From a virus: a stretch of 64,000 bases of DNA. The translations under genes and the position numbers were made by a program. Positions 1-64,000 of this stretch are shown piece after piece. The DNA is taken from the IMG/VR virus record IMGVR_UViG_3300020057_000029, positions 91,224 through 155,223 of that record, one strand, 5' to 3'. The notes under the pieces are model-generated. The model saw only the letters and a program-made list of their open reading frames with translations, searched no databases and had not been told where the DNA came from. Every line of letters starts with the position of its first letter. Positions within the stretch are counted from its first letter, which is position 1.

Positions 1-121
1 CATAGCGCTCAAGATCGTATGTATCATCTTGACTGACAATGAGAGCCCAGCCGGTCTTGGTACTGATATCCAAAGACAGGACTCGTTCTTGTCGATGGGA
101 TTGAGTTCCAGAGAGGGTCAC
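1..121 (-). CDS. RuvC-like Holliday junction resolvase (partial, N-terminus only)
   Basis: Reading starts at a GTG at 121 and runs off the left edge, so only about 40 residues are visible. The segment LSLDISTKTGWAL is typical of the first beta-strand and catalytic Asp of RuvC/RNase H-fold resolvases and related nucleases. The GTG overlaps the stop of the upstream 91-aa gene in a GTGA arrangement, so translation is probably coupled. It is the last visible gene of a minus-strand recombination operon that also holds SbcC and SbcD homologues, which fits a role in resolving recombination or packaging intermediates. The rest of the active site cannot be checked here. Confidence 0.6.
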   Translation of the reverse strand, partial: MTLSGTQSHRQERVLSLDISTKTGWALIVSQDDTYDLERY

Positions 122-393
122 GCGCCGCCTTTTTCCTTAACCATCTCGATCAAATACTTGATTTTAAGTTCGTTTTCCTTGATACCATCAAGATAAGGGC
201 CTTTAAGCTCTTTCAAAAGCTCTTTAGCTTCATCGATCTTTTGGTTGTCGTCCATTGCAGTCTGGATCTCGTCGTTATTTTTAACGAGCTTGGTCAAACG
301 AGCGTTCATGTCCGTTACGCTCATGCCATTCGCTTCTTCAACGAAAGTTGGGTACTTCTTCTCTACTTCACGCTTTGCTTTAAAACTATCCAT
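118..393 (-). CDS. Hypothetical 91-aa charged helical protein
   Basis: Not recognised. The protein is rich in Lys and Glu, lacks Cys, and its heptad-like Leu spacing over residues 30-85 suggests a coiled coil. It overlaps the downstream GTG-started resolvase-like gene by 4 bases and the upstream 67-aa gene by 8 bases, so it belongs to the same minus-strand operon. A small DNA-metabolism accessory factor is possible but nothing in the sequence shows it. Confidence 0.75.
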   Translation of the reverse strand: MDSFKAKREVEKKYPTFVEEANGMSVTDMNARLTKLVKNNDEIQTAMDDNQKIDEAKELLKELKGPYLDGIKENELKIKYLIEMVKEKGGA

Positions 394-589
394 ACAGTAA
401 CTCCTCTATTGTTATATTCTTACCATAAATTTTTTGTAACCTGTCCTTGACAATACAATCCGAACAGAATTTATGCTCAACAGCATTTTCAAGGACAATC
501 TCCGTTTGCCATCCACTATCTTTATCACGGCGATGGACTATTGTTAGGGTTTTATTTCTAACCGGAACTTTCATATATTCAATTTTCAT
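386..589 (-). CDS. Hypothetical 67-aa protein with a CxxC pair
   Basis: Not recognised. It has an N-terminal beta-rich stretch and one FCSDC motif near residue 43, which could be half of a metal site or a redox pair. Start and stop overlap the neighbouring genes (4 and 8 bases), the usual sign of translational coupling in this operon. Confidence 0.7.
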   Translation of the reverse strand: MKIEYMKVPVRNKTLTIVHRRDKDSGWQTEIVLENAVEHKFCSDCIVKDRLQKIYGKNITIEELLYG

Positions 590-909
590 ACACCGAAAAT
601 CTCTGGATCGGAATACTTACCATCAGTGCTTCTGAATAGCTCTGCGGTATTTGCTGAAGACACCGCAATGATATCTTGACCAACTACTACAAATTTTAAA
701 ACAGTGTTTTCAAATCCTAGCATTCCCTTAGAAGCTCTAGACGCGATCTTGTTGGTGTCAGTGCCTTTAACTTTTCCCTTGCGGAAATGGCGCGCTAATA
801 CTCTGTAATATTCTCTGCCAATCACCACATAGCTTGGATCTGCATTGTGATTTTCTACCATGGCGGTAGCCTGGCTTTCTATTTCAAGCAAGATCTCTAT
901 GGCTTTCAT
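586..909 (-). CDS. Hypothetical 107-aa protein
   Basis: Not recognised. A helical N-terminus (residues 1-25) is followed by an alpha/beta region with hydrophobic strands such as LKFVVVGQDIIAV near residue 75. ATGA-type overlaps with both neighbours place it in the minus-strand operon with the SbcC homologue. No catalytic motif is visible. Confidence 0.72.
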   Translation of the reverse strand: MKAIEILLEIESQATAMVENHNADPSYVVIGREYYRVLARHFRKGKVKGTDTNKIASRASKGMLGFENTVLKFVVVGQDIIAVSSANTAELFRSTDGKYSDPEIFGV

Positions 910-1244
910 TTTTTCGTATACTCCACCTTTGTCAGCTTCCGAAGAAGCTTGTTGCCTGTTAAATAGTTTAACACAGATTCTAGCATTGCAACAGAAGATA
1001 CATCCATTGATGAAATTTCTTTACCAGAAACGTTCAAGGGAAGAGACTGTCTTACCCACTGACCTTTGGCAAAACTCATTATAGTTTGAATGTCGTAGTA
1101 ATTAATCGAGTGTTCCAGTTCACTAATAGCAAAATGCTTATCAAATATTGCTTTCAAATATCTGAACTTGTCTTCCCCACGAAGATTTGACTCCTTCGTT
1201 AGGTATTCTCGCAAATCACTTTCTATATTTTTTAGATCTGACAT
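906..1244 (-). CDS. Hypothetical 112-aa protein
   Basis: Not recognised. A mostly helical, charged N-terminal half (residues 1-60) is followed by a shorter C-terminal region. It starts 10 bases after the SbcC-like gene ends and overlaps the next gene by 4 bases, so it is co-transcribed with them. No family motif is seen. Confidence 0.7.
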   Translation of the reverse strand: MSDLKNIESDLREYLTKESNLRGEDKFRYLKAIFDKHFAISELEHSINYYDIQTIMSFAKGQWVRQSLPLNVSGKEISSMDVSSVAMLESVLNYLTGNKLLRKLTKVEYTKK

Positions 1245-1254
1245 TTTACCCCCA

Positions 1255-3309
1255 TCAGGCTATGGTGCTAAAAGCCCCATCGCGAATAACTACGATTCTG
1301 TTGCTGACCATTTCCTTAACTTCTTGATTATGGTCAACGATTATAAGTTTCTTACTGGAATTGGAATTCTTCAAAACCTCTAGCGCCATTTCGATCTCCA
1401 CCGGACCCAGTCCAGTGAATGGTTCGTCTAGGATAAAAAAGTTAATTCCTTTCCCAGATACTGATTCTATCAGGTCAATGACGGCTAGGTCAATAGCCAA
1501 ATCCAGAGCAGAGCGCTCGCCGCCTGAAAAAGTTTCGATTGGGATATCTTCTTCGCCATCAGAATGGATTACTGCAGTAACCTCTTCTTTAATAGCGCCT
1601 TTGCCTGTTTCACGAGTTCCTTCCAGCTGAATTGTCGCATTGGCCATGTTTGGTATATTGCGAATAATCCTGGTAGCTTCTTTGCTGATTGTCTCTAGGG
1701 CATCGTCGAAAGAACAGGAAACAAAGATCTTAAGAGCTCGCCTACCCTCTTCTACCATCAGAATCTTTTGAGCCAAATCACTGGTCTGAGCCGTAAGACT
1801 GAATACTTTATCAGCATATCTGGACTCTTGCGCCTCTAGGTCTTTTACTGACTGTTCATACCGCTGTTTAGCAGTATTGAAGCCGGTCATCTTAAAATTA
1901 GCCTGGGTCCAAACAGACTTGTCTAGATCTGATTGTCCGCGTACTAGCTGTTGTTCTTTAGACTGGTTTTCTTGTAATTCGCGTAGCTTAAGGGAAAACT
2001 GGTCAGATACAGTTTTAATCCGACTATTTTCGGCAAAATTGTGCCGCGTCTCTTTCTCTTTCTCAGATGCAATGTGAGCCAAAAGAACTTCTTCTTGATC
2101 TTTTTCTGCCTTAACATTTACGGTTCGCGCCACAGTGTCTGGCAGAATAGCGTTGATCTTAGGCTCTACTTCATTGTTAAGTTCGGTCTCGGCGACTTGC
2201 CCATTTTCGATTTGAGGACGAATTTGTTTAAGTTGCTCAAGCAGGTTAAGCTCTGAAGTCTTGGCGTTTTCTGTAAACCAGCTCTGTTCGCAAGTAGGGC
2301 ATATGGCGTCTCTGATTTTTTTAATCTGTGCAGCTATATTGACAGCATCTTTTTTTAGAGAGAGTCCGATAACGCATTGGTGCTGTAGACTAGATTTCTT
2401 AAGATTTAGAGCCGCTAGCTCCTGCTTAGCCCTGTTCATGCGCTCAATTTCTACCATTCCGGCTTTTTGAATCACATCGCGGATTTCTTGCAATTGTACA
2501 TTATACTGCTCATAATCGGCCTTGCTGTACATTGTAATGCTCAAATCCGGCCTTATCTTGTTGAGCTCTTCTGTCTGAAGTCTTTGAGCGCTCATAAGAG
2601 TGGTCAGCGCCATCTCAGACAGGTTTGAAGCGGTCTTAAGCCTCTCCACAACGTCTGGGTGTACCTCTTGGGCTGGTGGTGTTCCTACCCCTTTTACGGC
2701 GCTCTGAGTAGCGGTTAGACCTTCTGTATTAGAAATCAAGGCCTTGTCCGCAGTTTCTTTTTCTAAAAGCAAGGTTTTAAGTTTCTTATCTATGATTTCA
2801 GCTTTAGATTTAAGATGGCTTAGATTAAGACAATCCATAAGAAATTCATTGGTTTCCTTAGGCGTGAAACTAAGAAAGAATCCGCCTTCTTTCTGGCGCT
2901 TATGACAAATTTTGCGGAATAGTTCACGCGGCATTGCCAAAATGATGTCCAGGTTTTCTTCAGCCAGTTTGCTGTTCCCAGACATGTCTAGACCGGCACC
3001 TTCTATAGAAAGACCCTTAGCCTTGCTTCTGGAGATTTTAATAGGCTTTCCGTCTAAAGAACCTTCCGCCCAAACAGAAATGCCATTCTTTGTCAAACGG
3101 GACTGTAGTTTGCCTGCAGGAATTTTATTGAAGCCAAGGAGGTAGTCCCAGGCGTGAAAAATAGTAGATTTAGCCGCTCCAGATCCGCCTCCGGTATTCT
3201 TGTTGATACCGTCAATTTGAACCAAATTACCAAGGGAGCTAAGCTCAATCGTTTGAGGTTCAACAAAGCGCCCTATGTTTTCCCAGCCAAGTCGATCTAT
3301 AATAAACAT
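1255..3309 (-). CDS. SbcC/Rad50-like ATPase subunit (T4 gp46 type)
   Basis: The 684-aa protein has the full SMC/Rad50 plan: an N-terminal P-loop (GGSGAAKST, about residues 41-50), two long coiled-coil arms, a central zinc-hook motif CPTC near residue 336, an ABC signature FSGGERSALDLA near 595, Walker B ILDEP near 625 and an H-loop IVDH near 660. In phages such as T4, gp46 works with the gp47 nuclease to resect DNA ends for recombination-dependent replication. The partner SbcD homologue lies 1.8 kb upstream in the same operon. An oddity is the P-loop, which has Ala where Gly normally precedes the catalytic Lys (GAAKS instead of GxGKS). Confidence 0.92.
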   Translation of the reverse strand: MFIIDRLGWENIGRFVEPQTIELSSLGNLVQIDGINKNTGGGSGAAKSTIFHAWDYLLGFNKIPAGKLQSRLTKNGISVWAEGSLDGKPIKISRSKAKGLSIEGAGLDMSGNSKLAEENLDIILAMPRELFRKICHKRQKEGGFFLSFTPKETNEFLMDCLNLSHLKSKAEIIDKKLKTLLLEKETADKALISNTEGLTATQSAVKGVGTPPAQEVHPDVVERLKTASNLSEMALTTLMSAQRLQTEELNKIRPDLSITMYSKADYEQYNVQLQEIRDVIQKAGMVEIERMNRAKQELAALNLKKSSLQHQCVIGLSLKKDAVNIAAQIKKIRDAICPTCEQSWFTENAKTSELNLLEQLKQIRPQIENGQVAETELNNEVEPKINAILPDTVARTVNVKAEKDQEEVLLAHIASEKEKETRHNFAENSRIKTVSDQFSLKLRELQENQSKEQQLVRGQSDLDKSVWTQANFKMTGFNTAKQRYEQSVKDLEAQESRYADKVFSLTAQTSDLAQKILMVEEGRRALKIFVSCSFDDALETISKEATRIIRNIPNMANATIQLEGTRETGKGAIKEEVTAVIHSDGEEDIPIETFSGGERSALDLAIDLAVIDLIESVSGKGINFFILDEPFTGLGPVEIEMALEVLKNSNSSKKLIIVDHNQEVKEMVSNRIVVIRDGAFSTIA

Positions 3310-3558
3310 CTAGTCCTCTCGATAGTCCTTGTTTGATTTCTCATGATTCAGCTCTATGATGTTAGGAACAATTTCTACCGCCCTAGCCTGAACGCCGTTG
3401 TCTACTGTTATCTTAGACCCAGATGAAGGTGCTGACAAGATCTTTTTTGCTTCCTTTTTACAGGTCTTACAAACAATACAGGCAGGTGCTTGTGACACCT
3501 GCCTATGAAATTTCTTGTCAACGTGTCCTTCTGAGCATTGGTATGCAAAGATAGGCAT
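3310..3558 (-). CDS. FmdB-like zinc-ribbon protein
   Basis: The 82-aa protein begins MPIFAYQCSEGH and has a second pair, CIVCKTC, near residue 33. This matches the FmdB/CxxC-CxxC regulatory-protein zinc ribbon, which usually starts MPxYxYxC. It ends immediately before the SbcC-like start, so it is probably coupled to it. FmdB-type phage proteins are of unknown function; a nucleic-acid or protein-binding role is an inference. Confidence 0.7.
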   Translation of the reverse strand: MPIFAYQCSEGHVDKKFHRQVSQAPACIVCKTCKKEAKKILSAPSSGSKITVDNGVQARAVEIVPNIIELNHEKSNKDYRED

Positions 3559-3563
3559 GTTGA

Positions 3564-4550
3564 TTAGTATCCCTTGATAATCTTGCGTTCGGTCTTATTG
3601 CTGATGCTTTCTTTAACCTTCTGATTGATCTCGAACAATTGTTCAGAAGTCAATCTAGGCTTAACTGGTTCAGAGTTGTAATTACCAAACCAACCTTCTT
3701 TTTCAGATTTCTTCTCTTCTTTGGTATTGATATCTTTAAAGAGAGCTTCGCCATCAACCAGAACCTTGTATCTCAAAGCGTTGGTGTTAACTGGACAATT
3801 ATCTTGCTCGGCAACGATTTGAACAGCCCTTCCCATATAGAAGAATTCAGCCAAAAGCTCATTGCGTGTACCTTCAAGGGATCTGTCACAAGAAGCAGTA
3901 ACAACCCTATCAGCAAGACCTTGATCTACACAGTCTTGACCATCACACCAGTATTCATTCTCGATCAAATCGCGGTACGATTTTAGGGTTAGTTTTCCAC
4001 CAGAACGGCTTACAGCAACTTCGTCCATGCGAGTAACGCGTTTTAGGTAGTAATTATATCGACTGTCCAATTGACCAGGGAATTCACCAGAAAATCCACC
4101 ACGGGCCTTATGACTCATGAGGGTACCGTTTTTTAGAACAAGACGATCACCAAGACCTTGAGCGGTTTGAAAGCCCATGGAAGCGGAGAACACGTTGATA
4201 CTGTGTACGGGACGGTTCATGCTCGAAAGGTTCTCGATAAGCTCAAGACCAGCATCAATTGAGCCACCTGGGCTGTTGATTACGAGGTACAGAGGGTCAC
4301 CAGAAGGCAATCGGGCATCCATAGCTTTAGCGGCTAGGGTTAGCTGGGCTACAACTTCAGAGTCAAATACGTTGTTGATAGTAATACTATTGTCCTTGGT
4401 AAGAATAATAGCGCCTGGGGATGCAGAAACAGAAGCGGAGCTTTTGGCCTCGCTTGAGCTCTGAGCAGATGTCTTGCCAGAAGATTCCGCTGCAAACGAA
4501 ACATTTCCTAGCAATGCAAAAACCAATACGAGTCCAATTAGATTCTTCAT
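3564..4550 (-). CDS. Exported ClpP/SppA-like serine protease
   Basis: The 328-aa protein has a clear signal peptide (MKNLIGLVLVFALLGNVSFA, cleavage expected after VSFA), then a Ser-rich linker and a ClpP-fold domain. The ClpP-style nucleophile segment is FSASMG (Ser124), the oxyanion-side motif is NSPGGSIDAG (residues 92-101), and the likely catalytic His is in MSHKARGG (His147). The acid residue is less certain; a Cys pair, CDGQDC, lies near residue 205. ClpP relatives in phages are normally cytoplasmic prohead proteases, so the signal peptide is unusual and points to the periplasm. It is encoded in the recombination operon rather than with head genes. Confidence 0.8.
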   Translation of the reverse strand: MKNLIGLVLVFALLGNVSFAAESSGKTSAQSSSEAKSSASVSASPGAIILTKDNSITINNVFDSEVVAQLTLAAKAMDARLPSGDPLYLVINSPGGSIDAGLELIENLSSMNRPVHSINVFSASMGFQTAQGLGDRLVLKNGTLMSHKARGGFSGEFPGQLDSRYNYYLKRVTRMDEVAVSRSGGKLTLKSYRDLIENEYWCDGQDCVDQGLADRVVTASCDRSLEGTRNELLAEFFYMGRAVQIVAEQDNCPVNTNALRYKVLVDGEALFKDINTKEEKKSEKEGWFGNYNSEPVKPRLTSEQLFEINQKVKESISNKTERKIIKGY

Positions 4551-4567
4551 TTTCTTCCTTTTCTTCC

Positions 4568-4711
4568 TTATTTTAAAACCAGTTTTCCTGATTTCTGTTT
4601 GTCTTGTTCGCGTCTTAGATTTACAAGATCTTTTGACACGTTTCCGATTGTTTTAGATTTTGACGCAGCATCAGTTAGCTTGCTGCGATTTTTGAAATTT
4701 TTATTTTTCAT
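4568..4711 (-). CDS. Small basic protein, 47 aa
   Basis: A short Lys/Ser/Asn-rich reading frame fills the gap between two larger genes. Its ATG overlaps the stop of the upstream 122-aa gene and it ends 17 bases before the protease start. The strongly basic composition and operon packing support a real gene. Function is unknown; DNA or RNA binding is possible. Confidence 0.55.
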   Translation of the reverse strand: MKNKNFKNRSKLTDAASKSKTIGNVSKDLVNLRREQDKQKSGKLVLK

Positions 4712-5069
4712 TTTTTTTACTTTCAAACACTATCTTATCATTAAAGTAGATTTTTACAAGAACATCTTTCCAAAAAAGATTTCTTACCCATTTCTCTATT
4801 GCTTCAAGGCGCAAACCTAGAGCTTCTTGATTTCTGGATTCGTCTAGCACTAGACGGTAAGACACAAGAGGATTGTGAGTAACTGGCTCATCTTTATCGG
4901 TTTTTTCGTAAGACAGATCGTATTCGAGTTTCGCCTCCTTAATACCGTCAAATGCTATAAAAGGATAGTTCTTGAGATTTAAAAGCTGAACATCACTGAT
5001 TTTATTGCTTAAAACAGCGAGCCTAGACATCTCTTTTACTTTATCAATGCTGTCCTTTTGATCGTTCAT
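4701..5069 (-). CDS. Hypothetical 122-aa protein
   Basis: Not recognised. An alpha/beta protein with a helical N-terminus and a C-terminal segment of alternating hydrophobics (VLVKIYFNDKIVFE near residue 103). Its start overlaps the SbcD-like stop by 4 bases and its stop overlaps the next small gene, so it is translationally coupled on both sides. Confidence 0.72.
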   Translation of the reverse strand: MNDQKDSIDKVKEMSRLAVLSNKISDVQLLNLKNYPFIAFDGIKEAKLEYDLSYEKTDKDEPVTHNPLVSYRLVLDESRNQEALGLRLEAIEKWVRNLFWKDVLVKIYFNDKIVFESKKNEK

Positions 5070-6061
5070 ATAATCGCCAGTTCTTTCAAAAAGTTGACCA
5101 TCGCCTGTTTATCCACCCCTGCAATGGGCTCAAATTGGTCCATCAGGAACTGTTCCAGACTTTTACCGGTCTTACGACTGGCAGGCCTAGATTTATCAGT
5201 TATCTTAGATTTTACACTAGCTTTACCCTTAAGGGAAGCTTTTTGTTTATTGACCCATTCGGATGAACCAATAAGCTCTATGGAAGCCCTGGAACCTTCT
5301 GGAATTACCGGAGAGTTGTCCCCTTCTTTCCATTGATATTCTAGGATCGGAGAACACACTTTAGAAGTGTCAACATATTCTTCTGCCAAAATTAAACCTG
5401 TAGTGTCATCGTGGTCTACGATCCATAGGCCTTTTTCCTCGTTTGCATCTGAAGCAGTATCCCATTTGGCTGTGCCTGGATAGATCACTTGCTGACTCTT
5501 GTTGGTCACGTAACGCTGACGATTATGAATGTGACCGCTGATAAGCAGAGGATAATTCAAAAGCTCTGGATCAACCCCGCCTGGTGCGTACATGCCGCTC
5601 TCAAATCTAGACCCAGAATAAGTGGTGTGAGATACGAGGATTTTGGCTCCACAAGTCTGAAGATGATTGGCAGCCTCTACGAATTTATCATTGTCATGGA
5701 TACAGGGTACGTATCCTATAAAATCGATAGCACTTGCGCTATCGATGATTCTTAAGTTCTTTTTACGAATGCGTTTAAATACGTCCAGGGAGTGGTAAGA
5801 CGCCTCGTTGTTTCCAGGCATGTCGTGATTGCCAACCAGGACTACTACTTCGCAAATGTCTGCTAGATGGTCCAGCCAATGATCCCAAAAATCAAGCACC
5901 TCTAAGCGTACCACCGCATGGGTGTGAAAAAGATCGCCTAGGATTTCTATGCGGTTCACGCTATATTTCATAGCAGTATCGACCACGAATTGCAAGAGCT
6001 TTTCGGCTTCGTCTCGATTTGAAGTTTTAATATGCGGATCGCCTAGGCGCAAAATTTTCAT
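5066..6061 (-). CDS. SbcD/Mre11-like nuclease subunit (T4 gp47 type)
   Basis: The 331-aa protein is a calcineurin-fold phosphoesterase with the five expected metal motifs: GDPHIK (7-12), GDLFH near residue 42, GNHD near 77, SHTTYSG near 145 and SGHIH near 176. It is the nuclease partner of the SbcC-like ATPase encoded downstream. Together they would form the phage gp46/gp47 end-resection complex. The start overlaps the preceding 52-aa gene (ATGA). The C-terminal 100 residues are Lys/Ser-rich and presumably contact the coiled coil of the ATPase. Confidence 0.9.
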   Translation of the reverse strand: MKILRLGDPHIKTSNRDEAEKLLQFVVDTAMKYSVNRIEILGDLFHTHAVVRLEVLDFWDHWLDHLADICEVVVLVGNHDMPGNNEASYHSLDVFKRIRKKNLRIIDSASAIDFIGYVPCIHDNDKFVEAANHLQTCGAKILVSHTTYSGSRFESGMYAPGGVDPELLNYPLLISGHIHNRQRYVTNKSQQVIYPGTAKWDTASDANEEKGLWIVDHDDTTGLILAEEYVDTSKVCSPILEYQWKEGDNSPVIPEGSRASIELIGSSEWVNKQKASLKGKASVKSKITDKSRPASRKTGKSLEQFLMDQFEPIAGVDKQAMVNFLKELAII

Positions 6062-6216
6062 TTGATTTCCCTACACTGATCTGATAGCCAAGTAATAAAA
6101 AACGGTCCTATTGTCAACATCTTACATCCACAAGGGCAATCGTTTTCAAAACTAAAATTTTTAAACGTTACAGGTCTAATCAGCCCTGCTTGAAATCTTT
6201 TGACAGTGAAATACAT
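6058..6216 (-). CDS. Small Cys-containing protein, 52 aa
   Basis: An ATG directly follows the stop of the GroES-like gene (TAAATG) and the stop overlaps the SbcD start (ATGA). The peptide has a tight Cys cluster, DCPCGCK, around residue 31. Position and packing argue that it is translated; the function is unknown. Confidence 0.55.
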   Translation of the reverse strand: MYFTVKRFQAGLIRPVTFKNFSFENDCPCGCKMLTIGPFFITWLSDQCREIK

Positions 6217-6522
6217 TTATTTTTGATCTTCCACGAATTCTATGTGAGAGGCGTCTACGATAATGAAGTCACCTTCTACAGCAGAACTCTTTAAGGTGTT
6301 CTTAGCCCAAGGACTATTGTGCAACACTTCTTCGCGAATGTAAACAGTAGAACCCTTTTTTAGAATAACAGATACACTGTTTATTGAAGCATCGGCATCG
6401 ACTAAAAGTTTTAATCCAATTACCCGATTCTTTTGGCCAACCATTGCGATACCGTGCCTAATCTCTGACTTGAGAGCTTCTGCTTTGTAGGGTTCTAGGA
6501 TCAACTTGTTGAACGATTTCAT
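6217..6522 (-). CDS. Putative GroES/gp31-like co-chaperonin
   Basis: The 101-aa protein resembles a GroES subunit in size and order of elements. An opening strand (LILEPYK) is followed by a segment SEIRHGIAMVGQKN in the place of the GroES mobile loop, then ILKKGSTVYIREEV in the place of the GroES VKVGDxVIF strand, and VEGDFIIVDASHIEFVE as the closing strands. This is a by-eye structural reading and identity is low. The presence of a phage GroEL at 9.2 kb gives the context: T4 gp31 and other phage co-chaperonins cap GroEL during capsid folding. It overlaps the sigma-like gene by 4 bases. Confidence 0.55.
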   Translation of the reverse strand: MKSFNKLILEPYKAEALKSEIRHGIAMVGQKNRVIGLKLLVDADASINSVSVILKKGSTVYIREEVLHNSPWAKNTLKSSAVEGDFIIVDASHIEFVEDQK

Positions 6523-7565
6523 AGCTTAACGCCTTTCAATTTAAGAACTTTCCTGTGCATCATAGAAAGATTTTTTGCAGCCGCCAACATACGAGATGTT
6601 TCTTCCTGCTGAATGTATTGGCTTTCTATATCCTGAGTCTCATCTGCGGTATACTGATATACCCCCTGACCTTCTTCGTTCACTGTGGCGTCTGCGCTGA
6701 CAGTAGAGGCGGCGCTCATAAGAGAGGATAGCTCAGAAACCGTCACGTTTTCTTTAGGGATAGTTTTGCCATCTAGCTTGTCCTGCTGAAATGCTCTGTT
6801 TACGGCGCTAGCCAGTTCGACTGGATCATTGATGCCTTGGCGACCACGAATGGTGTGAGCCTTATAGAGAACTCTCTTATCCGAAGGATAAAAATGGAGC
6901 ATTGTCTCTGAATAACTATCGATCATGTTTCCTACCATCCTGCCAATGCACACCGAGCGGAACACTGGAGAGTATTTACCAACATATTTATCGACGCCTG
7001 CTGCCAGTCCCATCGCACAGATATTGACAAAATCTATGAGAGTTAAATGGCCCCTTGGAGTCTTCCTGTAAAACAATTTTGCCCTGTTGATTGCCAAAGG
7101 CATATTGTTCTCGATCAACCTGTTTCGAGCTACGTGTACTCTATTGTACAGCTGTTCGGCACGTTTTGGGAAGGGGCCAAGCCAACTTTTACGAATAAAC
7201 TTTATAAGTTGATAATTGATATCAAACTCTTTTAGTTCTTCTATCTTACTCTCGTCTTTGCTACAGGCTTTGATTATTGGGGTGATTTCTTTGCTGAACA
7301 TGACGGCGCTTTCCCTGAAATAGGGTCTGGCAGATAGGATGTTTTTGTTGGTTACGCAAACTTTTTGTAGAAATTTTTTGTAAACCTGAGTAGACTGTCG
7401 ATATTTGAGAATTGTTTCTTTAAACTTTATCTCAGCATCCATAAGCTCTTCTACCTGTTCTTGCTGAACAGTGCCATCCTTGTTCTTTTCCAAGGCCTTG
7501 GTGATTTCTGCAGCCAGTCTAGACAGTGCTGGATCAAATTCGTGTTGTTTTTTAGGGCTTGCCAT
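6519..7565 (-). CDS. Phage sigma-70-like transcription factor
   Basis: The 348-aa protein contains a region resembling sigma region 2: RNRLIENNMPLAINRAKLFY (about residues 147-166), then LTLIDFVNICAMGLAAGVDKY in the place of the region 2.1-2.2 'DLIQEGxxGLxxAxxxFD' core, and further helices to about residue 245. The end (LSMMHRKVLKLKGVKL) looks like the start of region 4 and stops abruptly. It would redirect RNA polymerase to phage promoters. The gene is preceded by a TGATATATA element whose hexamer ends 6 bases before the ATG, so it may control genes with the same promoter type, including itself. Confidence 0.68.
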   Translation of the reverse strand: MASPKKQHEFDPALSRLAAEITKALEKNKDGTVQQEQVEELMDAEIKFKETILKYRQSTQVYKKFLQKVCVTNKNILSARPYFRESAVMFSKEITPIIKACSKDESKIEELKEFDINYQLIKFIRKSWLGPFPKRAEQLYNRVHVARNRLIENNMPLAINRAKLFYRKTPRGHLTLIDFVNICAMGLAAGVDKYVGKYSPVFRSVCIGRMVGNMIDSYSETMLHFYPSDKRVLYKAHTIRGRQGINDPVELASAVNRAFQQDKLDGKTIPKENVTVSELSSLMSAASTVSADATVNEEGQGVYQYTADETQDIESQYIQQEETSRMLAAAKNLSMMHRKVLKLKGVKL

Positions 7566-7571
7566 ACCCTG

Positions 7572-7580
7572 TATATATCA
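7572..7580 (-). promoter_or_regulatory. Extended -10 element before the sigma-like gene
   Basis: Reading on the minus strand, TGATATATA is followed by exactly 6 bases and then the ATG at 7565. No Shine-Dalgarno can fit if transcription starts at the usual distance, so a leaderless mRNA is predicted. Confidence 0.5.
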
Positions 7581-7595
7581 CAAGCAGGTGAACAT

Positions 7596-9101
7596 CTACT
7601 TGATTTTGATTCTTTTTATTACAGATCGCGAATTACAATATACTTCCAGTTGCTTATCTAGATGGGCCATCATTATAGGGACATCCATTACGGCATAGCC
7701 CCAAATAGTCGAGAGTGGCTTTGGAGCACACTTATCGGCCCAAGGATTTGAGTGACCATGTCTTACGGAGCGTCCTACGGTTCCCTGAGCAGTTTTGATC
7801 TCGGATGCGCCGCCTACCCAGTTGTGGCAGTGATGTACTGGATAAATATTAGTTCCTGTTGCGATACAGGACGTTCCGATAAGAACCTTGACCTCGTTTT
7901 TATTGAACTTTTCTACACTTTCGGATGGATCAACTTTTTCTAATCCTAACTCCAGAAGACGTTCTTTTTTGGACTCTGAGTGAGCAATTGCGTAGGGAAC
8001 TTTTAAAAGCTTTGATAACATGCTTATCTGTTTTAATTCTTCAACTAGAACAAGGGTTTGCTGTCCATACGCCAACGCAACGGCATTTGACATTTTGGCC
8101 ACAAAAGCACAGATGTTTCGATTGCCTAAAAAATGCTCTCTTTTCATTTCTAGGGCATCATTGGAATGGAAGTTTGGATTAGAAGATTCGAGTTCTACTA
8201 TGTTAAAAACGTGCTCTGCTACGATTTTGCGTTCTTTTGCTAACCAGGTGGGCAGGTCATAGACAATGCGACCAATAATTGACTGAAGAAGTTTTTCAGC
8301 CCCATCGTTACGCGTCTGAGTGCCGGAAAAGAAGTGACGACAAGGTACATCTCCTAGGACACCATGGCAGATATCGTTTAAAGAATCAGCGCCCCATGTG
8401 TGACTCTCATCCACACACATCTGCTGGCGAGTGCTGAAAAACTCCCACTCAACGGTTCCCTGTTTTATATTTGCTAAAGAATCGCCAATTGCGATGGTAA
8501 ACTTTTTACCTATGACCTTTTTGCCATCTCCAAAGCCACCCACTTGGGCCTTGCCAAGGTATTTCTCAAACGAATCAAGGAGTTCGTGAAAAATGCTTTT
8601 GCTGGGCACCACAATTACAGTAGAGAAACCTGTGTTGCGGCAAACATGTAATAGAATCGCAGACTTACCTGCTGACGTACAGAGTTCACAGCTTGAGTGT
8701 GGATCTGCTATCATCTCGTTTTCGGTCACAAGTTGGTGTTCCATACGATCATATGGAAATTTTACCTTCCAGCCAACCGCCTTAGGTGTTGGATATACGA
8801 TGGTATTTTCAACTGTGATATTAAAATCAGCCCTTAAGTAAGGGATAGATCCTGGTCGAATGTATTTTTTACCATCTTCTTCCCAAATAAGAGTGTGGTG
8901 AACGGCTTTTTTAAGCTCTTCAAGCTTAAACGCCCATGCAGCACGATTCTTTTCTTTTAACCATTTCATGTTGTAGTGACGCTTCACCATGTGTTGAGCA
9001 GCAGTGTTTGTATAGCTGAGAACTTCGGTCAGCTTTTCTAGTTCTGCGTCGGTAATAGATTCAATGAATGCCTTTGAAGGCATGGTAATTTTAAGATGCA
9101 T
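7596..9101 (-). CDS. SF2 DNA helicase, UvsW-like
   Basis: The 501-aa protein has the SF2 helicase motifs: Q-like region before residue 125, Walker A CTSAGKS (141-147), VVPSKS (motif Ia, about 164), VDESH (DExH box, 230-234), FSGTQTR (motif III, about 256), and a second RecA domain with LVLVEELKQ, IATGTN and QGTVGRSVRHG (motif VI). T4 UvsW unwinds R-loops and branched DNA and acts with gp46/gp47 recombination, which suits its place at the head of this operon. A TGATATAAT box lies only 5 bases before the chosen ATG; the alternative is a start at Met7 (MPSKAF). Confidence 0.82.
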   Translation of the reverse strand: MHLKITMPSKAFIESITDAELEKLTEVLSYTNTAAQHMVKRHYNMKWLKEKNRAAWAFKLEELKKAVHHTLIWEEDGKKYIRPGSIPYLRADFNITVENTIVYPTPKAVGWKVKFPYDRMEHQLVTENEMIADPHSSCELCTSAGKSAILLHVCRNTGFSTVIVVPSKSIFHELLDSFEKYLGKAQVGGFGDGKKVIGKKFTIAIGDSLANIKQGTVEWEFFSTRQQMCVDESHTWGADSLNDICHGVLGDVPCRHFFSGTQTRNDGAEKLLQSIIGRIVYDLPTWLAKERKIVAEHVFNIVELESSNPNFHSNDALEMKREHFLGNRNICAFVAKMSNAVALAYGQQTLVLVEELKQISMLSKLLKVPYAIAHSESKKERLLELGLEKVDPSESVEKFNKNEVKVLIGTSCIATGTNIYPVHHCHNWVGGASEIKTAQGTVGRSVRHGHSNPWADKCAPKPLSTIWGYAVMDVPIMMAHLDKQLEVYCNSRSVIKRIKIK

Positions 9102-9106
9102 GTCCT

Positions 9107-9115
9107 ATTATATCA
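9107..9115 (-). promoter_or_regulatory. Extended -10 promoter TGATATAAT driving the minus-strand operon
   Basis: A perfect TGnTATAAT on the minus strand ends 5 bases before the helicase ATG at 9101. It is back to back with the groEL promoter in the 72-base divergent gap. No good -35 hexamer is visible. Confidence 0.6.
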
Positions 9116-9140
9116 AATTAGCAAAAAATAACAACACGTA

Positions 9141-9149
9141 TGATATAGA
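9141..9149 (+). promoter_or_regulatory. Extended -10-like promoter of groEL
   Basis: TGATATAGA lies 24 bases upstream of the chaperonin ATG. Unlike several other promoters here it leaves room for a leader with a strong AGGAG ribosome site at 9162-9166. Confidence 0.5.
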
Positions 9150-9173
9150 ATATTATCAACCAGGAGATTAACC

Positions 9174-10946
9174 ATGTCATTTCGCAAGGCAAAAAGCGCA
9201 CCTAAAATTTTTGAAGTAAACCCTAGTAGGCTCAGGAATAAGGTTTTAAGCACTATGCACCGTGTTTCCGAAGCGGTTGGCTCAACTATGGGTCCAGGCG
9301 GTAGAAACGTATTGATTGAATCAGACTTTCCAGGTATTCCTAACAAAAACACCAAAGACGGAGTGACTGTTTTTAAGAGCCTTGGTGCTATTGACCCATA
9401 CGAACATCTTATCATAGAACAAGCCCGTGATGTGGCTCAACGTACTGCTACTGAAGCTGGCGATGGTACTACCACGGCAACCGTGCTCGCGTACAATATC
9501 ATCTCTAATTTATTCGAATTCTGTGAAAAAAACAAGAAGTACAGTCCTCAAAAAGCTGCTCGTCGCATCGCTAAAATAACACGCGAACGCCTTGTCCCTT
9601 ATATCAAAGAGCGCAGTATCCCTGTTGGAGTAGACAATCAAGAATTACTCAAAATGGTAGCCAAGGTATCCGCCAATGGCGATGAAGACATGGCGGCTGC
9701 TGTAATTAAGGCCTTTGAAGAAATTGGATACGGAGACGCCTCTCACGTAACAATCCGAGAACTATCAGGCCCTCAAGGCTATAAAGTCGAACGTATCGAC
9801 GGATTCCCCATTCCTGCTGGCTATGAAGAGTCTATTGGCAAATTTCACACTGCCTTTATTAATGACCAAGCAAATCAACGTTGTTTTCTTGAGAACCCCC
9901 TGTTTATCCTGTTTGACGGTCAGGTAAACGATCTCATGGCGTTCCACGATCTTCTAGACGTTCTTGGTAAAAAATACGTAGAAGACGGCGACAGTGATTA
10001 TAAAAACGTTGTAATCGTAGCTCATGGTTTTTCTGAAAACGTGCTCACAAATCTTGCTTTCAACTTCTCAAACCCCTCTACCCTGAACGTTGTGCCCCTG
10101 GTTACCCCAATGGCTCAATTCATCAATAGCCAGCTTCAGTTTCTGCAGGATTTAGCCGCTTTTACCGGCTCTCGCGTATTCGGCATGAAAGATCAGATCA
10201 ATACTGCTACTATTGCCGATTTAGGCGGCAGCATGGAATCTTTTGAGTGCTATCGTTTTCGCTCCACTGTGATTGGTGATCCAGACCCAACCAATATTGA
10301 GGTTCGTGCTGAAGAGCTTAGAATCATGAAAGATCGTTCTGAAAGTCAAGCTGAGAAGATCTTCTTAGAAGAGCGTATTGGTAAGATCACTAACGGTATT
10401 GCTAAATTAACCATTTACGGCGGATCTAACGGCGAGCTCAAAGAAGCGCACGATCGCTGCGAAGACGCGGTATGTGCGGTTCGTTCTGCAATTTCTCACG
10501 GTGCTCTACCAGGTGGATGTCGTATTGCCCTAGACATGACAATGCTGCTTATGACCGAACTAGAAGCAGGTGACCCAGCCCGTGACGTTTTAGTGCCTTC
10601 TTTGTTAAGCCTACATCACAAACTGCTCGACAATGCTGGATATACTCCAGCCGAATCTAAAGAAGTTTTGGAAATCCTTTTGAACGATCCTTCTATCGTA
10701 TATGACATTGAGAATCAGGTTTACGGTGACGCAAAAGAATTAGGCCTGTTCGATGCTACAAAGGCTGTACAAGAGTCCTTGTCAAACGCAGTATCTCTTG
10801 CGAATGTGCTTGGAACAATGGGCGGCTTAGTATGTCATCCTCGTGATGATGTTTTTGAACGGACAGAGGCTAGAGCAGATGCTGACTTTGGCCGTGTAAC
10901 CTCCAACCCAAATGCGTACGTTAATGAAGCTAATAATCGCCCATAA
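9174..10946 (+). CDS. groEL: Phage GroEL-type chaperonin
   Basis: The 590-aa protein is a group I chaperonin. It shows TMGPGGRNV (about residues 38-46; nucleotide-binding), TKDGVTV (about 61-67), the hallmark AGDGTTTATVL (about 96-106) and ALPGGCRIAL in the place of the GroEL VAGGGVAL motif near 448. It is longer than host GroEL (about 548 aa) and lacks the GGM tail, ending in an Asn-rich segment. Phage chaperonins of this kind are known from phiEL- and OBP-like jumbo phages and fold virion or replication proteins. A co-chaperonin candidate is at 6217-6522. The start has a strong AGGAG site. Confidence 0.93.
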   Translation: MSFRKAKSAPKIFEVNPSRLRNKVLSTMHRVSEAVGSTMGPGGRNVLIESDFPGIPNKNTKDGVTVFKSLGAIDPYEHLIIEQARDVAQRTATEAGDGTTTATVLAYNIISNLFEFCEKNKKYSPQKAARRIAKITRERLVPYIKERSIPVGVDNQELLKMVAKVSANGDEDMAAAVIKAFEEIGYGDASHVTIRELSGPQGYKVERIDGFPIPAGYEESIGKFHTAFINDQANQRCFLENPLFILFDGQVNDLMAFHDLLDVLGKKYVEDGDSDYKNVVIVAHGFSENVLTNLAFNFSNPSTLNVVPLVTPMAQFINSQLQFLQDLAAFTGSRVFGMKDQINTATIADLGGSMESFECYRFRSTVIGDPDPTNIEVRAEELRIMKDRSESQAEKIFLEERIGKITNGIAKLTIYGGSNGELKEAHDRCEDAVCAVRSAISHGALPGGCRIALDMTMLLMTELEAGDPARDVLVPSLLSLHHKLLDNAGYTPAESKEVLEILLNDPSIVYDIENQVYGDAKELGLFDATKAVQESLSNAVSLANVLGTMGGLVCHPRDDVFERTEARADADFGRVTSNPNAYVNEANNRP

Positions 10947-10955
10947 TGATACAAT
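10947..10955 (+). promoter_or_regulatory. TGATACAAT promoter before the first homing endonuclease
   Basis: The extended -10 element TGATACAAT directly follows the groEL stop, and its last base is exactly 6 bases before the ATG at 10962. There is no ribosome binding site, so a leaderless transcript is predicted. Confidence 0.55.
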
Positions 10956-10961
10956 TGATAA

Positions 10962-12395
10962 ATGAGCAAAAGGACAGACATACAGATAATTAGACAGTAT
11001 GTAGAGAAAAGAGGGTTTTCTCTATTGTCCAATTCTTACAAAAACAGAAAATCTGATCTTGATCTGCACTGCCCTGTTCATGGTAATTTTACCTCTACTT
11101 ATAGCAACATCATACGGACCAGTATATGTCCCAAATGCGGCTATAGTTTTGGTGGTAACAAACAATCTCTGTCTCTGGAACACGTCAGGTTAGAAATAGT
11201 CAAAATGGGCTATGTCCCATTGTTTGACTCCTACAAAAGGGCCAAAGACAAACTGGAGATATCGTGTTCTTCCCATGGCAAATTCTTTGCAAGCTACGAC
11301 GGCTTAAAACAAGGCAAAAGATGTCCAAAATGCAGTCTTATTTCTAAGACAAAAAACAACAGACTTGACATAGAAGAAGTAAAAAATAGAATAACAAAAG
11401 CTGGCTATTTGCCAAAATTTGAGTCTTACAGCGATTCTCAGTCGCTATTAAGCGTTGTGTGCCCTGTTCATGGCCCTTTCAAGGCGTCTTTAGAGAGATT
11501 TATGTATGGATACGGATGTCAAAAATGCTCTAAGGGAAGATCCAAATCTCAAGACGAGATGTTTGATTTTATACACAGTCTGAATGCAGACACTAAAGAA
11601 AATGTCAGAGACGTTATCGGCCCACTAGAGCTAGATGTCTATACGCCGTGCCTGAATTTGGCCATAGAATACTGTGGACTTTATTGGCATTCCGATCTGT
11701 ATAAAAATAGAAATTATCATTTCGACAAAATGACAATGACCAATACTGTAAATATTCGTCTCATAACAATTTTTGAAGATGAGTGGTTAGAACGCAAAGA
11801 TCAGGTAAAAGGATTTCTTCGATCTGTATTGAAAAAGAATAATAGAAAAATCTTTGCTAGAAAAACAAACCTTAAGCAAGTAGGAAAAGCAGAAGCTTGT
11901 AAGTTTCTTGAAGAAAATCATATTCAAGGGTCTTGCGGTCTAGAAGTCGCTTTTGGCTTGTACTGTAGGGATGAGCTTGTAGGCGTAGTCACTGGCAACA
12001 GGCATCACAGGAATATTAAAGCAAATCAGCTAGTGCTCAACAGACTAGCCTTTAAATCAGGCATTAGCGTGACCGGTGGTTCTTCCAAGCTTTTGAGAGC
12101 CCTAATGGAATACTCTAAAAACAATGATTATTCCAAAATAGTTTCTTGGTCTGATAACAGATGGTCCGAAGGCAATGTTTATAAAAAGCTAGGTTTTGAG
12201 TTAGAAGAAGAGTTAGCGCCAGACTATAGCTACGTGAAAAAATCAAAAAGAGTGTCTAAGCAGTCTATGACCAAGAACAAGTTGATTGAGCGGGGTGCCA
12301 TTGGTAATACTGAAAGAGAAATGGCTATCAATCTAGGCTATGGCAGAATTTGGGATTGTGGAAAGAAAAGGTGGGCTTTAAAGTTAAAAAGATGA
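10962..12395 (+). CDS. Free-standing Vsr-like homing endonuclease with zinc-ribbon repeats (HE1)
   Basis: The 477-aa protein starts with three zinc-ribbon repeats (CPVHG...CPKC, CSSHG...CPKC, CPVHG...CQKC; residues about 30-195), a DNA-binding module common in phage homing endonucleases. A Vsr/EDxHD-like nuclease domain follows (about 205-275) with ELDVYTP, IEYCGLYWHSD and RLITIFEDEW. The C-terminal domain (about 290-477) contains LEENHIQGS, GGSSKLL and SDNRWSEGNVYKKLGF, reminiscent of a GNAT fold, and ends RIWDCGKKRW. It is paralogous to the gene at 28523-30226, and its tail matches the relic inside the terminase intein. It sits just upstream of the terminase, as expected for an enzyme that spreads the split-intein locus. 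Confidence 0.85.
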   Translation: MSKRTDIQIIRQYVEKRGFSLLSNSYKNRKSDLDLHCPVHGNFTSTYSNIIRTSICPKCGYSFGGNKQSLSLEHVRLEIVKMGYVPLFDSYKRAKDKLEISCSSHGKFFASYDGLKQGKRCPKCSLISKTKNNRLDIEEVKNRITKAGYLPKFESYSDSQSLLSVVCPVHGPFKASLERFMYGYGCQKCSKGRSKSQDEMFDFIHSLNADTKENVRDVIGPLELDVYTPCLNLAIEYCGLYWHSDLYKNRNYHFDKMTMTNTVNIRLITIFEDEWLERKDQVKGFLRSVLKKNNRKIFARKTNLKQVGKAEACKFLEENHIQGSCGLEVAFGLYCRDELVGVVTGNRHHRNIKANQLVLNRLAFKSGISVTGGSSKLLRALMEYSKNNDYSKIVSWSDNRWSEGNVYKKLGFELEEELAPDYSYVKKSKRVSKQSMTKNKLIERGAIGNTEREMAINLGYGRIWDCGKKRWALKLKR

Positions 12396-12403
12396 ACCAC
12401 GTA

Positions 12404-12412
12404 TGATATAAC
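12404..12412 (+). promoter_or_regulatory. Extended -10-like element before the terminase region
   Basis: TGATATAAC lies just after the endonuclease gene, inside GTATGATATAACC; the same core GTATGATATA precedes groEL. It is placed to drive the small reading frame at 12457 and the terminase fragments. Confidence 0.45.
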
Positions 12413-12456
12413 CTAGATAACATCCCTGCTTTCTTTGATCTGATTGGTAAGCTTCA

Positions 12457-12549
12457 ATGATTCATGACGAAAAACCTCTTTTAGAATATCGCAACAAATG
12501 GAGAACGCAATTCCTCCCCATGCCTAATGAGCGGGGTTTCCTTGCGTGA
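12457..12549 (+). CDS. Possible 30-aa leader peptide before the terminase
   Basis: A short frame (MIHDEKPLLEYRNKWRTQF...) ends 7 bases before the terminase start. It begins without a clear ribosome site and has no recognisable family. It may be a leader peptide or chance; support is only its position. Confidence 0.3.
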   Translation: MIHDEKPLLEYRNKWRTQFLPMPNERGFLA

Positions 12550-12556
12550 AAATTAA

Positions 12557-13366
12557 ATGATCAATTTTAAAGACTTACCTCCTGAAGAGAAAAAAGCCTT
12601 AGCGGAAGAAATGTTCAAACCTCTTGAGTCAGCTGACAAACTAAGAGAATGGATCGTATTCTTCTTTGGTCTTGACATGCCAATTGGACATATTGATCCA
12701 GATTCGAATTCCAGTCCAATTGAGGCAATGTGGGAGATCTACTCCTGTATTAAAGAAAATAAAGGTGAAGATAATCCTGGTTACATCATGCTTTCGGCGC
12801 GGGAAGGTTATAAAACGCTTTCTGCCTCCATTCTAGAAACCCTTCTTTTGGTACATTTCAGACTAACCATCGCTCACCTGGCAGCGATTCAGGCCCAGTC
12901 TGCTAAGGCTATTCAGTATATCAATTTCTTTTTCAACAAAATCCAACCTCTTTTGGAAGTATCGGGTTGGTCTAAAACCAGTGAAAACAAGAGTAAGGTA
13001 AGCTTTCGTACAAAAGAAGGCGATGACGCTTACATTCGCGTAATTGTGGCCACGATGGCTGGCGCTAACTGTATAGATCCTGCTATGGTGCTTGATACAG
13101 ACAGGGGCAATATTTCCGCTCAAGAAGTATATGATTTGGTCAGAAACAATGAATGCGTAATGGTCCTGTCTTTTAACCATAAAACAAATGAGTTGGAATA
13201 TAAAGAAGTCACCCACACATTCGACTCTATCAAAACTTTAGTCACGATAGAATTAGAAAATGGGTCAATTATCAAATGTTCTCCTGAACACAGGTTTTAC
13301 ATAGAAGGCAAGGGCTATATGGAGGCCAAGGATTTGACTGAAGAGGATTATTTAAGTGTCAAATAG
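12557..13366 (+). CDS. Terminase large subunit N-terminal fragment fused to a split-intein N-half
   Basis: The 269-aa product has two parts. Residues 1-171 are the N-extein of a large terminase, with the Walker A variant SAREGYKT (80-87) and the following ATPase strands. Residue 172 is Cys, and residues 172-269 form an intein N-half: block A (Cys1 start, CIDPAMVLDTDRGNI) and block B (IKCSPEHRFYI, with the conserved His). The frame then stops with TAG. The rest of the ATPase and the nuclease are encoded by the gene at 13539-15005, which begins with the matching intein C-half. Trans-splicing would join Asn171 to Ser and give a terminase of about 621 aa. Confidence 0.88.
   Translation: MINFKDLPPEEKKALAEEMFKPLESADKLREWIVFFFGLDMPIGHIDPDSNSSPIEAMWEIYSCIKENKGEDNPGYIMLSAREGYKTLSASILETLLLVHFRLTIAHLAAIQAQSAKAIQYINFFFNKIQPLLEVSGWSKTSENKSKVSFRTKEGDDAYIRVIVATMAGANCIDPAMVLDTDRGNISAQEVYDLVRNNECVMVLSFNHKTNELEYKEVTHTFDSIKTLVTIELENGSIIKCSPEHRFYIEGKGYMEAKDLTEEDYLSVK
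13070..13363 (+). other. Split-intein N-half (IntN) coding segment, 98 aa
   Basis: The segment begins at the Cys codon TGT 13070-13072, which follows the extein residues MAGAN, and ends at the TAG. It carries block A and block B (CSPEH) of a Hint domain but no endonuclease domain. It interrupts the terminase just before Walker B, a conserved site typical of intein insertion. Confidence 0.87.
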
Positions 13367-13410
13367 ACCGACAAGACATGACCTAGAGTTTGCGAGGGCG
13401 TCGGTGCGCA

Positions 13411-13542
13411 AAACAGTCTTGTAAGAAAAAGAGCTTGCTGATCAAAGGCGCTACAGGAAACACAGGGACAGAGATGGCCTTATCTTTAGGGTATGACCGC
13501 ATCTGGGACTGTGGAAAAATAAGATGGGAGATTTTCTTGTGA
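13411..13542 (+). pseudogene. Relic of a Vsr-like homing endonuclease C-terminus between the intein halves
   Basis: The frame from 13411 reads KQSCKKKSLLIKGATGNTG, then TEMALSLGYDRIWDCGKIRW and a TGA at 13540. By hand alignment about 30 of 39 residues match the tail of the endonuclease at 28523-30226 and about 25 of 39 match that at 10962-12395. Going upstream the frame meets a TAG within about 10 codons, and the nuclease domain is gone. So an endonuclease gene once stood between the intein halves and has been deleted down to its last 40 codons. Its TGA overlaps the GTG start of the intein C-half (GTGA), which may be why this remnant has been kept. Confidence 0.88.
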
Positions 13543-13652
13543 AAAAAGTAAAGATAAAAAGTATTAAAAGGTCAAACGTAGAGGTTCCAATGTTGGACTT
13601 TACCGTTGCTGATAACCACAACTACTTTGTGGAGCAGGCGCTTACTCACAAT
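13539..13652 (+). other. Split-intein C-half (IntC) coding segment, 38 aa
   Basis: The segment ends at the Asn codon AAT 13650-13652, preceded by His; the next codon TCT gives Ser+1. Together with the N-half at 13070-13363 it makes a complete minimal Hint domain of about 136 aa. Confidence 0.87.
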
Positions 13653-15005
13653 TCTGAGCATACAAACATGATGTTCGTAGACGAAATCGACGTGGTGGCA
13701 AATCCTCAAGCCTATGAAGAGGCTAAGCTCATTCCTGGTTATGCTAAGGGATTACATCCGGTTACCGTGAAGCTATCTACTCGTAAATTTGCATTTGGAC
13801 TCATGCAGAAGGAACTTGACCTGGCTCCAATATCAGGTGATAAGATTCTTAGGTGGAATCTTTTAGATGTTACGGAGCGTTGCCCTGATAGTCGCCATAG
13901 GCCAAATGAGCCAAAAGAAGACCGGTATGTAGCAAAAGCCTTGCCTCTAAAACAGATGAGTGTAGAAGACTACTCAGATCTACAAGATGTGGAAAAGGAC
14001 AAGTTCGACCTCATTCCGCAAGCCCATGCTGGATGCTCCAGTTGCAAACTCTTGCCGGTATGCAAGACCAGGCTAGCAGCTCGTCCAGCCAATGATGTTG
14101 GCGGCTTGTTTAAGCCCGTAGGCGCTGTGATTAACACTTTTAAGAAGACCGGCCCTGATCGCGCAGAGGCACAGCTTCTTTGCTGGAAGCCATCCACTAA
14201 AGGAATGGTGTACCCTCGCTTTGAGTCCACACTCGATACCGGCAACGTGATCAGTCTTGAAAAAGCCTGGGAAACCCTTGTTGGTGATCCTCCTCATAAA
14301 AAGAAGATTTCAGAAGCCGATCTTCTTTGGAAGATGCAGCAGCTTGGAATTGCATTCTACGCTGGAGTGGACTGGGGTTATACTCACGATTTCGTAATCG
14401 TTGTTTTTGCCATAATCCCTAATGGTGAAATATGGATTGTAGACTGTTATTCAATGGCCGGTCTAGAATTTTCTGACATCTTGGAAATCGCTAAAGACTA
14501 TCGCGATAAGTACCGTATGGATAAATGGTGGTGTGACCAGGCTATGCCTGCGAATATCAAATCTTTTAACAAGAACCATATGAAATCTCCTTCTTTCACC
14601 AAAGATGTTATGGGTGGAATTGAATCTTTGCGTTCTAAGATCTTAGATGGTAACAGCAGGCGTTTGCTTAAGGTTTTTAATACGGAAAACTGTGAAAAAG
14701 TAATTACAGCCTTTCAAAAACACCATTTCAAGCTAGACAGTGCGGGTAACCCTTCTCTTATCCCAGATGATACCCCTGGGGTCGCAGATAGCGCCGATGC
14801 TATGCGTTACGTTGGCCAAAACATGTTTCCTATCCGTGGACCCCAGAAACCCAGTATGGCCGCTGACGCTACTGGGAATACTGCTGTAATGGTTCAGAAT
14901 GTCGAAAATTCCGAGCTGATGAAGCAGGAGCTATTAAACAGGTTAGAGGGAACAGCTTTTAAGGGCGGGACGGGCAAAAAAGGTGGGTTTCATTTTAACT
15001 TCTGA
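13539..15005 (+). CDS. Split-intein C-half fused to terminase large subunit C-terminal fragment
   Basis: The best start is the GTG at 13539, with GGGAG eight bases upstream and a size of 38 residues for the intein C-half, close to known IntC lengths; an ATG at 13524 in frame is the alternative. Block F/G reads MLDFTVADNHNYFV...ALTHN, with the penultimate His and terminal Asn, followed by Ser as the first C-extein residue. The C-extein has Walker B MMFVDEID, then a CxxC...C cluster (CSSCKLLPVC), and the RuvC-like nuclease with GVDWGYTHDF, a WWCDQA strand and the final acidic motif ADSADAMRY. After splicing it supplies packaging ATPase coupling and headful DNA cleavage. Confidence 0.9.
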   Translation: MKKVKIKSIKRSNVEVPMLDFTVADNHNYFVEQALTHNSEHTNMMFVDEIDVVANPQAYEEAKLIPGYAKGLHPVTVKLSTRKFAFGLMQKELDLAPISGDKILRWNLLDVTERCPDSRHRPNEPKEDRYVAKALPLKQMSVEDYSDLQDVEKDKFDLIPQAHAGCSSCKLLPVCKTRLAARPANDVGGLFKPVGAVINTFKKTGPDRAEAQLLCWKPSTKGMVYPRFESTLDTGNVISLEKAWETLVGDPPHKKKISEADLLWKMQQLGIAFYAGVDWGYTHDFVIVVFAIIPNGEIWIVDCYSMAGLEFSDILEIAKDYRDKYRMDKWWCDQAMPANIKSFNKNHMKSPSFTKDVMGGIESLRSKILDGNSRRLLKVFNTENCEKVITAFQKHHFKLDSAGNPSLIPDDTPGVADSADAMRYVGQNMFPIRGPQKPSMAADATGNTAVMVQNVENSELMKQELLNRLEGTAFKGGTGKKGGFHFNF

Positions 15006-15043
15006 CGCAATCTTAACTGTAATAGCTTATAGGAGGCTTTCGA

Positions 15044-15988
15044 GTGTCTAAATTTAATTTATTATTCTTTCTCAATGCTTACAAAGACGCTGCCTCTACA
15101 AACCAGCCAAATTTCCAGAACTTCAAATGGAGTAGGGAAATCAATGGCCTATCAGCATCAAAGCCTTTAAGTCAAGAATTAAGCCTAGCTCCAGGTGAGT
15201 CTAAGACCGTCTTTGATGGCACCAGAGCTTTGTCCCAGGACGGCAGCACTGTCTACTCTTTGGCCTTAAAAGTCGGCGCATCCTCTATTTATGTTCTTAA
15301 GCACATTTCTGGCACTGCACCTGCTTTTCGTACAGCTCGCAGCTCAGCAGCTGACGCTACAACTCAAATAACAGTGACTCAAAACGGTCCACTATTGATT
15401 TTTACATCGACTGGTGGCACAGCCCTTAGCCTGATCGCTGGCGGCGCTGTGGTTGGCGACTACGTTCGTCTAGGCAGCCTTTTTGATGTCAACAACCAAG
15501 GCGAATGGAAAATATTAGCCTTAACAGCCACCAGTCTTACTGTAAAAAATGATATTGGTGTTGCTCAGGGGCCAATCACTCTTGCTGCTGGTTTTGATGA
15601 TCAGCTTCGTGTTTACGGGGCCTTGGGCGTACAGGTAGATGACACCCTCAATATCACTGGTGGATTTTCAATTATAAGCCGCGATGCTTATAAGATCACT
15701 GCCGTTTCTGACAATCTTGTAGAATTTTCCAGTCTTGAGGTCTTGCCAACAGAAGCAAGTGTGACCACCAATGCTCTAGCTATTTACTCCGCTGCTAAGC
15801 AATTTGTATATTTAGAAACATCTGAAAAGGTTTCTCTAATTATCAACGGGATAGCAACAGGAGATGTTGAACCTTTCTTGGTAGGTAATAAGCCTGGTAT
15901 TTTTGTTAAAACCGCAACAATGTGGTCTTTGGCTATCACAAATCAAAGCACTGATCCAGCATCTGTTTACGTTGCTGCAATTGAATAG
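15044..15988 (+). CDS. Putative virion structural protein, 314 aa
   Basis: GTG start with a strong AGGAGG eight bases upstream. The protein is rich in Ser, Thr, Ala and Val and in short beta-strands, with repeated patterns such as GDYVRLGSLF and VDDTLNITG, suggesting beta-sandwich domains like those of head fibres or decoration proteins. It lies between terminase and portal, so a capsid role is likely. The exact function is not recognised. Confidence 0.6.
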   Translation: MSKFNLLFFLNAYKDAASTNQPNFQNFKWSREINGLSASKPLSQELSLAPGESKTVFDGTRALSQDGSTVYSLALKVGASSIYVLKHISGTAPAFRTARSSAADATTQITVTQNGPLLIFTSTGGTALSLIAGGAVVGDYVRLGSLFDVNNQGEWKILALTATSLTVKNDIGVAQGPITLAAGFDDQLRVYGALGVQVDDTLNITGGFSIISRDAYKITAVSDNLVEFSSLEVLPTEASVTTNALAIYSAAKQFVYLETSEKVSLIINGIATGDVEPFLVGNKPGIFVKTATMWSLAITNQSTDPASVYVAAIE

Positions 15989-16027
15989 TTTGGTCAAAAG
16001 CGACATGATTACGATATAAGGTAGAAT

Positions 16028-17899
16028 ATGGACAATGACAACAAAACTCCAGACCAAATAGAAGCTGCAATTGTTGCTTTGCAATCTGCTGTAGCCTCAG
16101 TCGATTCTAAAAAGAAGATGTTGTTTACCGTTTCTGATACAGAAGAGGCTACCCTTGCCAAGGGTGGCTATGAAAGCTCTAGCCCCATATCGCCCTTGCT
16201 TGCTGCTATTAAAAGTGCTTCTGGTTCTGCAAGCAGGAAAGCCCCTCGTTTAGCTTTTACTGAAAACCCAGCACCTTCTGACAATTATCTTGGTCTGTTC
16301 AAATCCAAGCGCAGGCTGGTGCCTGATGAGATTTTAAAACAAATTCGCGTAACCGATCACTTGATCGCTGCTATCCTACGTGCTCGCGGCAACATGATGA
16401 GCCTATTTGGCCATCCTCGTAAAAACAGATTTGATATAGGAATGGAAATCGCTATTAAACAGGAGTTTGAAAAAGTCTTTACTCCAGAGCAATTGGCCAA
16501 AGTACGAATGCGTATCAAGAATCTTGAGGCAGTACTCGTCAACTGTGGACACACAGAAGGTCTTGAACAACAAGATAGGACCACATTAGCTGATTTTATA
16601 GATATTCAAGCTCGCAATGGATTGACATTTGGTCGTTTTGCTACTGAGATTATTTATGATCGCGGAGAAGAACCAGGCTCTGATGGTCGTTTTCCATTTT
16701 TCCGGTTTCGCGCTCTAGACGTTGCTACTATTTATCGCGCTGTTCGCAAGGGTGAAATGCTAGGAAACACACTGCGCCTAACCGCAATCAAAGCTCTTCA
16801 GTCCTTGACTGGTGAGAACTTTAAGATTGACTTTGACAGGCTTCAAGAAGACGAATATGCTTGGCTACAGGTAATTGAGGGAACCCCTCGTCAAGCCTTT
16901 ACGCATGATGAGATGATTGTTTACAATCTTTACGATTCTACCGATATCGAACACAATGGCTATCCAGTATCGCCAATGGATACTGCGATCAGTTCTATTA
17001 CTACCCATATTTCTATCGATGCCTATAAAAAGCTCTATTTTCAAAACGGTCGTGCCTCTAAGGGTATGCTTGTGATCAAATCTGATGAAGTAGATCAGGC
17101 TACACTTGACAACATGAAGCTTCAGTTCAACGCTTCTATTAATAGCGTAAGTAATTCTTTCCGTACTCCTATTTTTGGTATTGGAAAAGAAGACCAAGTT
17201 GACTGGTTGGCGATGAATGAGGGCGCTCGTGACGACGACTTCCAGTTCATGTACGATCAGATTGCTCGTAACATTCTTTCTGCTTTCAATATGTCTCCTG
17301 ACGAGCTTCCTGGCTACTCACACCTTTCTCGTGGTACTAACTCGCAGACCCTATCTGAATCAAATAACGAATTCAAGCTTACCGCTGCTCGTGATACTGG
17401 TCTACGTCCTTTAATCTTGAAGTTCCAGACCTTCTTTAACGAAAAGCTTCTTCCTTTGATTGACCCTTTGCTTGCAAAAATTGCAGAGGTTAGGTTCGCT
17501 GGCATTGATGCTCAGTCCAAAGAGCAAGAGTCTACTCGATTACAGCAAGACATGGCTGTACACATGAATTACGACCAGACCTTAAAAGAAGTAGATAAAG
17601 AGCCTATCGGACACACTCTTGGTGGCGAATTCCCTTTTAATGAGCGTTGGCAGATTATTATAGACAAGTACATGAACGTTTCTGAGCTTAGGGCTCAGTT
17701 CTTCAAAGATCCTACTGCTTACGTAGATCCCTTGCTACAATATAAAAGAGATCCCTTTTTTCTACAGAATCTACAATTGTTAGCCCAAGTAAACCCACTT
17801 GCCCTAAAAGCTTTTTATGCGACTAAGCCTTTTGCCCTAGAATTCTTAAAAATGAACATCGAAGACGCCTTAGAAGAAGACGAAAACGTAGGAACCTAA
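16028..17899 (+). CDS. Portal protein
   Basis: The 623-aa protein sits between terminase and a MuF-like head protein. A disordered N-terminus (1-90) leads to the portal core with KSKRRLVPDEILKQIRVTDHL, an AILRARGN helix, RALDVATIYR, FTHDEMIVYNLYDSTD and GYPVSPMDTA, followed by the long helix and clip region. Portals form the dodecameric ring through which terminase pumps DNA. Size and order fit myovirus portals. A possible extended -10 (CGATATAAG) lies 7 bases before the ATG, although its AAGG could also act as the ribosome site. Confidence 0.82.
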   Translation: MDNDNKTPDQIEAAIVALQSAVASVDSKKKMLFTVSDTEEATLAKGGYESSSPISPLLAAIKSASGSASRKAPRLAFTENPAPSDNYLGLFKSKRRLVPDEILKQIRVTDHLIAAILRARGNMMSLFGHPRKNRFDIGMEIAIKQEFEKVFTPEQLAKVRMRIKNLEAVLVNCGHTEGLEQQDRTTLADFIDIQARNGLTFGRFATEIIYDRGEEPGSDGRFPFFRFRALDVATIYRAVRKGEMLGNTLRLTAIKALQSLTGENFKIDFDRLQEDEYAWLQVIEGTPRQAFTHDEMIVYNLYDSTDIEHNGYPVSPMDTAISSITTHISIDAYKKLYFQNGRASKGMLVIKSDEVDQATLDNMKLQFNASINSVSNSFRTPIFGIGKEDQVDWLAMNEGARDDDFQFMYDQIARNILSAFNMSPDELPGYSHLSRGTNSQTLSESNNEFKLTAARDTGLRPLILKFQTFFNEKLLPLIDPLLAKIAEVRFAGIDAQSKEQESTRLQQDMAVHMNYDQTLKEVDKEPIGHTLGGEFPFNERWQIIIDKYMNVSELRAQFFKDPTAYVDPLLQYKRDPFFLQNLQLLAQVNPLALKAFYATKPFALEFLKMNIEDALEEDENVGT

Positions 17900-17900
17900 T

Positions 17901-18680
17901 ATGAGTGAAATCAATTACAAAGTAAAATACGAACAGATTAAGCTTAAGTTCATGAGCTCCGTAGATATGGCCTTCCGTCTTGGTTATGAAAATGGCCAAA
18001 AAGATTCTCAGACGGAAATGGCTGCTGGACAACAGCAAGCCGCTGAACAACAGGCTCAACAACAATCTAACGCTGAGGCAAATGGTTTTGGTGGCGGCGA
18101 GGGCGATGATTCCGATTCCGATGGAGATGGAATGGGCGATGCTCTTCCTGGTCAATCTGGGATGCCTGGTGAAGGCGACAGTGAAGACCCTAACCAAGAC
18201 CCCAATATGGGCGGTGCTGGACAGCCTGGACAGCCTGGACTAGATGGTTCTGAAGCTGATCCTGAAGCTGCTCCAGTTGATGGTTCTGAGCTGGATTCTC
18301 ACATTTCTCAACTCGAACAGATGACTATGGGAAAATCTGAAGTATCCGTAGAACAGCTCAAGAAATCTTTGATTGGAATCAAACGTTTCAAAGAGGCTCG
18401 CGACCTTCACAAGTCTATGAATGCCATCAAACAGATCGGCAATACCATGAAAAAATCTACAAAAAAACATGCTAAGAAAATGAGCGGTTTAAAACCCACA
18501 TTTAACGTAAACGCTAACAAACAAGCGGCTGCAAATCTTACCGACAAAGATAAAGCGGCAATCAATGGTCAAGAAAAAATCGTAGCAGATATCATGAAAT
18601 CTTGGGATGAACAAGACAAGAAATCTACCAAGAAGATCACTGACATCCTCAATATCGAAGGTTTGACAAAAAAAGAATAA
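17901..18680 (+). CDS. Acidic head-assembly protein, scaffold candidate, 259 aa
   Basis: It starts two bases after the portal stop. Residues 30-130 are Gln/Gly/Asp/Pro-rich low complexity (QQQAAEQQAQQQ, GDDSDSDGDGMGD), and the C-terminal half is Lys-rich and helical with TMGKSEVSVEQLKKS. Such a split between an acidic disordered and a basic helical region is typical of phage scaffold or core proteins, but no family is recognised. It contains one copy of the xKSE motif seen across this head module. Confidence 0.6.
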   Translation: MSEINYKVKYEQIKLKFMSSVDMAFRLGYENGQKDSQTEMAAGQQQAAEQQAQQQSNAEANGFGGGEGDDSDSDGDGMGDALPGQSGMPGEGDSEDPNQDPNMGGAGQPGQPGLDGSEADPEAAPVDGSELDSHISQLEQMTMGKSEVSVEQLKKSLIGIKRFKEARDLHKSMNAIKQIGNTMKKSTKKHAKKMSGLKPTFNVNANKQAAANLTDKDKAAINGQEKIVADIMKSWDEQDKKSTKKITDILNIEGLTKKE

Positions 18681-18729
18681 AACCTGCAAATATCTGGATC
18701 AAAGAAAACAGGTCTAAAGGCAATAGGAT

Positions 18730-19488
18730 ATGTTAGGAATAAGCAGTTCTGGTAGAGAACAGATCAATTCAGTTGTAGAGGATCATTTTGATACAATAGC
18801 TCTACATTTAATTGGTGACATTCCTCATCTCAAATACAAAAAACTACTTCTCATTAGCTCGACTAAAAATTACGGGCTTCCTAATCTATTTGTCCAGGCA
18901 ATGGCCAACAGAACTCCTAATCCTATTGAACAGGATGTTCTTAAGAATCTTCTTGTCACTGTGCATGGTTATATCGAAGCGCTCAAAGAAAAGACCAAGA
19001 ATAAAGTGGCTGAGCGTGTGGATGAAATTGTCAAGCGCTCTAAGATCAACAGAGAAAAGGCTCGCAAAGAAGACATTGAAGATGCTGTCCAAGAGGAGCT
19101 TAACAGTGCAAAAGCCCAGCTCAAAGCGATTGTGGAGTCCGAATCTACCAAGCTTCGCAATCTAGGCTCCCTAATGGACATCTCTCACGTAGCAGCATCT
19201 CGTGGTGAGAGTGACCCTTTAGTATTCTTTGTAATAGTAAGAGACGGTAAAACCTGCAAGGAATGTTTACGGCTTCATTTGAACCCAGATGGTAACCCTA
19301 GAGTTTGGAAGCTTTCTGAGCTCAAGCAGGGTTATCACAAACGTGGTGAAGACAACCCATCTGCTTTTGGAGCACATCCACATTGTCGTTGCACCCTGAC
19401 CTATATAACCCAAGGCTTTGGGTTCAAAGAGGGTAAAATTGCTTGGATCGGCGAAAAACATGATGAATTCAATAAGCAAAGAAAATAG
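18730..19488 (+). CDS. MuF/SPP1 gp7-like minor head protein
   Basis: The 252-aa protein has a long charged helical middle (residues 85-150) and a C-terminal domain with CKECLRLH near residue 178 and AHPHCRCTL near 218. The Cys/His pattern ending in HPxCRC is the signature of the phage Mu gpF / SPP1 gp7 head-morphogenesis family, which associates with the portal. Its place downstream of the portal supports the call. Confidence 0.75.
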   Translation: MLGISSSGREQINSVVEDHFDTIALHLIGDIPHLKYKKLLLISSTKNYGLPNLFVQAMANRTPNPIEQDVLKNLLVTVHGYIEALKEKTKNKVAERVDEIVKRSKINREKARKEDIEDAVQEELNSAKAQLKAIVESESTKLRNLGSLMDISHVAASRGESDPLVFFVIVRDGKTCKECLRLHLNPDGNPRVWKLSELKQGYHKRGEDNPSAFGAHPHCRCTLTYITQGFGFKEGKIAWIGEKHDEFNKQRK

Positions 19489-19776
19489 TTGGCCAATTAT
19501 CGTAGGACCGCACGTAACGGGATCATGATTGTGTTTGCGTTGAAAGCTGTACATACTTTCGCAAAAAGCTTACTTATCCGTTCTTTTACCGTGGGCAGCA
19601 ATCCCGCGATGCTCAATTCGTTAAATATCTCTCTTTTAAATCTGAATTAAAAAATCCCTAAAAATTTTTTGCGAACCATACAGTGTTTCGCAACATAGTC
19701 TAGCGGTTTTTAGCTCTCCACCAATAAATAGCCATTTCAGGGCAACTTGTAGGTTAAGTCTATAGTTATTGCCTTT
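19489..19776. other. Convergent intergenic region, 288 bases
   Basis: The gap separates the plus-strand head cluster from the minus-strand oxygenase gene. It contains AT-rich stretches and a 41-codon open frame from 19527 with no ribosome site and no recognisable product. No tRNA, strong hairpin terminator or repeat is seen. Confidence 0.5.
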
Positions 19777-20619
19777 TCATTTCTTTAGCCCAATTTCTTT
19801 CAGTCTTTGTTCTAGATATTCGCCTGCAGTATAGCGTTCTGACAAGCGTACTTCAGGCCTGGCGTGCATAAATAGTGGTGAAGAATACCTAGACTTGTTC
19901 GCTTCTTTGCCAGAAGGGTTTACCACTCTGTGTGTTGTAGATCTTAATTTACCAGCAGTAATTTCCTGTAACTGATCACCAACATTCACCACCACAGTGC
20001 CTGGGTCTATGTCCAACAGATGCCATTTGCCATCCAAGTCTTTGACTGCAAGGCCTGGAGCAGATGCTGCAGGTAGAATGGTGATCAGATTAATATCCTC
20101 ATGAGGAGCCGCTCTTACTGCACCTTTTTCTGCGTCAGAAGGCAGAGGTGGGTAATGTAGCACGCGAAAAAGGGTGTTTGGAGACTCCGTAATCATGCTG
20201 GGCAGCATCAGGTTCTTGCCGGTACGCATTAGGTGTTCTACGTTGATTTGGGAAAGAAGGGTGGAGCCTAGGAGCTCAAGATCTTCAGCCAAATACATTG
20301 TGGACTTGTCGATTCCATTTGGTACGTTCTTGTCGAAGCCTGGACCAAAAAGGTGATAGAATTCTTTCAAATCCTTCACGCTGTAGCCTTTAGCGTTCTC
20401 GCTCTTCATTGGGAAATAGCCAGAAGCCCCGCCATGCTCTGCTTTGAGATCGTGCTTCGTTTCACTGCCGAAAAATTTCTCCCACTGACCATACACTTCG
20501 CTTAAGCGTGAGCCTGAGATTCCATGATTGGTCAGAACGGCAAAGCCAGTCTGTTCGAGGGAGTTATAAAGCTCTTTACGGAAGGTAGGGCTTGCTTTGC
20601 TGATTTTAGCGACTTTCAT
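19777..20619 (-). CDS. 2-oxoglutarate/Fe(II) oxygenase, isopenicillin N synthase-like
   Basis: The 280-aa protein has the DIOX-type N-terminus (FAVLTNHGIS, residues 26-35) and a complete double-stranded beta-helix facial triad: His173 and Asp175 in HEDINLI, His230 in STTHRVVNP, and the 2OG-binding RYS at 244-246. AAPHEDINLITIL closely follows the plant/bacterial IPNS family pattern. A strong AAGGAG precedes the start. Phage oxygenases of this class may modify DNA bases, nucleotides or proteins; the substrate cannot be inferred. It is followed by the DNA ligase in a minus-strand island within the virion genes. Confidence 0.85.
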   Translation of the reverse strand: MKVAKISKASPTFRKELYNSLEQTGFAVLTNHGISGSRLSEVYGQWEKFFGSETKHDLKAEHGGASGYFPMKSENAKGYSVKDLKEFYHLFGPGFDKNVPNGIDKSTMYLAEDLELLGSTLLSQINVEHLMRTGKNLMLPSMITESPNTLFRVLHYPPLPSDAEKGAVRAAPHEDINLITILPAASAPGLAVKDLDGKWHLLDIDPGTVVVNVGDQLQEITAGKLRSTTHRVVNPSGKEANKSRYSSPLFMHARPEVRLSERYTAGEYLEQRLKEIGLKK

Positions 20620-20627
20620 ATTGCTCC

Positions 20628-21830
20628 TTATTCGTAATCACGGATTGCTTTAGCTACAGGAAATCTTGGGCGGCGATTGATTCCGAAGCCCTGGTACACT
20701 ACAGTCATCTGCTTACCTTGCCACAGTGAATGGTTTTCAAAACATTGTTTCAAAAAGCCAGTATCACCTTCTAGCTTAGCTTTAAAGTCCACACCTTCTT
20801 TGGTTAGGCAATTAAAAGCACCTACATGCCCATTGAGCTTGCCGCTGCCTTCTTCGATGCCAATGATCTTGAATTCGTCTTCATTGAATTCTTTGAGTTT
20901 TTGAAGATCCATGGAACGCTTTGGTACGTACAAAGCGTTCATGTTACGAATCATAGCTCCTTCGTAGCCTTGTTTACGCATAGTATAGAAGAATTCCAGA
21001 TCAGCTTCAACGCCGTCTGCCACTGTAAAAGTTTGTACAGGTACCAATGGAACCTGGAATGGGACTGTCGAGGCTAAAGTCGCAATGCGCTGGTTTGCTG
21101 GCTGATCGTTGATGATATCGTACACATGATAGTGAACCAACTTCGACTCTTCGCTAGGTTCATCTTTGCGAACAGCGCTTACGATTTTCTCGAAATCATT
21201 CTTGTACATGTGATTGTAAAGCTCGCCATCTAAAACAATGTCGCTTTTCACGTTAGCTTCGATTGTAGCAACGATATGAGGAACAGACTTGATAGGTTTA
21301 CGAGTACGCGACCACAGGGTACATTTGCCGTCCTTAACGATAGCAATGCAGCGAATACCGTCAAACTTTGGCTGCATGAGAGCAGGAAACTTGATCTTTT
21401 TCGACTCTTTAGTGCGAGTGATAATTGGAGGATCGTTTTCATGACCTGGGCGCATGTCATATAAAACATCCAGATAGCTTTGGGCCAACATAGGAAGAGC
21501 GCCACCTTCAATAAGCTCATCTAGTTCGCCAGCCTGAGCTGCTTCCAAGGATTCAACGTAGCCTTTTTTGCGTTGTTTTTCATGTTTTGCTTGAGCTTCA
21601 GCTTCAGCTTGCTGTACAGCAGTGGTTTCATTCTTTTTACCTATATTTTTACCCTCTTTTACATAATCTACAGTTTTCTGTGGACTGTCAGTATTCAGTT
21701 GGCCATATTCAGTTAAAATTTCACCTACAGAGTCTTTATTTCTATCGTGCCATTCCTCTGTCACCTTGATCTTCCAGTACTGAATCGCACCAGTGTTTGT
21801 TTTCTTATAAAGAGTGGTAAAAGTTTTCAT
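20628..21830 (-). CDS. ATP-dependent DNA ligase with WGR-like N-terminal domain
   Basis: The 400-aa protein carries nucleotidyltransferase motif I PKFDGIR (catalytic Lys155), VLDGELYNH (motif III region, about 200), GYEGAMIRN (motif IV, about 295) and KLKEFNEDEFKIIG (motif V, about 315), followed by an OB-fold. The N-terminal 90 residues resemble a WGR domain (IQYWKIKV, EYGQLNTDSPQK, KKGYVE), a nucleic-acid-binding module known from PARPs and some ligases. It would seal nicks in phage replication and recombination. Its start overlaps the stop of the upstream HNH gene. Confidence 0.87.
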   Translation of the reverse strand: MKTFTTLYKKTNTGAIQYWKIKVTEEWHDRNKDSVGEILTEYGQLNTDSPQKTVDYVKEGKNIGKKNETTAVQQAEAEAQAKHEKQRKKGYVESLEAAQAGELDELIEGGALPMLAQSYLDVLYDMRPGHENDPPIITRTKESKKIKFPALMQPKFDGIRCIAIVKDGKCTLWSRTRKPIKSVPHIVATIEANVKSDIVLDGELYNHMYKNDFEKIVSAVRKDEPSEESKLVHYHVYDIINDQPANQRIATLASTVPFQVPLVPVQTFTVADGVEADLEFFYTMRKQGYEGAMIRNMNALYVPKRSMDLQKLKEFNEDEFKIIGIEEGSGKLNGHVGAFNCLTKEGVDFKAKLEGDTGFLKQCFENHSLWQGKQMTVVYQGFGINRRPRFPVAKAIRDYE

Positions 21831-22462
21831 TTCTTGCTTCTATCCCTTTGTGTTTTCTTATAATGATCTTCTTTCCATAATGGCTGAATATTTGTAAAAT
21901 TGCAAGCTATTTTCAAATCTTCTTCTTTTGTCAAATCAAAATTCAATAATGCTATTCTATGGTCTAGCTCCCATTCTTTTCCGTAGTTATCCCAGGTCAT
22001 CTCTGGTTGAAACTGATTGTAAATATAATTCTTGAATTCTTCTATTGAGCACCCTAGATATTTAATACCAACACCGGTCTTGTAATTACCCCTCATAGCC
22101 ATTTTAAACCTAGACCTAACTCGTGTTTTAAGCAAAAAACCAATATCAGTCCTGATTCTTATAGCGTCTCTGGCTACTTGATTTTTTATAATTTCTCTCT
22201 TATTTTTTTCATAATAATCTTTTCTTATCAATAGGATAGACTCTTTATTAGTCTGATAATACTTTTTAGCATTTTCCAGTATTTCTTTTTTCTTATTTTT
22301 GTAGCGTAAGCGAGCATTACTTCTCTTTTTCTCAGGGTTTTGAGAAGCCAATATCAAGTTTTTGTTTTTGACATACCTATCTGATGCATAGCACTTGGTA
22401 CATTTAGGACCGGAGTACCATTTTGGGGCTTCTGTGACTTTGCAAATTATACATTGTTTCAT
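21827..22462 (-). CDS. HNH homing endonuclease with N-terminal zinc finger
   Basis: The preferred start is the ATG at 22462, giving MKQCIICKVTEAP; the longer frame upstream overlaps another gene. The 211-aa protein has an N-terminal CxxC...CxxC finger (residues 4-24), a very basic helical linker rich in YKNKKK repeats, and a C-terminal HNH domain: YIYNQFQPEMTWDNYG, WELDHRIALLNFDL and CNFTNIQPLW. This pattern is typical of free-standing phage HNH endonucleases that behave as mobile genes. Its AT-rich, Lys-heavy coding differs from the neighbouring ligase, consistent with later insertion. Confidence 0.8.
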   Translation of the reverse strand: MKQCIICKVTEAPKWYSGPKCTKCYASDRYVKNKNLILASQNPEKKRSNARLRYKNKKKEILENAKKYYQTNKESILLIRKDYYEKNKREIIKNQVARDAIRIRTDIGFLLKTRVRSRFKMAMRGNYKTGVGIKYLGCSIEEFKNYIYNQFQPEMTWDNYGKEWELDHRIALLNFDLTKEEDLKIACNFTNIQPLWKEDHYKKTQRDRSKK

Positions 22463-22514
22463 ACAGTATAGATTACCATTCTTCTGCTTTTCCCTCAATA
22501 TAAAAAGCAAAAAG

Positions 22515-22838
22515 TCAATCTCTAGGTTTGTACATTCTACAGAAAAACATGTGAAGATCAGGTGCGCTTGTATGTTTAGCTCCACATTGGCATCCGTAGA
22601 AGCTGTTGTTATTCAGTAGAACGTCCAAGTCAACCGGGCTTTCCCATGGAAAAGCTGATCCTTTACCCTGTTCTACGAAGTGAACCTCGTAATTAATCAT
22701 GTATTCGTCACTTTTTTCATAGGCCATCTGTTTGTAAACGCGGTTAAGCATACGAATTAACTTGGGAAATTCCCGAATGGTTTTTGGCCATTCAACTAGG
22801 CTTTCCCCTGCATGTTGGAAAATAAGGCGAATTCTCAT
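22515..22838 (-). CDS. Hypothetical 107-aa protein
   Basis: Not recognised. An N-terminal helical segment (residues 13-45) precedes a region with a CQCG pair and a final Cys, C...CQCGAKHTS...FFC, which may bind zinc. It is the first gene of the minus-strand oxygenase-ligase island and is divergent from the M15 peptidase gene. Confidence 0.65.
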   Translation of the reverse strand: MRIRLIFQHAGESLVEWPKTIREFPKLIRMLNRVYKQMAYEKSDEYMINYEVHFVEQGKGSAFPWESPVDLDVLLNNNSFYGCQCGAKHTSAPDLHMFFCRMYKPRD

Positions 22839-22888
22839 AGCGTAATCTTAATTGTATACGATATAGATAGTATATACAAGAGGGCCTT

Positions 22889-23518
22889 ATGAAAATAGAC
22901 CAGAAAATGATTGAAAAAGCTATTGAAGCGGTATTGAAGTTTTTCAACAAAGAGATTGCTAAGCCAGTACAGCCAATCGTAGCGACCCCAGTTCCAAAGG
23001 TTGAAGTGGTAAGCGTGACACTTGATGATCTGGGTCCACTTTTGCACCAAGTTGACTGGGCTAATCCGCAATCTAAGATTTCTAAGTATTTTACCGTAAA
23101 CGAGGCTATCCAGTTACGTGAATGGAAGCGTTTGGCCAATGAATCAGATGGTTTAGACGACAAGGTTAAAGAGAATCTATACAGTATTTTTCAAAAGATG
23201 GATACAATCCGCGAATTCCTAGGAAAACCTGTGTACATTCGTTCCGCTTATCGCCCAGGTGAATACAACGTAGCAATTGGTGGGGCTAAACGCTCTGCTC
23301 ATATTGCTGATGCTGAATATGCTGCGGTTGACTTCTGGTGCGATATGGATAGTGATGGCGACAAGGATGGTGAGGATTGTGATCTCATCAAGGTAGCCCT
23401 AATGAACAAGCTTGAGGGATGGGGTCTTCGTATGGAGGATAACGGCAAAGGTGCTAGATGGGTTCATCTAGACAACAAACCTGTGCCTCCAGGTGGCAAC
23501 AGATTTTTTAAACCTTAA
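22889..23518 (+). CDS. M15 family peptidase (putative endolysin) with Ca-binding-like insert
   Basis: The 209-aa protein has a C-terminal D-Ala-D-Ala carboxypeptidase-like domain: IRSAYRPGEYN, GGAKRSAHIADAEYAAVDF (zinc His and Asp) and WVHLD (zinc His). Members cleave peptide cross-links of peptidoglycan and often serve as endolysins. Inserted before the last motif is DMDSDGDKDGEDCDL (about residues 150-164), which looks like a calcium-binding DxDxDG loop. The N-terminal 90 residues contain a Pro/Val-rich linker and no signal peptide. A GAGGG ribosome site precedes the start. Confidence 0.8.
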   Translation: MKIDQKMIEKAIEAVLKFFNKEIAKPVQPIVATPVPKVEVVSVTLDDLGPLLHQVDWANPQSKISKYFTVNEAIQLREWKRLANESDGLDDKVKENLYSIFQKMDTIREFLGKPVYIRSAYRPGEYNVAIGGAKRSAHIADAEYAAVDFWCDMDSDGDKDGEDCDLIKVALMNKLEGWGLRMEDNGKGARWVHLDNKPVPPGGNRFFKP

Positions 23519-23542
23519 GCGATTGTAAAGAATAAGACCCAA

Positions 23543-25561
23543 TTATTTTTTTTCAGACTTTTCCATGGTTTTAGGCCTATCGAACTCTTTTAGTTCGTGA
23601 ACGTGTCTTGGGTGTAATACGGCATCATCGTGTTCATTAATACCAAACTTAACATGTTTTCCAGAAAGGATTTTTCCATGTTGTTTGTTTGGCAAATGAT
23701 GCATTTCGCCGGTTGGTTTTTTGGCAAAATATTCACCACCACGAGAGATCACCTTGCCCGTATGAGGGTGCTCGGAATCGATTTTTTCAGACTTTTCCAT
23801 GGTTTTAGGCTTTTTGTAACATTCCTTATCTTCGCCAGTCATCATTGCATCAGAAAATTTCTTGAGCTCTTTTTCGGCTTCAACGCTTTTTTTCAAAATC
23901 ATAGTTTTGCCAAAAGAGTCTATTTCGCTTTTGGTCATGTTGGGCATTCGCTTCTTCATAAATTCTTGAAACTGTTCACGCTTGTCCCATTTAGAATATT
24001 CTTCTTCTGCGCGAATTAACCACTCGGACTTTGTTAGGTTGGGCTTCATTTGTCTGATGCGCTTCAAATTCTTATGAGCAATTTCTTTGGCTGTATAAAC
24101 GGTCTCGGAAGCAGCGCCATGACGAACCTTCTGGCCCATGTGGGACATTCCCATGCCAGCTTTTAGGCCAGGGCTCATTTTATTACCAGCTACCTTGTCG
24201 GATAGAGGTTTGTTAACATTATCCGTTTTCTTCATACTGCCCTTGCCGAACGGCGAACCGATTGCAGCATTAATTGTCGAAGTGCCGTTCGAGGTAGCGG
24301 TATTGCCTAGGCTCTGAGGAGGAGGAGGAGGCGGTGGTGGTGGCGCATCTACTTTGTGCATTTTTTTGTCGAGATGCTCTTTGGCGAGCGCAGCGCCGTC
24401 TGTTAACGCACCAGGCGAGCTCATTCCAGAACCTGCGGTCATCGCTTTTTCCATCTTTTGTTCGCCAGAATCATTTTTTGGCTGTTTTTGCACATTAGCA
24501 GATGGGTTCATTGCTTTACCCAATAGCTTTTTGCGCTTATCAGCCATTCCGGCCTCAAAACGATCATCTTTACGAGCAGATGTATGAGCGGCTTGTAAGT
24601 GAAGCTTCATGCGGTCAAGATGATGAGCTCCAGCTTTATGATCTTTGGTACCCTGAGAATGCTCAAAATGCATTTTAGCAGCTTCTTCATGATCTTTGGT
24701 AGAAAAACCACGATATTCGTGGATGCGCTGATGACTCATCACGTCTTTGCCTGAGCTAGTGCGACCCATGGTGTGACCAGGATCTCTAAAAGGTGTTTTG
24801 CCAAAGGTCTTTGCGCTGGCCTTTGGGGTGCCAATTGAAGCATTGGGTTTCTCGATACCTGCAGCAGATTTGTCAACTGAAGCTGGAGCTTGTGATGTCA
24901 TTTCTTTTTTCATGGGGGTGATTCCTAGCTTATTAGCATGATGATTCGGGTCTTCTGCCTTTTTTACATCGGCGAAAACATCGGACTTAAGAAGTTCAAT
25001 TTCTGCGTAAGGTACTGTTTTAAAAGACTGTTCTGATTTAAAAAAATCGGCGATATTATCGACTTTTTTAGTTTTTTCGGGCATTTCGGGCATTTTTTCA
25101 GCTATAGCCATTTTGTTACAATGGGACTCTGTTATGGTACATTTACGAGCAATAGATCTTGTAATTGTCATACCTTTTTTATCAAGCTTTGCGCCTTCAA
25201 TAGAGAAACCAACTACATTGTGTTCGTTAATACCTCTTTTCTCAGCATCGTATTGAAAAAGACCGGCTACGTGCAGACCAGACTCTGTATGGGTAAAGAG
25301 CTCACCCATAACGTAAACGTAGGGAACCTTGCATTTGTTCCAAAAATAGCGGTGTCTTTCGTTATCACAGTCTTCTAACTTAAAGATTTTCTTAGCTTTT
25401 AAGATCTTTCCAATAATTTGCATTGGGTAGTCTTTTTTATGCTCCCAATTGAAATTTCCGGTTTTGTCTAACGAGGAGATATCCATTCCTGCTACGGAAA
25501 TGATTTCGCCAGAAGAGTCTATGTTTTCAGAAGCTGCTATTCCGTCAATTAGGGTGGACAT
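23543..25561 (-). CDS. Prohead protease-like protein with long Lys/His-rich C-terminal extension
   Basis: The 672-aa protein has an N-terminal domain (about 1-155) like the phage prohead protease family: a DSSGEIISVAGMDIS segment, NFNWEHKKDYPMQIIGKI (His42 nucleophile-side motif), VMGELF, and GFSIEGAKL (catalytic Ser). The remaining 500 residues are low complexity and charged, with a nine-proline run near 405 and several xKSE motifs (NLTKSEW, NMTKSEI, KTMEKSEK twice). It may be a protease fused to a scaffold or core that is degraded during maturation. It is encoded opposite to the surrounding head genes, which is unusual. Confidence 0.72.
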   Translation of the reverse strand: MSTLIDGIAASENIDSSGEIISVAGMDISSLDKTGNFNWEHKKDYPMQIIGKILKAKKIFKLEDCDNERHRYFWNKCKVPYVYVMGELFTHTESGLHVAGLFQYDAEKRGINEHNVVGFSIEGAKLDKKGMTITRSIARKCTITESHCNKMAIAEKMPEMPEKTKKVDNIADFFKSEQSFKTVPYAEIELLKSDVFADVKKAEDPNHHANKLGITPMKKEMTSQAPASVDKSAAGIEKPNASIGTPKASAKTFGKTPFRDPGHTMGRTSSGKDVMSHQRIHEYRGFSTKDHEEAAKMHFEHSQGTKDHKAGAHHLDRMKLHLQAAHTSARKDDRFEAGMADKRKKLLGKAMNPSANVQKQPKNDSGEQKMEKAMTAGSGMSSPGALTDGAALAKEHLDKKMHKVDAPPPPPPPPPQSLGNTATSNGTSTINAAIGSPFGKGSMKKTDNVNKPLSDKVAGNKMSPGLKAGMGMSHMGQKVRHGAASETVYTAKEIAHKNLKRIRQMKPNLTKSEWLIRAEEEYSKWDKREQFQEFMKKRMPNMTKSEIDSFGKTMILKKSVEAEKELKKFSDAMMTGEDKECYKKPKTMEKSEKIDSEHPHTGKVISRGGEYFAKKPTGEMHHLPNKQHGKILSGKHVKFGINEHDDAVLHPRHVHELKEFDRPKTMEKSEKK

Positions 25562-25735
25562 ATGATTAAGATTACCTTAGACATGTCTTATCATGGATAT
25601 CATTAGTTTATTTCAATTGATTTGGCAAGATTTTTCAATTCAACTGCTCGATTTTATACAGTAAAAGTGTTCCGTCTTAATCCTTTTTGTATACAATGAG
25701 TTATCTCATTCCACAAACCCTTAAAGGAGAATAAT
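25562..25735. promoter_or_regulatory. Divergent promoter region between protease and head genes
   Basis: The 174-base AT-rich gap holds a TATACAAT element at 25690-25697 facing right and an AAGGAG ribosome site before the 25736 start. The leftward start has AAGG at a suitable distance. No hairpin of note. Confidence 0.45.
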
Positions 25736-26194
25736 ATGAAATCGACCAGTAAAGCAGAAGCTCTATTGCGCGACGTAGCTGATCATCTCAGAAAACGTTA
25801 CGCTGGTAGTGCAAGCATTGACACTGTTCGTGAAGCCCGTGATTCCAATGGCTGGCCCATGCTGTTTCTTTCCGATGCCGGAAATGAAGCTGCTGGACAA
25901 CCTGTGATCGCCCTTCGCATTAAAGCAGTTGACGCAGTTTCTAAAGATGTGTTCGGCAACGACCTGATCGCATTTGCCCCTCACAGTCTAGAGATCGCCT
26001 ATGAATTGGATGGTACTGAACCAGAAGCAAGTCAAGCGGATCTTCTAAAAGCCCAATTTGAAGCCATTAAAACCGGTGTAAAAATTCAACAAAAGGCAAT
26101 CGCAGATGGTACCGCAGTAACCGCAGCTAATATGGACGCTGCTGCAGTAGCAGTTGAGATCGAAGATCTTTATTGGCCAACCAAAGGCGTTTAA
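25736..26194 (+). CDS. Head-module protein of unknown function, 152 aa
   Basis: Not recognised. A compact alpha/beta protein with an N-terminal helix (residues 4-22), central strands, and a helical C-terminus (115-145). A strong AAAGGAGA site precedes it and it lies two genes before the major capsid protein, so a decoration or assembly role is plausible. Confidence 0.6.
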   Translation: MKSTSKAEALLRDVADHLRKRYAGSASIDTVREARDSNGWPMLFLSDAGNEAAGQPVIALRIKAVDAVSKDVFGNDLIAFAPHSLEIAYELDGTEPEASQADLLKAQFEAIKTGVKIQQKAIADGTAVTAANMDAAAVAVEIEDLYWPTKGV

Positions 26195-26217
26195 TCGCTT
26201 AATACGGAGGCTAATAT

Positions 26218-26946
26218 ATGTATACAGAACAAGATCTTTCAAAAATGTTAGCGGAAGTGGAAAAAGAATTTGCTGGTGCTCTTGCTAAAGCTGAAGAAGA
26301 AAAATCTTCTCTAGCTAAGTCAGAAACTGCAAATGCCGATGCCGCTACCGAAGAGACTGCCAAAGTTGAAGAGAAATCTGCAACGGCGGAAATCGCTCTC
26401 GCTAAAAACGAAGACGAAGACGAAGATAAAGACGATTGCGATTACGACGACGAGGATCATGAAGAAATAGAGAAAATCTATAAGTCCATGTCCAAATCTG
26501 AACGTAAAGCACACTTGAATGCGCTCGGGAAATGTGGAGAAATGTCAATGAAAAAGTCCGAAAAAGACACTTTAGTTGAAATTGAAACCCCTATTGCTGA
26601 CGCTGGTAAAGAAATCGAACTTCTTAAGTCCGAATTTTCGACTAAACTTGCCGCTTCTGAAGCAAAAAGCGAAGAGTTAAAAAAGAATCTAGATGCCGTG
26701 TCAGAATTTTTGACCAGATTGGTTAAGAAAACTGCACCCCAAGGTAAGGGTATCACTAATCTCGACAGTATCGCCAAAAGCGATGTTGGCGCTGATGAAG
26801 AGAAGCCTTTGTCGAAGAGTGAAATTAGCACTCGTCTAGCTAAAAAAGCCGCTGAACCTACTTTGGCCAAGTCGGATAGAGAGGCTATCAATGCTTTCTA
26901 CCTACAAGGCGCAAATATTAACACTGTAAACCACTTACTCAAGTAA
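26218..26946 (+). CDS. Acidic scaffold/core-like protein with repeated KSE motifs, 242 aa
   Basis: The protein is helical and very charged, with a DEDEDKDDCDYDDEDHEE acidic run (about 64-81). It contains many copies of a short motif: LAKSE, SKSE, MKKSE, LLKSE, IAKSD, LSKSE and LAKSD. It directly precedes the major capsid protein with a GGAG-type ribosome site, the usual place of a scaffold. The KSE/KSD sites may be where the prohead protease cuts it during maturation. Confidence 0.65.
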   Translation: MYTEQDLSKMLAEVEKEFAGALAKAEEEKSSLAKSETANADAATEETAKVEEKSATAEIALAKNEDEDEDKDDCDYDDEDHEEIEKIYKSMSKSERKAHLNALGKCGEMSMKKSEKDTLVEIETPIADAGKEIELLKSEFSTKLAASEAKSEELKKNLDAVSEFLTRLVKKTAPQGKGITNLDSIAKSDVGADEEKPLSKSEISTRLAKKAAEPTLAKSDREAINAFYLQGANINTVNHLLK

Positions 26947-26977
26947 TTGGTAAAAAGACTTAAATAAGGAGAATAAA

Positions 26978-28363
26978 ATGATCGAACAACTTCAGTCACT
27001 TATGAAAGCTCTTGAGGCCGGTAGTTACAACGCCGCCCCAGGTCAGCTTGCGCAAGGTGCTGCTTTAATGGTGGAAGACCTTTCCCCAGTAATGCAAAAC
27101 GTAACGTTTGACGACAGCCATATCAAACTTCAAAAAATGCTAACTAGCAAAGATGTAAAAGCTACAATGCATCAATTCAACCGTCAACTTGACTATGGAA
27201 TCTTCGGTGGTTCTGCTCAATTTGAAGGCGGCATTGGTGAAGAAGATACCTCGAACTACGTTCGTGCTATCGTTCCCATGGCCTATTACAGCACGACTCG
27301 TCGTGTTTCTGTTGCTGCTAACCTCATCGGTGCTTTCGACGGCGTAAAAGCTGAAGACCGTGCTGCTGCTGACGCTGCAATGAAACTTGCTGGCGATATC
27401 GAATTCGACTGCTTCCGTGGTCAATCCGATTTCTCAAACGCTGGTGTGTTTGACGGTAACCCTCTCGCTGTAGCGAAAGTGCCCAATATGATTGGACTTG
27501 ACCAACAAGTTCGTCAGTCGGACGCTCAACAAAATACGCAAGATCTTATGTTTGCTGAGTACGGCTCAGACCAAACTGTAGTACTCTCTGCTGGTGGCGC
27601 TCTAACCCAGTCCATCATCGAAGATTCCGCAGTTCGTAGCTCTATGAACATGGGTAATGCTGATAAGCTCGTTCTCGATCCTATCAGTCTCTCTGCATAT
27701 AACAAGATCGCCCACGCTAAAGAACGTATCATGCTCGCTGGCTCTGCTCAAGAAGCTTCCGGCGCTCACTTACGTACTCAGTGGACCTCTTCGGCTATCG
27801 TATCACTTGAAGCTTCGCGCTTCTTGAGTGGTAAGACTCGTCCTGCTCGCGCTCGCGCATCAGCTCTCGCTGGTCCCGCTATCGCTGCTGCTGACGCTGG
27901 TGCCGCTGGTTCGCTCTTGGCCGCTGCTGCATACGTATACTATGCTACTGCTGTTAATGAACGTGGCGAAAGTACTCCTGGTGCATCTAGTTCTGTAACC
28001 CCTGCTCTTGCTGGTAACAAGGTCAATGTGACCATTACTGCAGTAGCTGGAGCTAAGTACTACAACTTGTATCGATCTGCCGCTGGTGGAAATGCAGCTT
28101 CTGCAAAATTCATTGGCAAGATTGCACAAGGTTCTGGCAACCCTGTATTCGCGGATCTTGGTAACCGTTCCCCTGGTTCTGTTACTGGTTTCTTGATTCA
28201 AGGTAACACCATGGGTCTTGCTCAGTTGGCTCCATATAGCAAATTGAAATTGGCTGTTAGTGACCTCTCACTTCCTGAGGCACACTTCAGATTCCTTTCT
28301 CTTGCTGTATACCAACCTCGCAAAAACGTTCTGATCGAGAACATTGATGGTCAACTTAGCTAA
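26978..28363 (+). CDS. Major capsid protein with an internal Ig/FN3-like domain
   Basis: The 461-aa protein follows the scaffold-like gene and has a strong AAGGAGA site and terminator, as expected for an abundantly expressed capsid gene. Its body (residues 1-290 and 405-461) shows HK97-type features such as LDYGIFGGSAQFEGG and a C-terminal FLSLAVYQPRKNVLIENIDG. Between about 300 and 405 there is an Ala/Gly-rich linker and a domain with YVYYATAVNERGESTPG and YYNLYRSAAGG, typical of FN3/Ig-like surface domains inserted into phage capsid proteins. Codon use is highly regular. Confidence 0.8.
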   Translation: MIEQLQSLMKALEAGSYNAAPGQLAQGAALMVEDLSPVMQNVTFDDSHIKLQKMLTSKDVKATMHQFNRQLDYGIFGGSAQFEGGIGEEDTSNYVRAIVPMAYYSTTRRVSVAANLIGAFDGVKAEDRAAADAAMKLAGDIEFDCFRGQSDFSNAGVFDGNPLAVAKVPNMIGLDQQVRQSDAQQNTQDLMFAEYGSDQTVVLSAGGALTQSIIEDSAVRSSMNMGNADKLVLDPISLSAYNKIAHAKERIMLAGSAQEASGAHLRTQWTSSAIVSLEASRFLSGKTRPARARASALAGPAIAAADAGAAGSLLAAAAYVYYATAVNERGESTPGASSSVTPALAGNKVNVTITAVAGAKYYNLYRSAAGGNAASAKFIGKIAQGSGNPVFADLGNRSPGSVTGFLIQGNTMGLAQLAPYSKLKLAVSDLSLPEAHFRFLSLAVYQPRKNVLIENIDGQLS

Positions 28364-28395
28364 TCAATAGCAATATTAGTTAGTTACGCAAAAAA

Positions 28396-28438
28396 AGAAA
28401 AGCCACTTGTTTAATTACAGGTGGCTTTTTCTTTTTTT
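28396..28438 (+). terminator. Rho-independent terminator after the capsid gene
   Basis: Inverted repeat AAAAGCCACTTGT / ACAGGTGGCTTTT with a 6-base loop (one G-T pair) followed by a T-rich tract. Confidence 0.88.
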
Positions 28439-28507
28439 ATTTATGCTAATCTATCTTCTTGCGATTATCTGTTTTTGCTTTTTCATATTGCTTTCTGTAT
28501 CTATTCA

Positions 28508-28516
28508 TAGTACAAT
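28508..28516 (+). promoter_or_regulatory. AGTACAAT promoter before the second homing endonuclease
   Basis: The hexamer TACAAT (28511-28516) ends exactly 6 bases before the ATG at 28523, the same geometry as at 10947-10955. No ribosome site is present, so a leaderless mRNA is predicted. Confidence 0.5.
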
Positions 28517-28522
28517 ACGTAT

Positions 28523-30226
28523 ATGAAGGATAAAATATCAGAACTGTATAAAAAAGGTGTGAAAACATCAGATATAGCCATGGTTCTAAGGAAAACGCCT
28601 CAAAGAATTAATCAAGTGCTGATAGAGCTTGGCTTAAAGCAAAAAACGTTTGACTATTCGCCAAAAATAACTGCTATCATTGCTGAAAGCATTCTTGCTT
28701 TTAATAGAGATGGTCTGACCGTAACTGAAATATCAAAAAGGGTTGATCTAACAACCACTGGAATCAGAAATTTTCTTAAAAAACGTAGTATTTCAACAAA
28801 CGCATCCAAAGAAGACAGGTCTAGGCCTTGTGTTGTTTGTAAATTAGTGTTCACTCCGAAACACTCAGATGGGGTGAAAAAAAACAAATACAAGACTTGC
28901 TCTGTCGAATGTCGCTCTAAGCACGCTAGTGAATACAGAACGAAATATACAAAAGATGATATCGATAAGGTTTTAGAGCTAAAAAAGGCCAATACTGCCA
29001 ATGATGAGATTTGCCTGGCAACAGGGGTAAATATAAATAAGATCAAAGAGGTGATCAAAGAAAATGCCTTGTTTTTGGACCCAAAAGTGGCTCAAAAGAA
29101 TGCTTATGAAGCTAAGCTAAAAAAGAATACTCGTTCTATGGAAGAGATGCGAGCTTATTACGGAAAAATAGCCGTATCAGAAGAAAGTCTTGAAAAAACA
29201 AAAACAATTCTTTTGGAAAGGGGTTTTGAATATATAGATGGTTTTGAGGGCAAAAGCAATCCTTTTAAAATCAAATGTCTAGTCTGCAATAATATCAGAA
29301 CTACACATAGGATAAACAATGTGGTCAAAAACGCCTGTATGTTCTGTTCTGGATGTAAAAAAACTTCCAAAGCCGAAATAGAAATTGGGGCATGGGTAAA
29401 CTCTTTAAAGATAAAGGCTGAAAAATTCAAGTTTGAATACCGAAAAGATGGTGGCGAAATAGATGTTTTTGTTCCCCTTGTAAAGGTGGGAATAGAATAC
29501 TGTGGTCTTTATTGGCATAACGAAAATAGCCCAACCTCAAGAGGGGTGGATTATCATTTCAACAAAATGAAAAAGGCTAACAAAGAAGGTATTCGCCTAA
29601 TAACCATTTTCGAAGACGAATGGCTCAATAAAAAAGATCAAATTAAAGGATTTTTACGATCTGTTCTTAATAAAAATGAAATAAGGCTTTTTGCCAGAAA
29701 AACAGATTTGAGAGAGGTGCCTAAAAAAGAGGCCTCTCTTTTCTTAGAGGAAAATCATATCCAGGGTTCTTCTCAAATCGAATCGGCTTTTGGCCTTTAT
29801 TACAACGAAGAGCTTGTTGGTATTGTAACTGGCAACAAACATCACAGACAGGGAATGAAAAATCAATTCATACTGAATCGATTGGCCTTTAAAACAAACG
29901 TAAGTGTGGCTGGTGGTTCGTCTCGGCTTCTTAAGGCGCTAATTGGTTATGCTAAAAAGAATGGCTATTTAAAACTAGTCTCGTGGTCAGACAATAGGTG
30001 GTCCGAAGGTAATGTTTACGAAAAACTAGGGTTTGTATTGGAAGAAACCCTTGGCCCAGACTATTCTTACGTAGTTGGCCAAAAAAGAATCTCCAAGCAA
30101 TCTTGTACCAAGGAAAACTTGCTCAAAAAAGGAGCCATTGGTAACACAGAAAAAGAAATGGCCCTCAGTTTAGGATATAGCAGAATATGGGATTGTGGCA
30201 AAAAACGCTGGACCTTCGCCTTGTAG
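28523..30226 (+). CDS. Free-standing Vsr-like homing endonuclease (HE2)
   Basis: The 567-aa protein has two N-terminal helix-turn-helix-like segments (residues 1-85), a zinc finger (CVVCK...CSVEC, about 93-124), a third DNA-binding segment, and a CLVCN...CMFCSGC zinc site near 255-280. The Vsr-like nuclease follows (about 285-365: GEIDVFVP, IEYCGLYWHNE, RLITIFEDEW), then the same C-terminal GNAT-like domain as the paralogue at 10962 (FLEENHIQGS, GGSSRLLKAL, SDNRWSEGNVYEKLGF, RIWDCGKKRW). The two proteins share roughly their last 250 residues but not their N-termini, so modules have been swapped. It lies between the capsid terminator and a phosphoesterase. Confidence 0.85.
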   Translation: MKDKISELYKKGVKTSDIAMVLRKTPQRINQVLIELGLKQKTFDYSPKITAIIAESILAFNRDGLTVTEISKRVDLTTTGIRNFLKKRSISTNASKEDRSRPCVVCKLVFTPKHSDGVKKNKYKTCSVECRSKHASEYRTKYTKDDIDKVLELKKANTANDEICLATGVNINKIKEVIKENALFLDPKVAQKNAYEAKLKKNTRSMEEMRAYYGKIAVSEESLEKTKTILLERGFEYIDGFEGKSNPFKIKCLVCNNIRTTHRINNVVKNACMFCSGCKKTSKAEIEIGAWVNSLKIKAEKFKFEYRKDGGEIDVFVPLVKVGIEYCGLYWHNENSPTSRGVDYHFNKMKKANKEGIRLITIFEDEWLNKKDQIKGFLRSVLNKNEIRLFARKTDLREVPKKEASLFLEENHIQGSSQIESAFGLYYNEELVGIVTGNKHHRQGMKNQFILNRLAFKTNVSVAGGSSRLLKALIGYAKKNGYLKLVSWSDNRWSEGNVYEKLGFVLEETLGPDYSYVVGQKRISKQSCTKENLLKKGAIGNTEKEMALSLGYSRIWDCGKKRWTFAL

Positions 30227-30229
30227 CCA

Positions 30230-30238
30230 TGATATAAT
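30230..30238 (+). promoter_or_regulatory. Perfect extended -10 TGATATAAT before the phosphoesterase
   Basis: TGATATAAT is followed by exactly 6 bases and then ATG at 30245, so +1 would be the A of the start codon. No Shine-Dalgarno is present. Confidence 0.62.
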
Positions 30239-30244
30239 CCTGTT

Positions 30245-30925
30245 ATGAGAATAGACGCAATTTCAGACACACACCGCAAGCATGAACATTTTTCACTAAA
30301 AGGTGGAGATGTTTTGGTTTGTAGCGGTGACATATGTTCTCGCGGATCGCTAGATGAAGCTATAGATTTTCTTACTTGGTTCGAAGTTCAGCCATATAGG
30401 TACAAAATACTTGTTCCTGGCAATCATGACTGGGTGTTCGAGAGGAATCCTTCTTTAATGGATGCTGAGTGTGATATTCGCAATATAATTTTACTAAATG
30501 ACTCAGGAATTGTCTTAGAAGGCGTAAGATTTTGGGGTTCCCCAGTCCAACCTAGATTTTGTGATTGGGCCTTTAACCGAGATCGTGGAGCGGATATTAA
30601 AAAACACTGGGATCTCATACCTGTAGATACCGATGTTTTGATCACTCATGGGCCTCCTGCTGGTATTTTGGACTATGTTGCTCACGGCGGGTCTGTAGGC
30701 TGTCACGATCTTTTGAATAAGATCATGAGAACTGATGTAAAACTTCATATTTTCGGCCACATACATATGGGTCGTGGTACCATGAAAGTTGGAAACAAGT
30801 TGTTTGTAAACGCAGCAAGTTTAAATGAACAATATCAGCCAGTTGAAGGCGTTCCTCACAAGATAAAGCTGCTAAAAAGTGGCGAATTTAAGGTTCTATC
30901 CCAAAGAGCAAAGCAATCTTTATAG
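30245..30925 (+). CDS. Calcineurin-like metallophosphoesterase
   Basis: The 226-aa protein has all metal-ligand motifs of the MPPED2-like class: DAISDTH (4-10), VCSGDIC (27-33), PGNHDW near 58, ITHGPPAGILD near 137 and FGHIHMGRG near 175. Such enzymes hydrolyse phosphodiesters or nucleotides, including 2',3'-cyclic nucleotides in some members. It follows the endonuclease gene from its own predicted leaderless promoter. The natural substrate is unknown; a role in nucleotide salvage or counter-defence is possible. Confidence 0.82.
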   Translation: MRIDAISDTHRKHEHFSLKGGDVLVCSGDICSRGSLDEAIDFLTWFEVQPYRYKILVPGNHDWVFERNPSLMDAECDIRNIILLNDSGIVLEGVRFWGSPVQPRFCDWAFNRDRGADIKKHWDLIPVDTDVLITHGPPAGILDYVAHGGSVGCHDLLNKIMRTDVKLHIFGHIHMGRGTMKVGNKLFVNAASLNEQYQPVEGVPHKIKLLKSGEFKVLSQRAKQSL

Positions 30926-30977
30926 AGTACATGTCACTGGCATTTTGCTAGTGTCTATTCTTTTAAGGAGAATTGTC

Positions 30978-31256
30978 ATGGCCCTAAGTAAACGAACCAA
31001 AGATATTATGATCGTAGCAATGGCTGATAAAAAAGCCGCTAACGAACTTGCCGATGCAGTAGCTGCTGGCAGTAACCCCCAGGCTACTTCTGTCGCTGCT
31101 CTCGGAGCTCTTGCTGACGTAGGCTTTGTAGACGTAGCAGATGTCGGTCCAGCGGACTTAGCATTAGCTGCTGATGTTGACGCTAGGATTAGCAGTGTTC
31201 AGGGTAAAATCGATGCCGTTATCGCTGCTCTAAAAGCAGCTGGATTGATGGCTTAA
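30978..31256 (+). CDS. Small Ala-rich virion protein, 92 aa
   Basis: The start at 30978 has TAAGGAG eight bases upstream; a longer frame from 30879 overlaps the phosphoesterase and is less likely. The protein is Ala/Val/Asp-rich, with a helical N-terminus (TKDIMIVAMADKKAANEL) and a C-terminal helix (SVQGKIDAVIAALKAAG). It is followed by a terminator. It resembles small, abundant phage head-associated proteins, but the function is not established. Confidence 0.6.
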   Translation: MALSKRTKDIMIVAMADKKAANELADAVAAGSNPQATSVAALGALADVGFVDVADVGPADLALAADVDARISSVQGKIDAVIAALKAAGLMA

Positions 31257-31340
31257 TTTAACTCATCTATCTAAAGATTGGGAACCACTACCTCTTTTAC
31301 GAGAGGCGCGAGAATTCTTGATTTTCAAAACGTATTATCG

Positions 31341-31391
31341 CTAGAGCCAGGGCAAGAAGCTTAAACAGCTGACTTCCCTGGCTAGTTTTTT
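31341..31391 (+). terminator. Rho-independent terminator
   Basis: AGCCAGGG and CCCTGGCT form a stem with a loop of about 23 bases, which holds a nested AAGC/GCTG-type hairpin, followed by AGTTTTTTG. It overlaps the end of the opposite-strand kinase gene and ends the small Ala-rich gene's transcript. Confidence 0.75.
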
Positions 31392-32008
31392 GTCAATTTT
31401 TCCGCCAGATCACGAAGCTGTTCTTGAACACCTTCAACGCTACGTTCAGCGTCGATGAGCTCGACTTTCACTCCAGTTTGCTCAATATATTTCATAAAAC
31501 TTTGATATACGAGCTCTTGAAAACCAGGGCCTTTTGCTTCAATGGCATCAACAAACCCATTGCGTTTGCCACGACGTGCAAGAGCAGTTTCGGGAGCCAA
31601 TGACAAGAAAACCACCGCGTCAGGAAGCTTAGTGTGTTTAACAACAACATTCATGTAGAATTCTTGAGTAAACTCAGGATTTACGTTATGGTCAGTGTAT
31701 GCCAAATGAGATAGCCATCCACGATCACTTACGATAAAATCATACTTATCTGCCACAGTGGCATAGAAACGCTGGTTTTCATTGCGCATTGCAGCAAATA
31801 CATACTCCATCGATCTGCCGTCCATGCCAGCAGCTGGGTCCAAAATAAGCTTGCGTAGAGCTACGCATACTGGAATATGAGGACTGCCCACTTCTCTAGT
31901 GTCCAGAACTCTATAGCCACGTTCTTTTAGCTGATCGATAAAATAGGCCCAAGCAGTAGTTTTGCCAGAACCGTCAATTCCTTCAAATTCAATAACTCTT
32001 GCGTTCAT
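31382..32008 (-). CDS. tmk: Thymidylate kinase
   Basis: The 208-aa protein has the P-loop EGIDGSGKTT (9-18), a DR motif in SDRGWLSHLAY (about 95-105) and a LID-like segment ALARRGKRNGF near 140. It phosphorylates dTMP to dTDP for phage DNA synthesis. A strong AGGAGAA site precedes the start. It is the only nucleotide-metabolism gene in the window and is encoded opposite to the head and neck genes. Confidence 0.88.
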   Translation of the reverse strand: MNARVIEFEGIDGSGKTTAWAYFIDQLKERGYRVLDTREVGSPHIPVCVALRKLILDPAAGMDGRSMEYVFAAMRNENQRFYATVADKYDFIVSDRGWLSHLAYTDHNVNPEFTQEFYMNVVVKHTKLPDAVVFLSLAPETALARRGKRNGFVDAIEAKGPGFQELVYQSFMKYIEQTGVKVELIDAERSVEGVQEQLRDLAEKLTKN

Positions 32009-32032
32009 TTTTTTGTTCTCCTAAGTACTTGA

Positions 32033-32044
32033 AAATATGATATA
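32033..32044. promoter_or_regulatory. Near-palindromic TGATATAATTATA element in a divergent gap
   Basis: The 98-base gap between tmk and the 32107 gene holds TATGATATAATTATATTA. It reads as an extended -10 rightward, and its AT-rich palindrome could also serve leftward. Both flanking genes have normal ribosome sites. Confidence 0.45.
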
Positions 32045-32106
32045 ATTATATTAATAAACTGGTTGTTCCAATCTTAAGAATATAGCTTACCCTATCTGGA
32101 GTCAAA

Positions 32107-32496
32107 ATGTCTAGACTTTCTGTTAAAATCATCAAAAATTATTACAACAACAATATGTTTGCATATGCGAATGAATGGATCATTCGTGCTAATGAGCCAA
32201 ATCTCCTTTATTTTCAGCTAGTTGACTTAGACAATGATAGCCTGCGCTATATGCCCTCTGTCCCAACTCTGGTATATATGAAGCTTCTTTCGATTGATAG
32301 CGCCGATGTCATCATGGCACCTGCAAGCCTGGCTGACCCGCTAGACACCTCTATTTGGAAAATTAGCTTAGGTGCCAGCCAGATTCCCAAAAGCGGCAAC
32401 GTGGCCTTCCAGATCTCTGAAAATGGCGTTATTCGCACGTTCAGCATCCTAAACGGGATCAGCGTAGAGTATCCTGGAAATGATGGGTCGTGCTAA
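32107..32496 (+). CDS. Head/neck-module protein, 129 aa
   Basis: Not recognised. A beta-rich protein (YFQLVDLDNDSLRYMP, KSGNVAFQISENGVIRTF) with a GGAG ribosome site. It ends directly against the next gene (TAAATG), so the two are coupled. It starts the plus-strand run of connector and neck genes. Confidence 0.6.
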   Translation: MSRLSVKIIKNYYNNNMFAYANEWIIRANEPNLLYFQLVDLDNDSLRYMPSVPTLVYMKLLSIDSADVIMAPASLADPLDTSIWKISLGASQIPKSGNVAFQISENGVIRTFSILNGISVEYPGNDGSC

Positions 32497-33324
32497 ATGT
32501 TTTTCCCTCAAAGTAAATCTCCACAAACCGCAATATACCCAGTTCACTGCAAAGAGGCTTCTGGATTATTGCGCCGTTGCGAACCCTTTTTGACTCCAAC
32601 CCAATTGAAGAATCGGTTTTTGCTGGGCATTCCCTTAAAATTCGCCAACGACGATGTCTTAACGGACGAGATCCTAAAAGACCGTATTCATTTGGCAATG
32701 AACGAAGTAGAGCTTCTTTTGAATATTACCATTACCAGAGAAGCCTTTCAAGACAAGCTTCCTTTTGACTATCAGCTCTACAAAGCGTATATTAATCTAG
32801 TGTCAGAAAAAGGACCAATTATTAGTATTGAAAGTCTTGCTATCACAAGCGCTGACTTCAATAATATTTTCACAATTCCACCTGATTGGATCGAAACTTC
32901 AAATTTTTCAAAACGTCTTGTTAACGTGATCCCTCTATTGGCTGCCTATGGCGTAAACACCGTTCAGGGTGCAGTCGGAAATGCCGGTATAGCTTTTTTG
33001 GCCGTGATGGGTGGTTTGAGCTGGGTTCCTGCTTATTGGCAAATCAATTATACCGCAGGTCTTTCTAACAAAGAAGGTCAGGTGCCAGTACCAGTAAACG
33101 AGCTTATTGGGGTAGTAGCTGCTCTAAACACCCTTAGTCTTATCGCGCCTTCAAATATCTATAATAGCCAATCGCTATCTCAAGATGGCATCTCACAGTC
33201 TTCGTCTGGTCTTGGACCTCGTTTGTACGAACTGAGAATTTCTGAACTTGAGAGAAAAAAAGAAGAGCTAACCAGAAAGCTCAAGGCTATCTTTTTCAGC
33301 AGGATAATATTCGGGAACATATAA
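32497..33324 (+). CDS. Putative head-tail connector/adaptor protein, 275 aa
   Basis: The N-terminal region FLTPTQLKNRFLLGI, DEILKDRIHLAMNEVELLL and LPFDYQLYKAYI (residues 30-100) resembles the helical head of phage adaptor proteins. A hydrophobic Gly/Ala region around 150-170 and a helical, Lys-rich tail follow. It is immediately followed by an overlapping ATG. The connector call is an inference from position and helical pattern. Confidence 0.45.
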   Translation: MFFPQSKSPQTAIYPVHCKEASGLLRRCEPFLTPTQLKNRFLLGIPLKFANDDVLTDEILKDRIHLAMNEVELLLNITITREAFQDKLPFDYQLYKAYINLVSEKGPIISIESLAITSADFNNIFTIPPDWIETSNFSKRLVNVIPLLAAYGVNTVQGAVGNAGIAFLAVMGGLSWVPAYWQINYTAGLSNKEGQVPVPVNELIGVVAALNTLSLIAPSNIYNSQSLSQDGISQSSSGLGPRLYELRISELERKKEELTRKLKAIFFSRIIFGNI

Positions 33325-34370
33325 TGGGTTTAAGTAAATTTTTGCTACAATCTATGTCAGAGCACAAGGATAAGGTCAAAGGGCCTCATTTCCTGTTTTC
33401 TGCAGAGAACCCTCGTTTTCCGCAAAAAACTACGCTAAGCCACGAAGACGTTGTAAAACATCTAAAAGGTGCGGGTTTTGATGCGCACGAAGTGAATGGT
33501 CATTATGGATCTCCCGAGCGCAGCATTGCTGTTTATGGCGTGAGTAAGGTTCAGGGAGAAGAGCTTCACGACATGGCTTCCCGTTTAGGTCAAGATAGCT
33601 CTATTTATTCCAATGGTAAACAGCACGAAATGCGCTTTCATCATGGAGAAAATGCTGGCAAAGCCCATTATGGAGAAGGCACTAAGTGGCATTTGCAAAA
33701 GCCAGCAGACTATTTTACCACCCTTCCTGGCGGACATCACCATTTTACCCATGATTTCAAATTTGACACCTTACACCCAGCGGGCCAGTTACACAATGTT
33801 CACGAGATGCTTGGTAAGCAAGTTTCTGCAGAGCACAAAACCGCTCAAGAAGCTGTTGCTTCGCCTTTAAACCAAAAACTTGAGAGTGATCATGACACCA
33901 ATATGAAAGGTATCAAGGATGGTCTTAAGGACGACATAAAGAAAAACGAACAAGAGCGTATAAAACTTGTTCATTTTTCCTCTCAAGGCGATCTAAAACA
34001 TATTGACCCTAATTTCAAACAAACTGGGGTAGACGCTGGAAAAAAGGGCAGAGATACTTTTCATCCTCACTCATTCTATTACGTAGAGGGCACTGAACCT
34101 GAACAGATCGTTGTGAGTCAAAGCCGTCACAAATATAAGACCAGCATAAACCCTGCTGAAAAACCTGTATACGATCTCGGTCATGATCCAAAAGGTGTGG
34201 TCGATGAAGCAATTAAGGAAAACCAGGGCGTTTTAAACATGGACATGGTTCATGAAAAATTAAAAGATGCTGGGTTTCACGGATTTAGAAACTCAAAACA
34301 CCCTAGTCTATCTAATGTGGTCGGAATGTATCATCCTTTGGCAGTGGAGCATCATGAACAAATCAGATAA
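33324..34370 (+). CDS. Putative ADP-ribosyltransferase-like domain protein, 348 aa
   Basis: The N-terminal half (1-185) is His/Gly-rich with repeated HH and GHH motifs (LPGGHHHFTHDF). The C-terminal half (210-348) reads KLVHFSSQGDLKHIDPNF, SFYYVEGTEP and AGFHGFRNSKHP...GMYHPL, matching the ART-like domains that occur in phage head-associated polyvalent proteins (HYS..L..IDP...G). Such domains may modify host proteins after injection. The catalytic residues cannot be set by eye. It overlaps the next gene by 17 bases. Confidence 0.5.
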   Translation: MGLSKFLLQSMSEHKDKVKGPHFLFSAENPRFPQKTTLSHEDVVKHLKGAGFDAHEVNGHYGSPERSIAVYGVSKVQGEELHDMASRLGQDSSIYSNGKQHEMRFHHGENAGKAHYGEGTKWHLQKPADYFTTLPGGHHHFTHDFKFDTLHPAGQLHNVHEMLGKQVSAEHKTAQEAVASPLNQKLESDHDTNMKGIKDGLKDDIKKNEQERIKLVHFSSQGDLKHIDPNFKQTGVDAGKKGRDTFHPHSFYYVEGTEPEQIVVSQSRHKYKTSINPAEKPVYDLGHDPKGVVDEAIKENQGVLNMDMVHEKLKDAGFHGFRNSKHPSLSNVVGMYHPLAVEHHEQIR

Positions 34371-35442
34371 AACAGAAAATTTGGGTCAGGGCGTACACGA
34401 AGGGTATCAGCAACGCGCTAAACAGGGCGGCGATGTTCTGTTCCATGTAAAGCTTAAGGGTAGAACTTATCTTACGAACGACATACCTCTTCACATGTCC
34501 TTGAAGGTGTTTTCCAACAAGGATGAAATGGACCTAGCTGAAATTAAAGCCAAGGTTAAAGAGTTTGACATCAAGGCTCCAGATCCTAAAAATCTTAAAT
34601 TTAAAACAACTATTTTTACCTCAGAAAATGATGGTAAAGAATATTTCATGCTTTTGTGTGAAGGTTGTCCTGATAATTATGAAAAATTCTACCATTCTTT
34701 TGGCAACAAAGGAACTCGTTATAAAAATTTCATGTCCCATGTGACCATTGACAAGCTATTGTACGATGCGATCAATGAAGACGGCGTAAAAGCTGAAGAG
34801 ATCGAATTTAGCCCTCTCACTGTTGAGCATGGTGCTGACAATACTGTGCATATTTTTGAAGACAGTCTAGAAAAGTCTGAAGAGCTTCTTGAAAAAGGCA
34901 GTATGAAGCATTTAGCTTCTGCTTTGATTATGAGCACGGCCCTTGCTGGCGGATCTCACACTGCTCATGCTCCTAAAACACCATCTGCAATCCATCAAGA
35001 ACCTGAATACACACCAGCAAGAATGCTTGCTAGTATTTCTGATGTAGAAAGCTCTGGCGGAAAAGATACTAAACACGAAGCTCTTCCTGAGGGCGGGATA
35101 CATCGTGGTGAAAAAGCTTATGGAAAATACGGACTAACACCTGTTGTTATACGCGAAACAATACATATGCACAAAGACCTTGCGACAAAACATAAAAAAG
35201 CCTTAAACCTGCGTGGACAAGACATGTCTAACTATATGCAAGACAACCCTGAATTAGAAGACACGATTGCTCAGAAGCATTTACAAAGACTTGAACATCA
35301 TTTTGGTCCAAAACCAGACGTTCTGGGCTATGCGTGGTTACAGGGAATTACTGGGACAAACAAGGCTCTGAAAACAAAAGAAGATATTAAAAGTCATTGG
35401 CATGTCAAAAAAATTAGAGATGCCTATCTAAGGGGTAAGTAA
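34354..35442 (+). CDS. 2H-phosphoesterase-like domain fused to a lysozyme/transglycosylase-like domain
   Basis: The start is the ATG at 34354 inside the end of the previous gene. In the 362-aa protein, LHMSLKV (His47-x-Ser49) and SHVTIDK (His129-x-Thr131) are spaced 82 residues apart, the pattern of 2H phosphoesterases (LigT fold). The region 165-185 holds EKSEELLEK, followed by a hydrophobic stretch. The C-terminal part (230-362) has ISDVESSGGKDT and AYGKYGLTP, typical of SLT-like lytic transglycosylases with the catalytic Glu in DVESSGG. The combination suggests an injected or virion-bound protein that opens the cell wall and cleaves cyclic or 2'-5' nucleotides. Confidence 0.58.
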   Translation: MNKSDKTENLGQGVHEGYQQRAKQGGDVLFHVKLKGRTYLTNDIPLHMSLKVFSNKDEMDLAEIKAKVKEFDIKAPDPKNLKFKTTIFTSENDGKEYFMLLCEGCPDNYEKFYHSFGNKGTRYKNFMSHVTIDKLLYDAINEDGVKAEEIEFSPLTVEHGADNTVHIFEDSLEKSEELLEKGSMKHLASALIMSTALAGGSHTAHAPKTPSAIHQEPEYTPARMLASISDVESSGGKDTKHEALPEGGIHRGEKAYGKYGLTPVVIRETIHMHKDLATKHKKALNLRGQDMSNYMQDNPELEDTIAQKHLQRLEHHFGPKPDVLGYAWLQGITGTNKALKTKEDIKSHWHVKKIRDAYLRGK

Positions 35443-35948
35443 TGGATATTAAAGCTGATGAAATATTGAGCGTAGAAGAAGCTGGAATGCTGGACAAACA
35501 TCCTGTAAAAATGCTTCGCACAAAAGGTGGGTTTTGGATTGCCGTAGGTAGGCCAAAAGGAAAGCACAAGGATGAGGCGATTGGGGCAGGCAGTCACCCT
35601 GCTATCGTAAGGTACAACCTCGAAAAACAGTATCCAGCCTTTGAACCTGCCCTTATGAAGAGCGAAATGTTCAATGACTCTGCTATCGTAGATAAACATT
35701 CCCATTTTCTTTCTGATGAATTGCGTAAATCTGGTTACGATGTTTACTCCGTTCAAGACGGCAAAGAAATAGAATTTCACGTAACCAAGCTCAATGCCTA
35801 TGTTGCTACCGTAAAAGGCCAGCTACAGTCAGATGCGTTGGTTTTTAAAGTATTAGAAATGCCTAAAGAATTTACCAGAGCTATTGCTGGAGCGGCAACC
35901 GAAAAAGCCCTATCTTGTAATACGCCCAAAATCCGCATCGAGAAATAA
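35442..35948 (+). CDS. Head/neck-module protein, 168 aa
   Basis: Not recognised. The start overlaps the previous stop (TAATG). The N-terminal half contains FWIAVGRPKGKHKDEAIGAGSH; the middle contains ALMKSEMFND, another xKSE motif; the C-terminal half is alpha/beta. It belongs to the continuous plus-strand virion block. Confidence 0.58.
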   Translation: MDIKADEILSVEEAGMLDKHPVKMLRTKGGFWIAVGRPKGKHKDEAIGAGSHPAIVRYNLEKQYPAFEPALMKSEMFNDSAIVDKHSHFLSDELRKSGYDVYSVQDGKEIEFHVTKLNAYVATVKGQLQSDALVFKVLEMPKEFTRAIAGAATEKALSCNTPKIRIEK

Positions 35949-35949
35949 T

Positions 35950-36324
35950 ATGAGCGTAAAGATCTTTTATTCTAAAAAAATCGCTACTTACGATCCAGAT
36001 AAGCCCTTGCAGCATCAGTTGAAAGGTTGCAAAAAGGTCGTAATAGAATACGAACCTAAAGATTCTTCCATCGATAGGTTTATTGATGAAATTGAACAAC
36101 TTTGTGATAAAAACAATAGCACTGTCTTAAACATAAATTTGGTTCATAACGACTTTATAGCTGGTGCTAAGTTAAAAAAACGCGTAAAAAAATTAGAAAC
36201 AAATACCTCTGTAAACACGCTTATAAAAATGATGGCGTCTGGGTATTCAGAAACAGATAAGAAACTGGAGCAAATTGCTTCTATCTGTACAGAGGGTGAC
36301 TGCAATGGCAAAGAGAAAGCCTAA
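35950..36324 (+). CDS. Hypothetical 124-aa protein of the neck module
   Basis: Not recognised. The ATG at 35950 is chosen because it directly follows the previous stop (TAATATG); a longer frame would overlap that gene. The protein is Lys-rich and helical in its second half (residues 60-115) and ends with a Cys pair. Its end overlaps the next gene's start by about 20 bases. Confidence 0.55.
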   Translation: MSVKIFYSKKIATYDPDKPLQHQLKGCKKVVIEYEPKDSSIDRFIDEIEQLCDKNNSTVLNINLVHNDFIAGAKLKKRVKKLETNTSVNTLIKMMASGYSETDKKLEQIASICTEGDCNGKEKA

Positions 36325-37249
36325 CGGAATTCAGGCAGATACTATCAATCGATATAGCCCGTTTACTCAACTCTCTTTTGATTTGAAGAGACAGGATGTT
36401 TTCGTTACCAGTTTTGCTATTGATTTCTTGCATTACAAGGCTATGCCTAGCCCTATAGGCAAAAAAGATAGAGGCGACTATCGCCGCCAAGATGGCGTAG
36501 ATACGATCACGTCTAATGGTATGATTTATAAATGCTCTGGTGTTTTCTCAGCCACAATGGTGGATAATGAGCGTAAACAGAGAAAAGGCGACATCGGCAC
36601 TTTAGACCCTTCGACTGGTAGAATCATCATGCCTCGTTTTTACAACAAAGACGGTACCAAAGGCAACTTGGCAGATGGCAAACGTATCTATTTGGCACCA
36701 GGAGATCGGCTTTACATAGCAGATCCAGTTGCTGACGTGAAAGTAGAAAATTACCAGGAAATGGACTATGAGCCTGGAATCGACAATGAAGCAAAATTTG
36801 CCATTGTGGAACTAGCGCTTCCTATTGTGGATAGCCGAAACATCGAATATACAGAAAATGTAGATTTTTCAATCACTTGCGATGGAAACGTCCGATGGCT
36901 TGATAGTGGAAAAAATCCTGGTATTGATCCAACTACTGGAAAGGGTAGGATTTATTCAATTCGCTACCGATACAAGGCTTATTGGTATGTAACCATGATA
37001 CCAAAAGAAGTTCGGGTGACCAATGTTACTACGGATGGCATTAGATCTCCCGAAAGAATGGCTTATCATGCGGTTATCACTCGGGAATATATGTATCATA
37101 ATCAGAACAAGGGTGATGCTGTAAACCAGCTTGAGTCTAAAGATCCCAAAAGGGCTCAAAGCGAACCAGTTCGGTCGATTACTCCAAATAAGTTTGTTGT
37201 ACCCGTAGACATGAGCGCTATTGGCGAAGAAAATAGCGACGAAGACTAA
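36305..37249 (+). CDS. Virion structural protein, 314 aa
   Basis: The start at 36305 is preceded by GAGGG. The protein is beta-rich with regular Asp/Gly turns (GRIYSIRYRYKAYWYVTMIP near 225; AYHAVITREYMYHNQ near 262) and a Pro/Asp-rich tail. The pattern fits a neck, collar or head-completion protein. No family name is recognised. Confidence 0.6.
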   Translation: MAKRKPNGIQADTINRYSPFTQLSFDLKRQDVFVTSFAIDFLHYKAMPSPIGKKDRGDYRRQDGVDTITSNGMIYKCSGVFSATMVDNERKQRKGDIGTLDPSTGRIIMPRFYNKDGTKGNLADGKRIYLAPGDRLYIADPVADVKVENYQEMDYEPGIDNEAKFAIVELALPIVDSRNIEYTENVDFSITCDGNVRWLDSGKNPGIDPTTGKGRIYSIRYRYKAYWYVTMIPKEVRVTNVTTDGIRSPERMAYHAVITREYMYHNQNKGDAVNQLESKDPKRAQSEPVRSITPNKFVVPVDMSAIGEENSDED

Positions 37250-37287
37250 TCTTTAATGTGAACTAAGTATAAGGAATCAAATCATTT

Positions 37288-37737
37288 ATGGCAGCTAAAA
37301 ATATCAGAAATGTACAAGGCAAAAAAGTAGAAGATGTTCCTGTAATCGCGAACAATATCTACAACAATGCTGCGGGTGCTCAAAAAAATGCTGAAGTGGG
37401 CAGATTTCTTGTCCCATTAAACATTGATGGATCAACTTATACCACAGATGCCACCACCGCCCGCAGACTTCCTTCTAAGGGTCGCAACGTCGCTGTGTAC
37501 AACAACAGTGGGGTTGTTCACTCTATAACTGCTGGCGATAGAGATGTTGCTGCCATGGTGGCGCTCGCGATAGGCGTTGTGGACAATGCCACCAGACGTG
37601 TAGGTATTGCTTGTCCTCCAAACGCATGGACTTATGTTGCTCTGTACGAACAACAAGATGTAATTTCCGACAATGCAGCTCTTCTTGTATATCTAATCGA
37701 AGACGACACTTTTATCAAACAAGAAGCTTCCAGATAA
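37288..37737 (+). CDS. Virion protein, 149 aa
   Basis: Not recognised. A beta-rich protein with Ala/Asn runs and a Ser/Thr-rich centre (NIDGSTYTTDATTARRLP), in the continuous neck module. It ends 9 bases before the zinc-finger gene that leads into the mCpol gene. Confidence 0.58.
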   Translation: MAAKNIRNVQGKKVEDVPVIANNIYNNAAGAQKNAEVGRFLVPLNIDGSTYTTDATTARRLPSKGRNVAVYNNSGVVHSITAGDRDVAAMVALAIGVVDNATRRVGIACPPNAWTYVALYEQQDVISDNAALLVYLIEDDTFIKQEASR

Positions 37738-37746
37738 GGGGATTCA

Positions 37747-38880
37747 ATGTCTTTCGGCAACTCCTTTCTTAAAAAAGCGTTAGGCGAAGATTTTTTTGAA
37801 TCTTTGCAAAAAGTTGAGCTTTATAAGCAAGGCACTCGCACGACCGTAGATCCAGAGGAAATTGCCACGGCCCTTCAGATTGTACCAAGAACCTTGATGG
37901 CGTTTTTGGTGAACACTCTTTCTCCTTTAAAGGTAGGAGACAACAAAAGAATTCAGCTCCCTCTTCAAGAATCTGGCGTATTCCTCAATGCCACCAAGCT
38001 GGAGCGCGACGTTTATATTGGCAATATTGAGCAAGCCGGTAAGATTGTGACTGAGTATAAATTCAGATCCATTCCAGGGATTGGACTTATTATCATGTCA
38101 GCTTACGAGCTCTATGATATTAATAAGTTGATAGAGCCTCCAAAAGTGGAGGAAGACGTTGCCTCCAAAGTGCAACATATGATCAATGAACGTCTTGCTA
38201 TACATGATATAGTTGGTCAGGTGGTCGATAAGACTATGGCTGAACGTGAAGCGCTAAACAAGCTCATGCTCATGAAACTGACCAATGAGCTCAATGCTAC
38301 TAGGGAAGAATTAGAACGTGAAAGAGTAAGGCTTGCTGGCTGTGCCGTTGCTGCTCATGGTGGTGTAAAGCCTGGAGAACTCCAACCTGGTGACTACGGA
38401 CACTCTGCATCTTTGGACGATGTTCTACATCTTCGTGAAAAAAACGAGAAGTTTAAAAAAGACATTGCTAACGTGGCCAGAGTTTTTTCGGAAGATCCTG
38501 CTTCTAAAAGCGATGAGTATTTACGCGGCTTGGCCAACGGAATTGCTGTTGTTGATGCTACCATAAATGATAAGGAACCAGAATTCGTGGATGCACCCAA
38601 AAAAGGCTCTCAAAAACTAAAAAACTTTGTAGAGCGCCGAAAACAGCCTCAAGAATTTTCTATTCAAATGGCCAAAGGTGAGCAAGTTGATTGCCCTGAT
38701 TGTGGCAAAAACATCTTTGATGGCACTGTATTTTCTGGCTGTATTTGCTTTGGCGATGATCGCGAGCGCAAGGTTTTTGTTAGGAAAAGTGATACCGGAA
38801 TCAATGTGCGTTTCTCTAAAGGCTTTGATCCTGAAAATATCGAAATGCTTCTAGATATTCTTAGGAGAAAACATGGATAA
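37747..38880 (+). CDS. Zinc-finger virion-module protein coupled to the mCpol gene, 377 aa
   Basis: Not assigned to a family. Residues 1-130 are alpha/beta with PRTLMAFLVNTLSPLKVGDN. Residues 145-215 form a long coiled coil (NKLMLMKLTNELNATREELERERVRL). A zinc site CPDCGKNIFDG...CIC lies near 319-338, and the last 40 residues form a small domain. It overlaps the mCpol gene by 8 bases (ATGGATAA), so the two products are made together and may interact. It may tie the nucleotide-polymerase domain to the virion. Confidence 0.6.
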   Translation: MSFGNSFLKKALGEDFFESLQKVELYKQGTRTTVDPEEIATALQIVPRTLMAFLVNTLSPLKVGDNKRIQLPLQESGVFLNATKLERDVYIGNIEQAGKIVTEYKFRSIPGIGLIIMSAYELYDINKLIEPPKVEEDVASKVQHMINERLAIHDIVGQVVDKTMAEREALNKLMLMKLTNELNATREELERERVRLAGCAVAAHGGVKPGELQPGDYGHSASLDDVLHLREKNEKFKKDIANVARVFSEDPASKSDEYLRGLANGIAVVDATINDKEPEFVDAPKKGSQKLKNFVERRKQPQEFSIQMAKGEQVDCPDCGKNIFDGTVFSGCICFGDDRERKVFVRKSDTGINVRFSKGFDPENIEMLLDILRRKHG

Positions 38881-40549
38881 TATATTTTTAGCAATGGACG
38901 CAGATAACGCAGGAAGAATGGTCGGAAGAGCCGTTCTTGCTAACGATGTTGCTGCTCTTACCGAAGTAAGCTCCAGAATCGATCTGGGACAAGAAATCAT
39001 CGCCAGGTGGGTTCAAGAACAGGGCGGAAAAAAGATTTCTGCTGGAGGAGATGAGTTCACAGCCCAGATGCCGCCTGGTTCTATTGAAACGATTGAAGAA
39101 CTTCGGAAGGACTATCAATTTGCTACGAATCTAACAATGACCGTTGGCGTAGGCAAAGATTTGTCCCAAGCTGGCAAGTCTCTTATGGCCGGAAAACTAC
39201 GTGGTAAAAATATCGTAGTGATATTCGATGAAACCGTTGATTCTGAATTGCAGTCCGCACATCTACATGCTGGAGACGGAACTGGATCGGAAGAAGAAAA
39301 CAAGCTAGACGAAGCGTATCTTAGCGATGGTCAACAAAACGAGCAGGGAGAGGACGCCGCCAATGATGGTCAGGGCGAATTCTCTGATGGTAAAAATCAT
39401 GATAGCGAAGCCAATCGTGAGGCAAAGGGCGATGATGTTGGGCCTGGTTCTACTGAAGAAAGCCCAGGAGAGGGCGTTGAGCCTACCGCTACAGATCAAC
39501 AAGCTGAACAAAATGATCAACAAGCACAATTTAACACAGATGGTGAAGAGCCTGGTCCAACCGACCCAAAAGCTCAATCCAATCCCAAAACCGAAGGTGC
39601 GGAAAAGCTAGAGGAAAAATCTATGAACGATAAATCTAACGGAAACAGTGTAAAACCAAAAAACAAGGAGATCGTAAATGAAGGCTCTAAAGAAAAAGAT
39701 CCAAAAGCAGGTCAAGAAAATGTTGACAAGCTTAAAGAAAAAATTGATGAAGCCAGCCCCGAAAGCCAAAGCCAAGAAAAAGATGTAATGGAAAATATTG
39801 ACGATGCAGATCTTGCAACTGGCCATGCCGATGGAAAAGGGGTGGATGACAAAGACTCCGACCAAACTCCTGGTGACATGGGCCTAGGCGATGAAGCAGA
39901 AGCTGGGGCTGAAGAAGGTGTTGATCCTCAAGATCCTAGTGCTTCTGAAGAAGAAGGCGAAGAAGATCTTAATCCAGATCAGCTTCCTGGCGAAGACAAA
40001 GAAGACCCTGACTACAAAGAAGTTCTTGGTGACGCGATTGCCTCTGAACAAGAAAACATTCAAAAAGAAAAAGTCGTACAGATGGTAGCTGAAGCCCTAG
40101 AAGTCTTCAAAAGTCAGCGCCATATTTTGGAACGAGCTAAAGAACAAGCCCCTGAGCTCTATAACGGCTCGATCAAAATGCTTCGCGCAATGATTGAAAT
40201 GTCAAAATTGCTTGGTTTTGGCGATGGGCTAGAAGATCCTGAACACGATGCTCAGCAAAATGGCGCTGACTCCCTGTTTGGCAATGACGAAGACATGCCT
40301 GCCGATGACGAAGATATGCTTGCCGATGACGAAGATATGCTTGCCGATGACAAACCTTTCTTGGATGGTTCTGATTCTGAAGAAGGTGCGGAAGATAAAG
40401 AGAAGCCTGCTAGCAAACCTGAATTTCCTCCTAAGAAAGATGGTAAATCTGCTAAACCCGACGTTTCACCAGACGCTAAAGGAAAACCTAGTTTCCCCCC
40501 TAAAAAACCAGAAGGAAAACCTGCTGGAAAAAAGCCAGCGGGGCAATAG
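38873..40549 (+). CDS. mCpol/GGDEF-like nucleotide polymerase domain with long acidic tail (0-frame product)
   Basis: Residues 1-115 of the 558-aa protein match the mCpol (minimal CRISPR-type polymerase) plan, a small relative of GGDEF and Cas10 palm domains. AMDADNAGR (D9, D11) supplies the first metal-binding strand, ISAGGDEF (58-62) the GGDEF motif, then an ATNLTMTVGVG strand and the LSQAGKSLMAGKLRGKN helix. mCpol proteins synthesise cyclic oligonucleotides or are predicted to. From about 120 to 550 the protein is acidic and disordered, with Asp/Glu/Gln/Pro-rich repeats and a helical island (about 395-460). It lies amid virion genes. Its last codons contain a slippery heptamer, so a longer product is expected. 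Confidence 0.72.
   Translation: MDNIFLAMDADNAGRMVGRAVLANDVAALTEVSSRIDLGQEIIARWVQEQGGKKISAGGDEFTAQMPPGSIETIEELRKDYQFATNLTMTVGVGKDLSQAGKSLMAGKLRGKNIVVIFDETVDSELQSAHLHAGDGTGSEEENKLDEAYLSDGQQNEQGEDAANDGQGEFSDGKNHDSEANREAKGDDVGPGSTEESPGEGVEPTATDQQAEQNDQQAQFNTDGEEPGPTDPKAQSNPKTEGAEKLEEKSMNDKSNGNSVKPKNKEIVNEGSKEKDPKAGQENVDKLKEKIDEASPESQSQEKDVMENIDDADLATGHADGKGVDDKDSDQTPGDMGLGDEAEAGAEEGVDPQDPSASEEEGEEDLNPDQLPGEDKEDPDYKEVLGDAIASEQENIQKEKVVQMVAEALEVFKSQRHILERAKEQAPELYNGSIKMLRAMIEMSKLLGFGDGLEDPEHDAQQNGADSLFGNDEDMPADDEDMLADDEDMLADDKPFLDGSDSEEGAEDKEKPASKPEFPPKKDGKSAKPDVSPDAKGKPSFPPKKPEGKPAGKKPAGQ
40280..40353 (+). repeat. Short tandem repeat, 21-base unit, in the acidic tail
   Basis: Three near-identical copies of a 21-base unit encode the heptapeptide ADDEDML (one variant has MP), marking recent slippage expansion in the disordered region of the mCpol gene. 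Confidence 0.8.
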
Positions 40550-40562
40550 GTAGCCCCATTGG
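40511..40562 (+). promoter_or_regulatory. Programmed -1 ribosomal frameshift signal
   Basis: Four elements line up. An SD-like AAGGA (40512-40516) lies 11 bases before the slippery heptamer A AAA AAG (40528-40534), which is in the correct phase (0-frame codons AAA AAG). A 5-base spacer is followed by a GC-only hairpin GGGGC/GCCCC (40540-40544 / 40553-40557). The stem can extend with CCAG/TTGG around one mismatch. The 0-frame stop TAG lies in the hairpin loop at 40547-40549. The -1 frame stays open to 40761. This is the layout of the E. coli dnaX signal. Confidence 0.75.
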
Positions 40563-40761
40563 AAAACTACCGACCAAGCAAACCACCTCTCACGTAGCGC
40601 GTGAAACGTTGCCACCTGGAGCGATTAACGCTAAAGGGCAGCAAAAGGTTATCGACCCTGTTACTGGTAAAACCAGATTTATAGACAGGAAAGCCGGTGT
40701 AGTAATGAGTTCCACCGGAGTCCCTGTAAAATCGGGAGGCGTGAATGGCTCTCAAAATTAA
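40534..40761 (+). CDS. -1 frame extension of the mCpol protein (75 residues, made by frameshift)
   Basis: The frame reads ASGAIGSPIGKLPTKQ..., then VARETLPPGAINAKGQQKV, IDPVTGKTRFIDRKAGVV and STGVPVKSGG, ending TAA at 40761. The composition is that of a real folded peptide, not noise, and it fills what would otherwise be a 195-base gap in a very compact gene cluster. No ATG, GTG or plausible strong start exists near its beginning; an ATT at 40558 with GGTAG upstream is the only independent-start alternative. Frameshifting at 40528-40534 gives a 629-aa fusion. The end overlaps the start of the next gene (40745). Confidence 0.7.
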   Translation, partial: ASGAIGSPIGKLPTKQTTSHVARETLPPGAINAKGQQKVIDPVTGKTRFIDRKAGVVMSSTGVPVKSGGVNGSQN

Positions 40762-41497
40762 CTTAGATCTTGATAAGATAGCGGATCATTTCAAGGAGCT
40801 AGCCTACGAAGTAAAACAAGATTTAGAAAAAGGCGTTGGCAGCTTAGCTGCAATGACCCATGCTAGAGTTGCTGAGATAGCCAGTAGCGAATTGAATTCT
40901 TCTAGAAAAGAGTTTCAAGAATCTCTTGGTTTTGAAGAGATATCTCCTGGCGTTTGGGTTGTAAGCGTAGATGAAAAAGGTCTATGGGTAGAAGAAGGTA
41001 TTAAGCCTAATACGGATATGAAGGAAGGCCTTCTACGAGAAGGCGCAAAAACATCGAAGGATGGCTATAAGTACAAGTCGATTCCTTTTGATCACGGCAA
41101 AGCTCCTTCGCAGATGACACCCTATGCTAAAACGCTAGTAAGTCAGATCCGATATGTTTTAAAAAAAGAAGGTATTTCTTTTAAGAAGATTGAGAATGGT
41201 CCTAATGGGAATCCTAGGCTTGGTAAATTACACAAGCTAGACATTGATTCTATGCCACCAACCTCTCGGGCAAACACTGGAGCTCTACAGGGCCTAACGA
41301 TCTATCAAAGCAAAAATGCGGCTGGCAATGTTAGACGAGACATAATGACTTTTAGAACGGTTAGTGACGGTCCTAAGGGTCAAGGTAAATGGATTCACCC
41401 TGGAATGCAGGCTAAGAAGTTTTTAGACAGAGCAGCAGAATGGGCTTTAAAAGAATGGGAAGAAAAAATTCTTCCAGAGATATTAAAGAAATATTAA
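40745..41497 (+). CDS. Putative tail-completion/neck protein (HK97 gp10-like), 250 aa
   Basis: A GGGAGGCGTG ribosome site precedes the start. The N-terminal helix (LDKIADHFKELAYEVKQDLEKGVG), a GVWVVSVDEKGLWVEEG strand pair and the C-terminal WIHPGMQAKKFLDRAAEWALKEW resemble the HK97 gp10-like minor tail and completion family, in which W.hPG...fl..a is common. The position before the sheath gene supports a neck or tail-terminator role. Confidence 0.55.
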   Translation: MALKINLDLDKIADHFKELAYEVKQDLEKGVGSLAAMTHARVAEIASSELNSSRKEFQESLGFEEISPGVWVVSVDEKGLWVEEGIKPNTDMKEGLLREGAKTSKDGYKYKSIPFDHGKAPSQMTPYAKTLVSQIRYVLKKEGISFKKIENGPNGNPRLGKLHKLDIDSMPPTSRANTGALQGLTIYQSKNAAGNVRRDIMTFRTVSDGPKGQGKWIHPGMQAKKFLDRAAEWALKEWEEKILPEILKKY

Positions 41498-41498
41498 T

Positions 41499-42503
41499 AT
41501 GGGTATTTTTCAAGCAGATGTAGTTATCAAGACAATCGTGGAGCTCGCGTTCGATGACGTGCGCAAAAACGATTGGTTGGTTGATGATATTTTGTCTGAT
41601 TGCGTAGTAAACCCTTATTTAAAAGACAAGTATGGTCAATCCCAGATAGACGCGTGCAAGGAATGGTTAAAAAACAACCAGGTAGACGTTGCTCTTGGTT
41701 ATCTAGAAAATAACAAGCTTCCTCTAATAACGATCATTCTTGGGGCAAGCCAGGAGAAAGAAGGCATGAAATCCATGGCCGATCTTTCTACTGAAAGCAA
41801 GATTCTCTTGCCAAATGAGATTGGCAAACCGATCCCTTTTGTAATAAAACCATTTGTACCCGCTGGGTATGATCAGAATACTGGTATCGTTTCTTTGCCT
41901 CAGTCCGTTATAGATAAGGATTCTATTGCAGAAGGTATGATCCTGGTAAATCCAGAAAATGGCACGGGGTATATCATACAAGAAATTGTTCCAGAAGGTG
42001 TGCGTATCGAAGCTGGTATGGAAATTGATGCTACCCAGCTTGCAGTTGTACCCCAGTATCAATACTATGTCGCCAGAATAGAACATTCTTTTTTTCAAGA
42101 ATCACATACGATCAAGTGTACTGCGCACGGAAATGCTCAAGTATGTCTCTGGATGTGGGGTATAGTAAAATACGCCCTAATGCGCTACCGTGAAGGTCTT
42201 TTGGAAGCCAATGGCTTTTCTGAGAGTGTTCTTTCTAGCGGCGATTTGGCCCCAGACCCCCTGTTTCCTGGAGAGGGTGGCGAATTAGCATGGAGCCGAG
42301 CCATAGGCCTGACTGGACAAGTCGAGAATACATGGATCAAATCTCCACATCGTGTGATTGAAAAGATATCCTTAAAAGAGCTTACTCCAGGCGAAGCTCC
42401 TGGTTTTAGAGGCGGAATCAAGATTTTGAGCAATTTAGATTCTCCAGATTTTTTAGATAACAACTCCGAATGCTGGACAACTGTTGACGAAAATGAGGAA
42501 TAA
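41499..42503 (+). CDS. Virion protein, 334 aa (neck/tail module)
   Basis: Not recognised. It begins one base after the previous stop. The protein has a helical N-terminus (1-75), a middle beta region (GMILVNPENGTGYIIQEIVPEGVRIEAG) and a Gly/Pro-rich C-terminal third. Size and position next to the sheath suggest a tail-terminator or connector. Confidence 0.55.
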   Translation: MGIFQADVVIKTIVELAFDDVRKNDWLVDDILSDCVVNPYLKDKYGQSQIDACKEWLKNNQVDVALGYLENNKLPLITIILGASQEKEGMKSMADLSTESKILLPNEIGKPIPFVIKPFVPAGYDQNTGIVSLPQSVIDKDSIAEGMILVNPENGTGYIIQEIVPEGVRIEAGMEIDATQLAVVPQYQYYVARIEHSFFQESHTIKCTAHGNAQVCLWMWGIVKYALMRYREGLLEANGFSESVLSSGDLAPDPLFPGEGGELAWSRAIGLTGQVENTWIKSPHRVIEKISLKELTPGEAPGFRGGIKILSNLDSPDFLDNNSECWTTVDENEE

Positions 42504-42601
42504 CTCAGGTTGTAAAAATAAACCCTAATAAATTCATGGGATTATCTCGTTAAACAAGATCCCACGTAATCTTAGAGTATATAAGAGTATTACAAGAGGC
42601 A

Positions 42602-43108
42602 ATGATGAAACACTACACCGCAAAACAAGTAGCTCTAGAAGTCTTGAAAAAAGCAGACGAATGTCTTAAGAAGTCTGAAATGCTCAAGAAAGAGCATGTT
42701 GAAAAAGACGCCACTCCTCCAAACGGTGTTAGAGCCCAAATAGCTCCTGAAAAGAATCCTAAAGAAAAGAAGGAAGAAAAAGGAACTGATCCTACTGGGA
42801 TGGCGGACTATGATGACAAGCGTTTAAAAAAATCCGAAGGTTTTTCTGGTTTAGCTAAGTTTTTAGAAGATAAAAAATCAAAACGTATGTCTAAAGGCGA
42901 AACCGGACATGAAAAAGGAATAAATACTTCTACTGATCCTTCGCAAAAAAGCAAGGTAATGATGGGAACCAGTAAAGCTGGATCTAGCTTACCAGGCGCT
43001 TCAAACAGCCCTGCTAAAAAAATAGCAGACGAAAATGAGGCTAAAGGCAAACACAAACAGGTGCTTGGCGAAATGAAGCAAATGCCTAAACCAAAGTTGC
43101 CGGTGTAG
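42602..43108 (+). CDS. Lys/Glu-rich disordered protein with KSE motifs, 168 aa
   Basis: Not recognised. The protein is nearly all charged low complexity, with CLKKSEMLKKE near 22 and RLKKSEGFSGL near 78. An AAGAGG-type ribosome site precedes it. It may be a virion internal protein processed by the prohead protease. It is coupled to the next small gene. Confidence 0.55.
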   Translation: MMKHYTAKQVALEVLKKADECLKKSEMLKKEHVEKDATPPNGVRAQIAPEKNPKEKKEEKGTDPTGMADYDDKRLKKSEGFSGLAKFLEDKKSKRMSKGETGHEKGINTSTDPSQKSKVMMGTSKAGSSLPGASNSPAKKIADENEAKGKHKQVLGEMKQMPKPKLPV

Positions 43109-43110
43109 TT

Positions 43111-43392
43111 ATGGCAAAAAACCGCGATTACAAAGAAGATCCCCAAAATATGAGTATGCAAGAGGCTAGAGCGGCAAGGTTGGCCATGGCCAAACCTAAA
43201 GCGCCCAAAGAGCTCTCAGAATCTCAAAAACGTGAAGCTTTCCGTCTTCATTGGGCAAAAGAAAAGGCAAGTTACGGAAAAACAAGAGATCTAGAAGAAA
43301 TTCTCTGGCTGCATCTTAAGGCTACAAAGATGGATTCCCCAGAAAAATTTGACGATGGTTTAAAACATTTTGGACTTAAAAAAGAAGAGTAA
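43111..43392 (+). CDS. Hypothetical 93-aa protein before the tail sheath gene
   Basis: Not recognised. Basic, helical protein (SMQEARAARLAMAKPKAPKE; SESQKREAFRLHWAKEKAS) that starts 2 bases after the previous stop. It may be a tail assembly factor judged only by its place. Confidence 0.55.
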   Translation: MAKNRDYKEDPQNMSMQEARAARLAMAKPKAPKELSESQKREAFRLHWAKEKASYGKTRDLEEILWLHLKATKMDSPEKFDDGLKHFGLKKEE

Positions 43393-43404
43393 GAGGAGAC
43401 ACCC

Positions 43405-45561
43405 ATGGCTCAAAGATTAGTAACTAGTTTCGTAAATACAAATGTACCTGGCGCTTACCCCAATCAAAGCGTTATTAGCAAGCCAGTAGGCTTTGCTTCT
43501 TCTGGTAACATCGTTATCATTGGAGAAGCTGATGGTGGTGACAACTTCGCTAACGTGGATCTGAAGAAGAATTTCTTTGGTCCTAGTCAAGCGGCAAAAG
43601 TTGCCCAACAGTACATCCGTGGATCTCTTGTAGACGCCATGAATGCACTTGCTGGACCTTCTGCTGATCCAGAAATTGTTGGATCTGCAAATCGTATTTA
43701 TATCTTAAAAACCAACTCTGGAAGCCAGGCTTCTGCCTTGGTTGATACCGATTATGGCACACTGAAGGATAAAAACTGGGGCTTGGATGGTAATAAATAC
43801 AATTTCAAAGTAACCCAAGTGGCAGCAGAGGCCGCTCCAGAAATTTCTGGTATTACAATCGTTACTTTTGGAGCCACCTTGAACGGTGCTTCTTTCAGTC
43901 TCCGCCAAAATGGTGGTGCTGCTGTTGTAATTGCTCTTAGCGGAATCGCTGGTGACCATGCGGACCAGGCCACTTTGATCATTGAACTTAACAGTTTGCT
44001 TCCTATTGGTGTCACTGCCTCTGCTGGCGCTGCTATTAATAGTATCAAGCTTGCTATGGCCGTAGATGCTGCTGCTAACCGTAAGGGTTGGGCTAAATCT
44101 CTTGAGCTTATCGATTCCACCCCAGGCGATCTCGCTGCTCTTGGACACGATGAAAACTTAATCGTTTCCGCTCAAGAAGCTGAAATTGAACTTTCCATTG
44201 CTCGCGCCGATACGAATCTAAGCGAAGTATGGGATATCGATGCTGAAGTTGCCTTTCAAATTGGATATCTTGGCACAACCGCTACTATGACCATAAATCA
44301 ATCGGCTAAGACCCTAACCACTACCGTAACAGGTGGTGCTGGTAGTAACTTGAGCTTAAGTCTGGCGAACTTTGCAACCCTTGGAAATTTGTCTGCTTTC
44401 ATTGCTACTCAACCTGGATACTCTGCTGCTATTCCGGCTGCATCATTGCAATTGGCACCTTCTTCCTTGGACGCTGTTACTGCAATCGGTATCGGCGCAA
44501 GTGTTGCTGGTGACATGCCTGGACGTGTAAAACGCGGTCTCTATGATTTCAAAGTATCTGTTGGTCAATCTCGCGCTCTTGCTTTTACTGCAATTGCCCA
44601 AGCTGGCCTGCCTGATGCTTCTGCTACCGCCTACTTAGCAGGTGGTCTAAAGGGCGCAACTACGGCTGCTCAAGTTGCCGCTGCTATCGCAAAGCTTTCT
44701 GGTCTATCTGTGAACATTATTGTTCCCCTGTTTTCCCGCGACGCTAGTGCCGATATCGCTGACGCTTTAACTGACAGTGCTTCAACCTATACAATTGATG
44801 CTATTCACGCTCTTGTGAAAACTCATTGCTTGACCTATTCAACCCCTAAACTTAAGAAACATCGCTCTGCAGTGCTTTCTTTCTGGGGCACCTTTGCTCA
44901 GGCCCAACAAAAAGCTCAACAGTTGGCCCAATACCGTTGTGCCATGACCATGCAACGTGCTACTCAAGTTAGCTCTACTACAAACCAAAGTGAAGTTTTC
45001 TTGCCCTGGATGAATGCGGTAATCGCAGCTGGAATGCAAGCTGGTGGTTTTTATAAAGCTATTGTCAATAAGCTTGCTAACGTGATTAGCTTTGAAGATC
45101 CTGCTGGATTTGATTCTGGTGACCCAGACGATAACAGCACTGCACTCGACGCTGGCCTGATGTTCTTGACTCAAGAAGACAATGATGGCCCTCGTTGGGT
45201 TTCTGACCAAACCACCTATGGTTTTGATACGAACTTTGTATACAACAGCTTCCAAGCGGTATACTTGTCCGATTCTCTAACCTTAGACCTTGCCTCTAGC
45301 TTTCAAAAAGCTTTTACTGGCAAAAACGTAGCAGATATCGATGCAGGTGCCGCTCGCGGATTCTTGCACCAGAAGATGGCTGAATACAAGCGTCTAAAAA
45401 TGATTGCTTCCAGTGTTGATGCTCCCTTGGGCTTCAAAAACGAAAATGTTGTAGTTGCCCCCCCAGAACTCGATATCGCTGTTGAAGTAAAACTCGCTAC
45501 TGCGATTTACTTTATACCAATTGATGTGAGTTTCTCGCAAGTAATTCAGACATCGGCTTAA
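43405..45561 (+). CDS. Tail sheath protein
   Basis: The 718-aa protein is followed by a tail tube gene, the usual sheath-tube pair. The N-terminus (SVISKPVGFASSGNIVIIGEADGG) and the gene-18-like C-terminal domain (INKLANVISFEDPAGF region; FLHQKMAEYKRLKMI; final strand VAIYFIPIDVSFSQVIQTSA-like beta-strand) are typical of contractile sheath subunits. The middle is an Ala/Ser/Thr-rich expansion (about 150-430) that would lie on the sheath surface. It shows the phage has a contractile tail. A GAGGAG ribosome site precedes the start. Confidence 0.85.
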   Translation: MAQRLVTSFVNTNVPGAYPNQSVISKPVGFASSGNIVIIGEADGGDNFANVDLKKNFFGPSQAAKVAQQYIRGSLVDAMNALAGPSADPEIVGSANRIYILKTNSGSQASALVDTDYGTLKDKNWGLDGNKYNFKVTQVAAEAAPEISGITIVTFGATLNGASFSLRQNGGAAVVIALSGIAGDHADQATLIIELNSLLPIGVTASAGAAINSIKLAMAVDAAANRKGWAKSLELIDSTPGDLAALGHDENLIVSAQEAEIELSIARADTNLSEVWDIDAEVAFQIGYLGTTATMTINQSAKTLTTTVTGGAGSNLSLSLANFATLGNLSAFIATQPGYSAAIPAASLQLAPSSLDAVTAIGIGASVAGDMPGRVKRGLYDFKVSVGQSRALAFTAIAQAGLPDASATAYLAGGLKGATTAAQVAAAIAKLSGLSVNIIVPLFSRDASADIADALTDSASTYTIDAIHALVKTHCLTYSTPKLKKHRSAVLSFWGTFAQAQQKAQQLAQYRCAMTMQRATQVSSTTNQSEVFLPWMNAVIAAGMQAGGFYKAIVNKLANVISFEDPAGFDSGDPDDNSTALDAGLMFLTQEDNDGPRWVSDQTTYGFDTNFVYNSFQAVYLSDSLTLDLASSFQKAFTGKNVADIDAGAARGFLHQKMAEYKRLKMIASSVDAPLGFKNENVVVAPPELDIAVEVKLATAIYFIPIDVSFSQVIQTSA

Positions 45562-45584
45562 TAGATTAAAGAAGGAGAACACTT

Positions 45585-46031
45585 ATGAGTAAGGTAGTAG
45601 TAGGCGGACGTGCCAAAGTTTATATAGATAACCAGCTAGTTGGTATCTTTGAATCCTGTACGATATCCAATACCACAGGAACAGAGCCTATCCACTTGCT
45701 TGGGCGATACAGTCCAGACGAAATCGCGATCATTTCCCAAGAAGCAGTGAACATAAACTGTGCGGGTTTTCGCGTAGTTGGCTCTGGCAAACATACATTG
45801 CCCAAGGCACCAAAAGTTCAAGATCTTTTGAATTTTGAACCTTTTACGATAGTGATCACTGACCGTCAAACCGGTGTGACCCTGGAAACCGTTCTTGGTG
45901 TAGTACCTACCAGCAACAATAGCAACTATAATGCCAAGGCTACCAGCCGCGTAAATATTAGTTATGTTGGAATTCTGAACAGTGATGAGTCCGGCGCTCA
46001 AGATGAAGCTGGTGCTGTTAGTCTTCCTTAA
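45585..46031 (+). CDS. Tail tube protein
   Basis: The 148-aa protein is the expected size for a myovirus inner tube and follows the sheath gene with a strong AAGGAGA site. Beta-rich sequence (AKVYIDNQLVGIFESCTIS; PIHLLGRYSPDEIAIISQEAV; EPFTIVITDRQ) fits the tube fold shared with Hcp. A strong terminator follows, as usual after highly expressed tube genes. Confidence 0.78.
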   Translation: MSKVVVGGRAKVYIDNQLVGIFESCTISNTTGTEPIHLLGRYSPDEIAIISQEAVNINCAGFRVVGSGKHTLPKAPKVQDLLNFEPFTIVITDRQTGVTLETVLGVVPTSNNSNYNAKATSRVNISYVGILNSDESGAQDEAGAVSLP

Positions 46032-46056
46032 CAAAAACAAATAGTCAAACAGAAAC

Positions 46057-46079
46057 AGGGCCGAAAGGCCCTTTTTTTA
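46057..46079 (+). terminator. Rho-independent terminator after the tail tube gene
   Basis: GGGCC-GAAA-GGCCC perfect stem with a GNRA tetraloop followed by seven T. Confidence 0.93.
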
Positions 46080-46161
46080 TTTTAAAAATGAGGTTATCTT
46101 GACCTCCTGCCCACGCCTAAAATCATAGATTTTATTAGCAAGCAATCTTAAAAGTAACACT

Positions 46162-46509
46162 ATGGCCACACAAACTAAAGATACCACGTCAGCAGCGTCC
46201 CAAGTCGCTTTAGACGCTATTACGGCGGCAGCAAATGCTAAATTCATAGCAGAGGCTGATGCTATAATACTTGACAGGGAAGCTCTAGGTCAAAAATTTG
46301 TAAAGCTTACCCTAACGCCTGATGCTAATATAGCCGATATTATAGAATATTATCGTGGATTTGGATATGCTATTGCTCCCCCAAAAGCAACTGGGTGGCA
46401 AGCAGGTCAGCCAGCTCAGCTTTTTGGGTGGCTATGGGAAGCCTATTGGAATCAAAACATCGCATTGATCGATTATGATTCAAGAACCGTGATTATTTCC
46501 TGGAAATAG
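46162..46509 (+). CDS. Virion protein, 115 aa
   Basis: Not recognised. An Ala-rich N-terminal helix (9-45) is followed by a Trp/Gly-rich C-terminal half (GWQAGQPAQLFGWLWEAYW). It comes after the tube terminator and so starts a new transcription unit with weak or no visible ribosome site. Confidence 0.55.
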   Translation: MATQTKDTTSAASQVALDAITAAANAKFIAEADAIILDREALGQKFVKLTLTPDANIADIIEYYRGFGYAIAPPKATGWQAGQPAQLFGWLWEAYWNQNIALIDYDSRTVIISWK

Positions 46510-46530
46510 GGGTAAGCGCCTAATCTTTGT

Positions 46531-46552
46531 ATTGTACGCATGGGCGTACAAT
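46531..46552. repeat. Perfect inverted repeat, 9-bp arms
   Basis: ATTGTACGC-ATGG-GCGTACAAT in the 78-base gap between two virion genes, followed at once by a second weaker hairpin (GTATTGC-GTAA-GCATAC). No T tract, so not a classic terminator; may be a protein-binding operator or an mRNA processing structure. Confidence 0.6.
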
Positions 46553-46587
46553 CGTATTGCGTAAGCATACATTGGCAAAGGTGACGC

Positions 46588-47529
46588 ATGGCTATTGAAC
46601 AAAAATGGCTCTCTGTACCGCCTCGACTTTTTACAGTCGATGGCAGTAGCTTAGGGATAATTACATTGGCTAACGCTAAGGGCTTTAAGGTAAAGCAATT
46701 AGTTGTCATTTCTGCCGTATCTCTCCCAGATTTAAGACTACAGGTTAAAAGAGTCATCTCTGACAATCAGCTGATTGTAGGTCCAATACCTACTAGGGCT
46801 GGCGAATCTCTTTTGACCAAAAGGTCTGATCTGTCTGCCTACACTGTATCTTTAGGCGCATTTGTATACGCAGAAGAGCAAGAAAAAGCCAAACTAAAAC
46901 CTGATGATATTTGGCAGGCCGTATACGACCAAGAACCCACTGTTGCTGTCAGAACAGTTGGTGTTGACCAATTTGGTCGATATTATGAGACTGACAACCC
47001 TCTTCCAGTTAGATTGTCGGATGGCTCCATCAATATTGGTACCGTCAATGCTGAACTAGAGGTTCAGCTAAGCCACTTAGACAATTCACCAAATCCAGGC
47101 GATGTTCATGATTCTATTAGGATTGGTGGCGCTAGCGGGAATGAACTAGAGGTTCTAGACGACAAGTCTATCAATGTTCACGTTCTTGACACTCCTGTTG
47201 CCAATTCTGGCCTGTCTTGGTCCTACAATGAGGTTTCAGCTATCCCATCGGGCGTAGAAACGACTATCATCACTGTTTTGGGCGCTCCTGTCCAAAAGAG
47301 AATTCAGAAGATAGAGGTGTCAGGAGAGAACGTAGCCGAGATACGTGTAAAAATTGATGGTAGCACCATGTCCAAAAAAAGGCTATGGCACACTAGATTT
47401 GACACAACGTTTGATTTTGAACAATTTGCCAATGGCGTCAAGCTGTTAGCGGGCCAAACACTTACTGTCACCGTGTTACATGGGCGATCTTCTGCAGGAG
47501 ATTTTGAGACAACTGTTTGGTATTTATAA
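46588..47529 (+). CDS. Virion structural protein, 313 aa (tail/adsorption-associated)
   Basis: AAAGGTG ribosome site. The protein is beta-rich throughout: an N-terminal domain (LPDLRLQVKRVISDNQLIVGP), a linker, and a C-terminal jelly-roll-like domain (IQKIEVSGENVAEIRVKIDG; TLTVTVLHGRSSAGDF). The DNPLPVRLSDGSINIG segment resembles the DNPLPV pattern of 47790-48557 (ASNPLPVTS), so the two are distantly related. Probably part of a fibre or baseplate decoration. Confidence 0.58.
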   Translation: MAIEQKWLSVPPRLFTVDGSSLGIITLANAKGFKVKQLVVISAVSLPDLRLQVKRVISDNQLIVGPIPTRAGESLLTKRSDLSAYTVSLGAFVYAEEQEKAKLKPDDIWQAVYDQEPTVAVRTVGVDQFGRYYETDNPLPVRLSDGSINIGTVNAELEVQLSHLDNSPNPGDVHDSIRIGGASGNELEVLDDKSINVHVLDTPVANSGLSWSYNEVSAIPSGVETTIITVLGAPVQKRIQKIEVSGENVAEIRVKIDGSTMSKKRLWHTRFDTTFDFEQFANGVKLLAGQTLTVTVLHGRSSAGDFETTVWYL

Positions 47530-47581
47530 GCTTTTTCAACTATAACAAGACACATCACAATCTTTAGAGCAAGGAACAGGC

Positions 47582-47776
47582 ATGAACAAAAATCTAGAAA
47601 TCAAAAAAAGACAAGTAGAAATTTTACGAGTACAAGCAGCTAAAGCTGAGCAAGAACTCAAAATAGAAGAAGCTCATGACCAAATCGAACGTCTTAAAAA
47701 TGCCATGAAGGTTCAAGACGAGAGAGTTTTACAACTTGAAAAAGAACTTGAAGAGCTTAACAAAAGTTCTCAATAA
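47582..47776 (+). CDS. Small coiled-coil protein, 64 aa
   Basis: The whole peptide is a predicted coiled coil with Leu/Ile/Val at heptad positions (VEILRVQAAKAEQELKIEEA and following). A CAAGGAAC ribosome site precedes the start. It is between two related virion proteins and may help them oligomerise. Confidence 0.6.
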   Translation: MNKNLEIKKRQVEILRVQAAKAEQELKIEEAHDQIERLKNAMKVQDERVLQLEKELEELNKSSQ

Positions 47777-47789
47777 CGGGAGATAAGAG

Positions 47790-48557
47790 ATGCCAACAGA
47801 TTATAAAAGTGGTTTGCCAGTACGTACAGAATCGGATGGCGCTGATGAACGCTTACACGTAAAAATAGTAGACGGTACTAATCCTGCGGTCAACCAAATG
47901 ACCGTAGATAGTGATCAAAACGCCCACGCAGAAATGCATGGTAATGATCCTTTGGGAGTAGATAGGGTAGTTAGAACTTCCGAATTAGGGGCTTTAACTC
48001 CTGATGGCGTATATGATGCGTCTGATAATACTAAGCCTGGAAACTCTGGTCTTATTGCAAGTGTCAGGGACGCTTCTCCCAGCGATACCACCCAAACACA
48101 GCGAGTTACTGCTGTAACAAATAGCACCAAGCGATTGCTTGACGTTTCCATGCATGATGAAAATGGGGATGCTTTTAGCGCATCTAATCCATTGCCCGTA
48201 ACCAGTGTAGATTCTGAAGGTGACGAGGTAAATGATTATGTTACAGCAACAGTAGCAAAAGATGCCACTTCAGATCACGACTATACTGTTACTGTGGCTA
48301 AAACCCTTAAGCTAAGCCAAATTTGGGCTAGCGCTTCTGGAAAAATGAAAATTGAGGTAAAGGTTGAAACTGCTGTAGCTAGCGGAACCTTTCTGACTAA
48401 ATTTGTTGGTTTCAACTCTACTGCCAATACAAATGTAAACATAGATATTAAGGAAAATATAGCAGTTGCTGCCGGAGTAAGGGTTAGGATTACAAAAACC
48501 AACCTAGACAACCAGCCACAGGATTTGTACAGCACAATTTCTGGACATGAGATTTAA
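47790..48557 (+). CDS. Virion structural protein, 255 aa
   Basis: A GGGAGA ribosome site precedes it. An Asp/Thr-rich N-terminal part (1-140) carries the SNPLPVT motif also seen in the protein at 46588, and the C-terminal domain is beta-sandwich-like (LKLSQIWASASGKMKIEVKV; VAAGVRVRITKTN). Similar proteins are common late tail genes in large phages; exact function unknown. Confidence 0.58.
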   Translation: MPTDYKSGLPVRTESDGADERLHVKIVDGTNPAVNQMTVDSDQNAHAEMHGNDPLGVDRVVRTSELGALTPDGVYDASDNTKPGNSGLIASVRDASPSDTTQTQRVTAVTNSTKRLLDVSMHDENGDAFSASNPLPVTSVDSEGDEVNDYVTATVAKDATSDHDYTVTVAKTLKLSQIWASASGKMKIEVKVETAVASGTFLTKFVGFNSTANTNVNIDIKENIAVAAGVRVRITKTNLDNQPQDLYSTISGHEI

Positions 48558-48573
48558 TAATTAACTTAAATTA

Positions 48574-48605
48574 AGGTAGGGGGATCGGGAATAACATCTC
48601 CATTC
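48574..48605 (+). promoter_or_regulatory. Hairpin upstream of the 48617 gene
   Basis: GGGGGAT can pair with ATTCCCC (one G-T pair) around a 16-base loop, ending about 11 bases before the ATG at 48617. It has no T tract. It may act on translation of the gene or be a weak terminator. Confidence 0.4.
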
Positions 48606-48616
48606 CCCTTAATTTT

Positions 48617-49030
48617 ATGCCAGATCTGACAGGGAAAGAAGCATCGCAATCAATCAAAATCACTGGCGCGGATAGCGCTGGTGCGGAAACTAATTATGTT
48701 GGCGCTGCTGAAAATGGAAATTTAAAAACTACAGACGGCTTATCTGGAGGCGGGATACAGGGCTCTTTAATACTTACAACGGCTAATACCGCCTATGAAG
48801 CCAAGGTTGGGGGGTCTCCTCTTGCAAATAGAAAAAGTTTAGTCATTACGGCCATAGATGCAAATATGTTTTGGGGATATACTAACGGAGTAACAACTAG
48901 CAACGGACAGCCTCTTCAAAAGGGCAGAAGTATAATTTTCTCCATCGACCCAACAACAGCGAACACCTTCAAGATATGGGTGGTGTGCGGAAGTTCTGGA
49001 AAACAAATTAATGTTGCGGAGTCTCCGTAA
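48617..49030 (+). CDS. Virion protein, 137 aa
   Basis: Not recognised. Gly/Ser/Ala-rich with two beta regions (KSLVITAIDANMFWGYTNGV; SIIFSIDPTTANTFKIWVVC), like a small fibre head or decoration domain. The stop overlaps the next start (TAATG). Confidence 0.55.
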   Translation: MPDLTGKEASQSIKITGADSAGAETNYVGAAENGNLKTTDGLSGGGIQGSLILTTANTAYEAKVGGSPLANRKSLVITAIDANMFWGYTNGVTTSNGQPLQKGRSIIFSIDPTTANTFKIWVVCGSSGKQINVAESP

Positions 49031-49617
49031 TGCCTAAAAGTTCACAGATAGGCATAACGGACGTTGCCAGCTCTATTCCGTTCGACAATTCTACTAATGG
49101 CTTTGCAGCTACAGACGTACAAACCGCTATTGAAGAAGTTAGAACTTCTTTTAATGGGAAGGGTTATCAGCTAACTTTCGTTGCAAACGGAACCGCAACA
49201 AATACCTGGTTGAGTCAAGAAGACGCGAACGTACCGTCTAGTGCAAGTCCTGCAATGGTAGCCTATAAATCAAGATTAGTAGGAATAACATTTGTCAACA
49301 ACAATGTCAATGTGAATACGATAATAAGAATAGCTATATCTAATAAGGCCACCACGAATAATACAATAAATAGGGCTTACAAATGGACCTTGGATAATGT
49401 CAGGACGGCATCGAAAACAGATGACCAATTAGGATTCACGTTGGAGGCTGGAGATAAGGTTGGAGTTTATATGGAAGACACTGGCGGTAACCCTTCGGAC
49501 GTGGTTATTGTAATGCATTTTATTGTTACAGATGCGACTTCTCAATCTATAACAGGAAACCATAGTGGTAATTTTTCTAGTGGTGGTTTTCCTGCTCTTA
49601 CAGAAATCTTTACTTAG
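49030..49617 (+). CDS. Virion protein, possible fibre/knob, 195 aa
   Basis: The segment NGFAATDVQTAIEEVRTSF (residues 21-40) is a recurring motif of phage tail-fibre proteins, where it links repeats. A C-terminal beta domain follows (GDKVGVYMEDTGG; VVIVMHFIVTD). The fibre reading is moderate; the rest is not recognised. Confidence 0.58.
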   Translation: MPKSSQIGITDVASSIPFDNSTNGFAATDVQTAIEEVRTSFNGKGYQLTFVANGTATNTWLSQEDANVPSSASPAMVAYKSRLVGITFVNNNVNVNTIIRIAISNKATTNNTINRAYKWTLDNVRTASKTDDQLGFTLEAGDKVGVYMEDTGGNPSDVVIVMHFIVTDATSQSITGNHSGNFSSGGFPALTEIFT

Positions 49618-49626
49618 GGAACCATT

Positions 49627-50424
49627 ATGATCAAGTATATAAAGAATGCTACACAAAATACAATAACCTATCTAGGACAAGATATTTTTACCGGATCTTA
49701 TTATGAGATACCTGCTGCTAAAGAATTAGCACTATCTAACAACTCAGCTTTATTGACAGATATCGCTAATGGCATCGCAGTAATATCAAAAACAGATGAT
49801 AGCAGTGGAAACATAACGGATATTTCTACTGCTATAAATTATCTTAAAAACATAGATTCTTCTCAAAGAGACTCGGATGGAGCAGTTCTTTCTAGGGCAA
49901 AAATAACCACAACAGGATGGCATTACCAGATTCAAGGTGTTGAATTTGAAACCAGCAAATTAGACTCATTGCACTCTAAAAAAGCTGATAATTCTGATTA
50001 TGGTTTTACTGTTATGAAGTTCCATGAATTGATAAGTGGTGTGGAAACAGAAATCACTGGTAACAATTTAAACCAACAATATCTTGATGCAAATTGTATT
50101 AAAACCCTTATGGATTGGGAAACAAATTATGATATCGAAATACTTGGCGGTATGCTAAAACAAGCAACAGCAACTACCGAGGACATAAGATTGTGGGTAA
50201 TAGGCGTTCCAGATGTTCCAGAAGCATATGGGGGATCAAAATCTTTTGTTACAAACGTTAATTTAAAATATCTAGATGGTACCGGAGTAAAAGTTGACGG
50301 TAAAACTGCAAAATATTTAACATATAGTGCTCAAAATCATACGAGCAAGATTAGACTTATTTTTAGGCACCCAGTGGGATGCAATCATAAGCTTTTGATG
50401 ATTTTTGAACTTTTCAAGGCGTAG
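49627..50424 (+). CDS. Virion protein, 265 aa (receptor-side candidate)
   Basis: Not recognised. Starts KYIKNATQNTITYLGQDI, then a central region (TTTGWHYQIQGVEFETSKLDS) and a C-terminal domain (VTNVNLKYLDGTGVKVDGKT; KIRLIFRHPVGCNHKLLMIF). It lies last before the lysis genes, like a host-recognition protein, and its codon use is more AT-rich than that of the sheath. Confidence 0.55.
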   Translation: MIKYIKNATQNTITYLGQDIFTGSYYEIPAAKELALSNNSALLTDIANGIAVISKTDDSSGNITDISTAINYLKNIDSSQRDSDGAVLSRAKITTTGWHYQIQGVEFETSKLDSLHSKKADNSDYGFTVMKFHELISGVETEITGNNLNQQYLDANCIKTLMDWETNYDIEILGGMLKQATATTEDIRLWVIGVPDVPEAYGGSKSFVTNVNLKYLDGTGVKVDGKTAKYLTYSAQNHTSKIRLIFRHPVGCNHKLLMIFELFKA

Positions 50425-50426
50425 CC

Positions 50427-50933
50427 ATGCAAAAACTCATTGTGGGTTTTAGCAAACCAAAATCAAGATACGCTATTGGTAGTTACCTTATAAGGGCCGC
50501 AGAGCGATCTTCCTATTCACACGTTTTCTTGCGATGGTATTCCAACAGTCTAGAACGTGACATGGTGTACCAAGCTAGTCATGGAATGGTGCATTTTGTT
50601 TCTGGAGAAAGATTTGATAGAGATGCGGAAACCGTCACGTCTTACGAGGTTGACCTAGCGGAAGAAGAGCTGAGAGAGGTTGTAAAAAAATGCGTAGATC
50701 TAGCTGGTACAAAATACGGAACACTGGCCCTGATAGGTATGGCCTTTGAGAGAGTCACTGGAATCAAGAGTCCTTTCAGAGATAGGGATAGAACTTTTGT
50801 GTGCAGTGAGCTCGTCGGTGAAGTTCTCAGGCAAACCGGTATAGCAGATGTGGCAATAGACTTAGAACTTGCAGGGCCTAAAAAACTAGAATCTGCAATT
50901 GCTTCTATTTCAAGGTTTCGCTATCGTAGCTGA
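50427..50933 (+). CDS. YiiX/NlpC-P60-like permuted papain-fold hydrolase
   Basis: The 168-aa protein has SHVFLRW near residue 31 (His of a permuted papain fold) and TFVCSELVGEVL near 126 (catalytic Cys), the order expected in YiiX/YebB-like NlpC/P60 relatives. These often act as amidases or esterases on cell wall or lipids. It directly precedes the membrane lysis cassette, which is on the opposite strand. It starts 2 bases after the previous stop. Confidence 0.6.
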   Translation: MQKLIVGFSKPKSRYAIGSYLIRAAERSSYSHVFLRWYSNSLERDMVYQASHGMVHFVSGERFDRDAETVTSYEVDLAEEELREVVKKCVDLAGTKYGTLALIGMAFERVTGIKSPFRDRDRTFVCSELVGEVLRQTGIADVAIDLELAGPKKLESAIASISRFRYRS

Positions 50934-51307
50934 CCAGCACCCCATACGGCGGCACCTGTAACTACAACGCCTAGGCCAAACATAACCCAACTATTTTTAG
51001 CCTGAAGAGAATCGATTTTATTCAAACGGTCCTCCAACCTGTAAGTAGTGTTCATCCAGAGCTCTAAACGTTCATTTGATTTAGACAGGGCTAGGTCTTT
51101 GAGCTCAATAGATCTGTTTAGTAGCGCTACCTGTTGGGTAGCGATCTCAAGATCCTGCTTCATCTCGCCTACCTTTATGTGACATTCTTTTGAATAGGCT
51201 CTGCGTCCATCCGGCAATGTTTCAATATCGGTCTTGAAATTACATTCAGCAAAAGCGGTGGTGGAAATCATACACATTGCCAAAATCATAGTTAATAGTT
51301 TTTTCAC
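50921..51307 (-). CDS. Spanin-like exported membrane protein, 128 aa
   Basis: It has a signal peptide (MKKLLTMILAMCMISTTAFA, AFA cleavage), a central coiled coil (about 48-95) and a C-terminal transmembrane helix (WVMFGLGVVVTGAAVWGAG). Signal, coiled coil and second membrane anchor are the plan of a spanin. The lipobox is not classical (Cys22 follows Glu). Its start overlaps the stop of the next membrane gene by 4 bases, as in i-/o-spanin pairs. Confidence 0.6.
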   Translation of the reverse strand: MKKLLTMILAMCMISTTAFAECNFKTDIETLPDGRRAYSKECHIKVGEMKQDLEIATQQVALLNRSIELKDLALSKSNERLELWMNTTYRLEDRLNKIDSLQAKNSWVMFGLGVVVTGAAVWGAGQLR

Positions 51308-51585
51308 GATTTATTCCAATCTTCGCCAACCGTAGGCTTATTTTTACTTAAAGCTGCGGCTTGTTTGCGGAGCTCTTCTGCAGCAGCACTGGCAGCGGCT
51401 TGCTCCTGTGCCAATTCCTTGTCTTTCTGTTCAGTTTCGATTGCGATCTTGCGACTATCATTTACAAGCAAATCGATCAATACTGACCTAAACTTGTAAG
51501 CAACTATAGCCAATCCCAATGGAACGACCAATAGCCAAAATGCTAGTCGATTGTTTCGCCACAAAGATTTTAGTTTTTCATCCAT
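51304..51585 (-). CDS. i-spanin-like protein: one membrane helix plus coiled coil, 93 aa
   Basis: A single N-terminal transmembrane helix (LAFWLLVVPLGLAIVAYKF, residues 14-32) is followed by a periplasmic-type coiled coil rich in Ala/Glu/Lys (42-82). This is the usual shape of an Rz-like inner-membrane spanin. It is coupled to the gene at 50921-51307. Confidence 0.62.
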   Translation of the reverse strand: MDEKLKSLWRNNRLAFWLLVVPLGLAIVAYKFRSVLIDLLVNDSRKIAIETEQKDKELAQEQAAASAAAEELRKQAAALSKNKPTVGEDWNKS

Positions 51586-51648
51586 TTTATCCCCAAACTT
51601 TCTTCATCTAATTTTCACGCAAGGAAACCCCCTTTAGGGAGGGGTTAT

Positions 51649-51939
51649 TTACTTTAAGTCCAATTCTTTCTCATCGTTAGATTCATCTGTATCAGCAAGG
51701 GCTGTTGGTTCTGTTGGGGTTTCTTTGCCCATTACAGCACTTACTGTCCTAACTATGTGTTCTACGCCGTTTGCAGCGAAAAACGAGATGGTAGTGCCTT
51801 TAAGCAGGTCTACGAACTGATTTCCATCCAAATAGCCTTTTACTCGAAAAACAATTCCCACGGCAAAAAGAGCCAGCATTAGCAAGAACTTACGGAATCC
51901 GAAAATTAGATTAAAGATTTCAGCTACTTTCTGTTTCAC
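51649..51939 (-). CDS. Holin-like protein, 96 aa
   Basis: Two candidate membrane segments (FLLMLALFAVGIVFRVKGYL and LLKGTTISFFAANGVEHIV) and an acidic tail (TDESNDEKELDLK) match small phage holins. It leads the minus-strand lysis cassette with the two spanin-like genes downstream. Confidence 0.55.
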   Translation of the reverse strand: MKQKVAEIFNLIFGFRKFLLMLALFAVGIVFRVKGYLDGNQFVDLLKGTTISFFAANGVEHIVRTVSAVMGKETPTEPTALADTDESNDEKELDLK

Positions 51940-51981
51940 AATGATCCCTCTATTGGCTTATATCACATAATGCTGTAATCT

Positions 51982-51987
51982 TATAAT
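51982..51987 (+). promoter_or_regulatory. TATAAT -10 hexamer before 52006
   Basis: TTATAATACA with GGAG at 51994-51997 before the GTG start at 52006, in the divergent gap after the lysis cassette. Confidence 0.5.
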
Positions 51988-52005
51988 ACAAATGGAGATA
52001 TTCTT

Positions 52006-52377
52006 GTGATTAACGAAACAAACAGTTTGGTGACTCTGGCTGGCCTGGTCATTACCCTTGGTACAGCCCTTTTAACGATCATGAAGGTCAACAGGACTGT
52101 AAAAAAGGATAAAGAAGAGCAAGAGGCCAAGATTCTGCAGCAAGCCAAGGAAGAGGATGAGCTTATTCGTACACAGTTTGAGGCCAAAATCTATTCTCAA
52201 GAGCAAAAACTTGAGAATCTTAGAGAGTCATTTGTTAAGGATATCGAGCACTTGCGCGAAAATCATAGTGGTCAAATCTCTAATTTAGGTGAAAAAATTG
52301 AACAATTGCGAGATGAGCTTCGTACTCAACATGGTCAAATGGTCGTACTGCTCAGCAAATTAATAGACAATCGTTAA
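52006..52377 (+). CDS. Membrane-anchored coiled-coil protein, 123 aa
   Basis: GTG start with a GGAG site. One membrane helix (LVTLAGLVITLGTALLTIMKV, residues 8-28) is followed by an almost unbroken coiled coil to the end. It resembles a spanin or a bdf-like membrane tether, but is on the opposite strand to the lysis cassette. Function unknown. Confidence 0.55.
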   Translation: MINETNSLVTLAGLVITLGTALLTIMKVNRTVKKDKEEQEAKILQQAKEEDELIRTQFEAKIYSQEQKLENLRESFVKDIEHLRENHSGQISNLGEKIEQLRDELRTQHGQMVVLLSKLIDNR

Positions 52378-52616
52378 AGACACTTACAAGAATCGTGCAT
52401 TAGCTTTTGGAAGTTTTTGTTTTCTAGGGCTGTTTTCTTATTCCAGTACTTTTTACCCTTCAAAAAGATCAGTTTACACTGCTTATCGCAGAATTGCATT
52501 TTAGTGCCTTTCATCTTGCTTATGAAATGCCCCCCATGGCCTTCTACGACCGTGAACAAAGGGCCTATACAGCGTTTACAGCGGTCGCAGATGTCTTTAC
52601 CTAGCTTATGCGCCAT
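52374..52616 (-). CDS. Zinc-finger protein, 80 aa
   Basis: Paired motifs CDRCKRC (10-16), CDKQC (43-47) and a C-terminal CKC (77-79) suggest a zinc-binding fold. It is Lys-rich. The frame ends against the plus-strand gene with a 4-base overlap of the stops. Confidence 0.6.
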   Translation of the reverse strand: MAHKLGKDICDRCKRCIGPLFTVVEGHGGHFISKMKGTKMQFCDKQCKLIFLKGKKYWNKKTALENKNFQKLMHDSCKCL

Positions 52617-52697
52617 ATCAGTGTCCAGCCCGTCTGTGGCGATTATAGAGATCCACAGAGCTAGACGGCCACCTAAGAAGCATTTCGTCTAAGACAC

Positions 52698-52991
52698 TCA
52701 TCCTTTTCTCAGCACAAAACCAGCTTCTTCAGCTTCTTTTTTAGCAAGAACTGTGCCGCCGCGTTCGCCTTCAAGGGCTGTACGTTTATAGTCGATATGC
52801 TTGAAATACACAAAGCCGCCCTTTGGCACCTCGATCTTATACACAACACTAGTTTCAGGATCTTGGAACATTGCTCCAACACCTAAGGCTTGCATTGCAG
52901 CCTCAAGATGTTCACGCACAGTGTTAGTTTCTTTCTGCTTTGCTTCCAAATCTTTGGCTAGAGTCAAAAATGTCTGTTGTTCATTGGTCAT
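52698..52991 (-). CDS. Hypothetical 97-aa protein
   Basis: Not recognised. A helical N-terminus (1-35) is followed by a small beta domain (VVYKIEVPKGGFVYFKHIDY) and a Lys/Glu-rich tail. Start and stop are adjacent to the upstream gene at 52991, so it belongs to a two-gene unit. Confidence 0.6.
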   Translation of the reverse strand: MTNEQQTFLTLAKDLEAKQKETNTVREHLEAAMQALGVGAMFQDPETSVVYKIEVPKGGFVYFKHIDYKRTALEGERGGTVLAKKEAEEAGFVLRKG

Positions 52992-53242
52992 TAGCTTACC
53001 CTCTGTTTTTTTCTGCTGTTATATGAAAATAAAAACTTCCTAAACACCCCAAAATGTAAGGTGTCGTGATCAGTATTCTCAGGCTTGCACATCTCAGCAA
53101 CTGCCTGATCAAGCTGAGTAGCGTCGAATTTGAATTCCTGTAAACAAATCTTTATCACATTTTTGAAGCTACCATGGAATACCGCTTTAACGCCTACCAC
53201 CAAGGTCCATTCACCATTATCGCTATTGATCAATTCGTACAT
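52991..53242 (-). CDS. Hypothetical 83-aa protein
   Basis: Not recognised. A compact alpha/beta protein with strands near the start (WTLVVGVKAVFHG) and a Lys/Arg-rich end. It begins the minus-strand pair and is divergent from the AT-rich gap. Confidence 0.58.
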   Translation of the reverse strand: MYELINSDNGEWTLVVGVKAVFHGSFKNVIKICLQEFKFDATQLDQAVAEMCKPENTDHDTLHFGVFRKFLFSYNSRKKQRVS

Positions 53243-53608
53243 AAATTCTCCATAAAATAAGTATCTCCTATTTTTTATTACTAGTCAAGCACTATGAGCC
53301 AAAAAGAAGCGTAATGATTTCAATAACTTACATAATAAATTAAAAAAATTTGTATTTTCTTTGTATTTTCTTTGTATTTTTCTTGTTTTGTATGATATTC
53401 ACTACGCAGTAGTACTAAGTTTAGGTAAGTTCCATACAGCTTCGCTGCATAGCTAAATTATAGCTAATTAAATAACCAAAAGCCATACTTCGTTCAAAAA
53501 ACAATGTTGATTAAAACAGTATGAATTGATCTTACTTTTGGTGCAAAACTTTTATATATAAAATCATCAAAGACCTGATAAGTATACTGGGTAGACAAAA
53601 AGGTAAAT
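53243..53608. other. AT-rich intergenic region, 366 bases
   Basis: No gene is seen. It holds three direct copies of TTTGTATTTT-like sequence near 53346-53380, a short inverted repeat ACTAC-GCA-GTAGT near 53401, CAGC-TTC-GCTG near 53438, and repeated ATAGCTAA near 53450-53468. It is the largest gap in the window and lies at a strand switch; a promoter cluster or replication origin is possible. Confidence 0.5.
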
Positions 53609-54130
53609 ATGGCAAAAAAAGTAAAAAAAGCAGAACGAGCAGATATCAAGATTGAAGGCAATATTTCTGTCTGGACTTTTCGCATGGAAGGCTTGATTCA
53701 CGGTACTTATGCCGGACAATTCAGGTTCCGTTGTGTTTTGGCTCCTACTCAAAGAATATCGGCCAATGCTAAATATCGAGCCATGCTTGGTGCTAATCCA
53801 ACATTGGCGGGCGAACATGAATCCGCCTTGGCCTATGCTTTAACACAGCTCGAAGTTCGCGTAATTGAAGCACCCCCGTTCTGGACTGCGACTGTACCAA
53901 AGTCAGGAGAAGCTGGCGATTTAGAAGATGACAATATTATCATGGCAGCTTTAGATGCCGCAATTGCTTCAGAAGTAATGTACCGCGACAGTCTGGCAAA
54001 TCGCAAAGAAGAGGCTATCAAAAAATCACGTAAAGCTGCTGACAAACTTTTAGAAGAAGAAGAAGTAGAGAAAAAAGCCGAAGAGGATGAAGATGAAGAT
54101 CAGGATGAAGAGACTGTTGATAAATCCTGA
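53609..54130 (+). CDS. Hypothetical 173-aa protein with acidic tail
   Basis: Not recognised. An N-terminal alpha/beta domain (1-105) carries IEGNISVWTFRMEGLIHGTY, followed by a helical region and a very acidic tail (EEEEVEKKAEEDEDEDQDEE). An AAAAGGT site precedes the start. It overlaps the next small gene. Confidence 0.6.
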   Translation: MAKKVKKAERADIKIEGNISVWTFRMEGLIHGTYAGQFRFRCVLAPTQRISANAKYRAMLGANPTLAGEHESALAYALTQLEVRVIEAPPFWTATVPKSGEAGDLEDDNIIMAALDAAIASEVMYRDSLANRKEEAIKKSRKAADKLLEEEEVEKKAEEDEDEDQDEETVDKS

Positions 54131-54332
54131 AAAGTTTCTGCACATCATGTGTAGAGATACGGCTTGGCGTGTTCACGTAGGTGTACCAAAAACCGCTCGT
54201 TTGCGTACCTGTATGCAAGATCCACATACAGGAAACATTGTTTTGTTTATCGAGGACGATTCCTTTCCAGAAATTGACGCCCATTCTGAAGTAGCCCCAA
54301 TTCTTGAAACTGAATTTCGTAAAATCGTATGA
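54105..54332 (+). CDS. Hypothetical 75-aa protein
   Basis: Not recognised. The start is uncertain: ATG at 54105 or the internal ATG at 54147. The protein is beta-rich (RDTAWRVHVGVPKTARLRTC; GNIVLFIEDDSFPE). It overlaps both neighbours, so the three plus-strand genes are coupled. Confidence 0.5.
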   Translation: MKRLLINPEKFLHIMCRDTAWRVHVGVPKTARLRTCMQDPHTGNIVLFIEDDSFPEIDAHSEVAPILETEFRKIV

Positions 54333-54814
54333 TAGATTTTAATGAGTTCTTAGGAACATTGCAGGCAGAAGCCTTGTCGGATAAATTTCAGCCCACCCAA
54401 ACATCGGTCTGGGAGAGCATTTGTCGCCAATATTCTAAGAAGTTTTTTACTCCACTACATGTCGTTCTGAAGATGGACCCAGAGTTTGTCGTGCGTCAGA
54501 ACTATGCTGATCAAATGGATGAAGCTAATTTCGACGACCATCTTGAGAATTTTATTGACCTGCTCAAACATCTAGAAGATCCTGAATACGATGCTGATAC
54601 TGAGAAGGATTTGAAAAATTTTATTGCTCAAGCCGAGGCCGAAGAAGAAGATCGCAAATCCAAAGGTTTGCCTCTTAGCTCAATCTTTCGCAAGGGCCAT
54701 AAGATCAGCAAGGTTAAAAAGAAGGCTGAAAAAGTTGTTCAGCAGGAAGTTGATCAACCCAAGTCTGGCAGTATTGACCTTTCGCACCTTGGCGATGACG
54801 AAAATGAACGCTAA
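54329..54814 (+). CDS. Hypothetical 161-aa protein
   Basis: Not recognised. Helical, acidic protein, with a Lys-rich C-terminal third (RKGHKISKVKKKAEKVVQQE) and a Gln/Glu-rich centre. It is the last plus-strand gene before the minus-strand early-type block. 4-base overlap with the previous gene. Confidence 0.58.
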   Translation: MIDFNEFLGTLQAEALSDKFQPTQTSVWESICRQYSKKFFTPLHVVLKMDPEFVVRQNYADQMDEANFDDHLENFIDLLKHLEDPEYDADTEKDLKNFIAQAEAEEEDRKSKGLPLSSIFRKGHKISKVKKKAEKVVQQEVDQPKSGSIDLSHLGDDENER

Positions 54815-54844
54815 CAGCCCTTGGATTACTGATTGCGTAGCGCT

Positions 54845-55054
54845 TTATCCCAATTTCTTTTTGGCTCCATAATAAAATACTGGATGCGATCCGTCAAGAT
54901 ATTCTTCTTGAGCATCAGGTCTGTGAATCTCTAGGTGGCCCCTGACAAGGTTAAAGATGTCACCCCATTGACAGTCATGATCGTCCACGAGTTCATCCAG
55001 CACCGTTTCCAGGCTTAACAAGGTATCGCCAAGTCTCTTTTTCTTTTTGCTCAT
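54845..55054 (-). CDS. Hypothetical 69-aa protein
   Basis: Not recognised. A small acidic helical protein (LSLETVLDELVDDHDCQWGD) with an FYYGAKKKLG end. It is convergent with the 54329 gene and belongs to the minus-strand block of small genes. Confidence 0.55.
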   Translation of the reverse strand: MSKKKKRLGDTLLSLETVLDELVDDHDCQWGDIFNLVRGHLEIHRPDAQEEYLDGSHPVFYYGAKKKLG

Positions 55055-55079
55055 CTAGTTTTCCTTCCAAGCTCCTACT

Positions 55080-55430
55080 TTAGGGATCTGTTGATAGATT
55101 CGTATTGAACTGTTCAAAATGGTTAAGCAATTCGTTTACGGCCAATGCCTGATCAAGAAGAAGTCTTTTGAAATCAAAATTTTTAATTTCATTGACAAGC
55201 TTTAAGCGCATTCTTTCTTCTATCATCTCTTTTGTGAGAGGTTCAATTCGACCAAGAGACCCATAACCATGCTTGTCAAAAGTGGTTTCGTATCCGTTGA
55301 TATTGGCTACTACAATTTTGCCAGTGGGGGTGATCTTTTCTACAATACCAATCGTCCAATCACCTCTGTTGGAGATGGCAACTTTGTTGCCTTTGTTTAA
55401 ACTCTTAAGGAATTCTCCGTGATTTTTCAT
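55080..55430 (-). CDS. Hypothetical 116-aa protein
   Basis: Not recognised. The N-terminal half (20-65) has an SH3-like strand order (NKVAISNRGDWTIGIVEKI; GKIVVANINGYETTFDKHG), and the C-terminal half is helical. Its start overlaps the stop of the previous gene (55427-55430). Confidence 0.6.
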   Translation of the reverse strand: MKNHGEFLKSLNKGNKVAISNRGDWTIGIVEKITPTGKIVVANINGYETTFDKHGYGSLGRIEPLTKEMIEERMRLKLVNEIKNFDFKRLLLDQALAVNELLNHFEQFNTNLSTDP

Positions 55431-55966
55431 GCCGCCTCCGGCAATTCACTTTTGGTTTCAGGCTTAATATACTCGCCGACTGATCCACCGCCACTCTCTT
55501 TAAAGTAATAAAGTGTTTGACCCAATTCATTGGCCATCTTTTGAGCTTTAGCACGCGTTTCGGCACGATCAAAAGATCCTTCGGTAAACTCTTCCTCAAG
55601 ATAAAGAACATCCTTGAACACTTTCCCAGACATATAGACATCCTCATAGATCATTGACTTAGAAATAATCACACGGCTAGAGTAGGTGTTGCGCAAATCT
55701 ACTTCTGTATCTTTGAACATATCGTTAGCATTGGAATGCCAGGGGCCTTTAAGATCAATCGTTGAGCCATCATCAAGCTGAAAGCTCAACAGGGAACCGC
55801 CAAAACCTTTGCTGTTAGGATCACCAGATACGTATATGTTGTCAGCAGCAAATTTACCGACCTTCTCCAGCCATATATTACCAGATCTACCAATATGCTT
55901 GCGATAGACGTTTGCCACAGCTTCACCCTGTCCAGATTTCATTTGTATCCTAATTCTATAGTCCAT
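55427..55966 (-). CDS. Hypothetical 179-aa protein
   Basis: Not recognised. Alpha/beta with strands in its first half (RIRIQMKSGQGEAVANVYRK; FGGSLLSFQLDDGSTIDLKG) and a helical C-terminal half. A small membrane- or DNA-related role cannot be shown. It lies between the pentapeptide genes and a row of small genes. Confidence 0.6.
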   Translation of the reverse strand: MDYRIRIQMKSGQGEAVANVYRKHIGRSGNIWLEKVGKFAADNIYVSGDPNSKGFGGSLLSFQLDDGSTIDLKGPWHSNANDMFKDTEVDLRNTYSSRVIISKSMIYEDVYMSGKVFKDVLYLEEEFTEGSFDRAETRAKAQKMANELGQTLYYFKESGGGSVGEYIKPETKSELPEAA

Positions 55967-55975
55967 ATTCGCTCC

Positions 55976-56503
55976 TTAAATTTTTTTATCGGCCAAAATA
56001 GTATCAGTCAGGATTGCCCCAGTCAGGTCAGCCCCAGTCAGGTTTGCCCTAATCAGGTTTGCCCCAAACAGGTTTGCCTTGGTCAGGTCAACCCAAGTCA
56101 GGTTTGCCTCGAACAGGTCAGCCTGAGACAGGTCAGCCTGAAACAGGTTTACCCAATACAGGTTTGCCCTAGTCAGGTTTGCCTTAGACAGGTCAACCCC
56201 AGACAGGTTTACCCAATACAGGATTGCCCCAAACAGGTTTGCCCCAGACAGGTTTGCTCCAGACAGGTTTGCTCCAGACAGGTTTGCTCCGCGTAGGTTT
56301 GCCACAATCAGGTTTGCCCTGAACAGGTCAGCCCCAATCAGGTCAGCCCTAGTCAGGTTTGCCCCAGACAGGCTTGCCCCAGACAGGTCAGCCCCAGACA
56401 GGTCAGCCCCAATCAGGTCAGCCTTTTCCCCACCTTCTTCACCTTTTAAAAACATAACATGTAGTTTAAGGATATTATCTAAAATTTGCTTATCCATATT
56501 CAT
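55976..56503 (-). CDS. Pentapeptide-repeat protein (family copy 1), 175 aa
   Basis: After a leader conserved among the copies ([26 protein letters not shown]), about 26 pentapeptides of the A(D/N)LSGA type follow, ending in a conserved TDTILADKKI tail. Pentapeptide repeats fold as right-handed quadrilateral beta-helices; some members (MfpA, Qnr) mimic DNA and protect or block gyrase. Five paralogues sit within 8 kb. The role here is unknown. Confidence 0.85.
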   Translation of the reverse strand: MNMDKQILDNILKLHVMFLKGEEGGEKADLIGADLSGADLSGASLSGANLTRADLIGADLFRANLIVANLRGANLSGANLSGANLSGANLFGAILYWVNLSGVDLSKANLTRANLYWVNLFQADLSQADLFEANLTWVDLTKANLFGANLIRANLTGADLTGAILTDTILADKKI

Positions 56504-56506
56504 CTC

Positions 56507-57094
56507 TTAAATTTTCTTATCGGCTAAAATAGTACTAGTCAGGTCAACCCTAGTCAGGTCAACCCCAGACAGGTCAGCCCCAGAAAGGTTTGCCCCAGAC
56601 AGGAAAGCCCCAGAAAGGTTTGCTAAAGTCAGGTCAGCCCCAGACAGGTTTGCCCCGCGAAGGTCAGCCCCAGTCAGGTTTGCCCCGGTCAGGTTTGCCC
56701 CGTAAAGGTCAGCCCAAGCCAGGTTTGCCTGAGACAGGTTTGCCAAAGCCAGGAAGGCCCCAGACAGGACAGTCCTGAACAGGTCAGCCTTAGTCAGGTT
56801 TGCCTCAGACAGGTCAGCCCCAGACAGGTAGGCCCCAGACAGGTTTGCCCCAGACAGGTCAACCCCAGACAGGAAAGTCCTAATCAGGTTTGCCCCGCGA
56901 AGGTTTGCCCTGTAAAGGCTTGCCCCGTAAAGGTTTGCCCTAGACAGGTTTGCTAAAGACAGGTTTGCTAAAGACAGGTTTGCCAAAGACAGGTTTGCCC
57001 CAGACAGGTTTGCCCTTTCCCCACCTTCTTCACCTTTTAAAAACATAGCATGTAGCTTAAGGATGTTATCTAAAATTTGCTTTTCCATATTCAT
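56507..57094 (-). CDS. Pentapeptide-repeat protein (family copy 2), 195 aa
   Basis: The same leader ([26 protein letters not shown]) and tail (TSTILADKKI) as copy 1, with about 30 repeats of the ANLSGA/ADLSGA type. It starts 12 bases after the 82-aa copy ends and is directly followed by copy 1, so the three are tandem duplicates that differ mostly in repeat number. Confidence 0.85.
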   Translation of the reverse strand: MNMEKQILDNILKLHAMFLKGEEGGERANLSGANLSLANLSLANLSLANLSRANLYGASLYRANLRGANLIRTFLSGVDLSGANLSGAYLSGADLSEANLTKADLFRTVLSGAFLALANLSQANLAWADLYGANLTGANLTGADLRGANLSGADLTLANLSGAFLSGANLSGADLSGVDLTRVDLTSTILADKKI

Positions 57095-57107
57095 CTCTTA
57101 AATTTTT

Positions 57108-57356
57108 TTATCGGCCAAAAATAGTATCAGTCAGGTTTGCCCCAGTCAGGTCAACCCCAGACAGGTCAGCCTTAGACAGGTTTGCCCAAGCCAGGTTTGC
57201 CCCAGCCAGGTAAGCCCCAGAAAGGTTTGCTAAAGTCAGGTCAGCCCCAGTCAGGTCAACCCCAGACAGGTTTGCCCTTTCCCCACTTTCTCCACCTTTT
57301 AAAAATATAGCGTGTAGTTTAAGGATGTTATCTAAAATTTGCTTTTCCATAGTCAC
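57108..57356 (-). CDS. Short pentapeptide-repeat protein (family copy 3), 82 aa
   Basis: The leader [26 protein letters not shown] is kept, but only about 10 repeats remain and the tail reads TDTIFGR, one base off the TILADK tail of the other copies. A frameshift has removed the usual end, so it may be a degraded or shortened copy produced by recombination between repeats. Confidence 0.78.
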
Positions 57357-57394
57357 CTATTAAAATTTTACCAAGGCATGTTAAGAGCAATAGC

Positions 57395-57544
57395 TTATGC
57401 AATCAACACTTCTCGGGCTTTTTCGTAAACAGTATGAGAGAAGAAGGTATGCCCATCAACTTGCACATTGTAAATGCCATTCTCGCGTACTACGGCTAGT
57501 TCGGTACCATTAGGAAGAATCATCTTGAACATTACGGTTTTCAT
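57395..57544 (-). CDS. Small protein, 49 aa
   Basis: The frame starts at an ATG that overlaps the stop of the next gene (TAATG) and reads MKTVMFKMILPNGTELAVVR..., ending REVLIA. The overlap and the regular strand-turn-strand pattern support a real gene. Not recognised. Confidence 0.6.
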   Translation of the reverse strand: MKTVMFKMILPNGTELAVVRENGIYNVQVDGHTFFSHTVYEKAREVLIA

Positions 57545-57729
57545 TAGTTACTCACTTTCGCTTTTAGGTTTTTGACATCTGAATTTGCCTTGGCTTGTCT
57601 TTCCATACATATCTCTTTATAAAGCCCTTCAAATTGCCCTATCTTGTCTTTACAGTCAGCCATGCTGGCCTGTCTGCGTTCAAAGGCACCTTTGCGGCGT
57701 ATATTTTTATTCAATCGTGCTCTGCTCAT
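57544..57729 (-). CDS. Hypothetical basic 61-aa protein
   Basis: Not recognised. Lys/Arg-rich with a helical centre (KIGQFEGLYKEICMERQAKA). It is directly downstream of the 97-aa gene and overlaps the 49-aa gene, in a run of coupled small early-type genes. Confidence 0.55.
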   Translation of the reverse strand: MSRARLNKNIRRKGAFERRQASMADCKDKIGQFEGLYKEICMERQAKANSDVKNLKAKVSN

Positions 57730-58023
57730 CTATTCCTTTTTGTACTTTGAATAACTGTTTAAGGTCAATTTGCTTATGCGGTCAACCAAACCATAGGCAT
57801 CTTTCAAGGCTAGTTTTTTCGCTCTTTCAAAGCGCATAGGACCAAGCACCGTAGTGGCCTTGTCGAATACGTGAGCGCAGTAGTTTTCATTGCCAGCATA
57901 ATTAGTCAAACACTGGATAAGCTTGCCATCAATCAAGAAAAAACGCTTTCGAGAATCTGCTGCTGCAAAAGCTTTTTTAAAGGATACGGCCTCTCCATTT
58001 AGCAACATTGCTTTCTTAGCCAT
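57730..58023 (-). CDS. Hypothetical 97-aa protein
   Basis: Not recognised. The start is the ATG at 58023 (MAKKAMLLNGEAVSF), which overlaps the previous stop as ATGGCTAA. The protein is basic with FKKAFAAADSRKRFFLIDGK near 16. Possibly a nucleic-acid-binding protein; this is not shown. Confidence 0.58.
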   Translation of the reverse strand: MAKKAMLLNGEAVSFKKAFAAADSRKRFFLIDGKLIQCLTNYAGNENYCAHVFDKATTVLGPMRFERAKKLALKDAYGLVDRISKLTLNSYSKYKKE

Positions 58024-58207
58024 TTCTCGCCCTTTGTTCGTTTGCTTCATCAGCAATTTTAATTAACTGATCTAGGGCAATGGTGATGGCATCACTCTTG
58101 CTCCCACCAAAAGACGTTTGTACAATAACCACATCTTTTGCCGTAAAATCTACAGTTATGGTTGTTAAAGCGCCTTTGTGTCTAAAATTAAAAATTGAGT
58201 TTTCCAT
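58016..58207 (-). CDS. Hypothetical 63-aa protein
   Basis: Not recognised. A small alpha/beta protein (TTITVDFTAKDVVIVQTSFGG; IALDQLIKIADEA). Its start overlaps the stop of the next gene upstream (TAATG) and its end overlaps the 97-aa gene. Confidence 0.58.
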   Translation of the reverse strand: MENSIFNFRHKGALTTITVDFTAKDVVIVQTSFGGSKSDAITIALDQLIKIADEANEQRARNG

Positions 58208-58386
58208 TAATATTCCTCGTCAGCTTCTTCTTCCATTTCGTAGTCAAGGCTTTCAGGTTCGTCATCCAGGGCTTCAAGCTCTTCTTTAGCAGCTTCTAGA
58301 ACATCACGATCCATCATTTCCTTATCATCGGAATCAGTTTTAACTTCCAGCCTCAAAACCACTTTTACTTTTATCTTTTTTAACAT
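58207..58386 (-). CDS. Small acidic protein, 59 aa
   Basis: The frame begins MLKKIKVKVVLRLEVKTDS and becomes very acidic (EELEALDDEPESLDYEMEEE), ending ADEEY. The start is 1 base from the next small frame, and its stop overlaps the 63-aa start. Real by packing; function unknown, perhaps a DNA-mimic-type acidic protein. Confidence 0.58.
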   Translation of the reverse strand: MLKKIKVKVVLRLEVKTDSDDKEMMDRDVLEAAKEELEALDDEPESLDYEMEEEADEEY

Positions 58387-58387
58387 A

Positions 58388-58474
58388 CTATTCCCCTTTT
58401 TTAAAATCCAGGTAGGCCATTACAATGCCACCAATTACTGTCCACCATATTATCAGAAAAAACACTCCTATCAT
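58388..58474 (-). CDS. Possible 28-aa single-membrane-span peptide
   Basis: The frame MIGVFFLIIWWTVIGGIVMAY followed by LDFKKGE is one hydrophobic helix with a charged end. It fills the gap between the acidic gene and the HNH gene. The start is uncertain because the hydrophobic frame continues upstream. Confidence 0.42.
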   Translation of the reverse strand: MIGVFFLIIWWTVIGGIVMAYLDFKKGE

Positions 58475-58493
58475 AGCCAGGCACAGAAAAAGC

Positions 58494-59096
58494 TTAAAAA
58501 GGTATCGGCGTGCTTTGTTCGGCTTCATAACGCGCTCTTTCATTCCAAATCTTATAATTCACAATCTCAGAAATATGGCCTTTTGAAATACCATACATTT
58601 GAGAAATCCTACTATAAGGTATACCATCTTTGCTTAATGCTCTGATATCTTCCGCAATCGCAAAGGTCAATACTGCGTTACGAATAGGGCTATGGCCTAG
58701 TTCATTAATGGCGTGCAAAGTGTTTTCTTTACATTCGATCTGCTCAAGATTGTCCCTGTGATTGTTGGCTTTATTGCCATCCTTATGATTTACAACCATT
58801 TTGCAATCCAACTCTCCCACAAACTTCTGAAAAACCATGCGGTGAACTCGTAGCTTTTTGCGTGTGCTACGACCTTTCTTTTGGATGCGCAGATTGAGAA
58901 CCCTATAGCCATCACCATTTGCTATGTCACAATTACGAACCTCCCCATTGGGCAACAGACTGATGCCGTTTGTATTGGCTCTCGTAAAAACTTCACCGCT
59001 TTCAGTCACGGTAAAACGCTCATCTGCCAGTACCGCCCGAATCAAAGCATCGTTTTTAGCAGTCAGTCTATGAGTCTTGCTTTTGTAATTTATCAT
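58494..59096 (-). CDS. HNH homing endonuclease with C-terminal helix-turn-helix
   Basis: The start at 59096 (MINYKSKTHRL) is preferred; a longer frame begins 13 codons earlier. The 200-aa protein has an N-terminal NUMOD-type strand region (FTVTESGEVFTRANTNG), a core HNH_3 motif KKLRVHRMVFQKFVG, then VVNHKDGNKANNHRDNLEQI and ENTLHAINELGH. A final HTH (GIPYSRISQMYGISKGHIS) gives site choice. It is a second kind of HNH mobile gene in the window, unrelated in layout to the one at 21827. Confidence 0.82.
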   Translation of the reverse strand: MINYKSKTHRLTAKNDALIRAVLADERFTVTESGEVFTRANTNGISLLPNGEVRNCDIANGDGYRVLNLRIQKKGRSTRKKLRVHRMVFQKFVGELDCKMVVNHKDGNKANNHRDNLEQIECKENTLHAINELGHSPIRNAVLTFAIAEDIRALSKDGIPYSRISQMYGISKGHISEIVNYKIWNERARYEAEQSTPIPF

Positions 59097-59163
59097 TTCC
59101 GACCCTTTTCTACAACCAAATGTTTTACATCCCACATAGACGTATTGTCAATATACATTCGCT

Positions 59164-59502
59164 TCATGATTCGTCCAAGTCTGTTTCTAACATTTCGTCA
59201 ACCTGACTAGCCCGTGACAAGTACGATTCAGAACTCTTTCTATGGATGCTTTCCATATCTTCGGATGCATCCTGCATTGCCTGTACCGTCAATCTTAGGA
59301 AAGCATCGCATCCATAACTGTGCATCATTTTCTGCAAGATGCCCCTATCCGTTGTGATATTTTTCTGAAGGCTTTGTAGCCGCTCACTAATAGAAAGCGC
59401 ATCCCTCGCCGCCTTTTCCGCCCATGCCTCCCGCGCCGCCTCTTTCCTTATTGGCTCGGGGTAGCCGCCATGTTTAGGTTTTTTCATATTGTTTTCTCTC
59501 AT
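59164..59502 (-). CDS. Hypothetical 112-aa helical protein
   Basis: Not recognised. Residues 1-30 are basic, and the rest is helical and acidic at the end (DEMLETDLDES). Alternative start at Met6. It is in the minus-strand run of small genes. Confidence 0.55.
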   Translation of the reverse strand: MRENNMKKPKHGGYPEPIRKEAAREAWAEKAARDALSISERLQSLQKNITTDRGILQKMMHSYGCDAFLRLTVQAMQDASEDMESIHRKSSESYLSRASQVDEMLETDLDES

Positions 59503-59540
59503 ATATGGAGTATTGCAGGATTAGTGCCACTCTCAACTAC

Positions 59541-59595
59541 TTAATTTCATTAAGAGGGCCTGTTTTTAAATCGAGTATCTTTTGATCAATCGCCT
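59541..59595. promoter_or_regulatory. Intergenic element shared with 62833-62900
   Basis: The 108-base gap before the 59611 gene's end holds CTTAATTTCATTAAG (an inverted repeat with TTC loop) and CTTTTGATCAATCG. Both recur, in the same order, in the gap at 62833-62900. They may be protein-binding sites for the early-type genes. Confidence 0.4.
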
Positions 59596-59610
59596 ATTTC
59601 TTGGCCTTTG

Positions 59611-59916
59611 CTATACGAACATAGGGAAGTTTTCATCAAAGCTATCTTCTGTTATTTGCATTCCAAACTCATTGTAAATTGCATCCTCAGAGGCTATGGT
59701 AGCCATGGATCGTAGCTCTTTACCTATAGGACTAAGCATAATGCGCTTAGTAGCAGATTCAATTGAAGTGGAATGCTCAACCATACTATCAAGCACTGCT
59801 TGCCGCTTGCCGTCAAGCTTTAGATTGCCATCAATCAAATTCAGCACTGCATTCTTTAAGTTACGCTTTACAGCTTGTATCTGTTGATCGCTAGTTAAAT
59901 CATTCCACTTTTTCAT
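59611..59916 (-). CDS. Hypothetical 101-aa protein
   Basis: The start is the ATG at 59916, with TAGGAGTG nine bases upstream; a longer frame overlaps the lipoprotein gene's end and is unlikely. Helical N-terminus (SDQQIQAVKRNLKNAVLNLI) and an acidic tail. Not recognised. Confidence 0.6.
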   Translation of the reverse strand: MKKWNDLTSDQQIQAVKRNLKNAVLNLIDGNLKLDGKRQAVLDSMVEHSTSIESATKRIMLSPIGKELRSMATIASEDAIYNEFGMQITEDSFDENFPMFV

Positions 59917-59944
59917 AAAATTCACTCCTAAGTATTGTATTTGA

Positions 59945-60616
59945 TTAGTGATAAAACAAGGCACCAGGCGCAATATTTCCATCCATGTTTAGGATTAGAG
60001 CAAAAGGCCCATGACCACTTTGAGCATAGGCTATGCTGAATTTTTTTACGCCTCTTCGCATACTCTTCGACCCACTTTTGGTTACAATGCCATGGTTGCC
60101 ATCATTGTTGATCAGTTTAGTACCATCAACACTAAGGATAGAACCATCATCACTTGCCATGCTAAAGCCTGTATGGCCATCACGCTCAATAACAATAAAG
60201 CCAGTGCAAGTGATTTTATAGTTTTTGTTAAGGAACAGCGATTGAATAGACGTGGGCAAAATGTTATTGGGTTGTCCTCCTGCTACGCTAGGTTGATTAA
60301 ATCCACTTTTGTTAAGAAAGGCATACTTAGTACCAGTCAATACCAATACACCCTGCCCAGCATTGTATCCAGGGCTAGAACTAGACAGCCATTGTCCGCT
60401 AGCAACTTCCCTTACAGAACAGCTAAGTCCAGAAGATAGCGCATTTTTCCCTTGGCTTAATCGGTATTTATTTTCCACATCCACAAGGTTTTGTACATTT
60501 TCACAAGGTTCGGTTACTGTTACCGTGTCTTTTACCACTACGGTTTTAGTTCTTTTGCCACATCCTGTAAACGCGATACTGGCCCAAATTGCAATTGCTA
60601 CATAGATTAGTTTCAT
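59945..60616 (-). CDS. Lipoprotein with PA14-like domain, 223 aa
   Basis: A lipoprotein signal (MKLIYVAIAIWASIAFTGC, lipobox AFTGC) is followed by a short linker and a domain whose core FSMASDDGSILSVDGTKL and INNDGNHG reproduces the PA14 signature (SxDDGSxLxVDGxxxxxNDGNHG). PA14 domains bind carbohydrates in toxins and adhesins. A phage lipoprotein facing the periplasm or outside could exclude other phages or aid adsorption or lysis. No enzyme is evident. No strong ribosome site. Confidence 0.8.
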   Translation of the reverse strand: MKLIYVAIAIWASIAFTGCGKRTKTVVVKDTVTVTEPCENVQNLVDVENKYRLSQGKNALSSGLSCSVREVASGQWLSSSSPGYNAGQGVLVLTGTKYAFLNKSGFNQPSVAGGQPNNILPTSIQSLFLNKNYKITCTGFIVIERDGHTGFSMASDDGSILSVDGTKLINNDGNHGIVTKSGSKSMRRGVKKFSIAYAQSGHGPFALILNMDGNIAPGALFYH

Positions 60617-60650
60617 ATATTTCCCTTTAATTAATTGTTAAGAATTACTT

Positions 60651-60899
60651 TTAATACTTGTTCTTTTTCTCATACATTGCCCACAAAACATCTTGCAGTT
60701 TCTTAAATTCCTCCTCTGCCCTATTGTAATTTTCTATCAATTCCTGACTGACTTCGATGCAGCATTCCGCGATATCTTCTTCATTAAAATAGTAGCAATC
60801 TTTTAACTCTTGCTCTGTCTCAAGATGGATTCGCCATGTATCATTTTTATTCAATCGTACTTTTACGCTTGTCGCCTCATTAGTCTTAGAAGTGTTCAT
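60651..60899 (-). CDS. Hypothetical 82-aa protein
   Basis: Not recognised. Acidic helical protein with a middle segment DCYYFNEEDIAECCIEVSQE and a Lys-rich end. It overlaps the start of the 104-aa membrane gene by 14 bases. Confidence 0.55.
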   Translation of the reverse strand: MNTSKTNEATSVKVRLNKNDTWRIHLETEQELKDCYYFNEEDIAECCIEVSQELIENYNRAEEEFKKLQDVLWAMYEKKNKY

Positions 60900-61200
60900 T
60901 TTTCCCCTTCAAAGCCCTATCCAACGCTTTTACCAAAGCAGCATCACGAGCAGCCTTAGCGGCATCTCTCGCAGCGCCCCACGCCTTTGCCGCTGCTATT
61001 ACGTCGCGTGCTTGAATGTTTTTATCTCCAGCTTTTTCATTGCACATTTCCTTCCACTTAGCTTTATCTATCACCGCCGCCCTTTCCCATTCTCTCACCT
61101 CTTTATGCGCCACCCACGCAGCGCCCCACGCCATACCCGCTGCCACTACGGTTACTACTGCTATTCCCATACATATACCGTCAAGTTCTGATTTTTTCAT
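60886..61200 (-). CDS. Membrane protein with Ala-rich repeat, 104 aa
   Basis: The start at 61200 overlaps the previous stop by 4 bases (ATGA). A membrane helix (GICMGIAVVTVVAAGMAWGAAWV, residues 8-30) is followed by an amphipathic helix and an Ala-rich segment AKAWGAARDAAKAARDAALV (70-90). The latter shares the AARDAA pattern with the next gene. Function unknown. Confidence 0.55.
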   Translation of the reverse strand: MKKSELDGICMGIAVVTVVAAGMAWGAAWVAHKEVREWERAAVIDKAKWKEMCNEKAGDKNIQARDVIAAAKAWGAARDAAKAARDAALVKALDRALKGKNEHF

Positions 61201-61775
61201 CGCACGTCCTTCGTTTCGATTCCAGTTATAATCATTTCGCGTAACTTGATCTCTTGTGCGTCCCACGCAGAATCCCACGCAGCACCACGAATATCACTCG
61301 CAACAATCCTCGCGGCAGCCCTCGCAGCATCATTCGCAGCAGCACGAATATCACTCGCAACCCACACAACAGCCCACACGGCAGCCCTCGCAGCAGCAAA
61401 CTCAGCATCCCACACCGCAGAACTCACCTTCATCGCAGTATTCCACAAAGCAGCCCTCGCAGAATCCCTCGCAGCATCCAATTCGGCATTAGTTGCGTTT
61501 CCATTTGCGTAGGCTTCTGCTACGTCAAGCGCCTTTATACTTCGTTCGTCATGCATTAGATGCTGCACTTGTCTCGCGCACCCTACTGCATAAAGGCGCA
61601 TAAACTTCTCAGAGAAAAACTCCTGGTGCATTAAGAGCCAGAGCCGGTCAGGAAAAGGACATTCTTTTACATTTAAAATATCCAGCGCGTTACCGGTCCA
61701 GTTTTCCGGCAAATATTTGACCGGATCGTGACAAGGCTTTAGTGCGCGCAAGTCTTCTAGTGTGAATTGTTTCAT
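61197..61775 (-). CDS. Ala/Trp-rich repeat protein, 192 aa
   Basis: The first 70 residues are a folded-looking helical domain. Residues 75-180 are an Ala-rich helical tract with irregular repeats (ARDSARAALWNTA, EFAAARAAVWAVVW, AANDAARAAARIV, GAAWDSAWDA). The high G+C of this stretch contrasts with its neighbours. Not recognised; related Ala-rich proteins occur in other large phages. Confidence 0.58.
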   Translation of the reverse strand: MKQFTLEDLRALKPCHDPVKYLPENWTGNALDILNVKECPFPDRLWLLMHQEFFSEKFMRLYAVGCARQVQHLMHDERSIKALDVAEAYANGNATNAELDAARDSARAALWNTAMKVSSAVWDAEFAAARAAVWAVVWVASDIRAAANDAARAAARIVASDIRGAAWDSAWDAQEIKLREMIITGIETKDVR

Positions 61776-61805
61776 AGCTTCTTTCTCCTAAAAATCATTA
61801 TTGTG

Positions 61806-62783
61806 CTAGGCCGCCTTTTTTTCAGGCATAATTTCAGCGATAGAAAAGTATTGCTGAAATTGTCCGCTTTCTTCATGAATAAACATGAAAGTTTTTTCAG
61901 GCATCTTCTCTTGATATTCCCGCAAAATTGCTTCTGGTGTACCTTCCCGCGTAGGCTTGCCTTCAAAGTACCCCCCTCTACCGTCTACCATGCCGCCAAT
62001 GAAAGTTTCAAGGCGTTCAATCTTGCCCTCGTTTTCCAAATCGGTAGCGGCAGCGCGTTCAATTGCCTGTTTAGGATTGTTAGCGTAGGTATCGGCAAAG
62101 TTTAATTTGCAGTGTTCGTCAAAGCATCCACAATTAGTGCCCAACATTCCGAGGTCTTCAACATGCCTGAAATTGTAGACATAGCCATCATCATTGCTAT
62201 CCAACATTCCGCATTCATCGCATCTTGTGGTATCGTCCTCAAAACCATAGTCCTCTACATTTGCAACTTCCTCGAATTGCTCATGGTGATACCCAAGCAA
62301 GCGCATAACACTGTAATAATTCCAGCCTTCCTTAACTAGAACATTTTTGTCCTCTTGAGCGTGTTCGCCTACTTGCGAAATGCCATATTCTCCATTGTTA
62401 ATAATTTCTTGCGCTTGATCTTTAGTGATGCGCTTGACGATCTTATTGGTAGGCTTAAGCGTGCCCTTATCCTGAAGGGTTACAAAGCCGATATAAACCG
62501 TAGAAAACTCTTGCTTATCGCCGCAAAACATTTTAGGTTTCACGATCTTTTCCACCATATCCATAGCATGGGTTACCTGTGTATGTTTGGAATATTCCTT
62601 AACCTCAAAGGTTAACGCTTTTTCGCCAACGCGTAGGCCAAGCTTTTCCGCCAACGCTTTTAGCTCGGGTAGACCTGCGCTATCATCAACCAATTCGGGC
62701 AGAACTTCAAACTTGGTAGAACAAGAAGAGAACTTTGCACCGTCAGATTCATAAGGACTATGGAATTTAATCAATCGTTTCAT
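61806..62783 (-). CDS. Hypothetical 325-aa protein with zinc-finger-like cluster
   Basis: Not recognised. A GAGGTG site precedes the start, with a TATACT hexamer about 14 bases further upstream. An N-terminal alpha/beta domain (1-165) carries LEDKVEKI-like helices; a CDECGMLDSNDDG motif near 198 and CGCFDEHC near 225 suggest a metal site. The C-terminus is helical. It is a large protein for this early-type block and may be a key early function. Confidence 0.55.
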   Translation of the reverse strand: MKRLIKFHSPYESDGAKFSSCSTKFEVLPELVDDSAGLPELKALAEKLGLRVGEKALTFEVKEYSKHTQVTHAMDMVEKIVKPKMFCGDKQEFSTVYIGFVTLQDKGTLKPTNKIVKRITKDQAQEIINNGEYGISQVGEHAQEDKNVLVKEGWNYYSVMRLLGYHHEQFEEVANVEDYGFEDDTTRCDECGMLDSNDDGYVYNFRHVEDLGMLGTNCGCFDEHCKLNFADTYANNPKQAIERAAATDLENEGKIERLETFIGGMVDGRGGYFEGKPTREGTPEAILREYQEKMPEKTFMFIHEESGQFQQYFSIAEIMPEKKAA

Positions 62784-62832
62784 TTATCACCTCTTATTAA
62801 GTATAATGCACTGGTTATGCCAAAAGTTAAAA

Positions 62833-62900
62833 GCCTAATTTCATTAAGTTAACCAATTTCATCAAGGCTTCAATCCTGTAGAACTTTTGGTCAATCGTAC
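62833..62900. promoter_or_regulatory. Intergenic element shared with 59541-59595; possible terminator
   Basis: The 122-base gap holds TAATTTCATTAAG, a near copy AATTTCATCAAG, and CTTTTGGTCAATCG, in the same order as at 59541. On the minus strand AAGCCT...AGGCTTTT can form a long-loop hairpin that could end the pentapeptide transcript. Confidence 0.4.
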
Positions 62901-62905
62901 AATGC

Positions 62906-63424
62906 TTATTCGATCTTAGCCTTATCGGCCAAAATAGTACCAGACAGGCTTGCCCCAGACAGGTCAGCCTTAGACAGGCTTGCCCCAGACAGGTCAGCCC
63001 AAGACAGGTTTGCTTTGGTCAGGTCAGCCCTGGTCAGGTCAGACCCGTAAAGGCTTGCCCTAGAAAGGTCAGCCCTAGTCAGGTCAGCCCCGTAAAGGCT
63101 TGCCCTAGAAAGGTCAACCCCAGACAGGTCAGCCTCAGACAGGTCAGCCTCAGACAGGTCAGCCCCAGTCAGGTTTGCCTTAGACAGGTTTGCCCCGAAC
63201 AGGCTTGCCCCAGTCAGGAAAGCCCCGAACAGGCTTGCCCCGAACAGGTTTGCCCCAGTCAGGTTTGCCCTAGTCAGGTCAGCCTCAGACAGGTTTGCCC
63301 CACGAAGGTCAGCCTCAGACAGGTTTGCCTCAGTCAGGTTTGCCCTTTCCCCAGCCTTTTCATCTTTTAAAAATATAGCATGCAGCTTAAGGATGTTATC
63401 TAAAATTTGCTTTTCCATATTCAC
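62906..63424 (-). CDS. Pentapeptide-repeat protein (family copy 4), 172 aa
   Basis: Same leader ([26 protein letters not shown]) and tail ([12 protein letters not shown]) as the copies at 55976-57356, with about 25 repeats, including repeated RASLYGADLTRADLSRASLY blocks. It is 5.5 kb from the other group, so the family has been duplicated more than once. Confidence 0.83.
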   Translation of the reverse strand: MNMEKQILDNILKLHAIFLKDEKAGERANLTEANLSEADLRGANLSEADLTRANLTGANLFGASLFGAFLTGASLFGANLSKANLTGADLSEADLSEADLSGVDLSRASLYGADLTRADLSRASLYGSDLTRADLTKANLSWADLSGASLSKADLSGASLSGTILADKAKIE

Positions 63425-63613
63425 CTAATTTTGTTTTTGTTTGTTCAATTGTTTTTCTATTTTATCTGTCAGAGTATCGCATTTATGCCCCATGCGTTCA
63501 TCAAAATCAACTTCTTCTTCTATTTCTCTATCACCAACATAGGGCAAGGCTTTTAATAGCAAACTCACCTCTTTAACTGTCAAATTCAATTTTATAGTTT
63601 TAACGGTCTTCAT
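63425..63613 (-). CDS. Hypothetical 62-aa protein
   Basis: Not recognised. Small protein with a beta-strand start (TIKLNLTVKEVSLLLKALPY) and a helical, Lys/Gln-rich end. It directly precedes pentapeptide copy 4. Confidence 0.55.
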   Translation of the reverse strand: MKTVKTIKLNLTVKEVSLLLKALPYVGDREIEEEVDFDERMGHKCDTLTDKIEKQLNKQKQN

Positions 63614-63622
63614 ACATTCACC

Positions 63623-64000
63623 TCAAATTTGCTTTTTAAAAATATCTGCACAGGTTTTAATGAAATTACCATACATTTCAACTTGTTTTTCTGTATAACC
63701 TTCTTCTCTGCCTATTTCTTTAAAGTTTTCAAGCCAAAAAGAAATAGTATTTTTGTGACAGCCTATAGCAATTTCATTTAATCCGAAAAAATAAGCAGTG
63801 TGTTTTTCAAACTGAAAACTTAAAATTTCCTTATCGGCCAAAATAGTACCAGACAAGTCAGCCCCAGACAGGTCAGCCCCAGACAGGATAGCCCCAGACA
63901 GGTCAGCCCCAGACAGGATAGCCCCAGACAGGATAGCCCCAGACAGGTCAGCCCCAGTCAGGTTTGTCCAAGACAGGTCAGCCCTAGTCAGGTTTGCCCT
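63623..64000 (-). CDS. Pentapeptide-repeat protein with C-terminal domain (family copy 5, partial)
   Basis: The frame is open to the right edge, so the N-terminus is missing. The visible part has about 11 repeats ([25 protein letters not shown]) and the common TILADKEI sequence, after which a 65-aa domain follows ([34 protein letters not shown]). The other copies stop at TILADKKI, so this one is a fusion of a pentapeptide helix to a separate small domain. Confidence 0.75.

What the first reader, a model, noticed from the sequence alone, without database searches (positions are those of the whole stretch)
38873..40549. mCpol/GGDEF-type nucleotide polymerase domain inside a phage virion gene module
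The first 115 residues have the metal-binding strand AMDADNAG, an intact GGDEF motif (58-62), TVGVG and the LSxAxxSLMAGKLRGKN helix, a compact plan matching mCpol rather than a full diguanylate cyclase. Established knowledge: mCpol proteins are tied to bacterial cyclic-nucleotide defence (Panoptes-type systems). Inference: a phage-carried copy, fused to a long acidic tail and placed between neck genes, might make or sequester cyclic nucleotides to blunt host signalling, be packaged and injected, or have been recruited for a structural role.
Basis: partly seen in the sequence, partly recalled or inferred. Interest (0 to 1): 0.86.

Follow-up and report, generated by a model that had tools for sequence, protein, structure and literature searches.

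The report
Phage structural-gene protein carrying mCpol cyclase
A large family of contractile-tailed phages carries, among its particle-building genes, a protein whose front end closely resembles the enzyme bacteria use to make the signal molecules of the Panoptes anti-phage system; most members keep the active site and a few have broken or lost it, so the phages probably make such signals themselves.

Summary
Residues 1-125 of the 558-aa gene at 38873-40549 form a complete mCpol domain (Pfam PF18182, above cut-off), predicted with high confidence (pLDDT 95.6) and closest in the PDB to Panoptes OptS (rmsd 1.4-1.7 A). The OptS catalytic residues D6/D57 correspond to D9/D60. The window belongs to a family of at least 80 contigs that includes Myxococcus phage Mx1. 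The gene sits at a fixed place between a zinc-ribbon gene and the connector/sheath genes. Its constant part is not the palm but a C-terminal helical hairpin, which follows an acidic tail. The palm behaves like cargo: of 39 well-conserved palms, all keep D11 and D60 and 35 keep D9. A four-phage clade has D9N, other lineages have decayed palms, and one close relative of the window has lost the palm but kept tail and hairpin. In two phages the position copy is dead and an intact palm sits in another, fused protein nearby. An MCP tree forces at least four changes of state. No Panoptes effector was found. Best reading: a late, probably particle-associated cyclic-dinucleotide synthase acting on host nucleotide signalling. 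Catalysis is likely; packaging and counter-defence are inferred. I found no report of phage mCpol.

The parts
38873..39247 (+). mCpol palm domain, residues 1-125 (D9, D11, G58-G59-D60-E61-F62, S33/D37 at the OptS base-selecting positions, K108-G111-K112)
   Evidence: PF18182 E 3.4e-9; OptS phmmer 1.1e-8; AF2 pLDDT 95.6; Foldseek OptS TM 0.82-0.88; residues listed
39248..40066 (+). acidic, low-complexity, probably disordered linker, residues 126-398
   Evidence: D+E 29%, hydrophobic residues 12%, pI 4.05; poorly alignable between relatives
40067..40231 (+). conserved C-terminal helical hairpin, residues 399-453; the constant part of this gene in the family
   Evidence: HMM from 8 orthologues hits only this gene with significance; present in the same ORF in 39 of 40 census proteins and in palm-less G018. 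Helicity is read from sequence, not modelled
40232..40549 (+). acidic then Pro/Lys-rich C-terminus, residues 454-558, and stop
   Evidence: translation, composition
37747..38880 (+). zinc-ribbon-tailed protein of the virion module, overlapping the mCpol gene by 8 nt
   Evidence: syntenic in Mx1, G003, G006, G009, G013, G018
36275..37249 (+). virion structural protein (PHROG_1004-like)
   Evidence: syntenic
40745..41497 (+). connector/neck-type protein (PHROG_16819, function unassigned)
41499..42503 (+). probable tail terminator (weak PF23932 SP10_terminator, below cut-off)
   Evidence: syntenic
43405..45561 (+). tail sheath protein (PHROG_279; 40% identical to Mx1 sheath)
26978..28363 (+). major capsid protein (PHROG_752), used to define the phage family and its tree

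Best explanation
The gene encodes a two-part late protein. A C-terminal helical hairpin behind an acidic linker is a conserved component of the virion-gene module (structural, or a tether to the particle). The N-terminal mCpol palm is a catalytically competent cyclic-dinucleotide synthase carried as cargo. I think it dimerises like OptS, binds two NTPs with metal at D9/D60 and makes a cyclic dinucleotide, most likely an adenine-containing or mixed one. The protein most likely enters the host with the DNA or is made with the particle proteins, and its product interferes with host cyclic-nucleotide defence by acting as a decoy or by replenishing a signal. Shown: the fold (as a confident model), the conserved active-site residues, the position in the virion module, recurrent decay of the palm, palm loss with the tail kept. 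Inferred: dimerisation, catalysis, product identity, packaging, host target. Rough odds: catalysis in the intact members 0.75; particle association 0.6; target is host nucleotide-based defence 0.4.
For: Full-length mCpol match and OptS-like predicted fold. D11 and D60 in 39 of 39 and D9 in 35 of 39 palms that share a median of only 37% identity. In one pair of phages that carry both an intact and a dead palm, dN/dS is 0.050 for the intact palm, 0.048 for the neck gene and 0.189 for the dead palm. Fixed position between the zinc-ribbon gene and the connector gene across the family. Hairpin in the same ORF in 39 of 40 census proteins. In G003 and G013 the intact palm is fused instead to a SAM-lyase-like or GNAT domain, and in G014 it sits in a 1,128-aa protein, with NUDIX-bearing neighbours, an architecture like the injected 'polyvalent' proteins, for which GGDEF domains were already reported (PMC5512222). 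At least four forced changes of palm state on the MCP tree, a pattern expected of a conflict gene. Acb2-type sponge genes above cut-off occur in four phages of the family, all with intact palms (weak, see against).
Against: No biochemistry and no virion proteomics were found for any member. Several lineages live with a dead palm or none, so catalysis is not essential. A substitution at the OptS base-selecting position (N34 corresponds to D37) leaves the product unpredictable. The Acb2 link is not significant: 4 of 19 against 0 of 14 long contigs, one-sided Fisher p 0.095, uncorrected for kinship, and the window's contig has no Acb2 match. The dN/dS contrast rests on one genome pair, with dS 0.6-1.45. 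Packaging rests on gene position and analogy only. Contigs are of unknown completeness.
Confidence: 0.45

Rival explanations
1. Structural or assembly role: the palm is a pseudo-enzyme or nucleotide-binding fold used only as a protein-protein module in the connector region; catalysis is irrelevant.
For: Fixed virion-module position, conserved hairpin. A degenerate palm pair is still under purifying selection (dN/dS 0.19), and one modelled dead palm (G006) still resembles OptS, TM 0.69-0.74 at pLDDT 78.6; that model was guided by an alignment containing intact palms.
Against: Active-site residues are among the most conserved columns in 39 divergent palms; the active palm is more constrained than the dead one; G018 dispenses with the palm altogether; intact palms occur in other proteins when the position copy is dead.
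Confidence: 0.25
2. Reprogramming of host signalling: the enzyme makes a house-keeping type signal (c-di-GMP or c-di-AMP) that changes motility, envelope or lysis timing rather than immunity.
For: True GGDEF domains with intact motifs occur in the same virion region of Mx1 and several other members, so the family uses cyclase domains more than once; D37 at the base-contact position could favour a base other than adenine (inference).
Against: The closest solved relatives are immune synthases, not diguanylate cyclases; no PilZ receptor in eight phages searched; recurrent loss fits a conflict gene better than a core physiological switch.
Confidence: 0.2
3. A phage-borne Panoptes-like defence (superinfection exclusion), with an OptE-type effector.
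For: The mCpol domain has the fold and active site of OptS.
Against: No Cap15/S-2TM-beta or SAVED match anywhere in eight contigs of the family, including the window's; the neighbours are virion genes.
Confidence: 0.05

Closest known systems
Panoptes OptS / mCpol (PDB 9mnr, 9pd0, 9nwn; PMC12657218, PMC12657230)
   Same: Whole-domain sequence match, 27% identical in the fold alignment, rmsd 1.4-1.7 A; catalytic D6/D57 and S30 have counterparts D9, D60, S33
   Different: Phage virion-module gene, fused to an acidic tail and hairpin; no OptE effector found; GGDEF intact where OptS has AADGV; OptS N34 is D37 here
GGDEF diguanylate cyclases (PF00990)
   Same: Palm fold and GGDEF signature; separate true GGDEF domains exist elsewhere in some family members
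   Different: P0001 is shorter than the 161-position GGDEF domain and does not match PF00990
Cas10/Cmr2 second palm (PF22335)
   Same: Weak sequence match E 3.6e-4 below cut-off and fold match to Cmr2
   Different: No Cas10 architecture; mCpol matches far better
Polyvalent injected proteins of phages (PMC5512222)
   Same: In G003, G013 and G014 the intact palm sits in a fused virion-module protein; GGDEF domains were described in such proteins
   Different: The window's protein has one enzymatic domain plus tail; a word search of that paper showed GGDEF and Cas10-type polymerase mentions, not mCpol; injection not shown
Myxococcus phage Mx1 hypothetical protein WNM70340.1
   Same: Orthologue by synteny, hairpin and decayed palm
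   Different: Catalytic residues lost; Mx1 has a separate intact GGDEF gene, annotated 'nucleotide cyclase'

Membership tests
mCpol domain (Pfam PF18182) | Profile score above the curated cut-off over the whole domain | tested here: met
   37.5 bits against 26.4, positions 1-114 of 114. NCBIfam's stricter model 37.6 against 40, not met
mCpol domain (Pfam PF18182) | Compact Cas10-like palm fold | tested here: met
   AF2 model and Foldseek
mCpol domain (Pfam PF18182) | Catalytic acidic pair (OptS D6, D57) | tested here: met
   D9 and D60 by an alignment without gaps up to that point
mCpol domain (Pfam PF18182) | Synthesis of a cyclic dinucleotide | not testable with these tools
   needs enzyme assay
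Panoptes system (OptS-OptE) | Effector (S-2TM-beta/Cap15, or SAVED-type) controlled by the product | tested here: not met
   no PF18153 or PF18145 match in eight contigs; contigs may be incomplete
GGDEF diguanylate cyclase | Match to PF00990 | tested here: not met
   no match in P0001 or in G000
GGDEF diguanylate cyclase | GG[D/E]EF signature | tested here: met
   residues 58-62; motif present but domain plan differs
Polyvalent injected phage protein | Several enzymatic domains in one virion-module polypeptide | tested here: inconclusive
   not for the window's protein; plausible for G003/G013/G014 palms
Polyvalent injected phage protein | Present in the virion and delivered to the cell | not testable with these tools
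   needs virion proteomics and a delivery assay

The most novel reading that the evidence does not exclude
A phage delivers its own OptS-like synthase, so that the cell's inhibitory cyclic dinucleotide is replenished or host receptors are flooded with a decoy. That would disarm Panoptes or CBASS, and in members that also carry Acb2-type sponges it would keep Panoptes from firing when the sponge drains the host's signal.
Probability: 0.22. Interest if true: 0.92.

Novelty: new variant of a known kind. Interest (0 to 1): 0.74.

Why it matters
mCpol is known as a bacterial immune enzyme. The phage answers to nucleotide-based immunity described in the Panoptes papers destroy or soak up the signal. 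A widespread phage family that carries the synthase itself, in a virion-module protein and with recurrent loss, would be a different move in that contest, namely supplying signal rather than removing it. It is directly testable because OptS, OptE and CBASS assays exist and the cultured relative Mx1 gives a dead-palm comparison.

Tried and rejected
(1) Direct tblastn of the window palm, OptS and the G003 palm against INPHARED phages, and of the G003 palm against plasmids: no match. Among INPHARED phages I found only Mx1's decayed copy. (2) 'Every phage keeps exactly one active cyclase, palm or GGDEF': looked true for the first few phages, but six census members have both and about ten with degenerate or D9N palms have no GGDEF match. 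Rejected. (3) Hairpin shared with the scaffold or other virion proteins as a packaging signal: the HMM hits only this gene with significance. Rejected. (4) Phage Panoptes with effector: not found. (5) Acb2-palm association: suggestive, p 0.095, not claimed. (7) dN/dS of the window palm against its nearest relative: synonymous sites saturated, not usable. (8) Neck alignment against PDB: only spurious adenylosuccinate lyase hits.

Full report
What is there. The ORF 38873-40549 (+) encodes 558 aa. Residues 5-118 match Pfam mCpol from end to end, E 3.4e-9, above the curated cut-off; NCBIfam's mCpol model scores 37.6 against a cut-off of 40. In the PDB the only convincing sequence matches are the solved Panoptes OptS/mCpol chains, E about 1e-8 over the whole domain. 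An AlphaFold2 model from eight phage palms has mean pLDDT 95.6 and pTM 0.87. Foldseek ranks six OptS/mCpol chains first, at TM 0.79-0.83 by the query and 0.83-0.88 by the target, rmsd 1.4-1.7 A for the five best; GGDEF domains follow. The published catalytic residues of KpOptS, D6 and D57, and the base-contact residues S30 and N34 (PMC12657218, PMC12657230) fall on D9, D60, S33 and D37 here. The rest of the protein is an acidic low-complexity linker, a short conserved hairpin (residues 399-453, helical by sequence) and an acidic, then Pro/Lys-rich end.

Where it is. The contig (155,223 bp) is a phage record with terminase, portal, protease-like, major capsid and sheath genes. The gene overlaps the upstream zinc-ribbon gene by 8 nt and is followed by a connector-type gene, a probable tail terminator (sub-threshold match) and the sheath. 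The nearest cultured phage found is Myxococcus phage Mx1 (MCP 54%, sheath 40% identical), which has a long contractile tail (PMC10720576, abstract). The gene order is the same in Mx1 and in the metagenomic relatives.

The family census. Scans with sheath, palm and MCP alignments brought in more than 80 contigs. Among 47 further contigs chosen for length, 40 carry a palm. Of these, 26 keep D9 and D60, four have D9N and ten are degenerate. With the nine intact palms found earlier, 39 palms score over 100 bits. In these, D11, G14, D60, G92 and K108 are invariant and D9 is D in 35 and N in 4, at a median pairwise identity of 37%. The selection is on overall score, not on these residues, which limits circularity, although the profile was built from intact palms. 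The hairpin is in the same ORF in 39 of the 40 census proteins.

The palm as cargo. In Mx1 the orthologue has lost D9 and GGDEF. In G003 and G013 the position copy is dead, and an intact palm sits in another protein between the connector genes and the sheath, fused to a SAM-lyase-like domain (weak match) in G003 and to GNAT in G013. In G014 an intact palm sits in a 1,128-aa protein. In G006 both copies are degenerate. In G018, 88% identical to the window in MCP, the gene keeps tail and hairpin but the palm is gone. The four D9N phages form one clade. On the MCP tree intact palms occur on both sides of the deepest split as drawn (midpoint root); the 'intact' label needs seven changes, at least four of them forced by well-supported branches. 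The simplest reading is an ancestral intact palm with repeated loss, though replacement cannot be excluded. For G003 against G013, dN/dS is 0.050 for the intact palm, 0.189 for the dead palm and 0.048 for the neck gene. This is one pair, with high dS.

How it most likely works. Fold and active site make cyclic-dinucleotide synthesis the likeliest activity of the intact members. Dimerisation, as in OptS, is assumed, not modelled. The product cannot be predicted: S33 matches OptS but D37 replaces N34. The gene's place among late particle genes, and the palms fused to other enzyme-like domains in relatives, suggest particle association and delivery, as proposed for polyvalent proteins, for which GGDEF domains were already noted (PMC5512222). 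A conflict with host nucleotide-based immunity is the likeliest purpose given OptS kinship and recurrent loss. Acb2-type sponge genes occur above cut-off in G019, G021, G025 and G043, all with intact palms, but 4 of 19 against 0 of 14 long contigs is not significant (p 0.095), and the window's contig has none. No Panoptes effector, SAVED or PilZ domain was found in eight contigs.

Known or new. I found no paper describing a phage mCpol; the library lacks most subscription papers and bioRxiv. BFVD holds one uncharacterised uncultured-phage protein with a close fold match (A0A6J5L1I5, TM 0.90 by the query), so the fold is in public data. A tree of palms puts the intact phage palms together (64/92) and the bacterial ones together (79/84), both with modest support and only seven bacterial rows. 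I file this as a new variant of a known kind: an mCpol enzyme domain in a phage virion-module protein.

Limits. Everything is sequence- and model-based. Contig completeness is unknown. The dead-palm model (pLDDT 78.6) used intact palms in its alignment. Whether the protein is in the particle, is active, or meets a host immune system is untested.

Noticed in passing
L005:7174-7905; L185-L193: True GGDEF domains with intact motifs in Mx1 and about nine family members, several in proteins over 1,000 aa (open frame) near the MCP; a second cyclase-type domain in the same virion region.
   Followed up: partly
L201-L204 (G025, G043, G019, G021): Small Acb2/Tad1-hairpin (PF24729) proteins above cut-off in four phages of the family, all with intact palms.
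   Followed up: partly
window 13524-15005 with 12557-13366: Large terminase gene appears split, with an intein-like C-terminal end (...VEQALTHNS) before the terminase match; a separate endonuclease-like ORF lies at 10962-12395. Not tested beyond PHROG.
   Followed up: no
window 9174-10946: ORF that looks by eye like a GroEL-type chaperonin in a phage genome; not searched.
   Followed up: no
window 55976-57356 and 62906-63424: Four minus-strand ORFs beginning ...[13 protein letters not shown]... with pentapeptide-like repeats (ANLSGANL), apparently recent paralogues.
   Followed up: no
window 33324-34370; L010:4925-5857; L038:6853-9564: Recurrent virion-module domain weakly resembling phage SAM lyase (PF23780/DUF3293) in L010 and L038, fused to the intact palm in L010 and related to the window's 33324-34370 product.
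   Followed up: partly
L005:14405-18844: Mx1 1,479-aa protein with GNAT, ART-PolyVal and NUDIX domains, a polyvalent-type protein near the palm gene.
   Followed up: no
L036:10001-11290, L064:2481-3977, L197: The acidic tails of some orthologues carry repeated CPYC/CxYC zinc-ribbon-like motifs, also in palm-less G018.
   Followed up: no

Follow-up and report, generated by a model that had tools for sequence, protein, structure and literature searches.

Well-supported and conserved programmed frameshifts are few in bacteria and phages outside the tail-assembly chaperones, capsid extensions and transposases. In E. coli dnaX, an A AAA AAG slippery site is accompanied by an upstream SD sequence and a 3′ stem-loop, and the two products, tau and gamma, differ by their C-terminal part. 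Tail-assembly chaperones (lambda G/GT; Mu, with a −2 shift) are products of tailed-phage late genes with an X XXA AAG-type site, which in lambda is G GGA AAG, and their frameshift lies in small overlapping ORFs immediately 5′ of the tape-measure gene. Atkins et al. (PMC5009743) describe −1, −2 and +1 frameshifts used by different phages in these chaperone genes, including the −2 frameshift of phage Mu, and give a 30:1 ratio for the lambda G and GT products. They also state that the frame roles in dnaX are reversible between species and, with dnaX as the example, that such a reversal is possible at efficiencies close to 50% (PMC5009743). A third group comprises the Ig-like extensions of phages T3, A2, A118 and PSA, in which, according to the same authors, a C-terminal domain is added via a −1 shift, a +1 shift or an in-frame fusion (PMC5009743).

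The protein considered here has its closest described counterpart in Panoptes OptS of Klebsiella, with which it shares the mCpol fold. PMC12657218 identifies D6 and D57 as the metal-binding catalytic residues of OptS, and reports that it crystallised as a putative tetramer whose protomers share binding pockets. PMC12657230 and PMC10885494 were also consulted. In the open-licence papers searched, few of which deal with mCpol, neither an mCpol frameshift in a phage nor a programmed frameshift associated with a cyclic dinucleotide in a phage was found.

The mCpol gene of the window

The window is the whole stretch of 64,000 nucleotides that was analysed, corresponding to positions 91224-155223 of a 155,223-bp virus record. 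Its relevant features, all on the plus strand, are as follows.

26978..28363, +: major head protein, 11 kb upstream of mCpol (phrog_752, E 4.3e-40)
37747..38880, +: gene of 377 aa directly upstream, overlapping the mCpol start (ORF; neighbour survey)
38873..40549, +: mCpol gene, 0-frame product (short form), 558 aa (ORF; Pfam PF18182)
38885..39226, +: mCpol (minimal CRISPR polymerase) domain (Pfam, alignment, predicted fold, structure match)
40512..40516, +: SD-like AAGGA, 11 nt ahead of the slippery site (sequence)
40528..40534, +: slippery heptamer A AAA AAG, in phase (GGA AAA AAG) (sequence)
40534..40761, +: −1 frame C-terminal domain, 75 aa followed by TAA (40759-40761) (frame translation; homologues)
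40535..40562, +: hairpin, −15.9 kcal/mol over 40 nt (predicted fold)
40547..40549, +: 0-frame stop TAG, inside the hairpin loop (sequence)
40745..41497, +: next gene, 250 aa, overlapping the end of the −1 frame (ORF; neighbour survey)
41499..42503, +: gene of 334 aa with a weak tail-terminator match, below cutoff (Pfam; neighbour survey)
43405..45561, +: tail sheath protein (phrog_279, E 1.1e-27)

The AAGGA, the in-phase heptamer, the GC hairpin and the TAG in its loop are all present where the original prediction had located them, and its description of a “textbook” frameshift is apt for the anatomy of the signal. Its claim that the −1 frame encodes 75 residues without a usable start is also borne out, as translation continues to the TAA and no ATG, GTG or TTG occurs in the window between the upstream stop of this frame and the C-terminal domain. 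The hairpin had been credited with 10 possible pairs; a GC stem does lie there, but the fold gives nine pairs, one of them G-U, and one mismatch. The inner stem pairs GGGGC (40540-40544) with GCCCC (40553-40557) around the loop AATAGGTA, and the outer pairs join CCAG (40535-40538) to TTGG (40559-40562). The proposed 5-base spacer, which is the CCAGC (40535-40539) between the heptamer and GGGGC, is true of the inner 5-bp GC stem, but shrinks to zero if the outer four pairs form.

The rarity of this arrangement was assessed by a scan for in-phase X XXY YYZ sites (Y = A or T) in 69 non-overlapping ORFs of the window, comprising 18,591 codons. There are 107 such sites. In two cases the next 40 nt fold at −15 kcal/mol or lower, and of these two only the mCpol site has an SD-like core. 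The signal at the mCpol junction is more than would be expected by chance in the window. The other strongly folded site, AAAAAAC at 31391 on the minus strand, lies three codons before the stop of the ORF 31382-32008 and precedes a hairpin of −22 kcal/mol; together they probably form a terminator. No second frameshift was evident near the tail genes of the window when the three frames were read.

The 558-aa product comprises the mCpol domain, an acidic linker, a conserved helical-looking stretch and a Pro/Lys-rich end. The match to Pfam PF18182 spans residues 5-118 (E 3.4e-9; 37.5 bits, above the cutoff of 26.4), and the structures that best match the domain model (pLDDT 94) are those solved for Panoptes OptS (Foldseek TM 0.86-0.88, normalised by target length). 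These structures, 9nwn included, score Z 17.4-18.3 (9pd0, Z 18.3) compared to 14.3 for the next entry. D9 and D60 of the window protein align to the catalytic D6 and D57 of OptS, and these two metal-binding aspartates are invariant in 26 of 26 aligned family rows; in most rows, Ser occupies the place of the adenine-selecting S30 of OptS. The gene is thus an mCpol by Pfam and predicted fold, with a catalytic activity that is inferred only, in the absence of an enzyme assay.

The window encodes GGDE at 39044-39055. The residue that follows GGD, the motif with the catalytic Asp, is E in most close relatives and Q in seven of 31 (L005, L019, L023, L024, L025, L035 and L100), a change that may alter the activity or the product. 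The acidic linker of 28 of the 31 close relatives (e.g., L002, L003 and L005) contains CxxC pairs, often CPYC and up to seven of them, which resemble zinc knuckles. These pairs are absent in the window (39300-40400), in L034 and in L019.

Among the 45 loci examined, a homologue of the 250-aa gene lies downstream of mCpol in every one and a homologue of the 334-aa gene in 43; a tail sheath gene was seen in 31, and several of the loci stop short of it. Given these conserved neighbours, with the tail sheath gene downstream and the head gene upstream, mCpol is regarded as a fixed gene of the virion module. Location of the protein itself in the virion is inferred and has not been shown. No match to a 2TM-beta-type effector was found among the flanking genes scanned, for which Pfam and PHROGs profiles only were used, without a dedicated 2TM-beta or transmembrane search. 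Beside the major head gene, an ORF of 567 aa (28523-30226) matches PHROGs homing/HNH endonuclease families and has a GNAT acetyltransferase domain above cutoff, with Mom just below cutoff. Small ORFs also occur between the conserved genes downstream of mCpol in L003 (6956-7525 and 8579-9157) and L005 (9586-10116), and by their motifs these resemble GIY-YIG or other homing endonucleases.

Relatives with split and fused genes

Relatives were collected by scans with the C-terminal domain, with mCpol and of genome contigs. A total of 33 distinct contigs, counting the window, join an mCpol gene to the same C-terminal domain, which lies in the −1 frame in 17, in the +1/−2 frame in five and is fused in frame in 11. 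Loci identical to others over 530 nt at the junction (L001, L004, L021, L043, L044 and L083) were dropped before counting; L021, which equals L022 over these 530 nt, is kept among the 18 −1 loci mentioned below and removed for the 17 distinct ones. Overlapping copies of the same contig, found by more than one scan, were counted once, and L049, which is cut off, was not used. L012 and L074 are cut at the contig start, leaving mCpol itself out of view and the domain following the linker, and both were counted. The genome-contig scan contributed two loci, L121, which was used, and L122 (31% mCpol match), which was excluded from all counts. In phage records, blastn of the window gene and tblastn of its C-terminal peptide and of its mCpol protein gave no match; phage Mx1 was reached there only by the mCpol of relatives, not by that of the window.

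Conservation of the heptamer and hairpin had been suggested as a check on the original prediction, and in relatives both appear again at the corresponding alignment position. The overlap of 17 of the 18 −1 loci (16 of 17 distinct) contains an in-phase X XXA AAN; this is A AAA AAG in the window, and the other 16 have C CCA AAG or C CCA AAA. The exception, L034, lacks a canonical heptamer and has only GGC CCC CAG, with a fold of −14.9. The 0-frame stop usually follows 9-12 nt past the site (0-27 overall). Folds over 40 nt reach −12 or better in 13 of the 17 −1 loci scored, and the predicted hairpins are weak (−5 to −9) in L020, L021/L022 and L024. An SD-like core accompanies 15 of the 18 loci; none was found in L020 and L024, nor in L077 of the +1/−2 type. 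This criterion is loose, being satisfied by 31-78% of recoded controls. It should be kept in mind that near-relatives are not independent, and that the slippery sites were located by inspecting the junction, which makes the shuffle figures given below post hoc.

In the five +1/−2 loci (L002, L014, L029, L077 and L078), NCC CCA CAG is found shortly before the stop, and in four of them AGGAGG stands exactly 12 nt ahead of CCCCACAG. The main stem lies 6 nt downstream, with folds of −10.6 to −22.8. A −2 slip at CC CCA CAG would allow CCA to re-pair as CCC (Pro) and CAG to re-pair as CAC at the first two Gln bases, the third being mismatched. A +1 slip was rejected, as NCC to CCC, CCA to CAC and CAG to AGC all fail to re-pair. 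A −2 slip would also give L002 and L014 a junction of the same length as in the −1 and fused forms, L029 having an insert. Because only −2 re-pairs and the junction length agrees in L002 and L014, a −2 mode is inferred for all five relatives from these codons and lengths, the direction being unmeasured.

Of the 11 distinct fused relatives, six (L003, L011, L013, L018, L030 and L031) keep an in-phase site, C CCA AAR or A AAA AAG, together with a hairpin, and five of these six also have an SD-like core (not L018, under the rule of the script). A −1 slip in the six would stop after 1, 14, 14, 1, 2 and 2 residues, respectively. Given the retained site and hairpin and this early −1 stop, slipping in these genes would, as happens in E. 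coli dnaX, give the shorter product. Chance was evaluated by synonymous recoding with the codon use of each locus (3000 trials each), at sites chosen after being seen. The joint chance of a site and an equally strong fold is 0/3000 for L003, 0.012 for L011, 0.003 for L013, 0.0003 for L018, 0.005 for L030 and 0.007 for L031. The other five fused relatives (L009, L019, L023, L052 and L076) have no slippery site and no strong fold (−4.4 to −10.3).

More distantly, 13 contigs and Myxococcus phage Mx1 (L123) continue in frame into a similar C-terminal stretch; the part scanned contains neither X XXA AAN nor X XXT TTN in any of these 14. The kinship of the distant stretch rests on position and alignment, as the profile reached only two of the 14 (E 5.7e-4 and 4.9e-3). 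The Mx1 gene (L123 8001-9407; OR576727.2, WNM70340.1), annotated as “hypothetical protein”, is an mCpol with the fused C-terminal stretch, and in this cultured phage it has the same downstream neighbours as in the rest of the family. L121 sits in a MAG labelled Deltaproteobacteria (Myxococcota), which together with Mx1 hints at Myxococcota hosts.

A tree of 31 close and five distant rows, with many weak inner branches, requires 11 changes of architecture, where the least possible is four. The rows nearest to the window are two −2 phages and two fused phages with the signal.

Stem pairing was examined in seven loci picked for a shared 9-bp stem and 4-nt loop (two −1, two −2 and three fused). 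Every one of the 63 stem cells is paired; paired changes occur in two of the base pairs, with five cells altered on both sides, and this was equalled by one of 500 shuffles. The hairpin is partly due to the coding of a PIGxPIG stretch, whose CCNATNGG codons are self-complementary. The paired changes fall at third codon positions of this stretch and are therefore not forced by coding. A hairpin that is purely a by-product of PIGxPIG is countered by these changes and by the different stems of L025, L029, L041, L045 and L075.

Explanations for the split gene

Judged from the conserved signal and the lack of alternative starts, a programmed −1 ribosomal frameshift at the mCpol junction is very probable, a grading that covers the frameshift and not the docking role discussed below. 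Slippage and its efficiency remain inferred, with no product, ribosome profile or reporter available. Part of the ribosomes would stop at the TAG (40547-40549) and release the 558-aa mCpol. Others, slowed by the GC hairpin and by pairing of AAGGA with the anti-SD, would slip at GGA AAA AAG into the −1 frame and add the conserved C-terminal domain of ~75 aa, making the long mCpol. Apparently, mCpol is maintained by the phages in two forms, one having the C-terminal domain and one lacking it.

The rival that survives best, though unlikely, accepts the frameshift as real but regards it as inefficient and of minor use, a relic of switching between fused and split genes. The C-terminal domain has no known function. 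It has no PDB sequence match, no Pfam match and no convincing PHROGs match, and its fold is poorly modelled (pLDDT 69), with no significant BFVD match (best E 0.47). Moreover, the signal is lacking in five of the 11 fused close relatives and in all 14 distant ones, so that making both forms is not a universal need. A mere leftover, however, would hardly be kept or rebuilt in many lineages with different stems and three slip modes, or kept in fused genes, where its only effect is loss of the long product. A role as a general targeting tag was considered for the domain and not supported, as its profiles matched no further ORF in the loci beyond a weak partial match in L026 and L027. There, a piece like the last half of the domain (L026 6998-7099 and L027 387-488; 43% over 35 residues) lies within a different, longer ORF, and neither locus has an mCpol match. 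The role of the domain is inferred only.

There is little room for a split produced by decay or by a sequencing or assembly indel, with the −1 stretch as the remnant of a broken fused gene. A single indel could make such a split, since the deep relatives and 11 close ones are fused in one ORF, but 22 distinct contigs are split, five identical split-contig pairs agree exactly at the junction, and a slip site underlies all the splits but that of L034. Codon comparisons indicate purifying selection on the domain, with dN/dS below 0.5 in 116 of the 117 pairs with dS<2, although dS is near saturation in most pairs. This selection also acts between split genomes (dN/dS of 0.05 for L020/L022 and 0.11 for L041/L042), which is not expected of a remnant.

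It is just as improbable that the C-terminal domain is translated alone, through internal initiation or reinitiation after the TAG. Coupled reinitiation is common in phage operons, and the frame of the domain does overlap the end of mCpol. An in-frame ATG is present in L100, and some start codon lies upstream in the frame of the domain in all five +1/−2 loci. Nevertheless, 17 of the 18 −1 loci, the window included, have no ATG, GTG or TTG before the domain; relatives whose downstream frame has its own ATG and ribosome site, which would have refuted the original prediction, were not found. In addition, the fused relatives identify the domain as a part of mCpol, and separate translation leaves the slippery site in fused genes unexplained.

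Polymerase slippage has a run length threshold of about 8-9. Slippage on A runs is known, according to PMC5009743 and PMC3711429, and the window has six consecutive A, but a shift made by RNA polymerase, as in Thermus dnaX, can scarcely be entertained here, as most relatives have only CCCAAAG, CCCAAAA or CCCCACAG, with runs of 3-4 that are too short, and a downstream hairpin and upstream SD act on ribosomes.

Under programmed frameshifting, it is probable that both forms are needed in comparable amounts, since relatives make either form by slipping and many keep the signal both ways. The earlier suggestion that the proportion of the two products determines how many copies have the C-terminal domain agrees with this reversal of frame roles with retention of the signal; the −2 and reversed forms themselves were not part of that prediction. 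As the likeliest use, which is inferred only, mCpol would assemble as an oligomer in which the fraction of long chains sets the number of C-terminal docking domains turned towards a partner in the head/neck module. The putative tetramer of OptS with its shared pockets makes such a mixed-oligomer model natural, though untested. It can be proposed only tentatively, and with more doubt than belief, that a mixed oligomer of fixed ratio is anchored to the head/neck via the C-terminal domain, that a working cyclic-nucleotide synthase travels with the virion or acts late, and that selection holds the ratio while lineages repeatedly swap −1, −2 and reversed modes.

Comparison with known systems

The junction shares its anatomy with E. 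coli dnaX, from which it differs in the gene concerned and in that the long form is the frameshift product in the window. The mCpol family also adds C CCA AAR and a putative −2 site, with three architectures within one phage gene family.

Identity as a tail-assembly chaperone was rejected, as its criterion is not fulfilled: the tail sheath gene lies downstream of this gene, which encodes an mCpol. In contrast to the 30:1 ratio of lambda, role reversal suggests comparable amounts of the two products, and both an SD and a hairpin are present.

Unlike the Ig-like extensions, the mCpol C-terminal domain has no Ig or other profile match. Apart from the weak L026/L027 piece, it was seen only with mCpol in the scanned loci and is inherited with it, and some of the fused forms retain the shift signal. 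Compared to OptS, the phage mCpol is encoded in a virion operon and has an acidic linker and a C-terminal domain.

The frameshift therefore falls on an enzyme akin to the newly described Panoptes cyclase, within a virion module and in a family that includes the cultured phage Mx1 in fused form, and the same loci open the role of phage mCpol to testing. The −1, probable −2 and reversed forms in one gene constitute a natural series in which it can be asked whether frame or ratio is selected. The mechanism itself is known; its occurrence in an mCpol gene, and the presence side by side of −1, probable −2 and reversed forms that retain their signals, were found in none of the open-licence papers searched.
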